NCBI GenBank assembly: GCA_013286315.1
Contig: JABDFX010000015.1
Span: 1 to 43,249, forward strand
Reading direction: 5' to 3'
Length of the DNA: 43,249 bases
Source: Bacteroidota bacterium
Lineage (GTDB): Bacteria; Bacteroidota; Bacteroidia; Chitinophagales; Chitinophagaceae
Translations under genes and position numbers: made by a program
The notes under the pieces: model-generated
Database searches by the model: none
Seen by the model: only the letters and a program-made list of their open reading frames with translations
What the model was told of the DNA's origin: nothing
In this document: piece after piece, positions 1 through 43,249 of the stretch
Numbering within the stretch: the stretch's first letter is position 1
How the letters are laid out: each line of letters begins with the position of its first letter

Positions 1-315
1 CGAACCCAGGATTTTGGCAAATCCGTAGTTGAATATTTCCACGGCCAGCCAATAACGGATGATTCCAGTGAACCAGGCGTGACGAAGTGCGGAATCCGCC
101 CTGCCTTTGATTTCCTGACGATGCCAGAGAAAAGGATAGATGAGCGCAAATAATAAACAGACGATGCCCAGTAGTTGATTGAAAAAAAAGAGCGTGGGTT
201 GAAAATGGGACAGAGCAGGTATAATGATCGCCGGATACAAAACCAGTGAATCATAAAAATCTATGACGGCTATGGAAACGAATAAACAATCGACGAATTT
301 GATCCACCCTTTCAT
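1..315 (-). CDS. Partial membrane protein, DoxX-like (C-terminus beyond window edge)
   Basis: The frame is open from an ATG at 313-315 to the left edge, giving the first 105 residues. It shows a hydrophobic segment at about residues 12-34, a second at about 42-62 ending FLWHR, and then a conserved-looking block WLAVEIFNYGFAKILGS. That last block resembles the RYxLAxxxxxYGFAKI signature of Bacteroidota integral membrane proteins related to DoxX. Function is unknown; a quinone-linked or thiol-redox role as for DoxX would be pure inference. It is divergently oriented to the glycosyltransferase at 468, and the 150 bases between them would hold both promoters. It is partial only because of the window edge. 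Confidence 0.6.
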   Translation of the reverse strand, partial: MKGWIKFVDCLFVSIAVIDFYDSLVLYPAIIIPALSHFQPTLFFFNQLLGIVCLLFALIYPFLWHRQEIKGRADSALRHAWFTGIIRYWLAVEIFNYGFAKILGS

Positions 316-467
316 AGCAGTCGTTTAGAAATAATAACCGCTAAAAAGTATTCCAGATCTATAAAGATGACTATCTGTCGGTGTTTTCTTATTTTGATGG
401 TTGATCAGGAATGAAGAACCGGACGGAAGAGCCGGTCGGAATTGTGTAAATTTACGAAAGCACTGTC

Positions 468-1373
468 TTGCAAAGTATATCTTCCAACCCACTGGTCACT
501 GTGGTAATTCCTACTTACAACCGTCTTGCTCTTGTTCAACAGGCCATCGCATCTGTTATCGCACAAACATACAGGAATTGGGAATTGATTATTGTGGATG
601 ATGGGTCGGATGATGGCACACCTGCAACAATCAATACAATAGATGATCCCCGGATCAAACTGTTGACAAAACCGCATGCTGGGAATATAGCATTGTTGCG
701 CAACATCGGGGTTCATGAGGGATCCGGGAAATGGCTGGCATTCCTGGATTCTGACGATATATGGATTCCGCAAAAACTGGAAATACAATTATTTTTCCTG
801 CTCCAGGAAGGAAAGCGTTGGGGGTATGGAGGGTTTGAGTTAATGAATGATGAGATGCAAACAATTCCCAACAAAGCGGGACAATTTCGTCCGATTTCAG
901 GATGGATCATTAAAGAAGTGCTTACCACAGAAGCATCCGTAACCATCGGCACATTAATGCTTGAACGAACTCTCTTCGAGGAAGCCGGTGGATTCAATCA
1001 GGATGCAAAACTGATCTACCGTGAAGATTACGAATTGGTACTCAGGTTAGCTTTAAAATCAGAAGTATTGGCTGTGCCTGATTTATTAGTTCGTATCAGG
1101 GAACACGAGGGACGCGCAACGAATGCGTTTGAGGAGGGTCATGATCGTACCGCCGCTATGTACGAACATTTCATTCGCTCCCGCCCGGAAAAAGCACTGG
1201 CAAAAATAGCACGGAAGCGTATGGCAACTGAACTCGCAGAATCAGCAAAAACAAGCATTGCGAAGAAAAAATATTTGCAGGCAACCAGGAGATTGGGGCA
1301 GGCGCTGATCAATGGTGATAAGCTGAGGCATATATTTTCAATTGTCCGCCGGGGCTTTTCTTCTTTCTCATAA
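468..1373 (+). CDS. Family 2 glycosyltransferase (GT-A fold)
   Basis: A 301-residue GT2 enzyme expected to transfer a nucleotide-activated sugar to a surface polysaccharide or lipid acceptor on the cytoplasmic side of the inner membrane. The GT-A core is clear: VTVVIPTYNR at residues 10-19, the nucleotide-binding acidic pair in VDDGSDDGTP (D44/D45), and the metal-binding motif LDSDDIW with the DxD at 94-96, followed by PQKLE. A later YREDYELVLRL segment fits the acceptor-side catalytic acid region. There is no in-frame ATG near the N-terminus; after the in-frame stop at 447-449 the first usable start is TTG at 468. The C-terminal 60 residues are basic and helical. It converges on an FkbM methyltransferase gene, so both may decorate surface glycans (inference). 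Confidence 0.85.
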   Translation: MQSISSNPLVTVVIPTYNRLALVQQAIASVIAQTYRNWELIIVDDGSDDGTPATINTIDDPRIKLLTKPHAGNIALLRNIGVHEGSGKWLAFLDSDDIWIPQKLEIQLFFLLQEGKRWGYGGFELMNDEMQTIPNKAGQFRPISGWIIKEVLTTEASVTIGTLMLERTLFEEAGGFNQDAKLIYREDYELVLRLALKSEVLAVPDLLVRIREHEGRATNAFEEGHDRTAAMYEHFIRSRPEKALAKIARKRMATELAESAKTSIAKKKYLQATRRLGQALINGDKLRHIFSIVRRGFSSFS

Positions 1374-1374
1374 T

Positions 1375-1472
1375 CCGCCAACCGTCAACCGCCAACCGTC
1401 AACCATCATCGGTCATCGGTCATCGGTCAACGATCAACCGCCAACCGCCAACCGCCAACCGTCTACCGTCAC
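1375..1472. repeat. Heptamer tandem array, 14 copies of CCGYCAA-like units
   Basis: Fourteen consecutive 7-base units begin two bases after the glycosyltransferase stop codon. Main forms are CCGCCAA and CCGTCAA; a central block uses CCATCAT, CGGTCAT and CGATCAA, and the last units are CCGTCTA and CCGTCAC. The array fills the whole gap between two convergent genes, and its last unit overlaps the stop codon of the FkbM gene at 1469-1471. Seven is not a multiple of three, so copy-number change would alter frame if a gene extended into it. It is not a CRISPR array because the units are contiguous without spacers. Confidence 0.9.
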
Positions 1473-2281
1473 ACCTTAACGCCCGCATAGTCAACGCCAC
1501 ATCTGAAGATGCTATAATTGTATTTCCTTAAATATTGAATGAGTTCCCTGAGTTCATATTGCGTCATCCATTCCCCTTCAAAAAGCACTATTCTGATATC
1601 GTGTTCTGCAAAATTGATTGACCGGAGGATTTTGTAGTCAAACCCTTCTGTGTCGGTATGCAACAGATCCACCTTCCGGAAATTATTTTTTTGAAGAAGG
1701 TCCTCAAATGTTATGACGGGTAAAGGTTCAGCGATCATTCTTTTTTCCAGATCCTGTCCGTAATTAATATTTTTTATAAAAGTTTCCCTGTCAAATGAAC
1801 CCACCTGATCAAACCAGCCGGGGTCCAGTTCGGTAATATTTGCTAATCTGTAGAATAGCATTTCGCCCCTTACCGGGCCTATCCCCAGATTTTCAAAAAT
1901 GAGCCCTCCCGCCTGGCTGTAATTATTCACCAGTTTTTTGAAATTAGCTAAGTCCGGCTCCACCAGGATTCCTTTCCAGCCATTTTTCCTGATATAGGGA
2001 TGCAGGGGATCATTTTTCTTTCCATCATTGGATCCTATCTGAACAAAGGTTTTAATATTGGATTCACCGGCCATTTTAAAAATCCCGTCTATTGGGATAT
2101 CTAAAATGGTATCCTTTGAAATCAGTGTTTTAATTGCTTTTTTTAATCTTCTGACAAATAACATCATGTAAAAGCTTGTGGATGCAGATCCGGGTACAAA
2201 TATAAATTGCAGCCCGGATACAGACCGGTCATTCAGTTTCCCGGCCATAGCCTCAAGGGTCAATGGCCGTGTAATTGCCAT
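1469..2281 (-). CDS. FkbM family SAM-dependent methyltransferase
   Basis: Up to 270 residues. The SAM-binding motif I region is FVQIGSNDGKKNDPLHPYI, followed by GWKGILVEPD in the position of the acidic residue that binds the ribose, and DLLHTDTEGFDYKIL, the characteristic FkbM D-x-E-G-x-[DE] block. FkbM-type enzymes usually O-methylate sugars or polyketides, so methylation of a surface glycan made with the neighbouring GT2 is a reasonable guess. The start is uncertain: the longest form begins at the ATG at 2281, but the first 38 residues do not look like family sequence. The ATG-ATG pair at 2162-2167 (protein beginning MMLFVRRLKKAIK) may be the true start. The stop overlaps the heptamer array. 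Confidence 0.8.
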   Translation of the reverse strand: MAITRPLTLEAMAGKLNDRSVSGLQFIFVPGSASTSFYMMLFVRRLKKAIKTLISKDTILDIPIDGIFKMAGESNIKTFVQIGSNDGKKNDPLHPYIRKNGWKGILVEPDLANFKKLVNNYSQAGGLIFENLGIGPVRGEMLFYRLANITELDPGWFDQVGSFDRETFIKNINYGQDLEKRMIAEPLPVITFEDLLQKNNFRKVDLLHTDTEGFDYKILRSINFAEHDIRIVLFEGEWMTQYELRELIQYLRKYNYSIFRCGVDYAGVKV

Positions 2282-2523
2282 TCGATCCAGAGTCGCTGTA
2301 CAGGCCGGTCAGATATCCGAAATATATCCATGAAATTCAGACCGGGTCCTGAAGAATAAAAAAAATCCATTTTCAGGTATCCATATCCCGTTTAGGACAT
2401 GTATTTTTACTTCCATTTTAATACCATCCGGAACCCGTCACGAATCCGCACTGCTCCTACCTCTTGTAACAAACTGCCGGCCCTGATTAGCTAATTATTT
2501 ATCACGCATCTAAATCAAAATCA

Positions 2524-3258
2524 ATGAAACAATCCAGATTTTCCGGCTTGCTTTTTTATTCTATGGTATTCTTACTGGTTTCCTGCTCCGGAGGAGGAAC
2601 AGAAAAGAAGGCCAGCACAGACTCTACTGCGACTGACACAACCGCAGCCGTAGTTACACCGAAAGTAACTACTGTTACAACACCGCAAAATATGCTGGTA
2701 GTAACACACAAAGTGGCCAATTATGCGAAATGGAAAGCTTCCTATGATGCACATGATTCTGTCCGGTTGGCATATGGCATGCATAGTTATGTCATTGGCC
2801 GCGGTTTGAAGGATTCCAATATGGTTTTGGTGGCTGTGAAAGTAGATGATACTGCCAAGGCAAAAGCATTTGCCAAAGATCCCGGACTGAAAAAAGCGAT
2901 GCAAAAGGGAGGCGTGACAGGCACGCCCACAATGACCCTTACCACGATGGTCTTCCAGGATACCGCTACAATTTCTACAGATCTCCGGGCCAGAACAACG
3001 TATATGGTTAAAGACTGGTCTGCATGGCAAATAGCATTTGAAGCGGGTAAACAGGAAAGATTGGATAACGGCATAGCCACCAGGGCTTATGGCCATAATC
3101 TCGATAATGATAAAAAAATCGTGCTGGTAACGGCCATTACGGATACTGCCAAAGCCTTTGCCTATTATAAATCAGATGCAATTAAAAAAAGGAGAGTCGA
3201 AGGTGGTGTAATCGGTGAGCCGGAACGTTTTCTGTACCGGGTTGTGCAGCGGTATTAA
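2524..3258 (+). CDS. Lipoprotein with two tandem ABM/ferredoxin-like domains
   Basis: A 244-residue secreted lipoprotein. The signal peptide ends in the lipobox FLLVSCSGGG, with C21 as the lipidated cysteine, followed by a Thr/Ala/Lys-rich linker to about residue 55. Two homologous copies of a roughly 85-residue domain follow. Copy 1 (about 58-150) contains VANYAKWKASYDAHDSVR and ends KKAMQKGGVTGTP. Copy 2 (about 158-244) contains VKDWSAWQIAFEAGKQER and ends KKRRVEGGVIGEP. The pattern matches the dimeric alpha+beta barrel (antibiotic-biosynthesis-monooxygenase-like) fold, with two copies on one chain forming the pseudo-dimer. No catalytic residue can be named and the substrate is unknown. There is no Shine-Dalgarno, as usual in Bacteroidota. 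Confidence 0.7.
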   Translation: MKQSRFSGLLFYSMVFLLVSCSGGGTEKKASTDSTATDTTAAVVTPKVTTVTTPQNMLVVTHKVANYAKWKASYDAHDSVRLAYGMHSYVIGRGLKDSNMVLVAVKVDDTAKAKAFAKDPGLKKAMQKGGVTGTPTMTLTTMVFQDTATISTDLRARTTYMVKDWSAWQIAFEAGKQERLDNGIATRAYGHNLDNDKKIVLVTAITDTAKAFAYYKSDAIKKRRVEGGVIGEPERFLYRVVQRY

Positions 3259-3276
3259 TATAAAATAGTGATAACA

Positions 3277-3307
3277 GCCGGTTCGGCCCACGAAAGGCCG
3301 ACCGGTT
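3277..3307. terminator. GC-rich hairpin downstream of the ABM lipoprotein
   Basis: An imperfect inverted repeat, GCCGGTTCGGCC / GGCCGACCGGTT, encloses a 7-base loop (CACGAAA) with one bulged base. It lies about 20 bases after the lipoprotein stop. There is no long T-run on either side, so it is either a weak terminator or an mRNA 3' stabiliser. Confidence 0.45.
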
Positions 3308-3413
3308 ATATCAAAGTCTCATTCCGGAGAATTTTAATCATCTCCGGGAGAAGCTCTGTACGGTAAATTGCTGAAAGATGAATTTGAATTTTAAAAGCAC
3401 CGTTTCATTTTGA

Positions 3414-3713
3414 TCACGCCGTTCCGGCCATCCTGTTTTTACCAACTTCTCTGGCCTCGGCATCATCTAAAACAGGAGTCGTTTCAAGATCCATAAAACT
3501 GCTCCAGTTAAGTACCCAGTGTGCGATTGCCTTTGCATCATCGCACTCATAGACAGCAACGCCGCCGCCTCTGCTGAAATCATGCCAGCGGCCAATGAGT
3601 TTAATTTTGTCACCCATATCCCTTTTATCGTCTGCCGCTGTCATCTGGGCAAAGGCAGCCAGAGCAGCTTGTCTTTTGTCGGCGTGTAACCGCCATGTTA
3701 CCATGAATTTCAT
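3414..3713 (-). CDS. DUF3303 family protein
   Basis: A 99-residue protein beginning MKFMVTWRLHADKR, with IGRWHDFSRGGGVAVYE, a run DDAKAIAHWVLNWSSFMDLE, and TPVLDD near the C-terminus. This arrangement matches DUF3303, a small alpha/beta ferredoxin-fold family of unknown function. The length is normal. Its start is fixed by a full Shine-Dalgarno four bases upstream, which is rare in this phylum and in this window. The gene appears somewhat richer in G+C than its neighbours by eye. Together these suggest possible acquisition from a non-Bacteroidota donor (inference). Confidence 0.75.
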   Translation of the reverse strand: MKFMVTWRLHADKRQAALAAFAQMTAADDKRDMGDKIKLIGRWHDFSRGGGVAVYECDDAKAIAHWVLNWSSFMDLETTPVLDDAEAREVGKNRMAGTA

Positions 3714-3717
3714 AATA

Positions 3718-3725
3718 ACCTCCTT
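3718..3725 (-). promoter_or_regulatory. Strong Shine-Dalgarno AAGGAGGT before the DUF3303 gene
   Basis: On the minus strand AAGGAGGT is followed by TATT and the ATG, an almost complete complement to the 16S anti-Shine-Dalgarno. Most other genes in the window show A/T-rich leaders without it. It decides the DUF3303 start. Confidence 0.7.
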
Positions 3726-3913
3726 GTTGTTTTAAATGAAAAATAATAGTGGTGGGTAGCAGAATATAAGAGTTTATATTAAGTTACGAAATGAGTAACA
3801 GATGACAATAATTTTGCCCAGGGGTGGGCCGAGTATTTCTACGTCATTTTAATTTTCTCCCGGGTACTGTCGCTGATTTTCTTTATTAACGTCCCGGTAT
3901 TACCACATCATTC

Positions 3914-4246
3914 TCATTCAAAAGCGAAATATTCTAAAAGAGTTTTACAAACCACCTTGCAAAACTGCTCATGCAGAGTACCTAATTTTTTTATTAACCG
4001 GGTTTTATCAAGGTATCTGATTTGATCAATGGCGACCTGGCCGTTTTTCCTTTGAAAGACACAACGTATGCGGGTAGGATAGTTGCGAATAATAGTCGTC
4101 ATCGGTGCTCCGACAATCGTGTCTAAATATTTATTTGTTTCGTCCGGAGAGATGATCAGACATGGTCTGGTTTTTTTTATTTCCTTACCAATTGCAGGAT
4201 CAAGATTGACCAGCCAGACTTCAAAACGACGTACTACCATGACCAT
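3914..4246 (-). CDS. mazF: MazF/PemK-type mRNA interferase toxin
   Basis: A 110-residue toxin of the PemK/MazF family, an endoribonuclease that cleaves mRNA at short sequences. Family marks are FEVWLVNLDPAIGKEIKKTRPCLIIS at residues 8-33 (with the typical G-x-E-[IQ]-x-x-x-R-P block), the central PMTTIIRNYPTRI, and GQVAIDQIRYLDKTRL, the usual QIR(T/A)hD element. Length is normal. It overlaps the upstream antitoxin gene by 13 bases, giving translational coupling, and belongs to one operon with it. An internal ATG at 4240 is an alternative start. A decayed copy of the mazE/mazF junction lies at 8414-8458. Confidence 0.88.
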   Translation of the reverse strand: MVMVVRRFEVWLVNLDPAIGKEIKKTRPCLIISPDETNKYLDTIVGAPMTTIIRNYPTRIRCVFQRKNGQVAIDQIRYLDKTRLIKKLGTLHEQFCKVVCKTLLEYFAFE

Positions 4247-4488
4247 TCTTCTTTATCAAACTTGTTTGAAACGGTTCGCCACCCTATTCCATCAGAGTCC
4301 TGTTGGACTGGCGCTGAATTTTTAAATACATCTTCCCATCCATCTCGGGGCTTCGATGAAGATGTTATGAGCAACCCGCTTTTGGAAGGAATTAATTCGA
4401 TTTCTCCACTTAGTTGATACTGTTCAATAAGTGATTTAGGAATTCTTATCCCTTTGGAATTACCTATCTGGATTAAATTGGTTTTCAT
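4234..4488 (-). CDS. mazE: MazE/AbrB-type antitoxin
   Basis: An 84-residue antitoxin. The N-terminal 45 residues form an AbrB/SpoVT-type swapped-hairpin DNA-binding domain: IQIGNSKGIRIPKSLIEQY followed by ELIPSKSGLLI. The C-terminal half, including DGWEDVFKNS and the acidic tail DKEEWSW, is the likely toxin-wrapping segment. It neutralises the adjacent toxin and should repress its own promoter. Two palindromes overlap the promoter immediately upstream. The ATG at 4488 lies only four bases after a -7 like element, so the transcript may be leaderless or nearly so. Confidence 0.87.
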   Translation of the reverse strand: MKTNLIQIGNSKGIRIPKSLIEQYQLSGEIELIPSKSGLLITSSSKPRDGWEDVFKNSAPVQQDSDGIGWRTVSNKFDKEEWSW

Positions 4489-4492
4489 GAAA

Positions 4493-4522
4493 CAAAGTTA
4501 TTACTTTGTAATTACAATTCAA
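4493..4522 (-). promoter_or_regulatory. mazEF promoter with overlapping palindromic operator
   Basis: Reading the minus strand there is a TTG (-33 region, 4520-4522), a 19-base spacer and TAACTTTG (4493-4500), matching the Bacteroidota consensus TTG-N19-21-TANNTTTG. Two palindromes overlap it: CAAAGT-TATT-ACTTTG at 4493-4508 and the perfect 12-mer TTGTAATTACAA at 4506-4517. Adjacent dyads over a promoter are the expected geometry for MazE or MazEF autorepression. The promoter ends four bases before the start codon. Confidence 0.65.
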
Positions 4523-4773
4523 AACCAGTACCTGCGGTCTTATGAAATCCTCCTCATTGATCAGTGTAGTTTCAATATACATCTGACAGGTGTAATCCCA
4601 CAGGGTGAAATCACTGAATTCGGTTGATGAAAAAGCGTTCGAGAGTCCAGCCACACTTGCTTTTTACGTATTTATATTTTCAATACTTAGACTAATGATG
4701 TATATTTTCTTTTGTTCAAATGTCATCGTGATTTTTAGTAGAAAATTGAAGCGGTGTTAAAATTATCAACCGA

Positions 4774-5334
4774 TCAGTAGTAATCGATTTTGTCTTGTTT
4801 ATTATAAAATTTTATTTCAATAAATTGTCCTGATCTATATATTTCTTTTTTTACAAGCCTTCCATTTACATTATAATATTTAAAATCGCTCTTCGGGACG
4901 CCATTTAAAAAACTCCCTTCCATTCTGATAACTCCGTTCTGATAATAATCTTTTATTAATCCGGATGCCCTTGAACCGCAAAAATAAAAGACATTATATC
5001 CTTCATTCATGCCGAAGTAGTCCCAAGGTAAGAGTCTGGGAATAAAATTGGTATCAGCATATGTTTTACCTGTGCTGTAAAATTTTTCCATTGTAAATAT
5101 CATATCCTCACCATTTCTGCAAATACTCGCGCCGAATGTATACACACCAGGGCTGTCAAGAATCAGATTTTTCATAGGTAAACGATAACTTTTTGAATTG
5201 CCTGGTTGAAATAGCACATAGGGTATTTTAATCAGACTGTCATTACAGGCATCTCGAAATGTATAGCTGACTTTAATTTGCCCCTGGGAATTATATCCAG
5301 TAAAAGAAAGTAAGAGAATAAATAATATTTTCAT
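4774..5334 (-). CDS. Secreted protein with MORN-like repeats
   Basis: A 186-residue protein with a signal peptide (MKILFILLLSFTGYNSQGQ, cleavage near residue 19). The middle is unrecognised. Residues of about 128-180 carry repeats of the type YYQNGVIRMEGSFLNGVPKS and YYNVNGRLVKKEIYRSGQF, the MORN/YwqK pattern common in Bacteroidota exported proteins. Some relatives are annotated as antitoxin-like, but that label has little support here because there is a signal peptide and no toxin beside it. Function is unknown; a beta-sheet interaction surface is likely. It is not obviously part of the mazEF transcript, the gap being about 285 bases. Confidence 0.6.
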   Translation of the reverse strand: MKILFILLLSFTGYNSQGQIKVSYTFRDACNDSLIKIPYVLFQPGNSKSYRLPMKNLILDSPGVYTFGASICRNGEDMIFTMEKFYSTGKTYADTNFIPRLLPWDYFGMNEGYNVFYFCGSRASGLIKDYYQNGVIRMEGSFLNGVPKSDFKYYNVNGRLVKKEIYRSGQFIEIKFYNKQDKIDYY

Positions 5335-5388
5335 TTCACTTTGTTATCCGACACACATTAGACTAATTGGATAGTAAGAATTTTTGGA

Positions 5389-5619
5389 TTAGCGCCTACC
5401 CTTTTTATTTGACAAAATAATTATTAAGGGGATTGCTAATATTAAAGTGAAAGCCAATATCCTATTGCCAGTCAAAATAATCGAGAAACTATGGTTTACA
5501 CCATTTTTATCTCCTGATGTGGAAAAATAGCCAAATTCTGTGCCTTGGATTTTGGAGTACAAACCTGCAATCAGCAACAGACTTATAACTACATAAAGAA
5601 ATATTTTCAGTCCTTTCAT
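5389..5619 (-). CDS. Small two-helix membrane protein
   Basis: A 76-residue protein with hydrophobic helices at about residues 5-20 and 51-69, separated by a polar loop (GTEFGYFSTSGDKNG), and a basic tail KKGRR. No family is recognised. The loop is probably periplasmic and both ends cytoplasmic by the positive-inside rule. A near-identical copy of its first bases and upstream sequence is present at 8459-8536, showing that this locus took part in a duplication. Confidence 0.55.
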   Translation of the reverse strand: MKGLKIFLYVVISLLLIAGLYSKIQGTEFGYFSTSGDKNGVNHSFSIILTGNRILAFTLILAIPLIIILSNKKGRR

Positions 5620-5970
5620 ATCTCTCGGATGACTTTACGAATATATGCAAGGGACTGAATAATTGGAACTAAGTATAAACCATTAGCCTGGCAACAATAA
5701 GCCTGCGAGTAACGAAGCCGCTGACAATATATAATCAAATGATTATCTCAGATGAACAATTATCCTTTCATCATCAGCGCAGACCAATAACCATCAATTG
5801 TTCCCCCGGTAAATTTTATGGATCTGAAATTATTTTCGTTAAATTCATTATTAACTCATAAAGCCCTCCATTCAGATTGAATTGGAAAATTGTTTATTAG
5901 GAAAATCTTTATAGGGATAAAGCGGATGTACATCTATATCCTGATTATAAGCAAAATAGCTTTCGAGACT
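5620..5970. other. Intergenic stretch without recognisable gene
   Basis: 351 bases between the small membrane protein and the GNAT gene. I see no coherent long reading frame, RNA gene or strong hairpin. Its right end shares the first about 30 bases upstream of the small membrane gene with the mosaic scar at 8459-8536. Confidence 0.5.
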
Positions 5971-6828
5971 TTAATATAGAACAGACGGAAGAAAAGCACC
6001 GGCCGGATCGTTATACAATCCTTTACTCATTAACGTCATCGGCATAATAATACGCAAGCCGTTTTGTAAACACCAGCGCAGCACGTCTGCATTACGCGAT
6101 GGAAGCAGAAATCCCGGGCCTGAAAAAATAGCAGATGCGCCAATCAGTGCTTTCAGCCCGGTGTTCGTTGATGCTATCGTATGCCCCAGAAAACCAACCT
6201 GGGTCGTATATCCGGTAATCATTCCGTCGTACTCTACAACAGATAATGTTCCTGTTTTGACAGCACCTGCCAGTTCAGGACTGCGGTCATGACCATGTAT
6301 CTCATAACATAACTGGTTGCAGGAATCCAGATCTGCGTCATTGCCCGCGCGAACATGATAACCAGGAAAACTTATGTTAAGTGCAGCGCCCTGTACGACA
6401 GAAAGAGGTTCCTGTACATCAAATCCCAGTTTTGTGTAGAGTGATAACGACCGGCTATGATAAGCAGCCTGGACCAATCGCACGCTCGCCAGTTTGAGAT
6501 TTTCTGCCCGGTGAAGAACCCGTTCCATCAGTTTTCTGCCCACTGCAGCATTCTGGCAGGTTGGGTTCACGGTTATAGGGCCCACTCCTCCAACAAAACG
6601 ACTCTCCCACAGAAAATTGCTGCCGACGATTTCCCCGTTCGCCTCAGCGACCGCAGAATATATTCCCGGGCTGGAAAAAGCAAAGTTCATTAGGCCAACA
6701 GCCATTTCTGTTTCCGGAAAATCCGGTGGAAAATGGTGTGCATCCGCAATGGCTTTAAACGCCTTGTAGCAAATAACACCGCATGCCTGGGCATCTTCCG
6801 GCTTTCCCGGGCGCAGAATAAGATTCAT
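5971..6828 (-). CDS. GNAT family N-acetyltransferase, double-domain type
   Basis: 285 residues, about twice the length of a single GNAT domain. The N-terminal domain (about 1-150) is a complete GNAT: LILRPGKPEDA at the start, then the core GPITVNPTCQNAAVGRKLM in which Q-N-A-A-V-G-R is the acetyl-CoA pyrophosphate-binding loop, then SLYTKLGFD. The C-terminal domain (from about 155, HVRAGNDADLD) begins like a second GNAT but lacks a clear acetyl-CoA loop and may be structural. The substrate is unknown. A relic encoding a related FKVILDTYHFTPDF segment lies at 22081-22145, matching residues of about 23-36 here. Confidence 0.75.
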   Translation of the reverse strand: MNLILRPGKPEDAQACGVICYKAFKAIADAHHFPPDFPETEMAVGLMNFAFSSPGIYSAVAEANGEIVGSNFLWESRFVGGVGPITVNPTCQNAAVGRKLMERVLHRAENLKLASVRLVQAAYHSRSLSLYTKLGFDVQEPLSVVQGAALNISFPGYHVRAGNDADLDSCNQLCYEIHGHDRSPELAGAVKTGTLSVVEYDGMITGYTTQVGFLGHTIASTNTGLKALIGASAIFSGPGFLLPSRNADVLRWCLQNGLRIIMPMTLMSKGLYNDPAGAFLPSVLY

Positions 6829-6884
6829 ATGAAATAATTGAGCTGATTAGGTATGATAGTCAGATTAAAAGTAGCATGAAAAAT

Positions 6885-8363
6885 TCAAGCAGAAATTATT
6901 TTCAATAATTCCCGGCCCTCCCGTACAACGATATGAATGACTTCCTGAATATCTTTTTCGGTTGTGCGGAAATTGACAATACAGGCCCGCAAACAAAATT
7001 TCGCTTTAATAACTGCATTGGAAAGAAATGCCTCACCCTTTTGTTGAATGAGGTTTAACAATTTTTCATTCAAATGATTCAACTCCTCATCGTTCATTTT
7101 TCGTCCATCGGGAACCGGACCGACATATCTGAAAGTGGTTATACTTAAATTTTGACTGACCGCTTCCAGTTCAGGATGTTTGTCTGCGAGCGAAAACATC
7201 TGTTGCGACAATCGAATGTCTTCTCCAATGAGTTTTTCATATCCACTGCGTCCCAGGTGTTGCAGGCTTGTCCAGACTTTCAGCGCCCTGAATCCCCTTG
7301 AATTTTGCAGTCCGTACTCATAGTAGTTAATGCCGGCAGGACCATCTTCTATATTGAAATTATAATAGACCGGATGCGACGAGAAAGTTTCGGTGAGGTG
7401 ATTCGGATCTTTTACCAATACACATCCCGCTTCCAAAGGGCTGTAAAGCCATTTGTGCGGATCGATGGCAATGGAGTCGGCTTCCCTGATTCCTTCAAAA
7501 AGATGTGAATGAGATGACACGGCCGCTGCCGGCATACCATACGCCCCATCCACGTGAAACCACAGCGCGTATTTTTTGCAGATAGATGCGATAACTTTTA
7601 AATCATCTACGGCGCCTGTGCTCACATCTCCGGCAGTGCCGATGACCATCATGGGTTTCCTGTTCTTTGAAATATCTTCCCGGATGGTTTGTTCCAGCAT
7701 TTGCGTGTCTATCTGATTGGACGCATTGACGTCGATCCAGCGAAGCGCTTCAGCGCCAGGTCCAAAACATACGACTGCCTTTTCAATCCAGGTATGGGTT
7801 GTTTTGGGACAGTACACAGTGAATGCCCGCTCTTGTGAATCAGTACCGTTCTGCGACCGCATGCCTTTCACCTTACAGGCTGTCAGGTACGCCGTAAAAT
7901 TTGCCATATTTCCTCCGCTTACCAATATTCCTCCATAAGATATATCCACGCCGATTAATTCGGCCAGCCAGCGAATCGTTTGTCTTTCTATTTGCGTGGC
8001 CATCGGACTCAAAATGTTTGCTCCTACATTGGGATTTACAATCGCAGCAAGCAAATCGGCTAAGGCACCCAGTGGCGCTGGCGAAGAAGTGATATATCCA
8101 AAAAATTTGGGGTGCCCGTTCAGGAGTGAGTGATTAAAAAGCAGCTCACGGGCTTCGGCTAAAATCTTATCCGGCGATTCACCGCTTTCGGGCAGGCTCC
8201 GGTCCCCCAGGCGGGCTTTCAAAACAGCAGGTGACTCCCCGGTGGTAACAGCACGACTATTTATGCCTGCTAAAAAATCCCCGATCTGATCGATCAGCTG
8301 ATGTCCCAGTTCCTTGAATTTTTCTGAATCTATATTAATTACCGGGTTCCTGGAATCTTGCAT
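6885..8363 (-). CDS. PLP-dependent group II amino-acid decarboxylase
   Basis: 492 residues, the normal length for the group II decarboxylase family (aromatic-L-amino-acid, glutamate and related decarboxylases). The PLP lysine is K304 in DPHKWLYSP; D272 in HVDGAYG is the residue that pairs with the pyridine nitrogen; H190 in KTTHTWIEKA is the expected ring-stacking histidine. Other family blocks are NGHPKFFGYITSSPAP at 82-97 and SGGNMANFTAYLTA at 149-162. The substrate cannot be read from the sequence; the aromatic or tyrosine decarboxylase branch is my best guess. It stands alone, with 56 bases separating it from the downstream GNAT gene on the same strand, so cotranscription is possible. Confidence 0.85.
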   Translation of the reverse strand: MQDSRNPVINIDSEKFKELGHQLIDQIGDFLAGINSRAVTTGESPAVLKARLGDRSLPESGESPDKILAEARELLFNHSLLNGHPKFFGYITSSPAPLGALADLLAAIVNPNVGANILSPMATQIERQTIRWLAELIGVDISYGGILVSGGNMANFTAYLTACKVKGMRSQNGTDSQERAFTVYCPKTTHTWIEKAVVCFGPGAEALRWIDVNASNQIDTQMLEQTIREDISKNRKPMMVIGTAGDVSTGAVDDLKVIASICKKYALWFHVDGAYGMPAAAVSSHSHLFEGIREADSIAIDPHKWLYSPLEAGCVLVKDPNHLTETFSSHPVYYNFNIEDGPAGINYYEYGLQNSRGFRALKVWTSLQHLGRSGYEKLIGEDIRLSQQMFSLADKHPELEAVSQNLSITTFRYVGPVPDGRKMNDEELNHLNEKLLNLIQQKGEAFLSNAVIKAKFCLRACIVNFRTTEKDIQEVIHIVVREGRELLKIISA

Positions 8364-8413
8364 ATAAATTTTATTGTAACGAATTTACACATCCGGCGAT
8401 GGTGGTCATCGGT

Positions 8414-8536
8414 TACCATGACCATTTTTCATTATCAAACTTGTTAGAAACAGACGCCAACAGACTAATAACTACGTAAAGAAATATTTTCAGTCCTTTC
8501 ATATCTCCCGGATGACTGTACGAATATATGCAAGTA
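8414..8536. pseudogene. Mosaic scar: mazE 3' end joined to 5' end of the small membrane gene
   Basis: Two segments with clear sources are fused. Bases 8414-8458 match 4235-4280 (3' end of mazE overlapping the mazF start) with only scattered mismatches; both start TACCATGACCATT and share TTATCAAACTTGTT. Bases 8459-8536 match 5576-5650 (first codons and upstream region of the 76-residue membrane protein) almost perfectly, sharing TTTTCAGTCCTTTCATATCT. Both keep the orientation they have at the source, and the roughly 1.3 kb between the two sources is missing. It lies just upstream of the decarboxylase start and ahead of the lipoprotein gene. Confidence 0.8.
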
Positions 8537-8611
8537 CCGTTTTACCAGGTTAGGCTTAGCTAAGTAATTACCCTTATATTAAAGATTGATGATTCTGATT
8601 ACATTTGAAAT

Positions 8612-9661
8612 ATGACTAAACCCCTGACTGCCTCATTTCTGATTCTTGCCTTTGTTTCCTGCACATTTACAACTACAAGGCAGGGCCATGCATTCGTAAA
8701 TGAAACTTTGATGGAAAATCAGATACAGACCGTGCAGCCCGCTAAAAATATTGAGATGGGCGTCCAGATTACTAATGGCCGGGATTCGATGATCATTATT
8801 AACCTGGAGGTTGATTCGAAAATACCGGACGATAGCCTCAACGAGTTCAGGGCGAAGCAGGTTCTTGGCTCTATCATAACCACCATATCAGATTTGCAGG
8901 CCTATTCTTCCTGTAAAATTATTTTTAGCAAAAAATCGGGATCAAGCGTCAGTATAACCAAATCAATATTCTACCAATATCCGATAACACCTGCTTTATT
9001 AACCAATTTAAAAAATTATAAGGATTCTACAAAGACCACCGAAGGATATATTTACAAAGGATGGGTTTATAATAACGGCGATTTGGAACTTTCCATGCCT
9101 CTGATAAATGGTTGGTTCTATCCGTCAGAGGAAATGGGCTCAGTCGTTTTCTATACCATCGGATCCGACGACGTAAACCAGCTTCCCCAATACTATACTG
9201 ACCCGGAAAAAAAAGTAAGCTTTAAAGCTTTATACGCATTGAGTCCGGGCGAAACACATACTATTTTTCATATTTGCAAATACAAAGAAAAAATTTTAGC
9301 CGGCAAGGCTATCGACAGTATCTTTTGCCCTGCTATGGAAGTTGGACTTGTGATAAACCGGTTCGCTTCAGAGGATGAATACATGAAGGCCGTCGAGCAA
9401 ATCGTGCTTTCCAAAGAATTACCAGCTAACAGAATCCACTCCTTCCCTTTAGGAGATATTGTGTTCCGCGGTATTCAGAAAGGTATTGTTCTGAAAAGCG
9501 GGAAAACAATCCATCAACTCTGGATGATGAAACAATTCCGACGTGTAAGCCTGGTTATAAATATGATTTATCTGAACGATAAGGAATTGGAGGAAATGAT
9601 GCAGACGCTCAATAAAATTAAAATTACCCCAAACAGTGTTGATTTGATAAGTGGCCGCTAG
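8612..9661 (+). CDS. Lipoprotein of unknown function
   Basis: 349 residues with a signal peptide MTKPLTASFLILAFVSC whose lipobox puts the lipidated cysteine at C17. The mature protein is soluble alpha/beta without recognisable motifs. Several stretches alternate hydrophobic and polar residues (for example SMIIINLEVDSK and IVLKSGKTIHQLWMMK), suggesting beta sheets. I do not recognise the family. A TACATTTG element (8600-8607) sits five bases before the ATG. It resembles a -7 box, but without a TTG at the right distance it is weak. The gene ends eight bases before the convergent VOC gene. Confidence 0.6.
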   Translation: MTKPLTASFLILAFVSCTFTTTRQGHAFVNETLMENQIQTVQPAKNIEMGVQITNGRDSMIIINLEVDSKIPDDSLNEFRAKQVLGSIITTISDLQAYSSCKIIFSKKSGSSVSITKSIFYQYPITPALLTNLKNYKDSTKTTEGYIYKGWVYNNGDLELSMPLINGWFYPSEEMGSVVFYTIGSDDVNQLPQYYTDPEKKVSFKALYALSPGETHTIFHICKYKEKILAGKAIDSIFCPAMEVGLVINRFASEDEYMKAVEQIVLSKELPANRIHSFPLGDIVFRGIQKGIVLKSGKTIHQLWMMKQFRRVSLVINMIYLNDKELEEMMQTLNKIKITPNSVDLISGR

Positions 9662-9669
9662 TGTCACAT

Positions 9670-10092
9670 TTAGGAATCTGCTCTAAAAATCCACGATACG
9701 CTGTATTTATCTGTGAATTGTCCATAAATGCCCATCGGCAATTTATTTAGTTCGATAAAGGTTCTTTTGTCCTTGTCTGCGCCCACTGCAAGTTTATCGA
9801 AAACAGTTTTTAACTCATCATAGGTTTGCCCTGTCATGTAAATACTAAAAGTATTCCCTTGTCTTGGTTCCAAAGTCGGAGAGGCCATCCAATCCGTAGC
9901 CGAAAAATCGATTTGATTATTTTTCAGCTGAGCGTATATAATTCTATTATGCTTTTCCTCGGGGAATTGTGCTTTCATAGGTGTATCGCGCAACTTGATA
10001 AGGGTTAGTTCTCCGCCAAGGCAACTTTGGTAAAAGGTCATTGCCTCAGCACAATTTCCATTAAATAAAAGAAAGGGAGCAGTGTGTAACAT
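9670..10092 (-). CDS. PhnB-like VOC family protein
   Basis: 140 residues of the vicinal-oxygen-chelate fold, PhnB-like branch. Family marks are PFLLFNGNCAEAMTFYQSCLGGEL at the N-terminus, NNQIDFSATDW in the middle, SIYMTGQTYDELKTVFDKL, and the end GIYGQFTDKYSVSWIF, the classic G.FTDKYGV.W block. Such proteins are often annotated as glyoxalase or demethylubiquinone-methyltransferase-like, but the real activity is generally unknown. Length is normal. It is followed on the same strand, after a gap, by a methyltransferase gene. Confidence 0.85.
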   Translation of the reverse strand: MLHTAPFLLFNGNCAEAMTFYQSCLGGELTLIKLRDTPMKAQFPEEKHNRIIYAQLKNNQIDFSATDWMASPTLEPRQGNTFSIYMTGQTYDELKTVFDKLAVGADKDKRTFIELNKLPMGIYGQFTDKYSVSWIFRADS

Positions 10093-10226
10093 ATTTTTTG
10101 TTTTTTTAATAAAGTATCAATCTTCCTGCCAGGCAATGCTTCACCGTTACACTATTAACAATCCATCAGGTTCAAATTGGACATCGCCACAATAAAAAAC
10201 ATCAAATTTTATTGAGCTTACGCCCA

Positions 10227-10835
10227 TCAGCGTTTTTGAACACACCAGGTAGTCATGCACCGCATATTCTGAACATTAGTGGTTTTTATCGGCTCATATA
10301 ATTCTCCGAACTCATGAGTATATGCGAGTAACATTTGTTCATTTACCAGAAAGCGTTCCGAGCCATCGGGCAGCAAATATCGCCTGTTGCCCAAAGGCCT
10401 GACCAGTTCTTCGATACCCATGTCAGAAGCGAGCCTCGCAAAAAAATAGCCTCCGGATTTTAAAACCCTGAATATCGACGACAGCATGTTGTAAAAATGT
10501 TGTTCATCACGGGCAAAGTGAAGTACTGCACTGCAAATAATTAAATCAAATGATGCATCGTCATAAGGCAGACTTTCCGCGGTGCAAACCATAAAATTTT
10601 CTAAAGAATTTTTTGGCGCAAGCTCAGCCGATAATTGTTTAACGGCTTCAATTGCCTGCGGTGCCGTATCAATGCCAAAAACTTCGTAACCATTCCGTAA
10701 GAAGTAACGTAGATTTCTTCCGCTGCCACATCCCACGTCCAGTACTTTATTCAGGTTATCGTAACGGGCCTTGAGTAATTGGTCGAAAAGGTAAATATCA
10801 ATATTGCCAAATGTTTCGTGAAGTGTATTGTGCAT
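10227..10835 (-). CDS. Class I SAM-dependent methyltransferase
   Basis: 202 residues. SAM motif I is VLDVGCGSGRNL at residues 31-42, motif II ends in FGIDTAPQAIE with the ribose-binding D, and motif IV/post-II is SFDLIICSAVLHFA, the methyltransferase type 11 arrangement. The C-terminal region is ordinary alpha/beta without an added domain. The substrate is unknown; small-molecule rather than nucleic-acid modification is typical of this branch. No operon partner can be identified. Confidence 0.82.
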   Translation of the reverse strand: MHNTLHETFGNIDIYLFDQLLKARYDNLNKVLDVGCGSGRNLRYFLRNGYEVFGIDTAPQAIEAVKQLSAELAPKNSLENFMVCTAESLPYDDASFDLIICSAVLHFARDEQHFYNMLSSIFRVLKSGGYFFARLASDMGIEELVRPLGNRRYLLPDGSERFLVNEQMLLAYTHEFGELYEPIKTTNVQNMRCMTTWCVQKR

Positions 10836-10917
10836 CAGTCGAACTTGATATCAGTAGTTAGAGCGCAGGCTATTTACCAGATTCGTCATCGCTGTTCTTT
10901 CATAATCATGGCCCTGT

Positions 10918-11274
10918 TTAATATTCCTTTATTAATACTTCGGTAGGAATATTTAAAGAGCTATTGAGCTTTCGAATCATGTCGAGAGACAATTTCCTTT
11001 TCATAGTCAGAATTTCGCTTACCCGGCTTTTGAAACCAATAACATTTGCCAGATCAGTCTGATTATACCCAAGCTGTTCCATTCTGAATTTAATTGCCTC
11101 AATGGGATGGGGAAAATCAATGGCAAAATGAGCTGATTCATATTTTTCTATCAGTATTGCCAGAATTTCCAGTTCATCACCTTCAGGTGTACCTGGTTTT
11201 GAATCAAATATCTTTTCCATCCTTGACATGGCAAGATTGTAATCTTTCTTAGTTTTTAACGGTTTGATATTCAT
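10918..11274 (-). CDS. higA: HigA-type antitoxin (XRE HTH)
   Basis: About 118 residues from the ATG at 11274 (MNIKPLKTKKDYNLAMSRM); a start 30 bases upstream is possible but would overlap the toxin more. The N-terminal half is helical and matches HigA-family antitoxins (KPLKTKKDYNLAMSRMEKIF, then PGTPEGDELEILAILIEKYE). The C-terminal half is an XRE-type helix-turn-helix: LGYNQTDLANVIGFKSRVSEILTMKR. The toxin stop (11276-11278) and this ATG are one base apart, so the genes are translationally coupled, with toxin first as in classic higBA operons. It should bind the dyad upstream of higB. Confidence 0.87.
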   Translation of the reverse strand: MNIKPLKTKKDYNLAMSRMEKIFDSKPGTPEGDELEILAILIEKYESAHFAIDFPHPIEAIKFRMEQLGYNQTDLANVIGFKSRVSEILTMKRKLSLDMIRKLNSSLNIPTEVLIKEY

Positions 11275-11275
11275 T

Positions 11276-11569
11276 TCAAATATTATTTGCGTCGATTTTA
11301 TCATACTGGCTATGGGTGCCGATAAATCTGATCCAAACTATACCATAATCATAGTTAATCCTCACAATTAACCGATAATTATTTCCCTTTATATTGAACA
11401 CCACCCGGTTGTTTTCAAGGATACTGGCAGTCGGATAATCTTTCTTTATACTTTTAGGAGATACCCATTTTGATTTTTCCGCTTCCCTGAACCAGGATTT
11501 TAACTGTTGTTTGCAATCCGGGTATTTGAACCAAAAATCCCTTAAACTCTTTTTTGCTATAACTCTCAA
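11276..11569 (-). CDS. higB: HigB-type mRNA interferase toxin
   Basis: 97 residues of the HigB toxin family (RelE-like fold, ribosome-dependent mRNA cleavage). Marks are MRVIAKKSLRDFWFKYPDC at the N-terminus, SWFREAEKSKWVSPKSIKKDYPTAS, the conserved NNRVVFNIKGNNYRLIVRI core strand, and VWIRFIGTHSQYDKID at the C-terminus with the family's FIGTHaeYDKID block. Length is typical. It is cotranscribed with the downstream antitoxin gene. Confidence 0.9.
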   Translation of the reverse strand: MRVIAKKSLRDFWFKYPDCKQQLKSWFREAEKSKWVSPKSIKKDYPTASILENNRVVFNIKGNNYRLIVRINYDYGIVWIRFIGTHSQYDKIDANNI

Positions 11570-11598
11570 GACAGGGATATTATTTTGTAAAAGTAAGA

Positions 11599-11623
11599 AA
11601 AAGTTACCAAAATGGGAACTTTT
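11599..11623. promoter_or_regulatory. Inverted repeat upstream of higBA, probable operator
   Basis: Ten-base arms AAAAGTTACC and GGGAACTTTT with one mismatch are separated by five bases, 30-54 bases upstream of the higB ATG. Position and dyad symmetry fit a HigA-binding operator; binding has not been shown. Confidence 0.55.
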
Positions 11624-11643
11624 GATTGTATATTGGTAATCAT

Positions 11644-11820
11644 GTGTCAGGTAAGAAGGATGAATTGCAAAAATACTTAGGCAAAATACCGGTCAAAGTG
11701 GATAACACCCTTCCCGGATGCGTAACTACCGCATTGCATTACCCAAAGTTTGCGCGATGAATTACTATTGGTGGACGAATTACTTGAAAGCATTCTGGAT
11801 TTAATTTAACTTCAAGAGAG
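11644..11820 (+). other. Short coding relic between higBA promoter and repeat array
   Basis: The 351-base gap between higB and the M1 gene stop holds no intact gene. Two short open frames look coding-like: a 39-codon stretch from a GTG at 11644 (SGKKDELQKYLGKIPVKVD at its start) ending at a TGA at 11758-11760, and, in another frame across that stop, RDELLLVDELLESILDLI to about 11808. They could be pieces of one decayed small gene. No family is recognised. Confidence 0.25.
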
Positions 11821-11852
11821 ATTCGTTAACACCCAGGTTCTGCTCGCGGATC

Positions 11853-11922
11853 CTGCGCCTTGCCTTAGCCTTCGCCTTACGCCTTAGCCTTAGCCTTGCG
11901 CCTTGGCCTTACGCCTTAGCCT
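11853..11922. repeat. Mixed hexamer/heptamer tandem array (TAGCCT / TACGCCT units)
   Basis: About eleven short units alternate between six bases (TAGCCT, TTGCCT, TCGCCT) and seven bases (TACGCCT, TGCGCCT). The array ends on the stop codon of the M1 aminopeptidase gene (11921-11923), so like the heptamer array at 1375 it touches a gene's 3' end. Unit sequence differs between the two arrays. Mixed unit length suggests slippage together with indels. Confidence 0.85.
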
Positions 11923-14377
11923 ACTTCATCTGCCCCCTGATATAATCCGCCTGTTCCGTTAAACCCTCCGCTGCTTTTTGATCTGTCAGTTCTTTGAGGG
12001 CCTTGTCAATGTTCGCGTGTACCTGCCGGCTGTCACGTTTATTTTTATCGGCGAAAGCAACGATCTGATCAACCGCTTTTTTTAGCTGCCCGTTATCTTT
12101 TACTTTGTTAAGATATTTTATATAAGCGACGGAAGTCAGCGTTTTGGAGGCCATCTCCATGCTCTCGTAGTTATCGTATAGCAAGGCCGCATCGCTTTCA
12201 TTTCCATAATTAGACAATACGTTTTGTATTGCGATGGATGACCTGCCCCTGGGCCCTTCCTTCACCAGTTTGCGGGCGATATCCACAGCATTGACCGAAT
12301 CTATCAGTGCCAGCGCCTCGAGGCCACGGCCTTCAACAGAGTAGGAGGAATCTGTAGTTGCTTTTAAAAAAAGAGGTTTATATTTTTCATTTTTGAAACT
12401 GCCAAGAAATTCAATGGCAAGACTTCTCACAATTTTATTGGAATCACCGGCCGCCATCTTTTCCAGGACGGGTTCCAGATAACTCAGTGCAGGATCTGCT
12501 TTATAACCCAACGCGTCAAGTGTAGCCTGTCTTACTTTATAAAAAGGATCAGCCAGAGCCGTCAGCAGTAATTTATGTGCTTCGACATTATCGGGATGTT
12601 TCGCATAGTACAGAACGGCTTCCACTTTATCAGCATACATGCCTGCATGCCGGTATTGAAAAATATAATTCTCGAGACTCTTATCGTCGTGCTTTTCACA
12701 GACAACGATTTTATCTCCGTCCACATTGATCAGGGAAGGTCGTTTTTTATAGGAAAACACAAAGCTGTCTGCAGCATTCTGAATCCAGACCATATGCCGG
12801 GTTTTCACATCTCCCTCATATACATCAATGGCCAGCGGTATCCGGAATATTTTTCCTGTTTGTTGTGTTTGTTTTATAATCACGGTGGCGCGGCCGGCCG
12901 CATCATCATAAGCATAACTGATATCAAAAACCGGATGACCACTTCCATAATACCATTGGTTCCAATACCAGTTCAGGTCCTGACCCGTCACTTCTTCGAA
13001 GGCCAGTCGCAGATTCTGTGCTTCGGCAGATTTGAATTGATTAGTCCTCAGGTAAAGATTTAGTGATTTATAAAACGCGCTGTCTCCCAGATAATTTTTC
13101 AGCATATTCAGAATTAGTCCACCCTTATTGTACGACACGAAGTCAAACACATCCTCCCTTTGAGCATAATAAAAACGAACGAGGTCACGCCTGGAAAAGG
13201 CAGTATCCGAAAGATATGATTTCATCTGATCATAGACCAGGGCATCTCCGGCTTCCCTGCCGTGCTTATAAGTGACCCAAATGAATTCACCAAAGCGGGC
13301 AAAGGATTCATTCAGGGTAATATTACTCCAGCTTTCTGCGGTCACCAGGTCCCCAAACCACTGATGAAATAATTCATGCGCCACGACTTGCTCAGCACGA
13401 TTTCCATCGGTCAATTCCCGGGCATTCTGCTGGAAGGTCGAACTATGTAAGGTCGCCGTTGTGTTTTCCATCGCACCGCTCACATAATCCCGGGCCGTCA
13501 TCTGCGCATATTTATTCCATGGAAATTCTACGCCGAGTGTTTTGGAATAGAAAGCCATCATCTCGGGTGTAAGACCGAAAATTCTTCTGGCCATCGGTTC
13601 ATATTCTTTCTCCAAATAATAATTCACTTCTTTGTCTTTATAGTGGTCCTTTACAATGGCATAATCACCTACACCGAAGAAAAATAAATAGGGTGCATGC
13701 GGAAGATCCATTTTCCAGTCATCCGTACGTGTGCCATTCCCATTTTCTTTACTGCTGATCAGTTTCCCATTGGAAAGGGAAACATATTTTGAAGGAACCG
13801 TCAGTATGATTTCTTCCGTAGTTTTTTGATTAGGACGATCGATCGTGGGGAACCAGGCAGAGTTTGATTGCGATTCTCCCTGGGTCCATACTTCTATCGG
13901 TTTGTTTTTTTCCGTTCCTTTTGGATTGATAAAATACAATCCTTTGGCTTCGATGATCGCTGCACTACCCGCTGCCCTGAGATCATTCGGTTTGGCCGTA
14001 TAATCAATGTATATCGTGTACGGCTCTTTGCTGGTATAGAACCTGTTCAGGAATATTTTCAATATCATTCCGTCGTACACAAATTTTAGTGGCTTAGGGC
14101 CCGCGTTACTGACAATGGCGATCTGATGAATATCCATCCCCTGGGCATCCAGCAACAAGGAATCGGTGGCATAGAAATGAGGTTTCAGGGTGATCCAGGC
14201 TTTTCCCATGAGCCAGGCTTTATCATAATCCAGTTTGATCTCCAGTTTGGTATGAACGAGATCATGCAGTTTGGTCGCTGTGGCGCGGTATTCGGATATA
14301 TTTTTTTCGGGTGAATCCTGGGCATGTACAGATAATACAGAAACAAAAGCCCAAATCAGGAGCAGTACAGTTCTCAT
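11921..14377 (-). CDS. M1 family zinc aminopeptidase
   Basis: 818 residues, exported (signal peptide MRTVLLLIWAFVSVLSVHAQ, cleavage near 20). It should remove N-terminal residues from peptides in the periplasm or outside the cell. The exopeptidase motif is GAMEN at 301-305. The zinc site is HELFHQW (H334, E335, H338) with the distal ligand E357 in LNESFA. The N-terminal beta-sandwich precedes residue about 230. After the helical catalytic domain the last ~230 residues form HEAT-like repeats (for example DPFYKVRQATLDALGYK and GRGLEALALIDS) that cap the active site in this family. The order of domains and the length are normal. Its stop codon touches the tandem repeat at 11853-11922. Confidence 0.93.
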   Translation of the reverse strand: MRTVLLLIWAFVSVLSVHAQDSPEKNISEYRATATKLHDLVHTKLEIKLDYDKAWLMGKAWITLKPHFYATDSLLLDAQGMDIHQIAIVSNAGPKPLKFVYDGMILKIFLNRFYTSKEPYTIYIDYTAKPNDLRAAGSAAIIEAKGLYFINPKGTEKNKPIEVWTQGESQSNSAWFPTIDRPNQKTTEEIILTVPSKYVSLSNGKLISSKENGNGTRTDDWKMDLPHAPYLFFFGVGDYAIVKDHYKDKEVNYYLEKEYEPMARRIFGLTPEMMAFYSKTLGVEFPWNKYAQMTARDYVSGAMENTTATLHSSTFQQNARELTDGNRAEQVVAHELFHQWFGDLVTAESWSNITLNESFARFGEFIWVTYKHGREAGDALVYDQMKSYLSDTAFSRRDLVRFYYAQREDVFDFVSYNKGGLILNMLKNYLGDSAFYKSLNLYLRTNQFKSAEAQNLRLAFEEVTGQDLNWYWNQWYYGSGHPVFDISYAYDDAAGRATVIIKQTQQTGKIFRIPLAIDVYEGDVKTRHMVWIQNAADSFVFSYKKRPSLINVDGDKIVVCEKHDDKSLENYIFQYRHAGMYADKVEAVLYYAKHPDNVEAHKLLLTALADPFYKVRQATLDALGYKADPALSYLEPVLEKMAAGDSNKIVRSLAIEFLGSFKNEKYKPLFLKATTDSSYSVEGRGLEALALIDSVNAVDIARKLVKEGPRGRSSIAIQNVLSNYGNESDAALLYDNYESMEMASKTLTSVAYIKYLNKVKDNGQLKKAVDQIVAFADKNKRDSRQVHANIDKALKELTDQKAAEGLTEQADYIRGQMK

Positions 14378-14423
14378 GTGTGTAAGAAAATTTCATAAAT
14401 ATAGGCACTTCAAGTCCAATCAT

Positions 14424-14435
14424 TTCGTTAACGAA
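14424..14435. promoter_or_regulatory. 12-base palindrome TTCGTTAACGAA upstream of the M1 gene
   Basis: A perfect dyad about 47 bases upstream of the aminopeptidase ATG, between that gene and the truncated barrel gene. A regulator-binding site is possible, but a palindrome of this length can also arise by chance. Confidence 0.3.
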
Positions 14436-14475
14436 TTCCGCATTTTAATTAAATTGATAACGGTCATTCTGTTGT

Positions 14476-14886
14476 TCACTTTCGGATGATTTTTCCTTTG
14501 GTCACGAGGGCGATGGAAAAAGTAGATGTATGCATCGATTCTTCGGGTTCGGGATGGTTTATTATATTGGATATACCTGCCCTGTACCTTGCAGAAATAC
14601 CAAGCCCCATAGGCAAATAATATTCTGCTCCAACGATCCCTCCGAAATCTCCCACTGTATAGTCTCTTTTATCCTCATGAATTTCCCCACCCCAGCCTTT
14701 AACTGTTGCGGCTAGCAGGAAACCATAAGAAGGCCCGGCATAAACAGCAAACCCGCTATTTTTAAATTGATATTTGGGCAATACTGCCATCGTGAAATAA
14801 GGCAAATAAGTTTTTATATTGGCCAGCTGGCCTCCGGAATTATTATCCACGCTGTCATATTGCCAACCCATGCCATCATACGCCAA
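14476..14886 (-). pseudogene. N-terminally truncated outer-membrane beta-barrel protein (PorT-like)
   Basis: The open frame encodes about 136 residues typical of the second half of an eight-stranded outer-membrane barrel: YFTMAVLPKYQF, GFAVYAGPSYGFLL, YTVGDFGGIVGAEYYLPMGLG and ISARYRAGISNI, alternating aromatic strands joined by short turns. There is no ATG at the front and no signal peptide. An in-frame TAG lies six codons upstream of the TTG at 14884-14886. Full-length relatives carry a signal peptide and two or three more strands, so about 60-80 residues are missing. The upstream frames do not rescue it. I call it a gene remnant. Confidence 0.6.
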
Positions 14887-15087
14887 TTCAGGAAAACGAC
14901 TCTATATTCGTGCTGTCAATTTCGGCGAACGATGAAAAACCTAATTGCCCTGTTCTCATTACTGGAACATGTTAAAGTGAAATGGCGAACGATTTTACCG
15001 GCCATCTTATTAAACTGAAAGATTTAAAGATGATCGGCAAATTGAAATCATGTCGATTTTTACTTGTAACGATATTAATACTCAATA

Positions 15088-15390
15088 GTGAAGAATTTCA
15101 ATTATCGTATATTTATTGTTGCGACAAATGTTTTTGGACTTCTGGCAAGTTTTGCCTTTATAAACTCAGTATCTTTTTTTGAAGGAACATCGGGAAACGG
15201 GTCTTTTGTAGAATTGACATCCTGGTCGCTGTACTTTTTTTGGTTTCCGGTAAATAGTATTTTGTCACTATTCAATGTCGGATTTTTTCCTTTGTACATT
15301 ATAGGATTCATCATAGACTGCGTTTTTTATGGTCTGTTGACCGAAAGAATATTTTCATTGTTTAAAAAAACAAAAACCCCCAATAGGTAA
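15088..15390 (+). CDS. Small integral membrane protein, unknown
   Basis: 100 residues from a GTG; an in-frame TAA lies three codons upstream, so no longer form exists. Three hydrophobic segments are visible (about 8-26, 45-63 and 68-86), ending in a basic tail FKKTKTPNR. No family is recognised. It stands 20 bases upstream of a frameshifted gene on the same strand and could share its transcript. Confidence 0.45.
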   Translation: MKNFNYRIFIVATNVFGLLASFAFINSVSFFEGTSGNGSFVELTSWSLYFFWFPVNSILSLFNVGFFPLYIIGFIIDCVFYGLLTERIFSLFKKTKTPNR

Positions 15391-15410
15391 AAGGAAAATA
15401 TAATTAGATA

Positions 15411-15859
15411 ATGGGTTATTATTTACAAGCTTTTATTGGTAGCCAAAAGATATAAATGTAATAAAGGGCGCTTACAATATTCCAGCGGTTTTACCATTAA
15501 AGTATAATCTCTCCTTAATCCATTTGGAGGAGGAGTTATTCAATCAAATCAGTGAAGGCGTAAAATCTGATCGCATTAGAAATTTTGAATATCTATTTAC
15601 AAGCATAGAAAAGAATCTTTTGAAGATTATTGGTGATTTAACGATTGCATATATGGAGGCCTTTTATTGGGGAGGGGAAGGCGATCAATCTGCTATCATT
15701 TGGAGTAATGGTAAAAGGATAGAAGAGATTATTTCAAGCGGCAATGCCATTAATCAGGTTTTAAATTTTTTCGGTGTTATTCCCGACAAGGGAACGGACG
15801 AATTTGATACACTAAATTTGGGGATTTTGGAAAGTGATCGTGGTTGGGATGGATATTAA
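15411..15859 (+). pseudogene. Frameshifted small cytosolic protein gene
   Basis: An ATG at 15411 opens MGYYLQAFIGSQK, a start seen in a family of small uncharacterised bacterial proteins, and then meets a TAA at 15453-15455. One frame over, from about 15443, the protein continues without interruption: KDINVIKGAYNIPAVLPL, then LEEELFNQISEGVKSDRI and the rest, to a stop at 15857-15859. Adding one A to the AAAA run at 15445-15448 would restore a single product of about 149 residues. Alternatively a TTG at 15524 could give a 111-residue protein, but that would discard coding-like sequence. Either a recent mutation or a homopolymer sequencing error. Confidence 0.7.
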
Positions 15860-15954
15860 ATGAGATAGCATCTTGCCATTTTTAAAATACCAGGTGATGT
15901 CCGGTGTTTTCGAGAGTTCCCACCTGTCGCAAATACGCTTATTTTTATACCTGA

Positions 15955-16671
15955 ATGCAAAAAACATTTTTAACATCAGAATGGCGAAAGCTGATAATTG
16001 TAAATTATCTGATAGAGCCAAATAAGCTTATTCCTTATCTCCCCCATAAAACAGAACTGGATCTTTGGAATGGTCAATGTTATGTAAGTCTTGTTGGATT
16101 TCGTTTCATGAACACCAGATTAAAAGGCTTTTCTATCCCGTTTCACCGGGATTTTGAAGAGATAAATCTACGTTTCTATGTCCGGTACAAAGACGGAGAC
16201 ACCTGGAAACGTGGGGTTACTTTTATAAAAGAAATAGTTCCAAAGGCAGCATTAACTTTTGTGGCAAATTCTTTCTATGGCGAGAAATATGTAACTCTTC
16301 CTACCAGGCATCACTGGGAGTTGCATAATGATATCATTAAGGTTGGTTATGAATGGAGACACCAGAGAATATGGGATTCAGTGGAGGTTATTGCTTCGTC
16401 AAAAGGTCTGGATATTCTTTCCGGAAGCGAGGAGGAATTTATTACCGAGCATTACTGGGGCTATACACAAATAGGCGATCGATTTACATCAGAGTATCAG
16501 GTCGAACATCCCAGATGGCAGGCGTATGATATAATGAGTCATAAAATCTCAGTTCGGTTCGGGGAACTCTATGGTGTTGAATTTGGCGTGTTGAAGGACT
16601 CTTTGCCGCAATCTGTAATGTTAGCTGAGGGGTCTGTTATTTCGGTACGTGGTGCTACTAAGATCAAATAG
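15955..16671 (+). CDS. DUF2071 / YqjF-like protein
   Basis: 238 residues matching DUF2071: WRKLIIVNYLIEPNKLIPYLP near the N-terminus (the L..P..L..yLP pattern), GQCYVSLVGFRFMNTRLKG, INLRFYVRYKDGDTWKRGV and the C-terminal SVMLAEGSVISV. Relatives fold like acetoacetate decarboxylase, but I see no case for that activity here and the function is unknown. No signal peptide. Length normal. It is not tightly linked to either neighbour. Confidence 0.8.
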   Translation: MQKTFLTSEWRKLIIVNYLIEPNKLIPYLPHKTELDLWNGQCYVSLVGFRFMNTRLKGFSIPFHRDFEEINLRFYVRYKDGDTWKRGVTFIKEIVPKAALTFVANSFYGEKYVTLPTRHHWELHNDIIKVGYEWRHQRIWDSVEVIASSKGLDILSGSEEEFITEHYWGYTQIGDRFTSEYQVEHPRWQAYDIMSHKISVRFGELYGVEFGVLKDSLPQSVMLAEGSVISVRGATKIK

Positions 16672-16974
16672 GGAGAGCTAAGACGCCAGGAAGTCAAGAA
16701 AAAAGTAATTCTAAAGATTAGATCCAAACTGGATTGGTTTTATAATTACGTCTTTAAGCAGGATGAGCTGCCGTCCTGGATCATTTAACCTTATTATTTC
16801 GGCATTGTTGCCCATAATATCACTTGTATTTTATTTATATTGATAAAAATTTTGCCCCAAATAACATTGTTTTCTCATGGGACCAGATGATATGTATTAA
16901 GTTTTGACGGTTCCCCACAACGTCTCCAATCGGAGGCAGTACATTTGCGTGGGTCCTAATCATATTGCACTCAG
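16672..16974. other. Intergenic region with a possible -7 element
   Basis: 303 bases without a coherent reading frame. TACATTTG at 16940-16947 matches the Bacteroidota -7 consensus and lies 27 bases before the SDR start codon, a sensible distance, but no TTG is found 19-21 bases further upstream. Confidence 0.4.
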
Positions 16975-17748
16975 ATGGCAGACATATTTATCACCGGCTC
17001 CGCCGACGGTCTCGGTCATCTGGCGGCAAAGTTGCTCGTCAGTCAGGGTCATCATGTTGTCCTGCATGCACGCAATGCAGCGCGGGGAAGGGAGGCTCTG
17101 GCAAAACTACCAGGGGCTGACAAAGTGTTGACAGCAGACCTGTCCAGTTTAGAAGAGACAAAAAGATTAGCAGCGGATGTGAATGCGGTGGGAGCATTCG
17201 ATGCAGTTATTCATAATGCCGGTGTTTACAATCTGCCAAGCCGCCAGGATGCCGGCGACTTTCAACAAGTGATGATAAATATAAACACCCTCGCACCATA
17301 CATATTAACCTGCCTGATCCGGAAGCCGAAGCGACTGATCTATCTCAGTTCGGGCTCGCATTTGGGAGGCGACCAGTCTCTTAAAATTCTCAGGAGTCCT
17401 CCAAAATCTGCTAGGATTTATCAAACCTATTCTGATACCAAGCTGCATGATGTGATATTGGCGTTCGCAGTAGCGCGTAAATGGCCGGAAGTATATTCGA
17501 ATGCGCTTGACCCCGGCTGGGTACCGACCAAAATGGGCGGAGCCGGTGCGCCGGATGATTTGGAAAAAGGTTTCCAGACACAGACCTGGCTCGCTGTCAG
17601 CAATGATGAACAGGCTAAGGTCAGCGGTTCTTATTTTTATCATCAGAAACAAAAACGTCCTCTGCCTGCAGCCGGCGATATGGATGTGCAGGAAAAATTT
17701 CTATCGCTGTGCGAACATATCACCGGCATTCATTTCCCGGGTGATTGA
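16975..17748 (+). CDS. Short-chain dehydrogenase/reductase
   Basis: 257 residues of the SDR superfamily. The Rossmann cofactor loop is ITGSADGLGH (G8-x3-G12-x-G14), D55 in TADLS sits at the adenine-binding position, and HNAGVYN (80-86) is the NNAG-equivalent. The catalytic residues are S125/S126 in YLSSGSH and Y152-x3-K156 in YSDTK. R33 after the second strand (HARN) hints at NADP preference. The C-terminal segment DPGWVPTKMGG is the usual SDR PG motif region. The substrate is unknown. The first glycine-rich loop shows some departure from TGxxxGxG but keeps all three glycines. Confidence 0.88.
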   Translation: MADIFITGSADGLGHLAAKLLVSQGHHVVLHARNAARGREALAKLPGADKVLTADLSSLEETKRLAADVNAVGAFDAVIHNAGVYNLPSRQDAGDFQQVMININTLAPYILTCLIRKPKRLIYLSSGSHLGGDQSLKILRSPPKSARIYQTYSDTKLHDVILAFAVARKWPEVYSNALDPGWVPTKMGGAGAPDDLEKGFQTQTWLAVSNDEQAKVSGSYFYHQKQKRPLPAAGDMDVQEKFLSLCEHITGIHFPGD

Positions 17749-17940
17749 ATCATTTCTATTTAGGGAAGTTATTTTTAAAAATGTTAATTGTTGAAAATAC
17801 TCACGGTGTTATCTTAATTTAGTAAGAACGCTTTTGTGTAAAGACGATCTACCAGTATTTAGTACACCTGACTGATATAAGCGTTTCCCGGAAATTGTGA
17901 GCATGAATAATACATTGATTTCATCAAAATCTGGATATTC

Positions 17941-20202
17941 GTGTTTAATAGATTTTTTTTCCTCTTCGCGTGTTTTGTATTTGGTTATGCATACACATAC
18001 GCTCAAAATTCCTACAATTTTGACTTCGAAACATTAAATGCAACAACCGGTTTGCCCGAAGGCATACATTCAAATCAACAGTCGGAATATTTATTCTCAG
18101 TAGATTCTTTGATCAGGCAACATGGCAAATATTCCGTGTCGCTGGAGCAAATAGATCAAAATGCAAAGTTCGGAGCATTCAGTTTTTCATTTGAACCCCG
18201 ATTCAGCGGAAAGAAGTTAACTCTTAAAGGTTATATAAAGACCGAAAACGTTTCGGACGGTTTCGCCGGACTGTGGATGCGGGTAGATGGTAATAGCGGT
18301 GTTCTGAGCTTCGATAACATGCATGGCCAGAATTTAAAAGGCACAAACGATTGGAAAGAATATACCATCAGTATAGATTTTGATGAGGAGGAAGCTAAAA
18401 GTGTTTACGTCGGGGCCTTGCTGGTAGGCAAGGGTAAAATATGGCTGGATAATTTTCATTTGCTGATGGATGAAAAAGACATTTCTTTGGCACCCGTTTC
18501 AAAAAAAGCGCAACGGAAGGCAGACCTGGATACAGCTTTTTTGAGAGGTTCCGGGGTGCAAATGTCGGAACTGAATAAAATACAGGTTGATAACCTGACC
18601 AATCTGGGCATGCTATGGGGCTTTTTAAAATACTATCATCCTGCTATTGGAAATGGCGGGTTCAACTGGGATGCAGAACTGTTCAGAATATTACCGAAAG
18701 TGTTGGGGGCGTCATCAAAATCTGCCTTCAGTACCGTCGTTGAAAACTGGGTGGACAGCCTGGGAAAACCCGTTACCTGTGATACTTGTAATAAATCATT
18801 GAAGGCAGATAGCAGCATCCAGTCGACGCCGGATTACGGATGGATTTTTCAAAAAAATAATCTGGGAAAAACGCTGACCGCTAAACTCGAAGACATAAAA
18901 AAGAACCGCCATCATGGAAAGGGATATTACATAGATGCGGTGAATGGAATAGGTAATCCGGTTTTTAAGAATGAAAAGCCATATTATAACATGTCCTATC
19001 CGGATGCCGGCTATCGTTTATTGTCGTTGTTTCGGTATTGGAATATTATTCAGTATTTCTTTCCGGACAGGTATTTGATTGGTGAAGACTGGAACCTGGT
19101 ATTGAAGGAATTTATTCCGAAGTTTATTGGAGCGAAAGATACTGCGCAATACACACTAGTATGCCTGGAATTGATTGCCCGGGTGCATGATACACATGCC
19201 AATATATGGGGGAGAAATGATGTTTTGGAAAGAATTCGCGGAACATACAGGGCACCTGTTCAGGCAAAAATGATCGAAAATAAACTGGTGATTACAGGTT
19301 ACTACATCGACACATTAGGTATAAAGGACCAAATTAAAATAGGAGATGTTATAACAAAAATAAATGGAGAAGACATTGCGCGGCTCATTCAGGAAAATTT
19401 ATACCTGACACCTGCATCGAATTACGAAACGCAGCTGCGCGACCTTCCGGCAATACTTTTACGTACTCAAACAGGTCAGCTGCCATTAGAGATCGACAGG
19501 GATGGAAAAATCTTTACCATTGATATGAAAACTTTTCCGGCAAACAGGCTGGACATGAGACTGGACTATGATCCCAATCCCACCGACAGCAGTTATAAAA
19601 TTATCAATAGTAATATCGGGTACCTTTTCCCTGGTAAATATAGAAACGACCAGCTGGATGGTATCAGGAAAGCATTCGCAGGTACAAAGGGAATGATCAT
19701 TGATATGCGATGTTATCCATCCGAATTCATGCCTTTTACTTTTGGGTCCTATATAAAATCCATTCCATCTCCCTTTGTAAAATTCACGAGTGCAGATCTT
19801 AATATGCCCGGTTCATTTGCCTTTGGTGATTTGCTAAGCAACGGCGAAGTTAATTTCAATAACTATAAAGCCCCTATTGTGATCATCGTAAATGCAACGA
19901 CGCTCAGCCAGGCTGAATACACGACGATGGCTTTTCAAAGTTCGCCCAATGTAACTGTTATAGGAAGTATGACTGCGGGCGCAGACGGAAATGTTTCACA
20001 AATTTCATTACCCGGAGGAATATTGACAGCGATTTCTGGTCTGGGTGTTTATTATCCCGACGGAACAGAGACGCAAAGGAAGGGTGTAAAAATTGATATG
20101 GTTATGCATCCTACCATAAAGGGAATTAAAGAGGGGAGAGATGAATTTCTGGAAAAGGCTATTGAAATCATAAATGGAAACAAAACCCACTCTACAAACT
20201 GA
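17941..20202 (+). CDS. S41 family (tricorn/CtpA-like) peptidase, secreted
   Basis: 753 residues from a GTG, chosen because the product opens with a good signal peptide (FFFLFACFVFGYAYTYAQ). The first ~160 mature residues look like a carbohydrate-binding or jelly-roll module (FSFEPRFSGKKLTLKGYIKT, then KIWLDNFHLLMDE). A helical region with WGFLKYYHPAIGNGGFNWD follows, common in this Bacteroidota S41 subgroup. A PDZ-like domain lies at about 440-495 (DQIKIGDVITKINGEDI). The catalytic serine is probably S656 in TTLSQAEYTTMAF, and GMIIDMRCYPS is the preceding S41 strand. Expected in the periplasm or outer membrane. The physiological substrate is unknown. Confidence 0.85.
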   Translation: MFNRFFFLFACFVFGYAYTYAQNSYNFDFETLNATTGLPEGIHSNQQSEYLFSVDSLIRQHGKYSVSLEQIDQNAKFGAFSFSFEPRFSGKKLTLKGYIKTENVSDGFAGLWMRVDGNSGVLSFDNMHGQNLKGTNDWKEYTISIDFDEEEAKSVYVGALLVGKGKIWLDNFHLLMDEKDISLAPVSKKAQRKADLDTAFLRGSGVQMSELNKIQVDNLTNLGMLWGFLKYYHPAIGNGGFNWDAELFRILPKVLGASSKSAFSTVVENWVDSLGKPVTCDTCNKSLKADSSIQSTPDYGWIFQKNNLGKTLTAKLEDIKKNRHHGKGYYIDAVNGIGNPVFKNEKPYYNMSYPDAGYRLLSLFRYWNIIQYFFPDRYLIGEDWNLVLKEFIPKFIGAKDTAQYTLVCLELIARVHDTHANIWGRNDVLERIRGTYRAPVQAKMIENKLVITGYYIDTLGIKDQIKIGDVITKINGEDIARLIQENLYLTPASNYETQLRDLPAILLRTQTGQLPLEIDRDGKIFTIDMKTFPANRLDMRLDYDPNPTDSSYKIINSNIGYLFPGKYRNDQLDGIRKAFAGTKGMIIDMRCYPSEFMPFTFGSYIKSIPSPFVKFTSADLNMPGSFAFGDLLSNGEVNFNNYKAPIVIIVNATTLSQAEYTTMAFQSSPNVTVIGSMTAGADGNVSQISLPGGILTAISGLGVYYPDGTETQRKGVKIDMVMHPTIKGIKEGRDEFLEKAIEIINGNKTHSTN

Positions 20203-20321
20203 TAATCTTAAAACCTCCCACACCGTAAATAGTTAAAATCAATTGTTGGAACAAATGGAGGTGAGGTCATTGGTCTTTGGTAAAGTCAACAGACGATTAT
20301 TCTTCAAAATAACACGCCACA

Positions 20322-20798
20322 ATGTTTCAGCACGACAGCAATCATGTCAAGATACTTTTCAGGTATTACAGCCATATTTTAGATAAATGGACGGTTGAAA
20401 CCATGTGGGCAATTATTGTAGATACTGCCAAAGGCCTTTATAAACTGGATAGTATTCCTTATTATGGTCCCATGGTTGCGTCTGATGACATTGTCTTTGC
20501 TGAATATGACGACGATGAAAAGATGTTAACTTATCGAACGACAGTTGAGTATTCCGGTAATTCAATTGTACTGGTTGTTTTGATGGATAAGACCAGGGAT
20601 ATCAACAATATTCGAAACATCTTTAATGAATCTGGCTGTATTTCTGAAAAGGTGAACGAAGGTTACTTCTCAATGGAAATTCCATTTGATAAAGAATATA
20701 CATCCATTAAGAAGAAGTTGATTGATCTGAAAAAAGAAGGAGTAATTGATTACTCGGAACCTTGCTTATCTGATAAACATAGTAAGGAGTTGTCCTAA
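20322..20798 (+). CDS. DUF4265 domain protein
   Basis: 158 residues. The segment HVKILFRYY, followed by VETMWAIIVDTAKGLYKLDSI, PYYGPMVASDDIVFAEYDDD and a later strand-rich half, matches DUF4265, a family of unknown function often found in toxin/immunity or accessory neighbourhoods. No signal peptide or membrane helix. Length is normal. It stands alone between the S41 protease and a lipoprotein gene. Confidence 0.75.
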   Translation: MFQHDSNHVKILFRYYSHILDKWTVETMWAIIVDTAKGLYKLDSIPYYGPMVASDDIVFAEYDDDEKMLTYRTTVEYSGNSIVLVVLMDKTRDINNIRNIFNESGCISEKVNEGYFSMEIPFDKEYTSIKKKLIDLKKEGVIDYSEPCLSDKHSKELS

Positions 20799-20954
20799 GG
20801 CCCTACCGTTTTTAAAATATCTGGTGAATTCAATTTGATAAGGCGTTGCGAATTTTTATTTTACAAACTTTTATGAAGTTTCAACTTTTCTGAATCTATA
20901 GTTATAATAGCCCCGCCAAACGGTAGCCATCGTATGTGTGATAACCTTTGCAAA

Positions 20955-22079
20955 ATGAAACCATTCTTCACTTTTTCATTACCCGTCATTTTGCTTGCTT
21001 TAGCAGGTTGTAACCACGACGTTAGGACCACCTATGCAATTCGGGATTTTAGTAAGACTCTTCAGCCCTATTTAGTCAGCGTTGTTTCAGAAGGAGTTGT
21101 AGGACACGATACCGCGACAAGGTTTATTATCAAACATATAACGGACGAAGACTTAAAACGATTGAGTCAGTCTGAACATCCGGTTTTAAGGACATTAGCA
21201 TTCAGGGAAATGCAGGACAGACCAACTTTCGATCACTATAACTTGATAATGACTCATCTGGATGACACGGCGATCGTTTCAATAGATGACGGCGAATGGG
21301 GGATCAGATACAGGCGGGTTTCTGACGAGGTATTACAGCATGGAAGGTGGAAAGATACCTTTGCCTTGAAAAGGACTATCGATGAGGTTGTTTTAAAACA
21401 TAATTATTTAGGTTCTGCCTATGGGAAGCTCACTGGTTTAGAGCGAATGGAAGTTTATTATCCCAGTATAAAAGAGATGTCTCAGAGTGAACGAAGTTTC
21501 TGCGACTACCTTTATGATAACGAACAGGCTTTTTATGCTCTGGCTGCTTATCGGAAAAAAGAGGACATTCCGGCAATAAAGCAATTTTTATCGTCTAACG
21601 TAAGTCGTCTGAGTGAAATTTCTTTTGGACTAATGGAGGATTACCCGAATGAAACCTATTTAGATGTTTATGAAAAATATTATCCCCGGAGTTTTTATAG
21701 AAAAATTTGCAGGGATCAAAAAACGGATGATGCAATAAGTTTTATTAAGTCCGTGGCTATGTACAAAAACGATCGGAGCGAAAAGATTTTAAGTTTAATT
21801 CTCAATAGAAAACCGTTTATGCCCTGTACTACGGATACTAATTATTTGAGAACTGAGTTGATGTATACAATATGGAACAACCCTTGCATCGCATACTCAA
21901 AAATCAGAAGCCAGGTTGAAGGTCCCATAAAGAAATATGAGGAAGATACCCGAAGAGCCGCAGCGAAAAGAAACCGGAGATACAAAGATGATAAAATTGA
22001 TTCGTTTATTCCCGAAATCGACTCATCTTATTTACCGAAAAACGCATTGAAAGAGCCAATATGGTGGTGGAGTCTTTAA
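20955..22079 (+). CDS. Lipoprotein of unknown function
   Basis: 374 residues from the ATG at 20955, whose product has a good lipoprotein signal (MKPFFTFSLPVILLALAGC, lipidated C19); an ATG seven codons upstream would put MCDNLCK in front of it. The mature chain is rich in short helices (for example HPVLRTLAFREMQDRP and KEDIPAIKQFLSS), suggesting HEAT/TPR-like helical packing, and ends basic then aromatic (EPIWWWSL). No family is recognised. It is the last intact gene before the AT-rich island. Confidence 0.6.
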   Translation: MKPFFTFSLPVILLALAGCNHDVRTTYAIRDFSKTLQPYLVSVVSEGVVGHDTATRFIIKHITDEDLKRLSQSEHPVLRTLAFREMQDRPTFDHYNLIMTHLDDTAIVSIDDGEWGIRYRRVSDEVLQHGRWKDTFALKRTIDEVVLKHNYLGSAYGKLTGLERMEVYYPSIKEMSQSERSFCDYLYDNEQAFYALAAYRKKEDIPAIKQFLSSNVSRLSEISFGLMEDYPNETYLDVYEKYYPRSFYRKICRDQKTDDAISFIKSVAMYKNDRSEKILSLILNRKPFMPCTTDTNYLRTELMYTIWNNPCIAYSKIRSQVEGPIKKYEEDTRRAAAKRNRRYKDDKIDSFIPEIDSSYLPKNALKEPIWWWSL

Positions 22080-22080
22080 G

Positions 22081-22145
22081 ACTATTTCGGCATCCTGAAA
22101 ATCCGGTGTAAAATGGTATGTATCCAAAATGACTTTAAATGTCCG
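22081..22145 (-). pseudogene. Relic of a GNAT acetyltransferase gene
   Basis: Read on the minus strand the segment encodes FKVILDTYHFTPDF followed by QDAEIV. The GNAT protein encoded at 5971-6828 has FKAIADAHHFPPDF followed by PETEMA at the same place. At DNA level the two stretches agree at about 39 of 47 positions by direct comparison (22096-22142 against 6716-6762). Nothing else of the gene is visible on either side. It begins directly after the stop codon of the preceding lipoprotein gene. Confidence 0.7.
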
Positions 22146-22147
22146 TG

Positions 22148-22509
22148 ATGAGACAATATATTTTCTCAATCCTTTTGCTTCTCAGTATCAATTTGCATGC
22201 TCAGTATGAGAAATTATTTTATCAAAAATTTTTTTGCTTATGGTGACTCGCTTTCAAAAATAGTCAGAAAGGAATTTTGAGCAATGGTTTAAATGATACA
22301 TCGATACGATTAGATAATACTATACCCTTCTACTTTTTTTATTCAGCCGTAAATCTGCTCAAACTGGTAAGATATAATGATGCTTCCGTTGTTTACTACG
22401 TTGGTAATTTCCGCTATAGATATTACAATTCTGCGAACCCTGATTATCAGGCAAGTGCGGGGGGGCATTATTTGCTTCTTTAAATTCGATATTAAGCGAT
22501 CCAAAGTAA
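22148..22509 (+). pseudogene. Frameshifted small secreted protein gene
   Basis: From the ATG at 22148 a signal peptide is encoded (MRQYIFSILLLLSINLHAQ), then the frame breaks. Coding-like sequence continues in successive frames: FFAYGDSLSKIVRKE, then ILSNGLNDTSIRLDNTIPF through YYNSANPDYQASAGG, then ALFASLNSILSDPK to a TAA at 22507-22509. Three single-base changes, at the A5-T7 run (about 22223-22237), near AATTTTG (about 22274) and at the G7 run (22459-22465), would restore one product of about 120 residues. All three breaks sit at homopolymers. No family is recognised. Confidence 0.65.
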
Positions 22510-22601
22510 TAATATTATTATAAATGAAATAAAGGAGGGGAATTCTACTTATCCAAAAATAAATATTGTAATGTTTGCCTTAAATAACTTGGAAATATTA
22601 A

Positions 22602-22736
22602 ATGCCATTTAAAAATATAGATATATCGGATAACGGTAGTTTTAAGATTGTCGCGTTATATGGTATAGCACACGCTCCTAAAATACTTGAGCATCTCATT
22701 GATACAGAGAGTAAAATCCTTGGTTTTTTGATTTAG
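22602..22736 (+). CDS. Possible 44-residue small protein or fragment
   Basis: An ATG at 22602 opens 44 codons (MPFKNIDISDNGSFKIVAL, then GIAHAPKILEHLIDTESKIL) ending at TAG 22734-22736. The composition is coding-like with a predicted amphipathic C-terminal helix. It might be a real small protein preceding the defence operon or the last piece of a lost gene. No ribosome-binding site or homologous family was recognised. Confidence 0.25.
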   Translation: MPFKNIDISDNGSFKIVALYGIAHAPKILEHLIDTESKILGFLI

Positions 22737-22887
22737 AGAACACCAAACAAAAGATCAGGTTGCTAAAGGGAAGCATCAACTTTTATTGATTTTTCTACAT
22801 TGCATCTATTATTATAATATAAGATATAAATATATTGAAATACAATATTTTTATATTCGATAATTAGATATAATTTAATATTGAAAA

Positions 22888-22917
22888 TTGACATTCTAAA
22901 TAGATCGAATTTATAAT
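22888..22917 (+). promoter_or_regulatory. E. coli-type sigma70 consensus promoter for the defence operon
   Basis: TTGACA at 22888-22893 and TATAAT at 22912-22917 are both perfect hexamers with an 18-base spacer, placing transcription start near 22924, about 18 bases before the ATG of the regulator. Bacteroidota promoters normally use TTG/TANNTTTG instead. The surrounding DNA is very AT-rich, so chance must be considered, but the exact -35 hexamer is not pure A/T. Confidence 0.55.
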
Positions 22918-22923
22918 GATTTG

Positions 22924-22936
22924 TAGTATAAGACTA
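22924..22936. promoter_or_regulatory. Small dyad TAGT-N5-ACTA at the operon start
   Basis: A four-base-arm dyad, TAGT ATAAG ACTA, overlies the predicted transcription start between the -10 box and the ATG. Controller proteins of restriction-modification systems bind short dyads of this kind at this place. The arms are short, so this is only a candidate operator. Confidence 0.3.
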
Positions 22937-22941
22937 TAGAA

Positions 22942-23169
22942 ATGTCTGATAGAATAAATATTAATAGAGTAAAAGAAGTTTTAAGGGATCAGGGAAGAAC
23001 ACAAACTTGGCTTGCTGAAAAAATAGGTAAGAGTTATGTTGTTGTAACAAATTATTGTAACAATAACAGTCAGCCAAGTATTGATGTGTTAAGAAAAATA
23101 GCCTTTGCATTGGACATTGATATTAGAGAACTCCTCGTACCGACTAAAGTTAAAAAGTCCGATGACTGA
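22942..23169 (+). CDS. XRE-family regulator, C-protein-like
   Basis: 75 residues, almost entirely one helix-turn-helix domain: INRVKEVLRDQGRTQTWLAE, then KIGKSYVVVTNYCNNNSQPS and a C-terminal ALDIDIRELLVP. Size and fold match controller (C) proteins that time expression of restriction-modification genes. It opens an eight-gene same-strand run, and its last codons overlap the vsr start by eight bases. I infer autoregulation and delayed expression of the nucleases after entry into a new host. A candidate dyad lies just upstream. Confidence 0.85.
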   Translation: MSDRININRVKEVLRDQGRTQTWLAEKIGKSYVVVTNYCNNNSQPSIDVLRKIAFALDIDIRELLVPTKVKKSDD

Positions 23170-23590
23170 CGTTCATACAAAGGAGAAAAGAAGTTTTAAT
23201 ATGAGCCGAATCAAGGGCAAGAATACCAAGCCCGAGATGATAGTTAGGCGGATGCTTTTCTCTCAAGGTTTTCGATACAGAATTCATCAAAAAATTCTCA
23301 AAGGAAGCCCCGATATTGTACTTTCTAAATATCGGACAATTGTATTTGTGCATGGATGTTTTTGGCATGGCCACGATAATTGTAAACAATTTGTATTACC
23401 GAAAACTAGAACAGATTGGTGGTATCGGAAAATAGTGAGCAACAAGGAAAAAGATGATATAAATATTGAAGTATTGGAAAGTGAGGGTTGGAATGTAAAA
23501 ATTGTTTGGAGTTGTGAATTGACCACGAAGAAAAGAGCATTAACAATTGAGAATCTCATTAAATCAATTCGAAAACATTTAGTCCATTGA
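23162..23590 (+). CDS. vsr: Vsr (very-short-patch) DNA endonuclease
   Basis: 142 residues from the ATG at 23162 (MTDVHTKEKRSFNMSRI), preferred over upstream starts because family members begin near SxxxRSxxMsxIkgkNT. Clear Vsr blocks are NMSRIKGKNTKPEMIVRR, GFRYRIHQKILKGSPDIVL (catalytic D in PDIV), VFVHGCFWHGHDNC (metal/active-site H and zinc-binding residues) and NIEVLESEGWNVKIVWSCEL. Vsr cuts beside T:G mismatches that arise from deamination of 5-methylcytosine, so pairing with a Dcm-type methylase is the textbook arrangement. In some restriction operons Vsr-fold enzymes instead act as the restriction nuclease. That matters here because no separate type II endonuclease is present. Confidence 0.92.
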   Translation: MTDVHTKEKRSFNMSRIKGKNTKPEMIVRRMLFSQGFRYRIHQKILKGSPDIVLSKYRTIVFVHGCFWHGHDNCKQFVLPKTRTDWWYRKIVSNKEKDDINIEVLESEGWNVKIVWSCELTTKKRALTIENLIKSIRKHLVH

Positions 23591-23597
23591 ATTTATA

Positions 23598-24833
23598 ATG
23601 AAACAGTTTAACTATATTGATTTATTTGCAGGGGCTGGCGGACTTTCCGAAGGTTTTATAAGGGCCGGATTTAAGCCTATAGCGCATGTTGAAAGTAACT
23701 TGCCTGCATGTTTTACATTAAAAACGCGATGTGTTTTTCATTTTCTTAAAAGCGTTGATAAAGACAATGTTTATCAGTCATATTTAAAAGGTGAAATATC
23801 AAGAAAACAATTATATGAAAACACACCTAGCAATTTGTTGGATTCGGTGATTAATGCAAAAATCGGCAAACAGAATAAAAATATATTCAAACAAATCGAT
23901 TCTCTTCTAGTGGACAGGGAAGTTGATTTAATTATAGGTGGGCCGCCTTGTCAAGCATACTCTTACATAGGCAGAGCGGCATTGAAGCATAAAAAAATTG
24001 ATGAGCGAAATACTTATTATATACAATATGGTCGATTTTTAAAAAAATATAGGCCTAAGATTTTTGTATTCGAAAATGTACCAGGTATATTAAGTGCAGG
24101 TGAAGGTGCCTATTTTAAGAACTTACAAAAGTATTACAAACGACTTGGTTATAATGTCGAAGCAAAATTGATTAATGCAAATGAACATGATGTTGTGCAA
24201 CATCGTGAGAGAGTCATCATAGTTGGCTGGATGAAAAAATTAAAGTTTAGTTACCCTGTGATTAAACCGTCCAAAAATAAATATTACAGAAATGATATTT
24301 TTTCTGACTTGCCTAGTATCAAACCAAACGAATCTAATAAGTATAAATTCTATTCGAAGCCAATTAATGAATATTTAAGTGAAACCAAAATTAGAAATTG
24401 TGTAGAATTTGTTAGCCAACATATAACCCGCCCGCATAACAAAAGAGACCTTGAAATTTATAAGCTGGCAATTGAAAAAATGGAAGCTGGAATTAGAATA
24501 AAGAATAATACTATTCCTATACAATTGAGGACTCAAAGTAACATAAAGGATTTTCTTGATCGTTTTAAAGTTGTCGGGAATCAACCTCATGCTGTAATTG
24601 CTCACATAGCCAAGGACGGACACCATTTTATTCATCATGATCCTGATCAATTAAGATCCATATCTGTACGTGAGGCAGCAAGAATTCAATCATTTCCTGA
24701 TGATTACTATTTCGAGGGAATTAAAGAATGCCAACCCAGAACTGCTGCATTTAGGCAAATTGGGAATGCTGTACCACCGCTGTTGGCTGAAAAAATTGCA
24801 AAATCGATATTTAAATCACTTCAAAGACTGTGA
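23598..24833 (+). CDS. DNA (cytosine-5) methyltransferase, Dcm-like
   Basis: 411 residues. Motif I is YIDLFAGAGGLSEGF (6-20). Motif IV is GGPPCQAYS with the catalytic nucleophile C118. Motif VI is FVFENVPG (E159-N160-V161), motif VIII is QHRERVIIVGW, motif IX is SVREAARIQSFPDDY and motif X is RQIGNAVPPLLAEKIA. Residues of about 215-330 between VIII and IX are the variable target-recognition region. A 70-residue insertion between motifs I and IV (about 42-108) is longer than in M.HhaI-like enzymes. The target site cannot be read from the sequence. It starts seven bases after vsr and its TGA overlaps the next gene's GTG by four bases. Confidence 0.95.
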   Translation: MKQFNYIDLFAGAGGLSEGFIRAGFKPIAHVESNLPACFTLKTRCVFHFLKSVDKDNVYQSYLKGEISRKQLYENTPSNLLDSVINAKIGKQNKNIFKQIDSLLVDREVDLIIGGPPCQAYSYIGRAALKHKKIDERNTYYIQYGRFLKKYRPKIFVFENVPGILSAGEGAYFKNLQKYYKRLGYNVEAKLINANEHDVVQHRERVIIVGWMKKLKFSYPVIKPSKNKYYRNDIFSDLPSIKPNESNKYKFYSKPINEYLSETKIRNCVEFVSQHITRPHNKRDLEIYKLAIEKMEAGIRIKNNTIPIQLRTQSNIKDFLDRFKVVGNQPHAVIAHIAKDGHHFIHHDPDQLRSISVREAARIQSFPDDYYFEGIKECQPRTAAFRQIGNAVPPLLAEKIAKSIFKSLQRL

Positions 24834-25906
24834 GTATTACTTTTAGAGAAATATTGAATCAAAAGTCATGGAATAGCTATGAAGAATATATTGCAGAAGG
24901 AATTAATCAATATTCGACTGAATTGTCAAGTGATATTGAAGAAGGTAGAAGACACAAAAAAGATATTAGAAACTTTATAGAAAGAAATTTTGACATAAAA
25001 CATATTCCTGCTGATCTTTCAAAAGAAACAAATCTTCTTACTTCAGGAGAAGTAGTCGGAATTGATGGGACTATTGCGACGCATAAAACAATAACAGGAA
25101 CAATGGCGCAACTTGGTGTTGTGGCCGTAAACTACCTAAATGAGAAAATTCAACATTCATGTTTCATTTCAGAAGCGAAGTATAAGCAGAATATTAATGA
25201 CGTTACGGAATATCTTTTTTCGCATGAGTCTTCAAATAAAGTAATTTCTAACCCGGTACTACGTGCGGCGTTACAAGTCCGTGAAAGGGAATTGGGACTA
25301 AATGATAAATTCAAAGACAAGTATAAGATATATCACGGACCATTGATTCCTTTTGAAATGTTAGCAAATCCCGGTAAGGCAGAACTAAAAATTCTTGATG
25401 TAACCGTTGAAATTCTCGAAAAGATAATTGCAAATAAGAAATGCCTGAGCATTATTTCCAGATCACAAAACGATGCCTATATACGCATCGGATTGTCATT
25501 GAACTCAGGGGAATATATTAAATTAAAAAAATCCGTGGGACTTGAAATTATTGAAGATAGAACCTTGTTAAGTGACAAGGATAGATGGCGAGAGGAAGAT
25601 TATTTGAAAGTAAATAATTTTATTAATCAACGAGCTGTTAAAATAAAGATCGGTTTGATTAAAGTTTCTCAACGGCCATACGTATTCCACGCGCATGAGG
25701 ACATTTTTGATTTAGCCGCAGGTCTTATTTACCGCGATTCTTTATTTCAGAAACAAAAAGGATTCCCATTACTGGTGGACTATGCCGATAATTTATGTTC
25801 AACTTATTTTAAGGCAAGCGACTTTAATAAAATAATAGAATATCAATTAGCAAAGGAAGGAGAATTTCTGTCGGAGATGTCAGAAGAAAATTTAAGGCAA
25901 AAATAA
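24830..25906 (+). CDS. NurA-like nuclease domain protein
   Basis: 358 residues from a GTG. Two features point to NurA: SGEVVGIDGTIATHKTITG, where D79-G80-T81 occupies the place of the catalytic D-G-S motif after a beta strand, and a C-terminal block QKQKGFPLLVDYADNLCSTYF resembling the second NurA strand and its acidic residue. NurA is a Mn-dependent 5'-3' exo/endonuclease that works as a dimer with the hexameric translocase HerA, and the very next gene encodes a HerA-like ATPase two bases away. The N-terminal ~70 residues are helical. The DGT form instead of DGS is a mild departure. The assignment rests on motif plus neighbour, not on overall similarity. Confidence 0.6.
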   Translation: MSITFREILNQKSWNSYEEYIAEGINQYSTELSSDIEEGRRHKKDIRNFIERNFDIKHIPADLSKETNLLTSGEVVGIDGTIATHKTITGTMAQLGVVAVNYLNEKIQHSCFISEAKYKQNINDVTEYLFSHESSNKVISNPVLRAALQVRERELGLNDKFKDKYKIYHGPLIPFEMLANPGKAELKILDVTVEILEKIIANKKCLSIISRSQNDAYIRIGLSLNSGEYIKLKKSVGLEIIEDRTLLSDKDRWREEDYLKVNNFINQRAVKIKIGLIKVSQRPYVFHAHEDIFDLAAGLIYRDSLFQKQKGFPLLVDYADNLCSTYFKASDFNKIIEYQLAKEGEFLSEMSEENLRQK

Positions 25907-25908
25907 AT

Positions 25909-27543
25909 ATGGAACTGGATAAAAAACAAGCGTTAGGATTTGTAAATTTTGATTCAGGCGTTGGATCAAATAATGAAGTGGAAATTAGAGTCCCGTTTGA
26001 TAGGCTTAAAGAGTTGTCCAGGGGAAAGTATGTTATTATACCGCATGATAAGAGCGGGAACTACTATCTTGCGCGACTGACAAGAGGGCCTTTTTTTACG
26101 CCTGACGCAGTTAGTAGAGATTCTGCGTTCGCAAGGGCGTCAATAGTGCAGGCAGGTGATATTGCATTTATGCCAGATTATCATGGTATTGGCTATTGTG
26201 AGTTAATCGGTTTATTTCACTATAATTCCTCGCATCTTTCTGGCGTTCAAACCAGGCCGCATCCAAAATCACCTGTATTTAATCTGCCATCTGACAAAAT
26301 CCAGGAACTATTAAAGTTAAAAGGGAATATGTATTTGGGGCAATTGAGTGGATATGAGGGAATACGAGTATATCTTGATGCAAATTCCAAAGTTGTTTTA
26401 CCAAGAAACATTGGGATATTCGGAACTGTCGGATCTGGTAAAACAAATTCTTCTCAGGTGTTGATAGAGGAAGCTGTTGCAGCTGGTTGGGCGGTAATTG
26501 TGCTCGACGTCGAAGGAGAGTATATATCAATGGATAAACCTAATTCTGAAATAGAACACAATCCAGGTTTAAAAAGAAAAGCGGAACAATATCAGATTGT
26601 GCCTGAGGGACTGAAATCTTTTCAGGTTTATAACCCTGCCGGAACGGATAGCAGACGAAAAGATTCCCTTGAATTTAGTATCCCATTTGGAAGTCTTTCT
26701 CCTTACGAGCTTTCTGCAATTATGGGAATGAACGAAACGCAAGAAGATAGATTTATAGATTTGTGGGATAAATTAGTAGCGGATATTACTGTGAAGGCCA
26801 CCCCTTCCAAACCCCCCAAAAATCAATGGAAAGCTATCGATGAAAATAAATTTCAGGAGGAGCCCGAATATCCTGATCTTACGATACTTTCATTGTTGGA
26901 TAAGCTAAATGATGAAATAACGAGACAAACTGGCTCTTCAAAGGCTTCGTGGCTGTTAGTAAAACGACTTTTGAACAGATTAAAGAGGTTTGGAATTTTT
27001 GATTCGACGGAAGACACTTTGGATGTTTCTGATTTTCTTAAGGCAGGAAAGCTGAGTGTACTTGATTTGAGTAACTCATATACAGTTCAGGTAAATAATA
27101 TTGTAATCGCATATTTACTTCGAAAGATATTCGACAGAAAAATTCAGAACCCGGATTTGCCACCAACTATAATCTTTATTGAGGAAGCCCACACATTTGT
27201 AAGTAAGGAAAATGCCTCCAAAATGGAAGCATTACTCGATCGTTTAAGAGAAGTCACGCGAAGGGGAAGAAAGCGGTGGCTTGGTTTGTGTTTCATTTCA
27301 CAGCAACCATCTCATTTACCTGAGGAAATATTTGAATTGTGCAACACGAAAATTATTCATCAAACTACTGGTAATAGGAATTTGAATGCTTTAAAAATTT
27401 CTGGAGGTAATGTAAATGAAGCAATATGGGATGATGTACCAACTTTAGGTCAAGGTAGAAGTATAATTATTTCTCCTCAATATCAGCATCCAATTATGAC
27501 GAATATGCGAATTTGTAAAACCAATAGGGAGCACACTGACTAA
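25909..27543 (+). CDS. HerA-like ATPase (FtsK/HerA superfamily, DUF87)
   Basis: 544 residues. An N-terminal HAS-barrel-like region (about 20-160, including YVIIPHDKSGNYYLARL) precedes the ATPase. Walker A is GTVGSGKTNS (172-181) followed by IVLDVEGEY (197-205); Walker B is IIFIEEAHTF (421-430); an arginine-finger-like cluster follows in REVTRRGRKRWLGL, then the sensor strand CFISQQPSHLPEEIF. The hydrophobic end TLGQGRSIIISPQYQHP is typical of HerA. Hexameric HerA proteins translocate on double-stranded DNA and load NurA. HerA-like ATPases recur in anti-phage systems paired with Sir2, DUF4297 or nuclease partners. Confidence 0.9.
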   Translation: MELDKKQALGFVNFDSGVGSNNEVEIRVPFDRLKELSRGKYVIIPHDKSGNYYLARLTRGPFFTPDAVSRDSAFARASIVQAGDIAFMPDYHGIGYCELIGLFHYNSSHLSGVQTRPHPKSPVFNLPSDKIQELLKLKGNMYLGQLSGYEGIRVYLDANSKVVLPRNIGIFGTVGSGKTNSSQVLIEEAVAAGWAVIVLDVEGEYISMDKPNSEIEHNPGLKRKAEQYQIVPEGLKSFQVYNPAGTDSRRKDSLEFSIPFGSLSPYELSAIMGMNETQEDRFIDLWDKLVADITVKATPSKPPKNQWKAIDENKFQEEPEYPDLTILSLLDKLNDEITRQTGSSKASWLLVKRLLNRLKRFGIFDSTEDTLDVSDFLKAGKLSVLDLSNSYTVQVNNIVIAYLLRKIFDRKIQNPDLPPTIIFIEEAHTFVSKENASKMEALLDRLREVTRRGRKRWLGLCFISQQPSHLPEEIFELCNTKIIHQTTGNRNLNALKISGGNVNEAIWDDVPTLGQGRSIIISPQYQHPIMTNMRICKTNREHTD

Positions 27544-27544
27544 T

Positions 27545-29677
27545 ATGCCTGAAATTAATTTCACACCCAAAGCACGTCTTATAAAGATTCTTGGCGAACA
27601 GTTAATTAAGGATGCAGCTGTTGGTATAATTGAATTAATAAAAAACTCATACGATGCAGATGCTACAGATGTCGAAATCGTTATGTCATCATTAAATACG
27701 CCGAATGCTAGAATAACTATTCGTGATAACGGTAGCGGAATGGATTTACCAACGTTTATTTCCAAATGGATGAATCCGGCCACAGGACATAAAGAAGAGC
27801 AAAAGGAAAGAAAGGAGAGGACAAAATTGAAACGACTGCCGTTAGGTGAAAAGGGAGTTGGAAGATTTGCTGCACAACAAATAGGGGCACATCTGAAAAT
27901 GATTACGAAAACAATAGAATCAGAACAAGAGCTGTTTGTGGATATTGATTGGTCAAGATTTGATGTTAAAGGAAAAGACCTGCATGATGTAAAAATAAAA
28001 TATGAAATGCAAGTGTCTGATAAATTTGGATACAAGAAGACTGGAACTCTACTTGAAATAACAAATTTGAAATCTGAATGGAGGGAAGAAGAAATAAGTA
28101 AGGTGTCAAACTCACTACTCAGAATGAAGAGTCCCTTTAAAGGCGCTTCTGACTTTAATGTAACACTTAGATTTGAAAATTGTCCAGAAGAATTTAAAAA
28201 ATACGAGAATTTAGATACTACAGATATTCTCGAAAAAGCTCCTTATTATTTCTATGCTATAGTAGGTGACGATGGGGAGGTTGAGTATGATTACAAATTC
28301 AAAATGACGGGATTTAAAGGGAGGAAAAGTTCTGAGACTGCCAATGTATATTCTGATACTGGTTATAAAGTCAATCGTAAAATAAGTGTTGGAGCTTTTT
28401 TGGTAAACATTTATGTTTACGATAAAAGTCCTGATAAACTTAGAATTGCTCAGATTCCAAAAGATGTTCTTAATAATTGGACTGGAATTAATGTTTATAG
28501 AGATGGTATAAGAATTTTACCATATGGTGATCAAGGTAATGATTGGTTGAAATTAGACAATAGAAGAATTCAACAAACTACAAGAATCAGTAATGATTTG
28601 GTTATTGGGATGGTTGAAATAGATCAAGAAATAAACAACACATTAAAAGACAAAACAAACAGAGAGGGATTAATAGAAAATGACTATTATGAAAAGTTTA
28701 GAAATTTAATTTTAGGAACAATTACAATATTTGAAGCTGAAAGGGAAAAGGACAGAGAGCGGGTTTATCCACGGAAGGCAAAAACTACAAATGAAAATAT
28801 TGATGAAAAAGTAAGCATTGTTAAAACAGATATTGGCGAAATTATAAGGAAAGTTGAGGAGTCTGATGTTAAAATCGGTCAAGAGACTACACCACTTTTA
28901 AATAAAGTTGGACAGCGAATTACCGAATTAAAACAACAAGTGACAGATACGATTGATGAACTTGAAAAGGATAAGCAGATACTTTTCAATCTTGCGGGTA
29001 CTGGTCTTGCAGCGGAGAGATTTACTCACGAATTTGCGAGATTGGTTAATGGGGCACTGGCTTCATTAGAAAGGTTACAAAAAAGGATAGACCTAAACGA
29101 TGGGAAAATAAAAAAAGAAGTTGATTCTTTAAGCGGTGCCTTGGAGGCTTTAAGGAATGATATACGGTTATTGGGTCCTATGTTCTATATCAAGAAGGTA
29201 GCAAAGGAAAAGAATTTAAATATCCGTGATGTTATTAACAATACCATCTCACTTCAGGAACCTTTTATTGAGAAGGCTGAAATTGAAATAATTGTTGAGG
29301 GTGGCAATTTTTTCGTAACAATGAGGGAGGGGTCGTGTATGCAAATTTTTAATAACCTTATAGATAATTCAATTTTTTGGTGTTCGAGGAAGTCTGAAAA
29401 GGATAAAAGGCAGATTAAAATGACTATTGATCAAGAGACTAAATCTATTTATTTCTCTGATAGCGGACCGGGTATCGCAGTTCGTTACCGTGATAAAATA
29501 TTCGATCCTTTCTTTTCAATGAAGGGTGAAGATGGGAGGGGCCTTGGACTTTATATAGTTAAAGAAATAATGGATGAAAAGAATTTCGTAATTGCGGTAT
29601 TGACGGAAGATGATGATGTTGAGATGCTACCTGGAGCACGCTTCTTATTATTGTTTAAAGACAACAACGAATCATGA
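27545..29677 (+). CDS. Dual-GHKL ATPase: MORC/MutL-like plus histidine-kinase-like
   Basis: 710 residues with two separate GHKL-type ATPase modules. Module 1 (about 1-210) is MORC/HATPase_c_3-like: N-box IIELIKNSYDADA with N34, G1 RDNGSGMD (D61), G2 LGEKGVGRFAA (100-110), then GTLLEITNLK. Residues of about 215-400 fit an S5-like transducer. A helical, coiled-coil-prone linker runs at 420-480. Module 2 (about 480-706) looks like a histidine-kinase core: a dimerisation helix with LAAERFTHEFARLVNGAL in which H495-E496 is the candidate phosphoacceptor, N-box NNLIDNSIFW (N604/N608), G1 DSGPGI (639-644), F-box KIFDPFFS, and G2 GRGLGLYIV. There is no membrane segment, so it is cytosolic. The next gene, four bases overlapping, encodes a receiver protein. 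Confidence 0.85.
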   Translation: MPEINFTPKARLIKILGEQLIKDAAVGIIELIKNSYDADATDVEIVMSSLNTPNARITIRDNGSGMDLPTFISKWMNPATGHKEEQKERKERTKLKRLPLGEKGVGRFAAQQIGAHLKMITKTIESEQELFVDIDWSRFDVKGKDLHDVKIKYEMQVSDKFGYKKTGTLLEITNLKSEWREEEISKVSNSLLRMKSPFKGASDFNVTLRFENCPEEFKKYENLDTTDILEKAPYYFYAIVGDDGEVEYDYKFKMTGFKGRKSSETANVYSDTGYKVNRKISVGAFLVNIYVYDKSPDKLRIAQIPKDVLNNWTGINVYRDGIRILPYGDQGNDWLKLDNRRIQQTTRISNDLVIGMVEIDQEINNTLKDKTNREGLIENDYYEKFRNLILGTITIFEAEREKDRERVYPRKAKTTNENIDEKVSIVKTDIGEIIRKVEESDVKIGQETTPLLNKVGQRITELKQQVTDTIDELEKDKQILFNLAGTGLAAERFTHEFARLVNGALASLERLQKRIDLNDGKIKKEVDSLSGALEALRNDIRLLGPMFYIKKVAKEKNLNIRDVINNTISLQEPFIEKAEIEIIVEGGNFFVTMREGSCMQIFNNLIDNSIFWCSRKSEKDKRQIKMTIDQETKSIYFSDSGPGIAVRYRDKIFDPFFSMKGEDGRGLGLYIVKEIMDEKNFVIAVLTEDDDVEMLPGARFLLLFKDNNES

Positions 29678-30864
29678 AGAGAGTTTTGCTTATAGATGAT
29701 GACGATCAAATACTTGAAAATCTTGAAGAGTCTTTTGCAACTAATAATATTTCTGTAATTAAATGCATTGATAGAAGTACAGCGTTTCAGGCAATTAATG
29801 ATGATATTCCATTTGATGCCGTAATTCTGGATTGGTATTTTGTACTAGATCAGGATAGTGCGATCTGTAAGGAAATCTTGAGGGAGTTGGGTGAAAAACA
29901 TTTTAAGCCAGTTTTCATATATACTGGTAATGTTGAAGATTATCGAAATACGGATAAGAACGAATTGAATTTTCCGGAAAATTTGTTATTGGAGTATTTT
30001 AAAGCCGAAACGGATGTTAAAATATTGAGCGAGCATGTTCAACATTTGTTTGATACGAATTTTTCAATTCAAATTGCATCTTTGTACCGTAAAAGCATAT
30101 CCAAAAATTTTGAAAAGGTCTTGTTTGAACTAAACGAACTGCAAAATATTGATCTCGCAAGAGTTCTAAACAAGATATATGGGAATGGGTTAAATGTGGA
30201 TTGGAGTAATGATGTAGTTTTGAATTTGCTTCATCGTTCCTTAGTCTCCGATTCAGGTTTTATTGAAGGGATTATTGCAATTTTACAATTGGCTAGCCAC
30301 ATAAATGTAGGGGCAAGTGCAGAGGACCGAAGAAAGATAGCAAATAGAATACTCTATTTTAGATCGAAAACGGAATTTATAAGAAACGGAGATATAGTTA
30401 CGATTAACAGAGTAGACGATAATTTAAGGGTAGCATATGGAATTGTTGTCACTCCTGATTGCGATCTTGAGCAATCATCTTCCCAGTATATCGATCTTGT
30501 AGAGTTAATAAAATTTAATAGCGATCGGCTTGCATTAAATGCTGATAACAATAGAAAAATAAGATCATATAATCACGATTCGTTTTATCTTTTTCAAGCA
30601 CTACTTATTGATGATGCATTTCAAGATTTTGTGGCAATTTTGAAATCTAGAATGGTGGTGAAGGAATTTTCAGAGCACTACCATATAAATTATCCTAAAG
30701 CGTCAAAGCGGCTTCTATATTCGCATGAGTTTATTTATAATGGCGAAAAAGTTAAACTTATTTTGTTATGCACGAAGGTTAATCCATATAAAGCTGAGTT
30801 TTTGCAAAGGCTTCATTCAAGCGCAAGTAGAGTTGGTATACCAGATATCAAAGACCTTTTATAA
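29674..30864 (+). CDS. Receiver-domain protein with unknown C-terminal region
   Basis: 396 residues. The first ~125 form a CheY-like receiver: RVLLIDDDDQ (acidic cluster D8-D11), AVILDWYF with the phosphoacceptor D53, IYTGN with T84, and K110 in EYFKAET. All key residues are kept, so phosphorylation is feasible. The remaining ~270 residues match no output domain I know. They include a helical part (130-235) and a beta-rich part with GDIVTINRVDDNLRVAYGIVVTPDCDLEQ, in which TPDCDL (260-265) is a striking Cys/Asp motif. No DNA-binding HTH is seen. It overlaps the GHKL gene by four bases and shares one base with the HNH gene, so it is placed as the partner of module 2 of the preceding protein. 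Confidence 0.82.
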   Translation: MKRVLLIDDDDQILENLEESFATNNISVIKCIDRSTAFQAINDDIPFDAVILDWYFVLDQDSAICKEILRELGEKHFKPVFIYTGNVEDYRNTDKNELNFPENLLLEYFKAETDVKILSEHVQHLFDTNFSIQIASLYRKSISKNFEKVLFELNELQNIDLARVLNKIYGNGLNVDWSNDVVLNLLHRSLVSDSGFIEGIIAILQLASHINVGASAEDRRKIANRILYFRSKTEFIRNGDIVTINRVDDNLRVAYGIVVTPDCDLEQSSSQYIDLVELIKFNSDRLALNADNNRKIRSYNHDSFYLFQALLIDDAFQDFVAILKSRMVVKEFSEHYHINYPKASKRLLYSHEFIYNGEKVKLILLCTKVNPYKAEFLQRLHSSASRVGIPDIKDLL

Positions 30865-31628
30865 TGATTAGAAACAATTGGAATCACGATGAGTTAATTG
30901 TTGCTTTCAATCTTTATTGTAAGACGCCGTTTTCTAAAATCGGCTTAAATAATAGCGGCATTCAGGTATTAGCTAAAACTATACATCGTTCTGTATCAGC
31001 CGTAGCATTAAAACTAACAAATTTTGCACGGTTAGATCCTTTCCTCCAAAATAGAGGCTTAAGTGGTATGAGTAATGGAAGCAAAGGGGAGGTGAAAGTA
31101 TGGGATGAATTTAATGGCAATTGGGACGAACTTGCTTTTGAAAGTGAACGGATTCTCGCAAAGTATAAGAACAAGTCTATTGAAAAATCAGCGGATATTT
31201 ATACAAAAGATTTACTTCCTGAAGGGAAAGAACGCGAAGCCATTATAAAGAGGAGAGTAAATCAGTCTTTTTTTAGAAATTCCGTTTTAGCTTCCTATAA
31301 TAATAAGTGCTGCATTACGGGTATTTCCATTCCAGAACTTCTTGTAGCTGGACATATTATACCTTGGTCGATTAACTTGCAACAGCGAACAAATCCTGCG
31401 AACGGACTATGCCTTAATGCTCTCCACGATAAGGCTTTTGACAAAGGTTTGATGACAATTAATTCGGATTACACAATTAGGTTTTCTAAAAATTTACTTA
31501 ACAAAACAAAAAAGGATTACGATATGCATTTTCACCCTTATGAAGGGAAATCTATAAGTTTACCTCAAAAGTTTTATCCCCAGAAAGAATTTCTAGAATT
31601 CCATAACTCAAATGTGTTTGTAAAATAG
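30864..31628 (+). CDS. HNH endonuclease with N-terminal DNA-binding domain
   Basis: 254 residues. The N-terminal ~85 (NNWNHDELIVAFNLYCKTPF, then VSAVALKLTNFARLDPFL and KVWDEF) form a helical domain found in front of many restriction-type HNH nucleases and probably contact DNA. The nuclease domain (about 130-200) is the HNH_2 type: NKCCITG (C149/C150), VAGHIIPW with H164, NPANGLCLNALHDKAFDKGL with N180 and H188. The residues needed for the beta-beta-alpha metal site are present. It is the last gene of the operon, joined by a TAATG overlap, and is a likely DNA-cutting effector alongside Vsr and NurA. No terminator hairpin follows immediately. Confidence 0.9.
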   Translation: MIRNNWNHDELIVAFNLYCKTPFSKIGLNNSGIQVLAKTIHRSVSAVALKLTNFARLDPFLQNRGLSGMSNGSKGEVKVWDEFNGNWDELAFESERILAKYKNKSIEKSADIYTKDLLPEGKEREAIIKRRVNQSFFRNSVLASYNNKCCITGISIPELLVAGHIIPWSINLQQRTNPANGLCLNALHDKAFDKGLMTINSDYTIRFSKNLLNKTKKDYDMHFHPYEGKSISLPQKFYPQKEFLEFHNSNVFVK

Positions 31629-31936
31629 GATCACGAATGTAGCTTTTGTTTGATCTAACAGGTCTGCAAATATATTTCTTCGTCAGTTTTTCTGCAGCCT
31701 TCAAAATCGAACGCGTTTCTATTTTGTATGGGTCTCTCATGCTATAAATCTTTAACGTTCGATTTTTACGAATACTTATAATCGATCGTCGAGGATTGGT
31801 TGACAAAAGTTTAAAATAATAATAAAAAAAATAAATAGAAGAGTTCAAATTGCAAATATTCACCTTTTAAATTACTTAAGATTGTTGTAAGCAACATGAG
31901 AGAAGCAATGCTAAAACAAGAGAATAACTAATTTTA

Positions 31937-32221
31937 TTAACAGTAAATAGAGTGAGCCTTATGGATTACAAGGGTGGATAATAAAATCTGAAGTATCCAA
32001 AACAACCAGGTCCATCGTACGTGCAATTTTTTCCTGCCCTCATATCCAAAAAATTTTTTCCAGCCCATTTCTTTGTTTTTATCATACACCATATGTTCCA
32101 GAAACTTTTCTTCTATTTTTTTAAGATAAATGCCGATCCACTTAATGTCTTTATACAAAACAATACACTGACACCATAAAAAATAATTGAAACAGCAAGA
32201 AAGATCACTACCGAATTTTCA
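31937..32221 (-). pseudogene. Decayed membrane-protein gene fragment
   Basis: On the minus strand two frames together look like one protein: a hydrophobic stretch VVIFLAVSIIFYGVSVLF (about 32221-32168), then, after a frame change near 32158, KDIKWIGIYLKKIEEKFLEH, GWKKFF and a second hydrophobic helix WTWLFWILQILLSTLVIHK ending at 31937. The pattern helix, short basic/acidic helix, W-rich helix recalls small bacterial membrane proteins with a cytosolic loop. No start codon is credible upstream. Low-confidence relic. Confidence 0.35.
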
Positions 32222-32479
32222 ATTTATCTTAGAGCGCTTGATCAAAAGATCAATAATCTGTTAGTTCGAGTCTATCGAAGCGGAACCATTTACGATGCGA
32301 TTAAACACTCCATTCAAGCGATTTATGAAATTTTGAGCAGCACTTGATTGAACAAAGACTATTCGATTATAGAACTACTATATAAGTGATTCAGTTCCTA
32401 AACTGTTCCTAATTCAGACTAACTCTGCATGAATCAACGGAAAATATTTTCTGATAACGAAAGTACTGTGGAAACAGAC

Positions 32480-32493
32480 CGGTGAATTCACCG
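32480..32493. repeat. 14-base perfect palindrome CGGTGAATTCACCG
   Basis: A perfect dyad, followed four bases later by another partial copy of its half (CCGGTGA at 32499-32505), so alternative hairpins can form. Function unknown. Confidence 0.5.
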
Positions 32494-32700
32494 AAAACCG
32501 GTGAGCTCAATGGAAGTTCTTGTATAAAACTTCCCCAATTCCAATAAATCATAAAAATTCTCTGCCGAGTGTTATCCAAAAAATTGATGGAAGTAATTTT
32601 TGTATTAGAGTTTCTTACTTTAAAAGCTATTACGCCTTTCGTCTAAATCGAAGATCTATTATGAGATGACATACTTCATCAGCTAAGGCGATTGTTGATA

Positions 32701-32728
32701 TTTTCATTTGCTTGAATTCAAATGAAAA
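32701..32728. repeat. Perfect hairpin TTTTCATTTG / CAAATGAAAA
   Basis: Ten-base perfect arms around an eight-base loop (CTTGAATT). No T-run follows, so it is not a standard terminator. It lies in the non-coding gap between the defence operon and the RHS cluster. Confidence 0.55.
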
Positions 32729-32819
32729 AGACATCGCTTAATTTCTAACTCAAATAAGGGTTAACCCTGTTCAGGGTGATGGATTTTTAAATATGGTAAC
32801 TAACTAAAATCAGTAAACG

Positions 32820-32900
32820 CTAAGTGTTTCTATGTATTAAATCGTTTTTTTACGAAGTACTACTACTAAAAATTAGGTGGGCACTAAGTGTTTCCATGTA
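32820..32900. repeat. Direct repeat pair CTAAGTGTTTYATGTA-like
   Basis: Two copies of a 17-base sequence, CTAAGTGTTTCTATGTA (32820-32836) and CTAAGTGTTTCCATGTA (32884-32900), differ at one base and start 64 bases apart. They could be paired protein-binding sites or a small duplication upstream of the RHS cluster. Confidence 0.5.
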
Positions 32901-32964
32901 GAAAAAAAAATATTTGTTAAAAAAAATATTGTGATTTGAAAAAATGTTTTCATATTACATGAGT

Positions 32965-32997
32965 AAAAAATAATTAGCGTTCTAGTAATTATTTTTT
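32965..32997. terminator. Symmetric A/T hairpin, possible bidirectional terminator
   Basis: Perfect 12-base arms AAAAAATAATTA / TAATTATTTTTT enclose a nine-base loop GCGTTCTAG. The stem ends in a T6 run on the plus strand and, by symmetry, on the minus strand. The all-A/T stem is weak for a terminator, but the length and symmetry are well beyond chance. Confidence 0.45.
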
Positions 32998-33312
32998 CTC
33001 CGATGTAACAATCATCGCGATAATATCTAATCCTTCCGTACAAACCACTTTTTAATTTCCCACGACTCCTGAGACTTGATCTCCTTTGCTAATTGATCAC
33101 CTTTCCTATTGGTCTCTCGTGCTTGCAGTTATTGAACGGCTAAAAATATTTTTTTTAGCTGCATTAATATATCGTGTATTTCAAAATAGTAATATGGAAT
33201 CAAAAAGGAGGTCTTCGAAATAATTTATAACTAATAGCTCAAATATTTTAGATCTGATATAACTCTTTAGATCTCGACACCCCTTCCTTGTAACTATTAA
33301 ACTGTAGAAATT

Positions 33313-34752
33313 ATGTCTTCTGCCGTAACAGGAGTCTTGTGCCTGCTCATGATTTTCCCTGTCGCTCTCTTCGCGCAGAACGGATCACCCATTGATTCAA
33401 CATCAGGTATTGTTTCAGCAAAACTATCGGACAAATATATCAATGCCGTTGGCTCAAGGTCGGCAGAGTACCAGTCAGAGATGCAGCAAAAAACGGTTCA
33501 GTATCTCAACAAACTGAAATCTCAGGAGCAGACATTACAAAAGCAACTCAATAAAATCGATACCAATGCAGCGGTAAAAATATTCAACGGAAGCCAGCAG
33601 ACCTACGACAAACTCCAAAATGATCTGAAGAATAATTCTGAAAATGTTATTAAGAGCTGCGGTAAATATGTGCCGGGAATCGATTCTGCAATCACCTCAT
33701 TAAAATTCCTGCAACAGACTAACATAACCGGAAAGATCGGTTCAAATGTTTCACAGGTAACCACTGCGATGTCCAAAGTAAAGGCTTTGGAGGATCAGTT
33801 TAAGAAAACTGACAATGTAGAAGACTTTATAAAGCAACGCGAAGCATATCTCCAACAGAATCTTGCAAGTTATAATCTCCCGGGCCTTCAGCAATACAAA
33901 CAGGAGGCGGCCTATTACGCTCAGACAATGAGTGAACTGAAACAGGATTGGGATGATCCCTCACGCATAGAAGCTAAGGCGATCACGATTCTAAATAAGA
34001 TTCCTGCCTTCCAGGATTTCATGAAAAAGAATTCAATGATTGCAGGTTTGTTTAATCTTCCAGATGATTACAGTACTTCGGGACTAGGTGGACTGCAAAC
34101 CAGGGATCAGGTACAAAGTCTGATGCAGCAAACAATGGCAAATATGGGACCTAGTGGATCACAGACCGCTCAAATGAACATTGGGGATGGTCAATCTACG
34201 CTCACCGATCTACGCAGCAAACTCAATAGTGGCAGTTCAGATCTCGCCATGCCGAACGGACAAGGCAATAGCCAGCATACAAAAAGTTTATGGAAACGAA
34301 TTCAATATGGCTTCGACATGCAAAGCACGAGATCCAATTTTTACTTTCCAAGCCAAACCAATTTCGCGTTGACGGCAGGTTATAAATTAACCGAGGGTAA
34401 TACAATCGGAATAGGGATCAGTTATGCAGTGGGCTGGGGAAAAGATATCCAGCATATATCGATCAGTAGCCAGGGCATCGGGTTCAGATCATTCGGCGAT
34501 ATCAAATTTAAGGGGAGCTTTTACGGCAGTGGGGGCTTTGAATATAATTATGCCTATCCCTTTAACACAGTCAGTCAATTGGAGAGTTCAGGCATTTGGC
34601 AAAAGAGCGGACTGATCGGGATAACCAAGATGGTTTCACTAAAAAGCAAACTCGTAAAGAACACGAAGCTCCAGTTACTCTGGAATTTTCTCAGCTATTA
34701 TCAATCACCACAAACACAGCCGATCGTGTTCAGGGTCGGATATAATTTCTAA
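33313..34752 (+). CDS. Outer-membrane protein with coiled-coil domain and C-terminal barrel
   Basis: 479 residues with a signal peptide (VLCLLMIFPVALFAQ). Residues of about 35-240 are long helices rich in Gln, Lys and Glu (for example QSEMQQKTVQYLNKLKSQEQ), typical of coiled coil. A Gln/Ser/Gly-rich linker follows (about 265-320). The last ~150 residues are alternating amphipathic strands (SNFYFPSQTNFALTAGYKL, NTIGIGISYAVGWGK) ending FRVGYNF, the aromatic C-terminal signature of outer-membrane barrels. It sits 30 bases upstream of a giant YD-repeat-type gene, so it may anchor, export or present that protein (inference). No individual family name is assigned. Confidence 0.7.
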   Translation: MSSAVTGVLCLLMIFPVALFAQNGSPIDSTSGIVSAKLSDKYINAVGSRSAEYQSEMQQKTVQYLNKLKSQEQTLQKQLNKIDTNAAVKIFNGSQQTYDKLQNDLKNNSENVIKSCGKYVPGIDSAITSLKFLQQTNITGKIGSNVSQVTTAMSKVKALEDQFKKTDNVEDFIKQREAYLQQNLASYNLPGLQQYKQEAAYYAQTMSELKQDWDDPSRIEAKAITILNKIPAFQDFMKKNSMIAGLFNLPDDYSTSGLGGLQTRDQVQSLMQQTMANMGPSGSQTAQMNIGDGQSTLTDLRSKLNSGSSDLAMPNGQGNSQHTKSLWKRIQYGFDMQSTRSNFYFPSQTNFALTAGYKLTEGNTIGIGISYAVGWGKDIQHISISSQGIGFRSFGDIKFKGSFYGSGGFEYNYAYPFNTVSQLESSGIWQKSGLIGITKMVSLKSKLVKNTKLQLLWNFLSYYQSPQTQPIVFRVGYNF

Positions 34753-34782
34753 GGAATTGGATTTACTAAACATTCGTAAAAT

Positions 34783-37700
34783 ATGAAAACTAAAATCTTT
34801 TTATTGACTATTCTGATTCTACTGCGCCTGGAGAATATTTATCCGCAGTCGGGAAATCCATATATACCCAAAGTGCTTACTCCTTCTCCCACCGCAGCAG
34901 CGCTTATGAAATTCACAGATGTTCCGGTCAGCAAATACAATGGCACTGCGGACGTCAGTGTTCCGTTTTTTAATATTGAAACTAAGGACCTGACTATTCC
35001 GGTGAGTATTTCCTATCATACCGGGGGGGTAAAAATTAAAGACGAGTCCGGTCCGGTTGGTCTTGGTTGGGCATTAAATGCCGGCGGCATGATCAGCAGG
35101 GAATTCAGAGATCAGGACGATTTTGGAGGTGAATATTTTAATGAACCGGTGCCGGAGGTTACCTCCAATATCATTCCGCAGGGTGCCATTGGTCACCCGG
35201 CTACGTCTTTCGGCGACGGATATCTTTTCTTTTGTGATTATATCATGCATACTGGCCAGGGAGATTTGAATTATACTACTGCGTTGCAGGGTGGGGCTTT
35301 AATTTGGGACATGGAGCCGGATATCTTCAGCTATAATTTTCCTGGCCACAGTGGAAAATTTATTATTACCCGTGCGGGAAAAGTGTTAATGCAGAAACAG
35401 GAAAATATTAATATACAATATACTCCCGGCGGCGCGGCATTCACCATTACGGATGATCAGGGTAATGTATTTTATTTCGCAAACAAAGAACTGGTTGAAT
35501 CTGATAATTATGTTGGTTACAGAACCAGCTCCTGGATGTTGACTAGTATTTTTCCCCAGTCTGGTGAAGTGATCAACTTTACATATCAGACAGATAGTTC
35601 CTGGTCTTTTGTCCAGGCTGATACCTATGATACTTACCGAACCGGATGTACTGGTGCAGGACCTCACCCGTATATACCGGCAGCCAATCAATATTTAAAC
35701 CTCACTCTTCAAAAAATTGACTTTCCGAAGGGTCAAATTCAGTTTCAGATTGATGGAAACCGGGAAGACTTGCAGAACGGGAAAAAATATAATACGATCA
35801 CGATATACACGAAAGCAACTGGCACCAGCGCTTTAACATACCTAAAGGAATATGATTTGTATTATTCTTATTTTTTAGCCGGAAATACGGATCCGATTCA
35901 TTTTGAAAGATTGAGGCTTGATAGCTTAAAAGAATTATCCACAGGAATAAACCTTCCGCCTTACCGGTTTACTTATAATACTACTGGGAACTTTCTTGCA
36001 AAAAATGGACACGCCGTTGACCATTGGGGTTTTTATAATGGTCAGGGTGGTAATCAGACATACATCCCAACTTTTAGCGCGCTGGCAAATGGTACTTATA
36101 TAGATATAGAAGGAGCGAACCGTGAATCTGATTTTCAGTCAGCCAGTTGCTTTTCCTTAACACAGGTTACTTATCCAACAGGCGGCCACACTTCTTTCGA
36201 ATATGAATTAAACAACTATGATCAGGTTCGGTCTTCAAATGGTCCGGTCGATTTTCCTTTCTTAAAATTGATTCCGAAGAATTTCACTTTAAACTACAAC
36301 GGAAGAAGTACTCAAAGCGGTAGCCTGGATTTAAGTAATCTCTACCCAATTACAACTACTAGTACAAATCTTAACCTATCTGTGACATTCAGAGCCGCGT
36401 CCAATATGACGCCATATAAGAATACACAAGGTAAAATATACTTTGTATTTAATGGCGTTACATATGATGTGGATGCCTCTCAATGTGATACAATGCAGCC
36501 AGTATGTCATATAAATACTCAAATTATTATCAGCCGTGGTCAATCATATAATTGGTCTGTCTATATCGATCCATCCATTGATACTTTATTCGAAGGAATT
36601 ACCGCATTTTTTAACTGGCAGGAAATTGCTACAGCAAATAATCCTCATTTACCATTAGATGCCGGTGGACTCCGTATAAAAACAATTACAGACTATTCAT
36701 CAAATGGCATTGCTGCAAAAAAAAGACGGTATGCATACGATAATGAAACGCCGTCAAACTTATTTACCTATGGACGCTTAATGGCGCCTCCACAATACGC
36801 CAGATACGAGGATCTCTATTATTCAGCACCGCCTTACGGAAGCCCTCTTGGTTTTGCGTCGGGTAGTTATAATTGCACCAGTCTAACGCAGACGGGATCC
36901 AGTAATACGGCTGTCACCAGTGCGATCAATGGAAATATTGTGGGTTATGATACAGTAAAGGAATACATGGTGGACCCCATAACGGGTTTTGATATCGGCA
37001 AAACTGTCTACACCTATTTTAATTCAGCAGATACGATACTTCCATTTGCAGGATTTACGTTGCCAGGCGTGTCAAATATGGGAAATAACCTGAATGGGTC
37101 TCTTCTCTCTAAGATTGTATATAGAAACTCCAATAATACGTATTTCCCGGTGACAGAAACTGATAATTTTTATCATACCGAAAACAGAACGCCCCTTTAT
37201 TCTGGTAAATACACTATGCTATCGCTTACAAGTGGATACTCATCTGATTGTCCTGGCGGTAACTGCAATTCAAATGAATACCTCGCGGAATTTTATCCGT
37301 CGATCAAATCGGAAAAAATCCTATTTGATTCTACCTATGAGACATTATATGATCAGATAGACCCAACTAAGTTCATGTTGACAAAAAAATATTACGCCTA
37401 CGATAATCCCAAACATTACCAGGTTACCCGGTCATGGCAGCAGGACAGTAAAGGCAATACCATAGTAAATAATACAAAATTTCCGCAGGACTATATACCA
37501 GTGGGCAATACACTTACGGGAAATACGATCATCGACAGTATGATCAAACGAAACATGGTGAGCAACACTATAGAAACACGGGACAGCTTATATTTTAATG
37601 GGTCTTCTACGGGATTTGTAACCGGAGCCAAGCTAAACACATACAAGATATTGTCCAGCGGATCGATCAGTAAGGATAAGATGTATTCGTTAACTGTTGC

Positions 37701-40700
37701 GAGCCCGGTAGCGAATTTCAATCCTTATACAGTTAATAACAACGTAACCAGCCAGGATAGTCGTTACCGTCAGATGATCAGTTTTGATTTATACGACAAT
37801 CTGGCCAATATTCAACAATATACGTCCACAGACCAGATACCAATGTCATTTTTATGGGACTACGCGAATAATTATCCGATTGCTCAGGTAAAAAATGCGG
37901 TGAACTCAGATATTGCTTTTAGCAGTTTTGAAGCAGATGGAACAGGGAACTGGAATTTGACAACAGGAGGAGGAAACACATCACAGGTTTCGGTTAATGT
38001 AAATGCAGCCGGATCTAATGTAAATTTATTTCCAACTCAATCTTCCACTGGTGTTACAGAGAACGATCACAATCAAGGGACAACAGGCCAGGAACTCGGT
38101 GTGAAATTTACTTCAGCGGTTGCGGGTCAGATAAAGGGTATTCGCTTTTACAAAACATCCGGAAATACGGGCACACATATCGGTGAGTTATATTCTTCCA
38201 CCGGCACCAGACTGGCGCAGGCAACATTTTCAGGCGAAACCGCTACGGGATGGCAGACTGTAAATTTCACTTCACCGGTTTCGATCACCGCAAACACGAC
38301 ATATACCGCAGCATATTTCAGCAGTCTCGGAAATTACACAGAACAGGACAATTATTTCCTGCGAAATTCAGTAACAAACAGTCCTCTTACGGCGGCAGCT
38401 GATGGAACAAACGGATCTATTGGCGCCGATCCAGGGTCAGGACAAGGCACTTATAAATATACTTCTGCTGCCGCGTTCCCGAATCAGTTGTATAAGGCGG
38501 CCAATTATTGGGTAGATGTTATTTTCACACCTGCTACAACACCTTACGCTAATGCGGGCCCTACACAGACCACTACTTTACCTCTCTCAACGGTGGTTCT
38601 TGACGGCAGCGGGTCCACAGGATCTGTAACAAGTTTTAGCTGGACGAATATCTCCGGTCCTAGTACACCCGTAATTACATCAGCGACATCTACTTTCACA
38701 ACGGTCACAGGGCTCATACAGGGAGTGTATGTTTTTCAATTGTCTGTTAATTCTGGTGCCAGTACTTCACAGGTAACGATCAATGTTCAGGCGGCAGGAA
38801 CTCCGACAACCATTTTTACCAACCAGACAGTTCCAACTGCCACGCTGAATGATGGAACGGCCCTAGAAGTCGGAGTAAAATTCAGAGCATCGACAACAGG
38901 AACAATAACCGGCATCAGGTTTTACAAAACAACCGGAAATACAGGAACACATATTGGTGAAATGTATTCATATCCGGGAGGAACAAGACTGGCCCAGGCA
39001 ACGTTTTCGGGAGAGACCGCAAGCGGATGGCAAACTGTTTTGTTTTCAACGCCTGTTTCCATTGCAGCAAACACGACTTATATAGCTTCCTACTGGAGCG
39101 GTTCTGGTAACTATCCCAGTACTTCCAACTTTTATGGCAATCCGGTCATCAATGGTCCGCTGACCGCTCTGGCGGATGGTACCGATGGTCACAATGCGGT
39201 ATACAGTTACAGTACAGTACCCGCGTTTCCCACAACTTACACGACCATGTTTGACCAGCCAAATTACTGGGTAGACGTTATGTTCCTACCAAGTTCAGCT
39301 CCTGTGCCAAGTGCCGGAAATAATCTATCGGTGACTCTGCCCGTGTCATCGGTTACGTTGAACGCGAATAATTCTATAGGGAATGTTTCAAACTACCTCT
39401 GGACAAAAGTTTCGGGTCCAGGATCTCCGATAATAGTTTCTCCTAACAGCGCTACAACGAATGTCACTGGTTTAAGTGCTGGTAGCTATGTTTTCCAACT
39501 GGCTGCAAACGGCGGAATCAATAGTGCTTATGGCGGACTGACGGGCTCAAAATCTTATAATCTGGCGGGCAATACCATAACCAAAACAGGGTTAACAACC
39601 GGGAAAAAATATACGTTATCTTACTGGAGCAGAGGAGGCGTCGTTTCTGTTTCAGGTGCAACATCGACCAGCACTATAGGAAGATCGACTAACGGCTGGA
39701 CATATTACGAGCATGTTTTAACTACAACGGCTTCCACAATTTCAGTTACAGGTTCCAGTTATATCGATGAACTCAGATTGTATCCTCAGGGGTCACAAAT
39801 GACAAGTCTGACATACACGCCATTGGTAGGTACTACTACAAGTAATGACCTAAACAGCGAGATAACTTTCTATGAATATGATAGTTTGCAACGACTTAAA
39901 AACATCAAAGATTATATGGGAAATATTACAAATAATTTCCAATATAACTATGCAAAGGCATGTACCGTTTGTAATATTCCAATGCTGACCTACGCCAATA
40001 CTCCAACCATCAGCTACCCAGTAGGAGTATTTAATCAATGGAATCAGTTGCTTGGAAACGCTACTACGCAGGCACAGTACATTAGTATTTGGAACGCTGA
40101 TGGGAGTAATAGCGCCATAGGTACACTTAGCGCCGGAGCTGATTCCATGCATTTTATTTTAACTGTGAATACCGGTCAAAATTCTCCAGGATTTGTAACA
40201 GGATGCAGATATTATCAATATGACTTGTCATATAATTTGCTTGACGGAATATTGAAACGAACTGGAGAATATGTGGATTTTGGCGACGGAAGCAGCCTTT
40301 TCCTGGGTAAAACAGTTGCAGATACATTGGATATTCTGAAAGGTGCAACAACCTCAATTATAACATATGATGGCACTTTAACCAACGCTTATTTTGAGCA
40401 TCATTATCTGGATAGCTCGTTAAAGACGATAACTATTTACCACAATGATGGGACTGAAATTGTTGGGCTGGACAATGCGCTGGCGCCGGCTACAAGTTTA
40501 ACATTGTTAAAAAATGTTAGAGGAAATTATCCACAGCACATGTCGGGAATAGCTAATTCATCTTATCAGCAAAATACAGCTAATAGTATTTCGGCCATTT
40601 ATAACTGGAATACAATTAACTCGCTTACATTATTTTATCTCAACAGTGGTGACGGGGGCGTAAATACCTGCGCGAATATGGGGTATGCCCAGGACTTTAT

Positions 40701-41139
40701 GAAAAATAATAAAGGACTGAGTACCATCAGAACGGCTTTCAATCCGTCTGACATCTGCTATTTCGACCCGACATTTAAGCTAAGTACGTTAAAGAGTGAC
40801 TGGAATACTTACTTCACAAACCTGCAGCAAATATTTATTTGTGATGAACATTGGAATCGGGAAGACCTATCGGCCCTTGTTCACTTGAACACGTTTGTAT
40901 TGGTGAACGGGAATCAGAATCATTCTAATAACCTGACCGGAAATCCTCCGACTCCAATACCGACATCTGTATTAGATAATATAATAAATCAAATAGCGGC
41001 GGGAGCAGGGCGTAATGTTTCAAACGGCGGGATCAGCATATTTACAGGGGGAACTAGCCGCAGTTCGGCCAGTGATGCTGCCGTCACATTACTGAAATCG
41101 AAGGGCTGGGTTATTTATTTTAATAACATTCCAATTTAA
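34783..41139 (+). CDS. Giant surface YD/RHS-type protein with DUF4082-PKD insertion and LRR-like C-terminus
   Basis: 2118 residues with a signal peptide (MKTKIFLLTILILLRLENIY). The N-terminal region (about 40-115) carries the Bacteroidota YD-repeat signature KYNGTADVSVPFFNIETKDL, SISYHTGGVKIKDESG and VGLGWALNAGG. YD-like beta segments continue to about 1045 (KKRRYAYDNETPSN and similar). Residues 1045-1065 (SSFEADGTGNWNL) begin a ligand-binding-like domain that is interrupted by DUF4082 (about 1101-1251), PKD (1252-1338), a second DUF4082 (1360-1503) and a second PKD (1504-1577). It resumes at 1578 with GGLTGSKSYNLAGN, and YD repeats recur (YEYDSLQRLKNIKDYMGN). The last ~220 residues are LRR-like (LSALVHLNTFVLVNGNQ, TLLKSKGWVIYF). 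Probably cell-surface or secreted. Confidence 0.85.
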   Translation: MKTKIFLLTILILLRLENIYPQSGNPYIPKVLTPSPTAAALMKFTDVPVSKYNGTADVSVPFFNIETKDLTIPVSISYHTGGVKIKDESGPVGLGWALNAGGMISREFRDQDDFGGEYFNEPVPEVTSNIIPQGAIGHPATSFGDGYLFFCDYIMHTGQGDLNYTTALQGGALIWDMEPDIFSYNFPGHSGKFIITRAGKVLMQKQENINIQYTPGGAAFTITDDQGNVFYFANKELVESDNYVGYRTSSWMLTSIFPQSGEVINFTYQTDSSWSFVQADTYDTYRTGCTGAGPHPYIPAANQYLNLTLQKIDFPKGQIQFQIDGNREDLQNGKKYNTITIYTKATGTSALTYLKEYDLYYSYFLAGNTDPIHFERLRLDSLKELSTGINLPPYRFTYNTTGNFLAKNGHAVDHWGFYNGQGGNQTYIPTFSALANGTYIDIEGANRESDFQSASCFSLTQVTYPTGGHTSFEYELNNYDQVRSSNGPVDFPFLKLIPKNFTLNYNGRSTQSGSLDLSNLYPITTTSTNLNLSVTFRAASNMTPYKNTQGKIYFVFNGVTYDVDASQCDTMQPVCHINTQIIISRGQSYNWSVYIDPSIDTLFEGITAFFNWQEIATANNPHLPLDAGGLRIKTITDYSSNGIAAKKRRYAYDNETPSNLFTYGRLMAPPQYARYEDLYYSAPPYGSPLGFASGSYNCTSLTQTGSSNTAVTSAINGNIVGYDTVKEYMVDPITGFDIGKTVYTYFNSADTILPFAGFTLPGVSNMGNNLNGSLLSKIVYRNSNNTYFPVTETDNFYHTENRTPLYSGKYTMLSLTSGYSSDCPGGNCNSNEYLAEFYPSIKSEKILFDSTYETLYDQIDPTKFMLTKKYYAYDNPKHYQVTRSWQQDSKGNTIVNNTKFPQDYIPVGNTLTGNTIIDSMIKRNMVSNTIETRDSLYFNGSSTGFVTGAKLNTYKILSSGSISKDKMYSLTVASPVANFNPYTVNNNVTSQDSRYRQMISFDLYDNLANIQQYTSTDQIPMSFLWDYANNYPIAQVKNAVNSDIAFSSFEADGTGNWNLTTGGGNTSQVSVNVNAAGSNVNLFPTQSSTGVTENDHNQGTTGQELGVKFTSAVAGQIKGIRFYKTSGNTGTHIGELYSSTGTRLAQATFSGETATGWQTVNFTSPVSITANTTYTAAYFSSLGNYTEQDNYFLRNSVTNSPLTAAADGTNGSIGADPGSGQGTYKYTSAAAFPNQLYKAANYWVDVIFTPATTPYANAGPTQTTTLPLSTVVLDGSGSTGSVTSFSWTNISGPSTPVITSATSTFTTVTGLIQGVYVFQLSVNSGASTSQVTINVQAAGTPTTIFTNQTVPTATLNDGTALEVGVKFRASTTGTITGIRFYKTTGNTGTHIGEMYSYPGGTRLAQATFSGETASGWQTVLFSTPVSIAANTTYIASYWSGSGNYPSTSNFYGNPVINGPLTALADGTDGHNAVYSYSTVPAFPTTYTTMFDQPNYWVDVMFLPSSAPVPSAGNNLSVTLPVSSVTLNANNSIGNVSNYLWTKVSGPGSPIIVSPNSATTNVTGLSAGSYVFQLAANGGINSAYGGLTGSKSYNLAGNTITKTGLTTGKKYTLSYWSRGGVVSVSGATSTSTIGRSTNGWTYYEHVLTTTASTISVTGSSYIDELRLYPQGSQMTSLTYTPLVGTTTSNDLNSEITFYEYDSLQRLKNIKDYMGNITNNFQYNYAKACTVCNIPMLTYANTPTISYPVGVFNQWNQLLGNATTQAQYISIWNADGSNSAIGTLSAGADSMHFILTVNTGQNSPGFVTGCRYYQYDLSYNLLDGILKRTGEYVDFGDGSSLFLGKTVADTLDILKGATTSIITYDGTLTNAYFEHHYLDSSLKTITIYHNDGTEIVGLDNALAPATSLTLLKNVRGNYPQHMSGIANSSYQQNTANSISAIYNWNTINSLTLFYLNSGDGGVNTCANMGYAQDFMKNNKGLSTIRTAFNPSDICYFDPTFKLSTLKSDWNTYFTNLQQIFICDEHWNREDLSALVHLNTFVLVNGNQNHSNNLTGNPPTPIPTSVLDNIINQIAAGAGRNVSNGGISIFTGGTSRSSASDAAVTLLKSKGWVIYFNNIPI
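37981..39513 (+). repeat. Two tandem DUF4082-PKD coding units (~786 and ~747 bp)
   Basis: Within the giant gene two units start with codons for SQVSVNVNAAG (37981) and SQVTINVQAAG (38767). Each encodes a DUF4082 with GVKF, GIRFYKT, GNTGTHIGE, RLAQATFSGETA and YWVDV, then a PKD with LSTVVLDGSGS or VSSVTLNANNS and YVFQL. The DNA is also clearly related over long stretches, so the duplication is not ancient relative to the rest of the gene. Confidence 0.8.
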
Positions 41140-41148
41140 AAGACAAAT

Positions 41149-43249
41149 ATGAAAAAGTCATTTGCAAAAGACGTAATGGTTGTTATTGTAATGGTTGTTA
41201 ACATAAAAACTTATGCCCAAGTAACGACAAGCCAAAACTATGTGATGTCAAATACGGTGAAACAGCCGGGTATTATAACTGAAGCTGCCGTGAATGCTTT
41301 GCCTGTTGCAACCCAGGGAAAATCTCAAACTGTTAATTATTTTGACGGTATCAGTAGGCCAATGGAAACTGTTGTTACAAACGGTAGCCCCAGTCAGAAG
41401 GATATCATTACGGGAGTAGAATATGATGCTTATGGCAGGGAAGTAAAAAAATATCTGCCTTATGCTGATCAGGGTTCATCTGCAAATGGTAGTTATAGGG
41501 ACCGATGGAATATTGATCAACAGGCGTTTTATAATGGCGTGCTGCCAAATGTAGATCCAGATAATTCGCCTTTTTCAGCCTCAATTTTAGAACAGTCTCC
41601 TCTTAACAGAGTAATAGCTCAGGGTGCACCCGGTTTTACCTGGCAACCCAATTCAGCCAATGCATATGACCCTTACTCGCATGCGGTTCAATATCAATAT
41701 TTGGTAAATAAGTCAGATGATAATGTAAAGATTTTTAATGTGGATTCTTCCGGCAATATCAGTTCGACCGGATTTTATAATTCAGGATCTCTGACTATTA
41801 AACTCACTACCGATGAACAACAGCAATCAGTAAAAGAATTTACAGATAAATCTGGCCACGTTTTATTAAAAAGGGTAATGATTGCCAATGACTCGCTTCA
41901 AACCTATTATTTGTATGACAACCTGGAAATGTTGCGGGCTGTGATACAGCCGGAAGGAACAGCTACATTACAAGCCGTTGGTTGGATAATGCCATCAACA
42001 TTTATAAAATTATGGATGTTCCTTTACCGGTATGATGAAAGAGGAAGAATGGTTATGAAGAAAGTGCCGGGTGCAGATAGCGTATTGATGTTTTATGATC
42101 AATGGGACCGGGTTTCGCTTAAACAAGATAGTAACTTGCGCGCCGGTCACAATTTTCTATTTACAAAATATGATGCCCTCGATCGACCTATAATTACCGG
42201 GCAGATTAATGATACACGGGCATTGGACACAATTCGTACCAGCATCATGGCAGCAACCGGCAGATTTGAAACGGTTAGCGCAAGTGCCACGGAAGGATAT
42301 ACTTTGACCGGAAATTTTCCATCGTCTAGTTCATATACACTAACGAATTATACAATTACTCATTATGATTCGTATTCAAATCTTCCATCCTGGAGTTCGG
42401 GTTATTCTTTCCTTAATGAATATGGAGTCGCAGCAAATAATACTTTTTTGACCGGGCAAATTGTTGCAGTACAAACTCGAATATTGGGGTCCAGTAATTT
42501 TAATAGGGCAGTCGCCTATTATGACGATAAATACCATGTAATTCAGACAACCAATGATAATTCTGCTGGGGGGAAAGACAGAATCTCTAAGGTCTTTTCT
42601 TTTGAAGGGAAATTAATAAATGATTTTCACACCCATACAAGCAGGTTTTATACAACGGGGATAGTTACACAACAGGTGTTCAGTTATGACCATATGGACA
42701 GATTACTTAATATTACTCATAAAACGAATACTCAGGAAGTAGTCACCATTTCACAAAATACCTATAATGAAATAGGCCAGGTGCTAAATAAAAAAATTCA
42801 TCAGTCGCCTTCTCATCCAAACGCTTTACAAAAGCTTGATTATTTCTATAATATTCGGGGATGGACCAGTGGCATCAATCGTCCATTGACAACGGAAACC
42901 GGTTATGAGGAAAATGATTTGTTTAACATGGAGCTGCATTATGGCAATACGTCGATGCCTGGCGGTACAGGGCAATATAATGGAAATATCTCTGAACAAA
43001 TTTGGAAAAATGGTTATGATGAAATTGGCCAGGGATACTTCTATCAATATGATATGGCAAATCGAATTACAAACTCCGCGTATGGTTGTCTATCGGCTAA
43101 CGGAGGGTCAAGCTGGACTTTTTCAAGACGATTTGATGAGTCTGGTGTAAATTATGATCATAATGGCAACATCCTAAATCTTAATCGTTACATGGGGTCT
43201 TGGAATTTAATAGACTCTCTTCGTTATGGAAGTTATAACGGAAATCAGC
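41149..43249 (+). CDS. DUF6443/RHS repeat protein, C-terminus beyond window edge
   Basis: The frame opens at an ATG nine bases after the giant gene's stop and stays open for 700 codons to the window edge. It has a signal peptide (about 1-24, ending NIKTYAQ). The DUF6443-type N-terminus reads VNYFDGISRPMETVV, VEYDAYGREVKKYLPYA and SPLNRVIAQGAPG. RHS/YD repeats follow (YDNLEMLRAVIQPEG, YDERGRMVMKKVPGAD, YDQWDRVSLKQD, YFYQYDMANRIT, YDHNGNILNLNRY). Such genes usually end in an RHS core and a variable, often toxic, C-terminal module, which here lies outside the window. Probably cotranscribed with the two preceding genes. Confidence 0.85.
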   Translation, partial: MKKSFAKDVMVVIVMVVNIKTYAQVTTSQNYVMSNTVKQPGIITEAAVNALPVATQGKSQTVNYFDGISRPMETVVTNGSPSQKDIITGVEYDAYGREVKKYLPYADQGSSANGSYRDRWNIDQQAFYNGVLPNVDPDNSPFSASILEQSPLNRVIAQGAPGFTWQPNSANAYDPYSHAVQYQYLVNKSDDNVKIFNVDSSGNISSTGFYNSGSLTIKLTTDEQQQSVKEFTDKSGHVLLKRVMIANDSLQTYYLYDNLEMLRAVIQPEGTATLQAVGWIMPSTFIKLWMFLYRYDERGRMVMKKVPGADSVLMFYDQWDRVSLKQDSNLRAGHNFLFTKYDALDRPIITGQINDTRALDTIRTSIMAATGRFETVSASATEGYTLTGNFPSSSSYTLTNYTITHYDSYSNLPSWSSGYSFLNEYGVAANNTFLTGQIVAVQTRILGSSNFNRAVAYYDDKYHVIQTTNDNSAGGKDRISKVFSFEGKLINDFHTHTSRFYTTGIVTQQVFSYDHMDRLLNITHKTNTQEVVTISQNTYNEIGQVLNKKIHQSPSHPNALQKLDYFYNIRGWTSGINRPLTTETGYEENDLFNMELHYGNTSMPGGTGQYNGNISEQIWKNGYDEIGQGYFYQYDMANRITNSAYGCLSANGGSSWTFSRRFDESGVNYDHNGNILNLNRYMGSWNLIDSLRYGSYNGNQ

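Follow-up and report, generated by a model that had tools for sequence, protein, structure and literature searches.

What does an operon do that places a C5-cytosine methylase, a HerA-type translocase and a GHKL-receiver pair side by side? The question is raised by a 43,249-nt stretch of contig JABDFX010000015.1 (hereafter the window; source assembly GCA_013286315.1, 58.8% complete and in 202 contigs), in which we confirmed eight intact same-strand ORFs at 22942..31628 (+). With a probability of about 50%, we read them as a restriction system that belongs to the GHKL (HEF_HK)/receiver class, is protected by methylation and has a HerA translocase with a dedicated partner as its engine. The operon is apparently an uncommon form of this known class of restriction systems that has not been described before. 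Its features are the following:

22888..22917 (+), candidate operon promoter TTGACA-18-TATAAT, a perfect sigma-70-type match directly before the first ATG
22942..23169 (+), HTH regulator of the Cro/C1 type, possible controller protein (HTH_3, 7.2e-10; PADLOC Control_protein, only 0.0021)
23162..23590 (+), Vsr endonuclease (very short patch repair), accessory (Pfam Vsr, 1.1e-35)
23598..24833 (+), C5-cytosine DNA methyltransferase with PCQ at 117 and ENV at 159 (DNA_methylase, 3.9e-60; PADLOC DrmMII, 2.1e-148)
24830..25906 (+), 358-aa protein adjoining HerA, with an invariant IDGT (D79); no profile family
25909..27543 (+), HerA-type DNA translocase (DUF87, 1.4e-23, 84.6 bits against a cut-off of 23.2; HerA_C, 1.4e-12)
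27545..29677 (+), double-GHKL protein, 710 aa (HATPase_c_3, 3.8e-21; HATPase_c, 1.1e-17; HEF_HK, 0.0033)
29674..30864 (+), receiver-domain protein, 396 aa, with D53 and a C-terminal beta-rich part in which C263-D264 is invariant
30864..31628 (+), HNH_2 endonuclease, accessory (HNH_2, 1.2e-13; PADLOC HNH PDLC04132, 1.5e-91)

An earlier, sequence-only reading of this DNA gave the gene junctions as an 8-bp overlap, a 7-bp gap, a 4-bp overlap, a 2-bp gap, a 1-bp gap, a 4-bp overlap and a 1-bp overlap, all of which are exact, and described the operon as AT-rich, which its GC content bears out (34.7%, against 40.4% in the remainder of the window). The promoter candidate is the sole 12/12 match among 47 sigma-70-type sites, a number equal to the chance mean of 47.2; since Bacteroidota promoters are usually unlike this consensus, the site is a lead only. 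Upstream of the operon, a search for a controller box returned AT-rich inverted repeats only, mostly imperfect, and in an empty-site comparison with the same-genus genome G391 the flanks had no match.

Only Vsr (TIGR00632, 138.9 bits against a cut-off of 97.85) and the methylase, out of the eight proteins, reach an NCBIfam cut-off. HerA carries Walker A GTVGSGKT at 172, Walker B IFIEEA at 422 and TRRGR at 450, and matches the PDB sequences 9x1l (5.5e-20) and HERA 4d2i (7.5e-19). The GHKL protein runs from an N-terminal paraMORC/MutL-like ATPase through a middle region to a HEF-type DHp (H495) and a C-terminal kinase ATPase; both ATPase domains score over their cut-offs and HEF_HK below its own (18.3 bits against 24.1). 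The HEF motif itself is there, with H495 conserved without exception (11/11). The window proteins have the Walker, DHp and receiver residues, none of which varies across the alignments; judged from sequence, the catalytic motifs are intact.

Is such a gene set new? The sequence-only reading knew of no named system of this composition, thereby overlooking two papers. Passages of Bellieny-Rabelo et al. (2021, PMC8011034) describe a HEF_HK and Response_reg_2 pair in which, as is apparently the case in the window, a protein with HATPase_c_3, a HEF-type His and HATPase_c stands beside a receiver, and whose neighbours (Bacteroidetes included) are C5-methylase, Vsr and HNH_2, all three of them present in our operon; HerA, DUF87 and NurA, however, are absent from the main text of that paper, whereas the window has HerA, and the window proteins fall below the Pfam cut-offs of both domains of the element. 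Similarly, parts of Iyer et al. (2008, PMC2292703) propose GHKL paraMORCs as components of R-M systems, in operons that resemble the window in joining a GHKL ATPase to cytosine methylase, Vsr and HNH; these parts speak of SFII helicases and, unlike our case, that text is without HerA, NurA or 'receiver'. According to passages of PMC12137116, the GHKL-nuclease fusion VcSduA restricts phage, its ATPase and nuclease residues both being required.

Viewed from HerA, the sections of PMC10853773 and PMC12839542 on HerA/FtsK anti-invader and BREX-related capture likewise have HerA as the DNA-handling engine of a composite defence operon, but neither text mentions GHKL, MORC, a receiver or Vsr. The methylase of the operon lies near the DISARM profile DrmMII, yet no DrmA, DrmB or DrmC is among the matches listed for the eight operon proteins (for the methylase, the best 25 of 60 families) and ten other window proteins; of the MADS set mad1-mad8, the matches listed for the operon include mad8 alone, which owes its hit (2e-17) to the HerA domain. 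HerA also lends its name to the defence systems HerA-SIR2 and HerA-DUF4297, and the neighbours of the window HerA match neither SIR2 nor DUF4297. In four other operons (L129, L130, L131, L132), HerA and a partner adjoin a gene that is either DNA-methylase-like or of the HsdR type, but all four partners match PF09376 (NurA) over the cut-off, which the window partner does not, and in these regions, unlike in the window, the GHKL and REC profiles found nothing. In another locus (L098) the slot between methylase and GHKL, where the window has HerA and its partner, is filled by an AAA_5 protein, presumably a McrB-like engine, and a 558-aa protein with no assigned family. A scan of protein profiles, as distinct from system rules, suggests that the complete set is unnamed by any PADLOC or DefenseFinder model, and the new part appears to be the HerA translocase with its 358-aa partner inside a GHKL/receiver R-M chassis.

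The set recurs. Among 84,980 collected species genomes, a scan for short peptide patterns from the 358-aa protein revealed seven relatives (70-87% identity) in Bacteroidetes/Chitinophagaceae and Ignavibacteria, six of them with MAG in the title, a number that is a lower bound because the patterns came from a single protein. The methylase lies directly upstream of the 358-aa gene in 7/7 relatives, HerA directly downstream in 6/6 with sequence there, and GHKL and then REC follow HerA in all five unbroken by a contig end, where the core order MTase-358-aa protein-HerA-GHKL-REC is conserved (5/5). Recurrence of at least six of the eight genes in this order was what the sequence-only reading had looked to, and at least six of the eight families do stand in window order in each of these five relatives; the co-occurrence of the gene set exceeds chance. 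One of them (L046), with six of the eight families, is a named strain, Hydrotalea flava CCUG 51397. Among 296 phylum and 178 class genomes the 358-aa protein was found in its own genome only, and the plasmids and viral contigs searched had none. Values of dN/dS (pairs with finite dS) are 0.024-0.052 for this protein and 0.024-0.047 for HerA; the two, together with GHKL, are under purifying selection. A relaxase/MobC gene lies near one of the operons (L047).

The earlier idea of one eight-gene system holds for the five-gene core, which is constant, and not for the HTH, Vsr and HNH genes, which are variably present. A HTH_3 gene directly precedes the methylase in L045, L048 and L050; intact Vsr, varying in position, occurs in three of the five complete relatives, L045 having a stop-broken remnant only, while L048 lacks any Vsr match and has a base-excision-repair protein of the HhH-GPD family; and HNH is present in the window and two of the five (L045 and L047). 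This variation bears on an explanation that we hold unlikely, namely that a type II-like R-M unit (controller, Vsr, methylase and HNH) has received a HerA cassette and GHKL-REC by insertion, HNH alone restricting and the middle genes forming a separate defence or repair module. The HNH protein does match PADLOC HNH profiles, one of which bears the name type II restriction enzyme; near the GHKL-REC pair, no nuclease is better represented than HNH_2 in the relevant part of PMC8011034; and L104, a sister lineage in the GHKL tree, also has a close HNH (1e-79). However, L046, L048 and L050 keep the five core genes in unchanged order with no HNH match, the genes being separated by a few bases in most cases (by 31 from GHKL to REC in L050). 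Of the two parts of a type II system, the DNA methylase is present, and HNH_2 is a candidate for the sequence-specific endonuclease in the window, L045 and L047. Because HNH is missing from three, and intact Vsr from two, of the five relatives with the whole core, neither looks like an obligatory effector; the cutting by Vsr that the first reading had envisaged is unlikely, given the situation in L045 and L048.

If neither, then which protein degrades DNA? The fourth gene product had been labelled 'NurA-like', and no test supported this label. The protein has no match in Pfam, PADLOC, NCBIfam or PHROGs, and the NurA profile was silent on the window's own genome up to E 10. With hhalign, the family (seven aligned sequences, the window one included) hit alignments of ten NurA proteins (A6) and of four R-M-linked ones (A7) at probabilities of 0.2 and 1.4, A6 and A7 detecting each other at 100 as a positive control; 28 of 150 column shuffles scored equally well with a combined profile, and comparison with PDB sequences gave no NurA assignment. 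The structure model (mean pLDDT 40.4) is too low for use. On the profile, hhalign, shuffle-control and PDB tests, the identification as NurA was rejected. By eye, a resemblance to NurA can be seen in IDGT towards the N-terminus and GFP...DYAD near the C-terminus; a local hhalign alignment pairs the C-terminal stretch with NurA GYP..EAH at a non-significant E of 0.29, in which case the Tyr and His would be replaced. The protein may be a nuclease, one with no detectable nuclease homology, and its family, matchless in the libraries searched, is a candidate new HerA partner or nuclease.

In the restriction system that we favour, the C5-methylase would mark self sites, and Vsr, or in L048 perhaps the HhH-GPD glycosylase family protein, would mend T:G mismatches arising from deaminated 5-methylcytosine. 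In the 710-aa protein, the MutL/paraMORC-like ATPase at the N-terminus could, driven by ATP, clamp or sense DNA that is unmodified or invading; the C-terminal kinase would then phosphorylate H495, the phosphate would pass to D53 of the 396-aa protein, and the phosphorylated receiver would license HerA and its partner to move along the DNA and destroy it. In some lineages HNH would make a further cut. We infer that the system restricts DNA, that methylation protects from it, that the relay operates, that the 358-aa protein is the nuclease, and that the events follow this order.

How far is the relay borne out? The residues proposed for it, H495 and D53, are in place, and support for the kinase-to-receiver step reaches as far as these residues. 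The 358-aa protein, HerA and GHKL co-diverge (r 0.86-0.98, reached in 2-6 of 720 permutations), as expected of a single machine. Kinase and receiver show no co-divergence within the HerA clade (r 0.19, 195/720), and between L045 and L046 the DHp domains are 98% and the receivers 37% identical, which is unusual for a cognate pair and counts against our main explanation. In the wider family the two do co-diverge (r 0.89, 16 loci), a point in favour of a stress-responsive two-component regulator of R-M gene expression or activity, in place of a DNA sensor gating degradation; passages of PMC8011034 also read the pair as a possible two-component system and report activation of the genes in Pectobacterium under stress. 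We nevertheless judge such a regulator quite improbable. Outside its receiver part the receiver protein matches no Pfam, NCBIfam or PHROGs family marking a DNA-binding output (nor does the protein match any PADLOC profile), residues 13-193 of the GHKL protein resemble the BbrUII/HgiDII restriction-enzyme family (2.5e-20; 72.6 bits, far below the model cut-off of 550), and the methylases of L084 and L090 are 88% identical, with GHKL-REC at only 24%/17%, which would fit a pair that can be swapped as the restriction half. The fold of the receiver protein was compared over residues 1-134; used as a query, the protein matched, apart from itself, only weakly and mainly over its receiver part, in 30 of 296 genomes. 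Methylase and receiver co-vary in six loci (r 0.70, 26/720; ten pairs compared, uncorrected), but once GHKL is accounted for their partial correlation is 0.136 (p 0.10, 16 loci) or 0.133 (p 0.15, 13 loci), and in two subsets from which the HerA clade is left out it is -0.005 and -0.14; a specificity pair of the two was not replicated and remains a mere hint.

A third possibility, in our estimation very remote, is a genome-maintenance module at 5-methylcytosine, with methylase, Vsr and MutL-like ATPase for very short patch repair and with HerA and its partner resecting ends. Vsr of E. coli acts together with MutL, and HerA-NurA mends DNA breaks in archaea and Deinococcus, both of which speak for this module, as does the repair protein that L048 has in the absence of a Vsr match. 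Cooperation of Vsr and MutL is the subject of a reference cited in a passage of PMC2292703. Against maintenance stand the remnant or absent Vsr in two of the five complete relatives and a sporadic distribution (at least seven loci in 84,980 species genomes), which with the relaxase/MobC gene of L047 suits a mobile defence system.

The GHKL-REC pair itself is not confined to HerA. In the wider family it occurs near other restriction engines, namely EcoRII-C (L040), AspBHI-N/Mrr (L087) and, in L098, AAA_5 matching PADLOC REase_II, which favours our main explanation. Against that explanation, six GHKL-REC-methylase-Vsr loci (L084, L085, L086, L089, L090, L091) show neither HerA nor HNH, and ten proteins encoded nearby in four of these six matched no restriction nuclease family, L090 having a helicase and an MZB protein; a translocase may thus be dispensable for the pair. 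In 29 Bacteroidota regions, which cover 30 of the 40 places other than the window's own and some of which are short at contig ends (e.g. L086, L089 and L111), and in 69-70 viral-contig loci, GHKL had no HerA at its side. Our first HerA profile (A2) was too narrow, missing all four HerA-like proteins of L129-L132 even at E 10, and the genome, plasmid, phage and viral searches made with it or with the window HerA hold for HerA of the window's kind only. A profile rebuilt from nine proteins, which recovered 5/5 divergent members in leave-one-out runs (E <=3.3e-58), gave no match at E 1e-3 in the 29 Bacteroidota and five plasmid GHKL regions, and weak matches in 2/70 viral-contig loci (L169, 1-922, 2.3e-10; L167, 8910-10418, 2.4e-9), each about 6-7 kb from GHKL. 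At E 1e-60, HerA of the window type was present in its own and one other (L113) of 395 genomes, the latter having a weak GHKL match (3e-13) and no methylase or 358-aa match.

A bolder idea, tentative and on balance doubtful, is a phosphorelay-licensed translocating restriction, in which His-to-Asp phosphotransfer would decide whether a HerA ring and a new, non-NurA nuclease (the 358-aa IDGT family) destroy unmethylated DNA; HerA, partner and kinase would be the constant engine, and the flanking methylase and receiver would vary and perhaps be exchanged together. Two-component-like pairs by restriction genes have been catalogued since 2021, the passages of PMC8011034 on them being without a tested mechanism. 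The present operon links such a pair to an assayable DNA motor, so that gating of restriction by phosphotransfer becomes directly testable, and a version of it is borne by a named strain, H. flava CCUG 51397.

With the 358-aa protein encoded at 24830..25906 (+) as the only query, a scan covering 84,980 species genomes recovered seven loci at 70–87% identity to that protein, four of them (L045–L048) from Bacteroidetes hosts, Hydrotalea or Chitinophagaceae, and three (L049–L051) from Ignavibacteria. The methylase gene lies directly upstream of the 358-aa gene in all seven relatives, HerA directly follows it in all six with sequence there (the L049 copy is truncated by the contig end), and the genes for the double-GHKL protein (GHKL) and the receiver-domain protein (REC) come next, in this order, in all five not interrupted by a contig end. 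At least six of the eight families named in the sequence-only reading occur in window order and on the same strand in all five relatives with the whole core.

Gene families found in window order and on the same strand in five relatives
L045: seven; HTH, methylase, 358-aa protein, HerA, GHKL, REC, HNH
L046: six; Vsr, methylase, 358-aa protein, HerA, GHKL, REC
L047: six; methylase, 358-aa protein, HerA, GHKL, REC, HNH
L048: six; HTH, methylase, 358-aa protein, HerA, GHKL, REC
L050: six; HTH, methylase, 358-aa protein, HerA, GHKL, REC

Since HTH, Vsr and HNH differ among the relatives while the remaining families stay, the methylase, the 358-aa protein, HerA, GHKL and REC constitute a five-gene core. 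Vsr is merely a stop-broken stretch in L045, lies downstream on the opposite strand in L047 and L050, and has no match in L048, where an HhH-GPD family protein overlaps the end of REC. The HerA-bearing set is real and recurrent, and it is rare. Upstream of the L047 copy, relaxase and MobC/NikA-like genes (6293-7953, -) suggest a mobilisable element.

Relatives of GHKL are themselves common: they occur in 36 of 395 genomes of the phylum, the source genome included (E 1e-50), in 172 of 72,556 plasmid records (E 1e-5; in 78 of the 172 a single place spans 80% or more) and in 70 viral-contig loci. We mapped 29 regions (L084–L112) around the places in phylum genomes other than our own and counted matches anywhere in a region: the window methylase is matched in 18, Vsr in 13, the window HNH in one and the 358-aa family in none. 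A broad HerA profile, which recovers five of five left-out HerA proteins and replaces one whose range a control showed to be insufficient, found HerA in none of these 29 regions and in none of five plasmid regions (L040–L044). Within six ORFs on each side of GHKL in 69 viral-contig loci (one of the 70 was dropped as its GHKL ORF was missing), a C5-methylase occurs in 29, Vsr in 10 and HNH in two, and NurA profiles of any kind match in none; the broad profile gave two weak HerA matches (L169, 2.3e-10; L167, 2.4e-9), about 6–7 kb from GHKL and non-adjacent. A FastTree phylogeny of 103 GHKL proteins groups all six that are linked to HerA in a single clade (support 1.0), with L104/L105 as its sister (0.83, midpoint rooting); L104 also has an HNH closely related to that of the window. 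Given this single HerA-linked clade and the lack of HerA next to GHKL elsewhere in the sample, HerA and its partner appear, as far as the sample shows, to have entered the GHKL–REC chassis once.

Other engines occupy the same chassis, namely an EcoRII-C endonuclease (L040), an AspBHI-N/Mrr endonuclease (L087) and, between methylase and GHKL, the slot held by HerA in the window, an AAA_5 protein with a PADLOC REase_II match (L098). Six regions (L084, L085, L086, L089, L090, L091) have methylase, GHKL, REC and Vsr, with neither HerA nor HNH found; no restriction nuclease family was found among ten neighbouring proteins of L084, L085, L090 and L091. In L090 (431-6000, +), a 1224-aa Helicase_C-match protein and a 635-aa MZB protein stand end to end with methylase–GHKL–REC–Vsr, pointing towards the set. 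When L084/L085/L086 are compared with L089/L090/L091, the methylases are 72–88% identical, whereas GHKL reaches only 24–26% and REC 13–17%, as if the same modification were combined with two exchangeable partner halves. A related module (GHKL, a protein of about 220 aa, a PtuB/HNH-like protein and a PADLOC type II methylase in a row) occupies L109 9982-12855; it is also seen in L108, with a PADLOC type II methylase, and, judged by gene sizes alone, in L112. In four comparison loci, L129–L132, a HerA–NurA pair accompanies methylase-like or type I genes; all four lack GHKL or REC matches.

L129, L130: HerA, NurA and a methylase-like protein of 375 and 372 aa, respectively (methylase call by eye)
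L132, 5441-14271: HerA, a NurA-type gene, then directly an HsdR-like gene; HsdM and HsdS are likely present too, from size and order alone

Among the six complete loci, window included, mean pairwise identity is 81% for HerA, 79% for the 358-aa protein, 63% for GHKL, 58% for the methylase and 45% for REC. Distances are concordant among HerA, the 358-aa protein and GHKL (r 0.86–0.98; in the exhaustive set of 720 permutations, 2 to 6 do as well); against these three, the methylase gives r 0.38–0.40 and REC r -0.01 to 0.19, and methylase and REC correlate with each other at r 0.70 (26 of 720 permutations). The clearest single case is L045 versus L046, with 93.6% identity in HerA, 88.5% in the 358-aa protein, 85.8% in GHKL and 98% in DHp, against 54.6% in the methylase and 36.2% in REC; the HNH is without a match in L046. 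Joint exchange of methylase and REC is nevertheless only hinted at, because across 16 loci of the wider family, where REC and GHKL distances correlate at r 0.89, the link vanishes with GHKL held constant (partial 0.136, p 0.10). Nine of 31 pairs, all of the 358-aa protein, HerA or GHKL, had a finite dS and gave dN/dS of 0.024–0.067; dS was saturated in the others.

Judged from the sequence, the methylase and HerA are intact, as are both ATPase halves of GHKL, the histidine of the HEF motif, the aspartate of the receiver and the HNH motif. Because some relatives retain the core without HNH or an intact Vsr, we infer that HerA and its 358-aa partner would be the restriction engine, with methylation guarding self; a GHKL-to-REC phosphate relay would putatively control this engine. 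The idea that GHKL proteins are able to govern nucleases in restriction finds support in PMC2292703 and in VcSduA, which requires both ATPase and nuclease residues (PMC12137116).

Rather than a categorically new system, the HerA-bearing set looks like a new variant within the R-M-linked signalling class already described in PMC8011034. That paper reports 664 proteins and 644 regions with 91.6% kinase–receiver linkage, C5-methylases among the neighbours, Vsr in 20 genera and HNH_2 as the most frequent nuclease, with Bacteroidetes among the hosts; HerA, DUF87 and NurA are absent from its main text by term search. No description of the HerA-bearing set was found in the titles, abstract openings and inspected passages of a largely open-access literature on HerA/NurA, Vsr, MORC/paraMORC, HEF_HK and Response_reg_2. 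HATPase and REC occur in a DefensePredictor (PMC13092281) figure legend on predicted systems. The NurA label given earlier to the 358-aa protein should be dropped unless structure says otherwise.

The window also holds the following features. Bacteroidota usually have a promoter consensus different from the TTGACA/TATAAT found here.

22888-22917: exact match to TTGACA-18-TATAAT, lying 24 bases ahead of the operon's first ATG
31629-33312: about 1.7 kb of AT-rich, perhaps decayed DNA directly 3' of the operon, with no convincing gene
10918-11304 (-): 128-aa HTH protein, perhaps of antitoxin type, matching positions 1-120 of 402 of PADLOC PD-Lambda-2_B (2.5e-42)
3914-4246 (-): PemK/MazF-like toxin gene (3.7e-26)
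34783-41139 (+): repeat-rich ORF of 2118 aa, RHS/YD-like by eye
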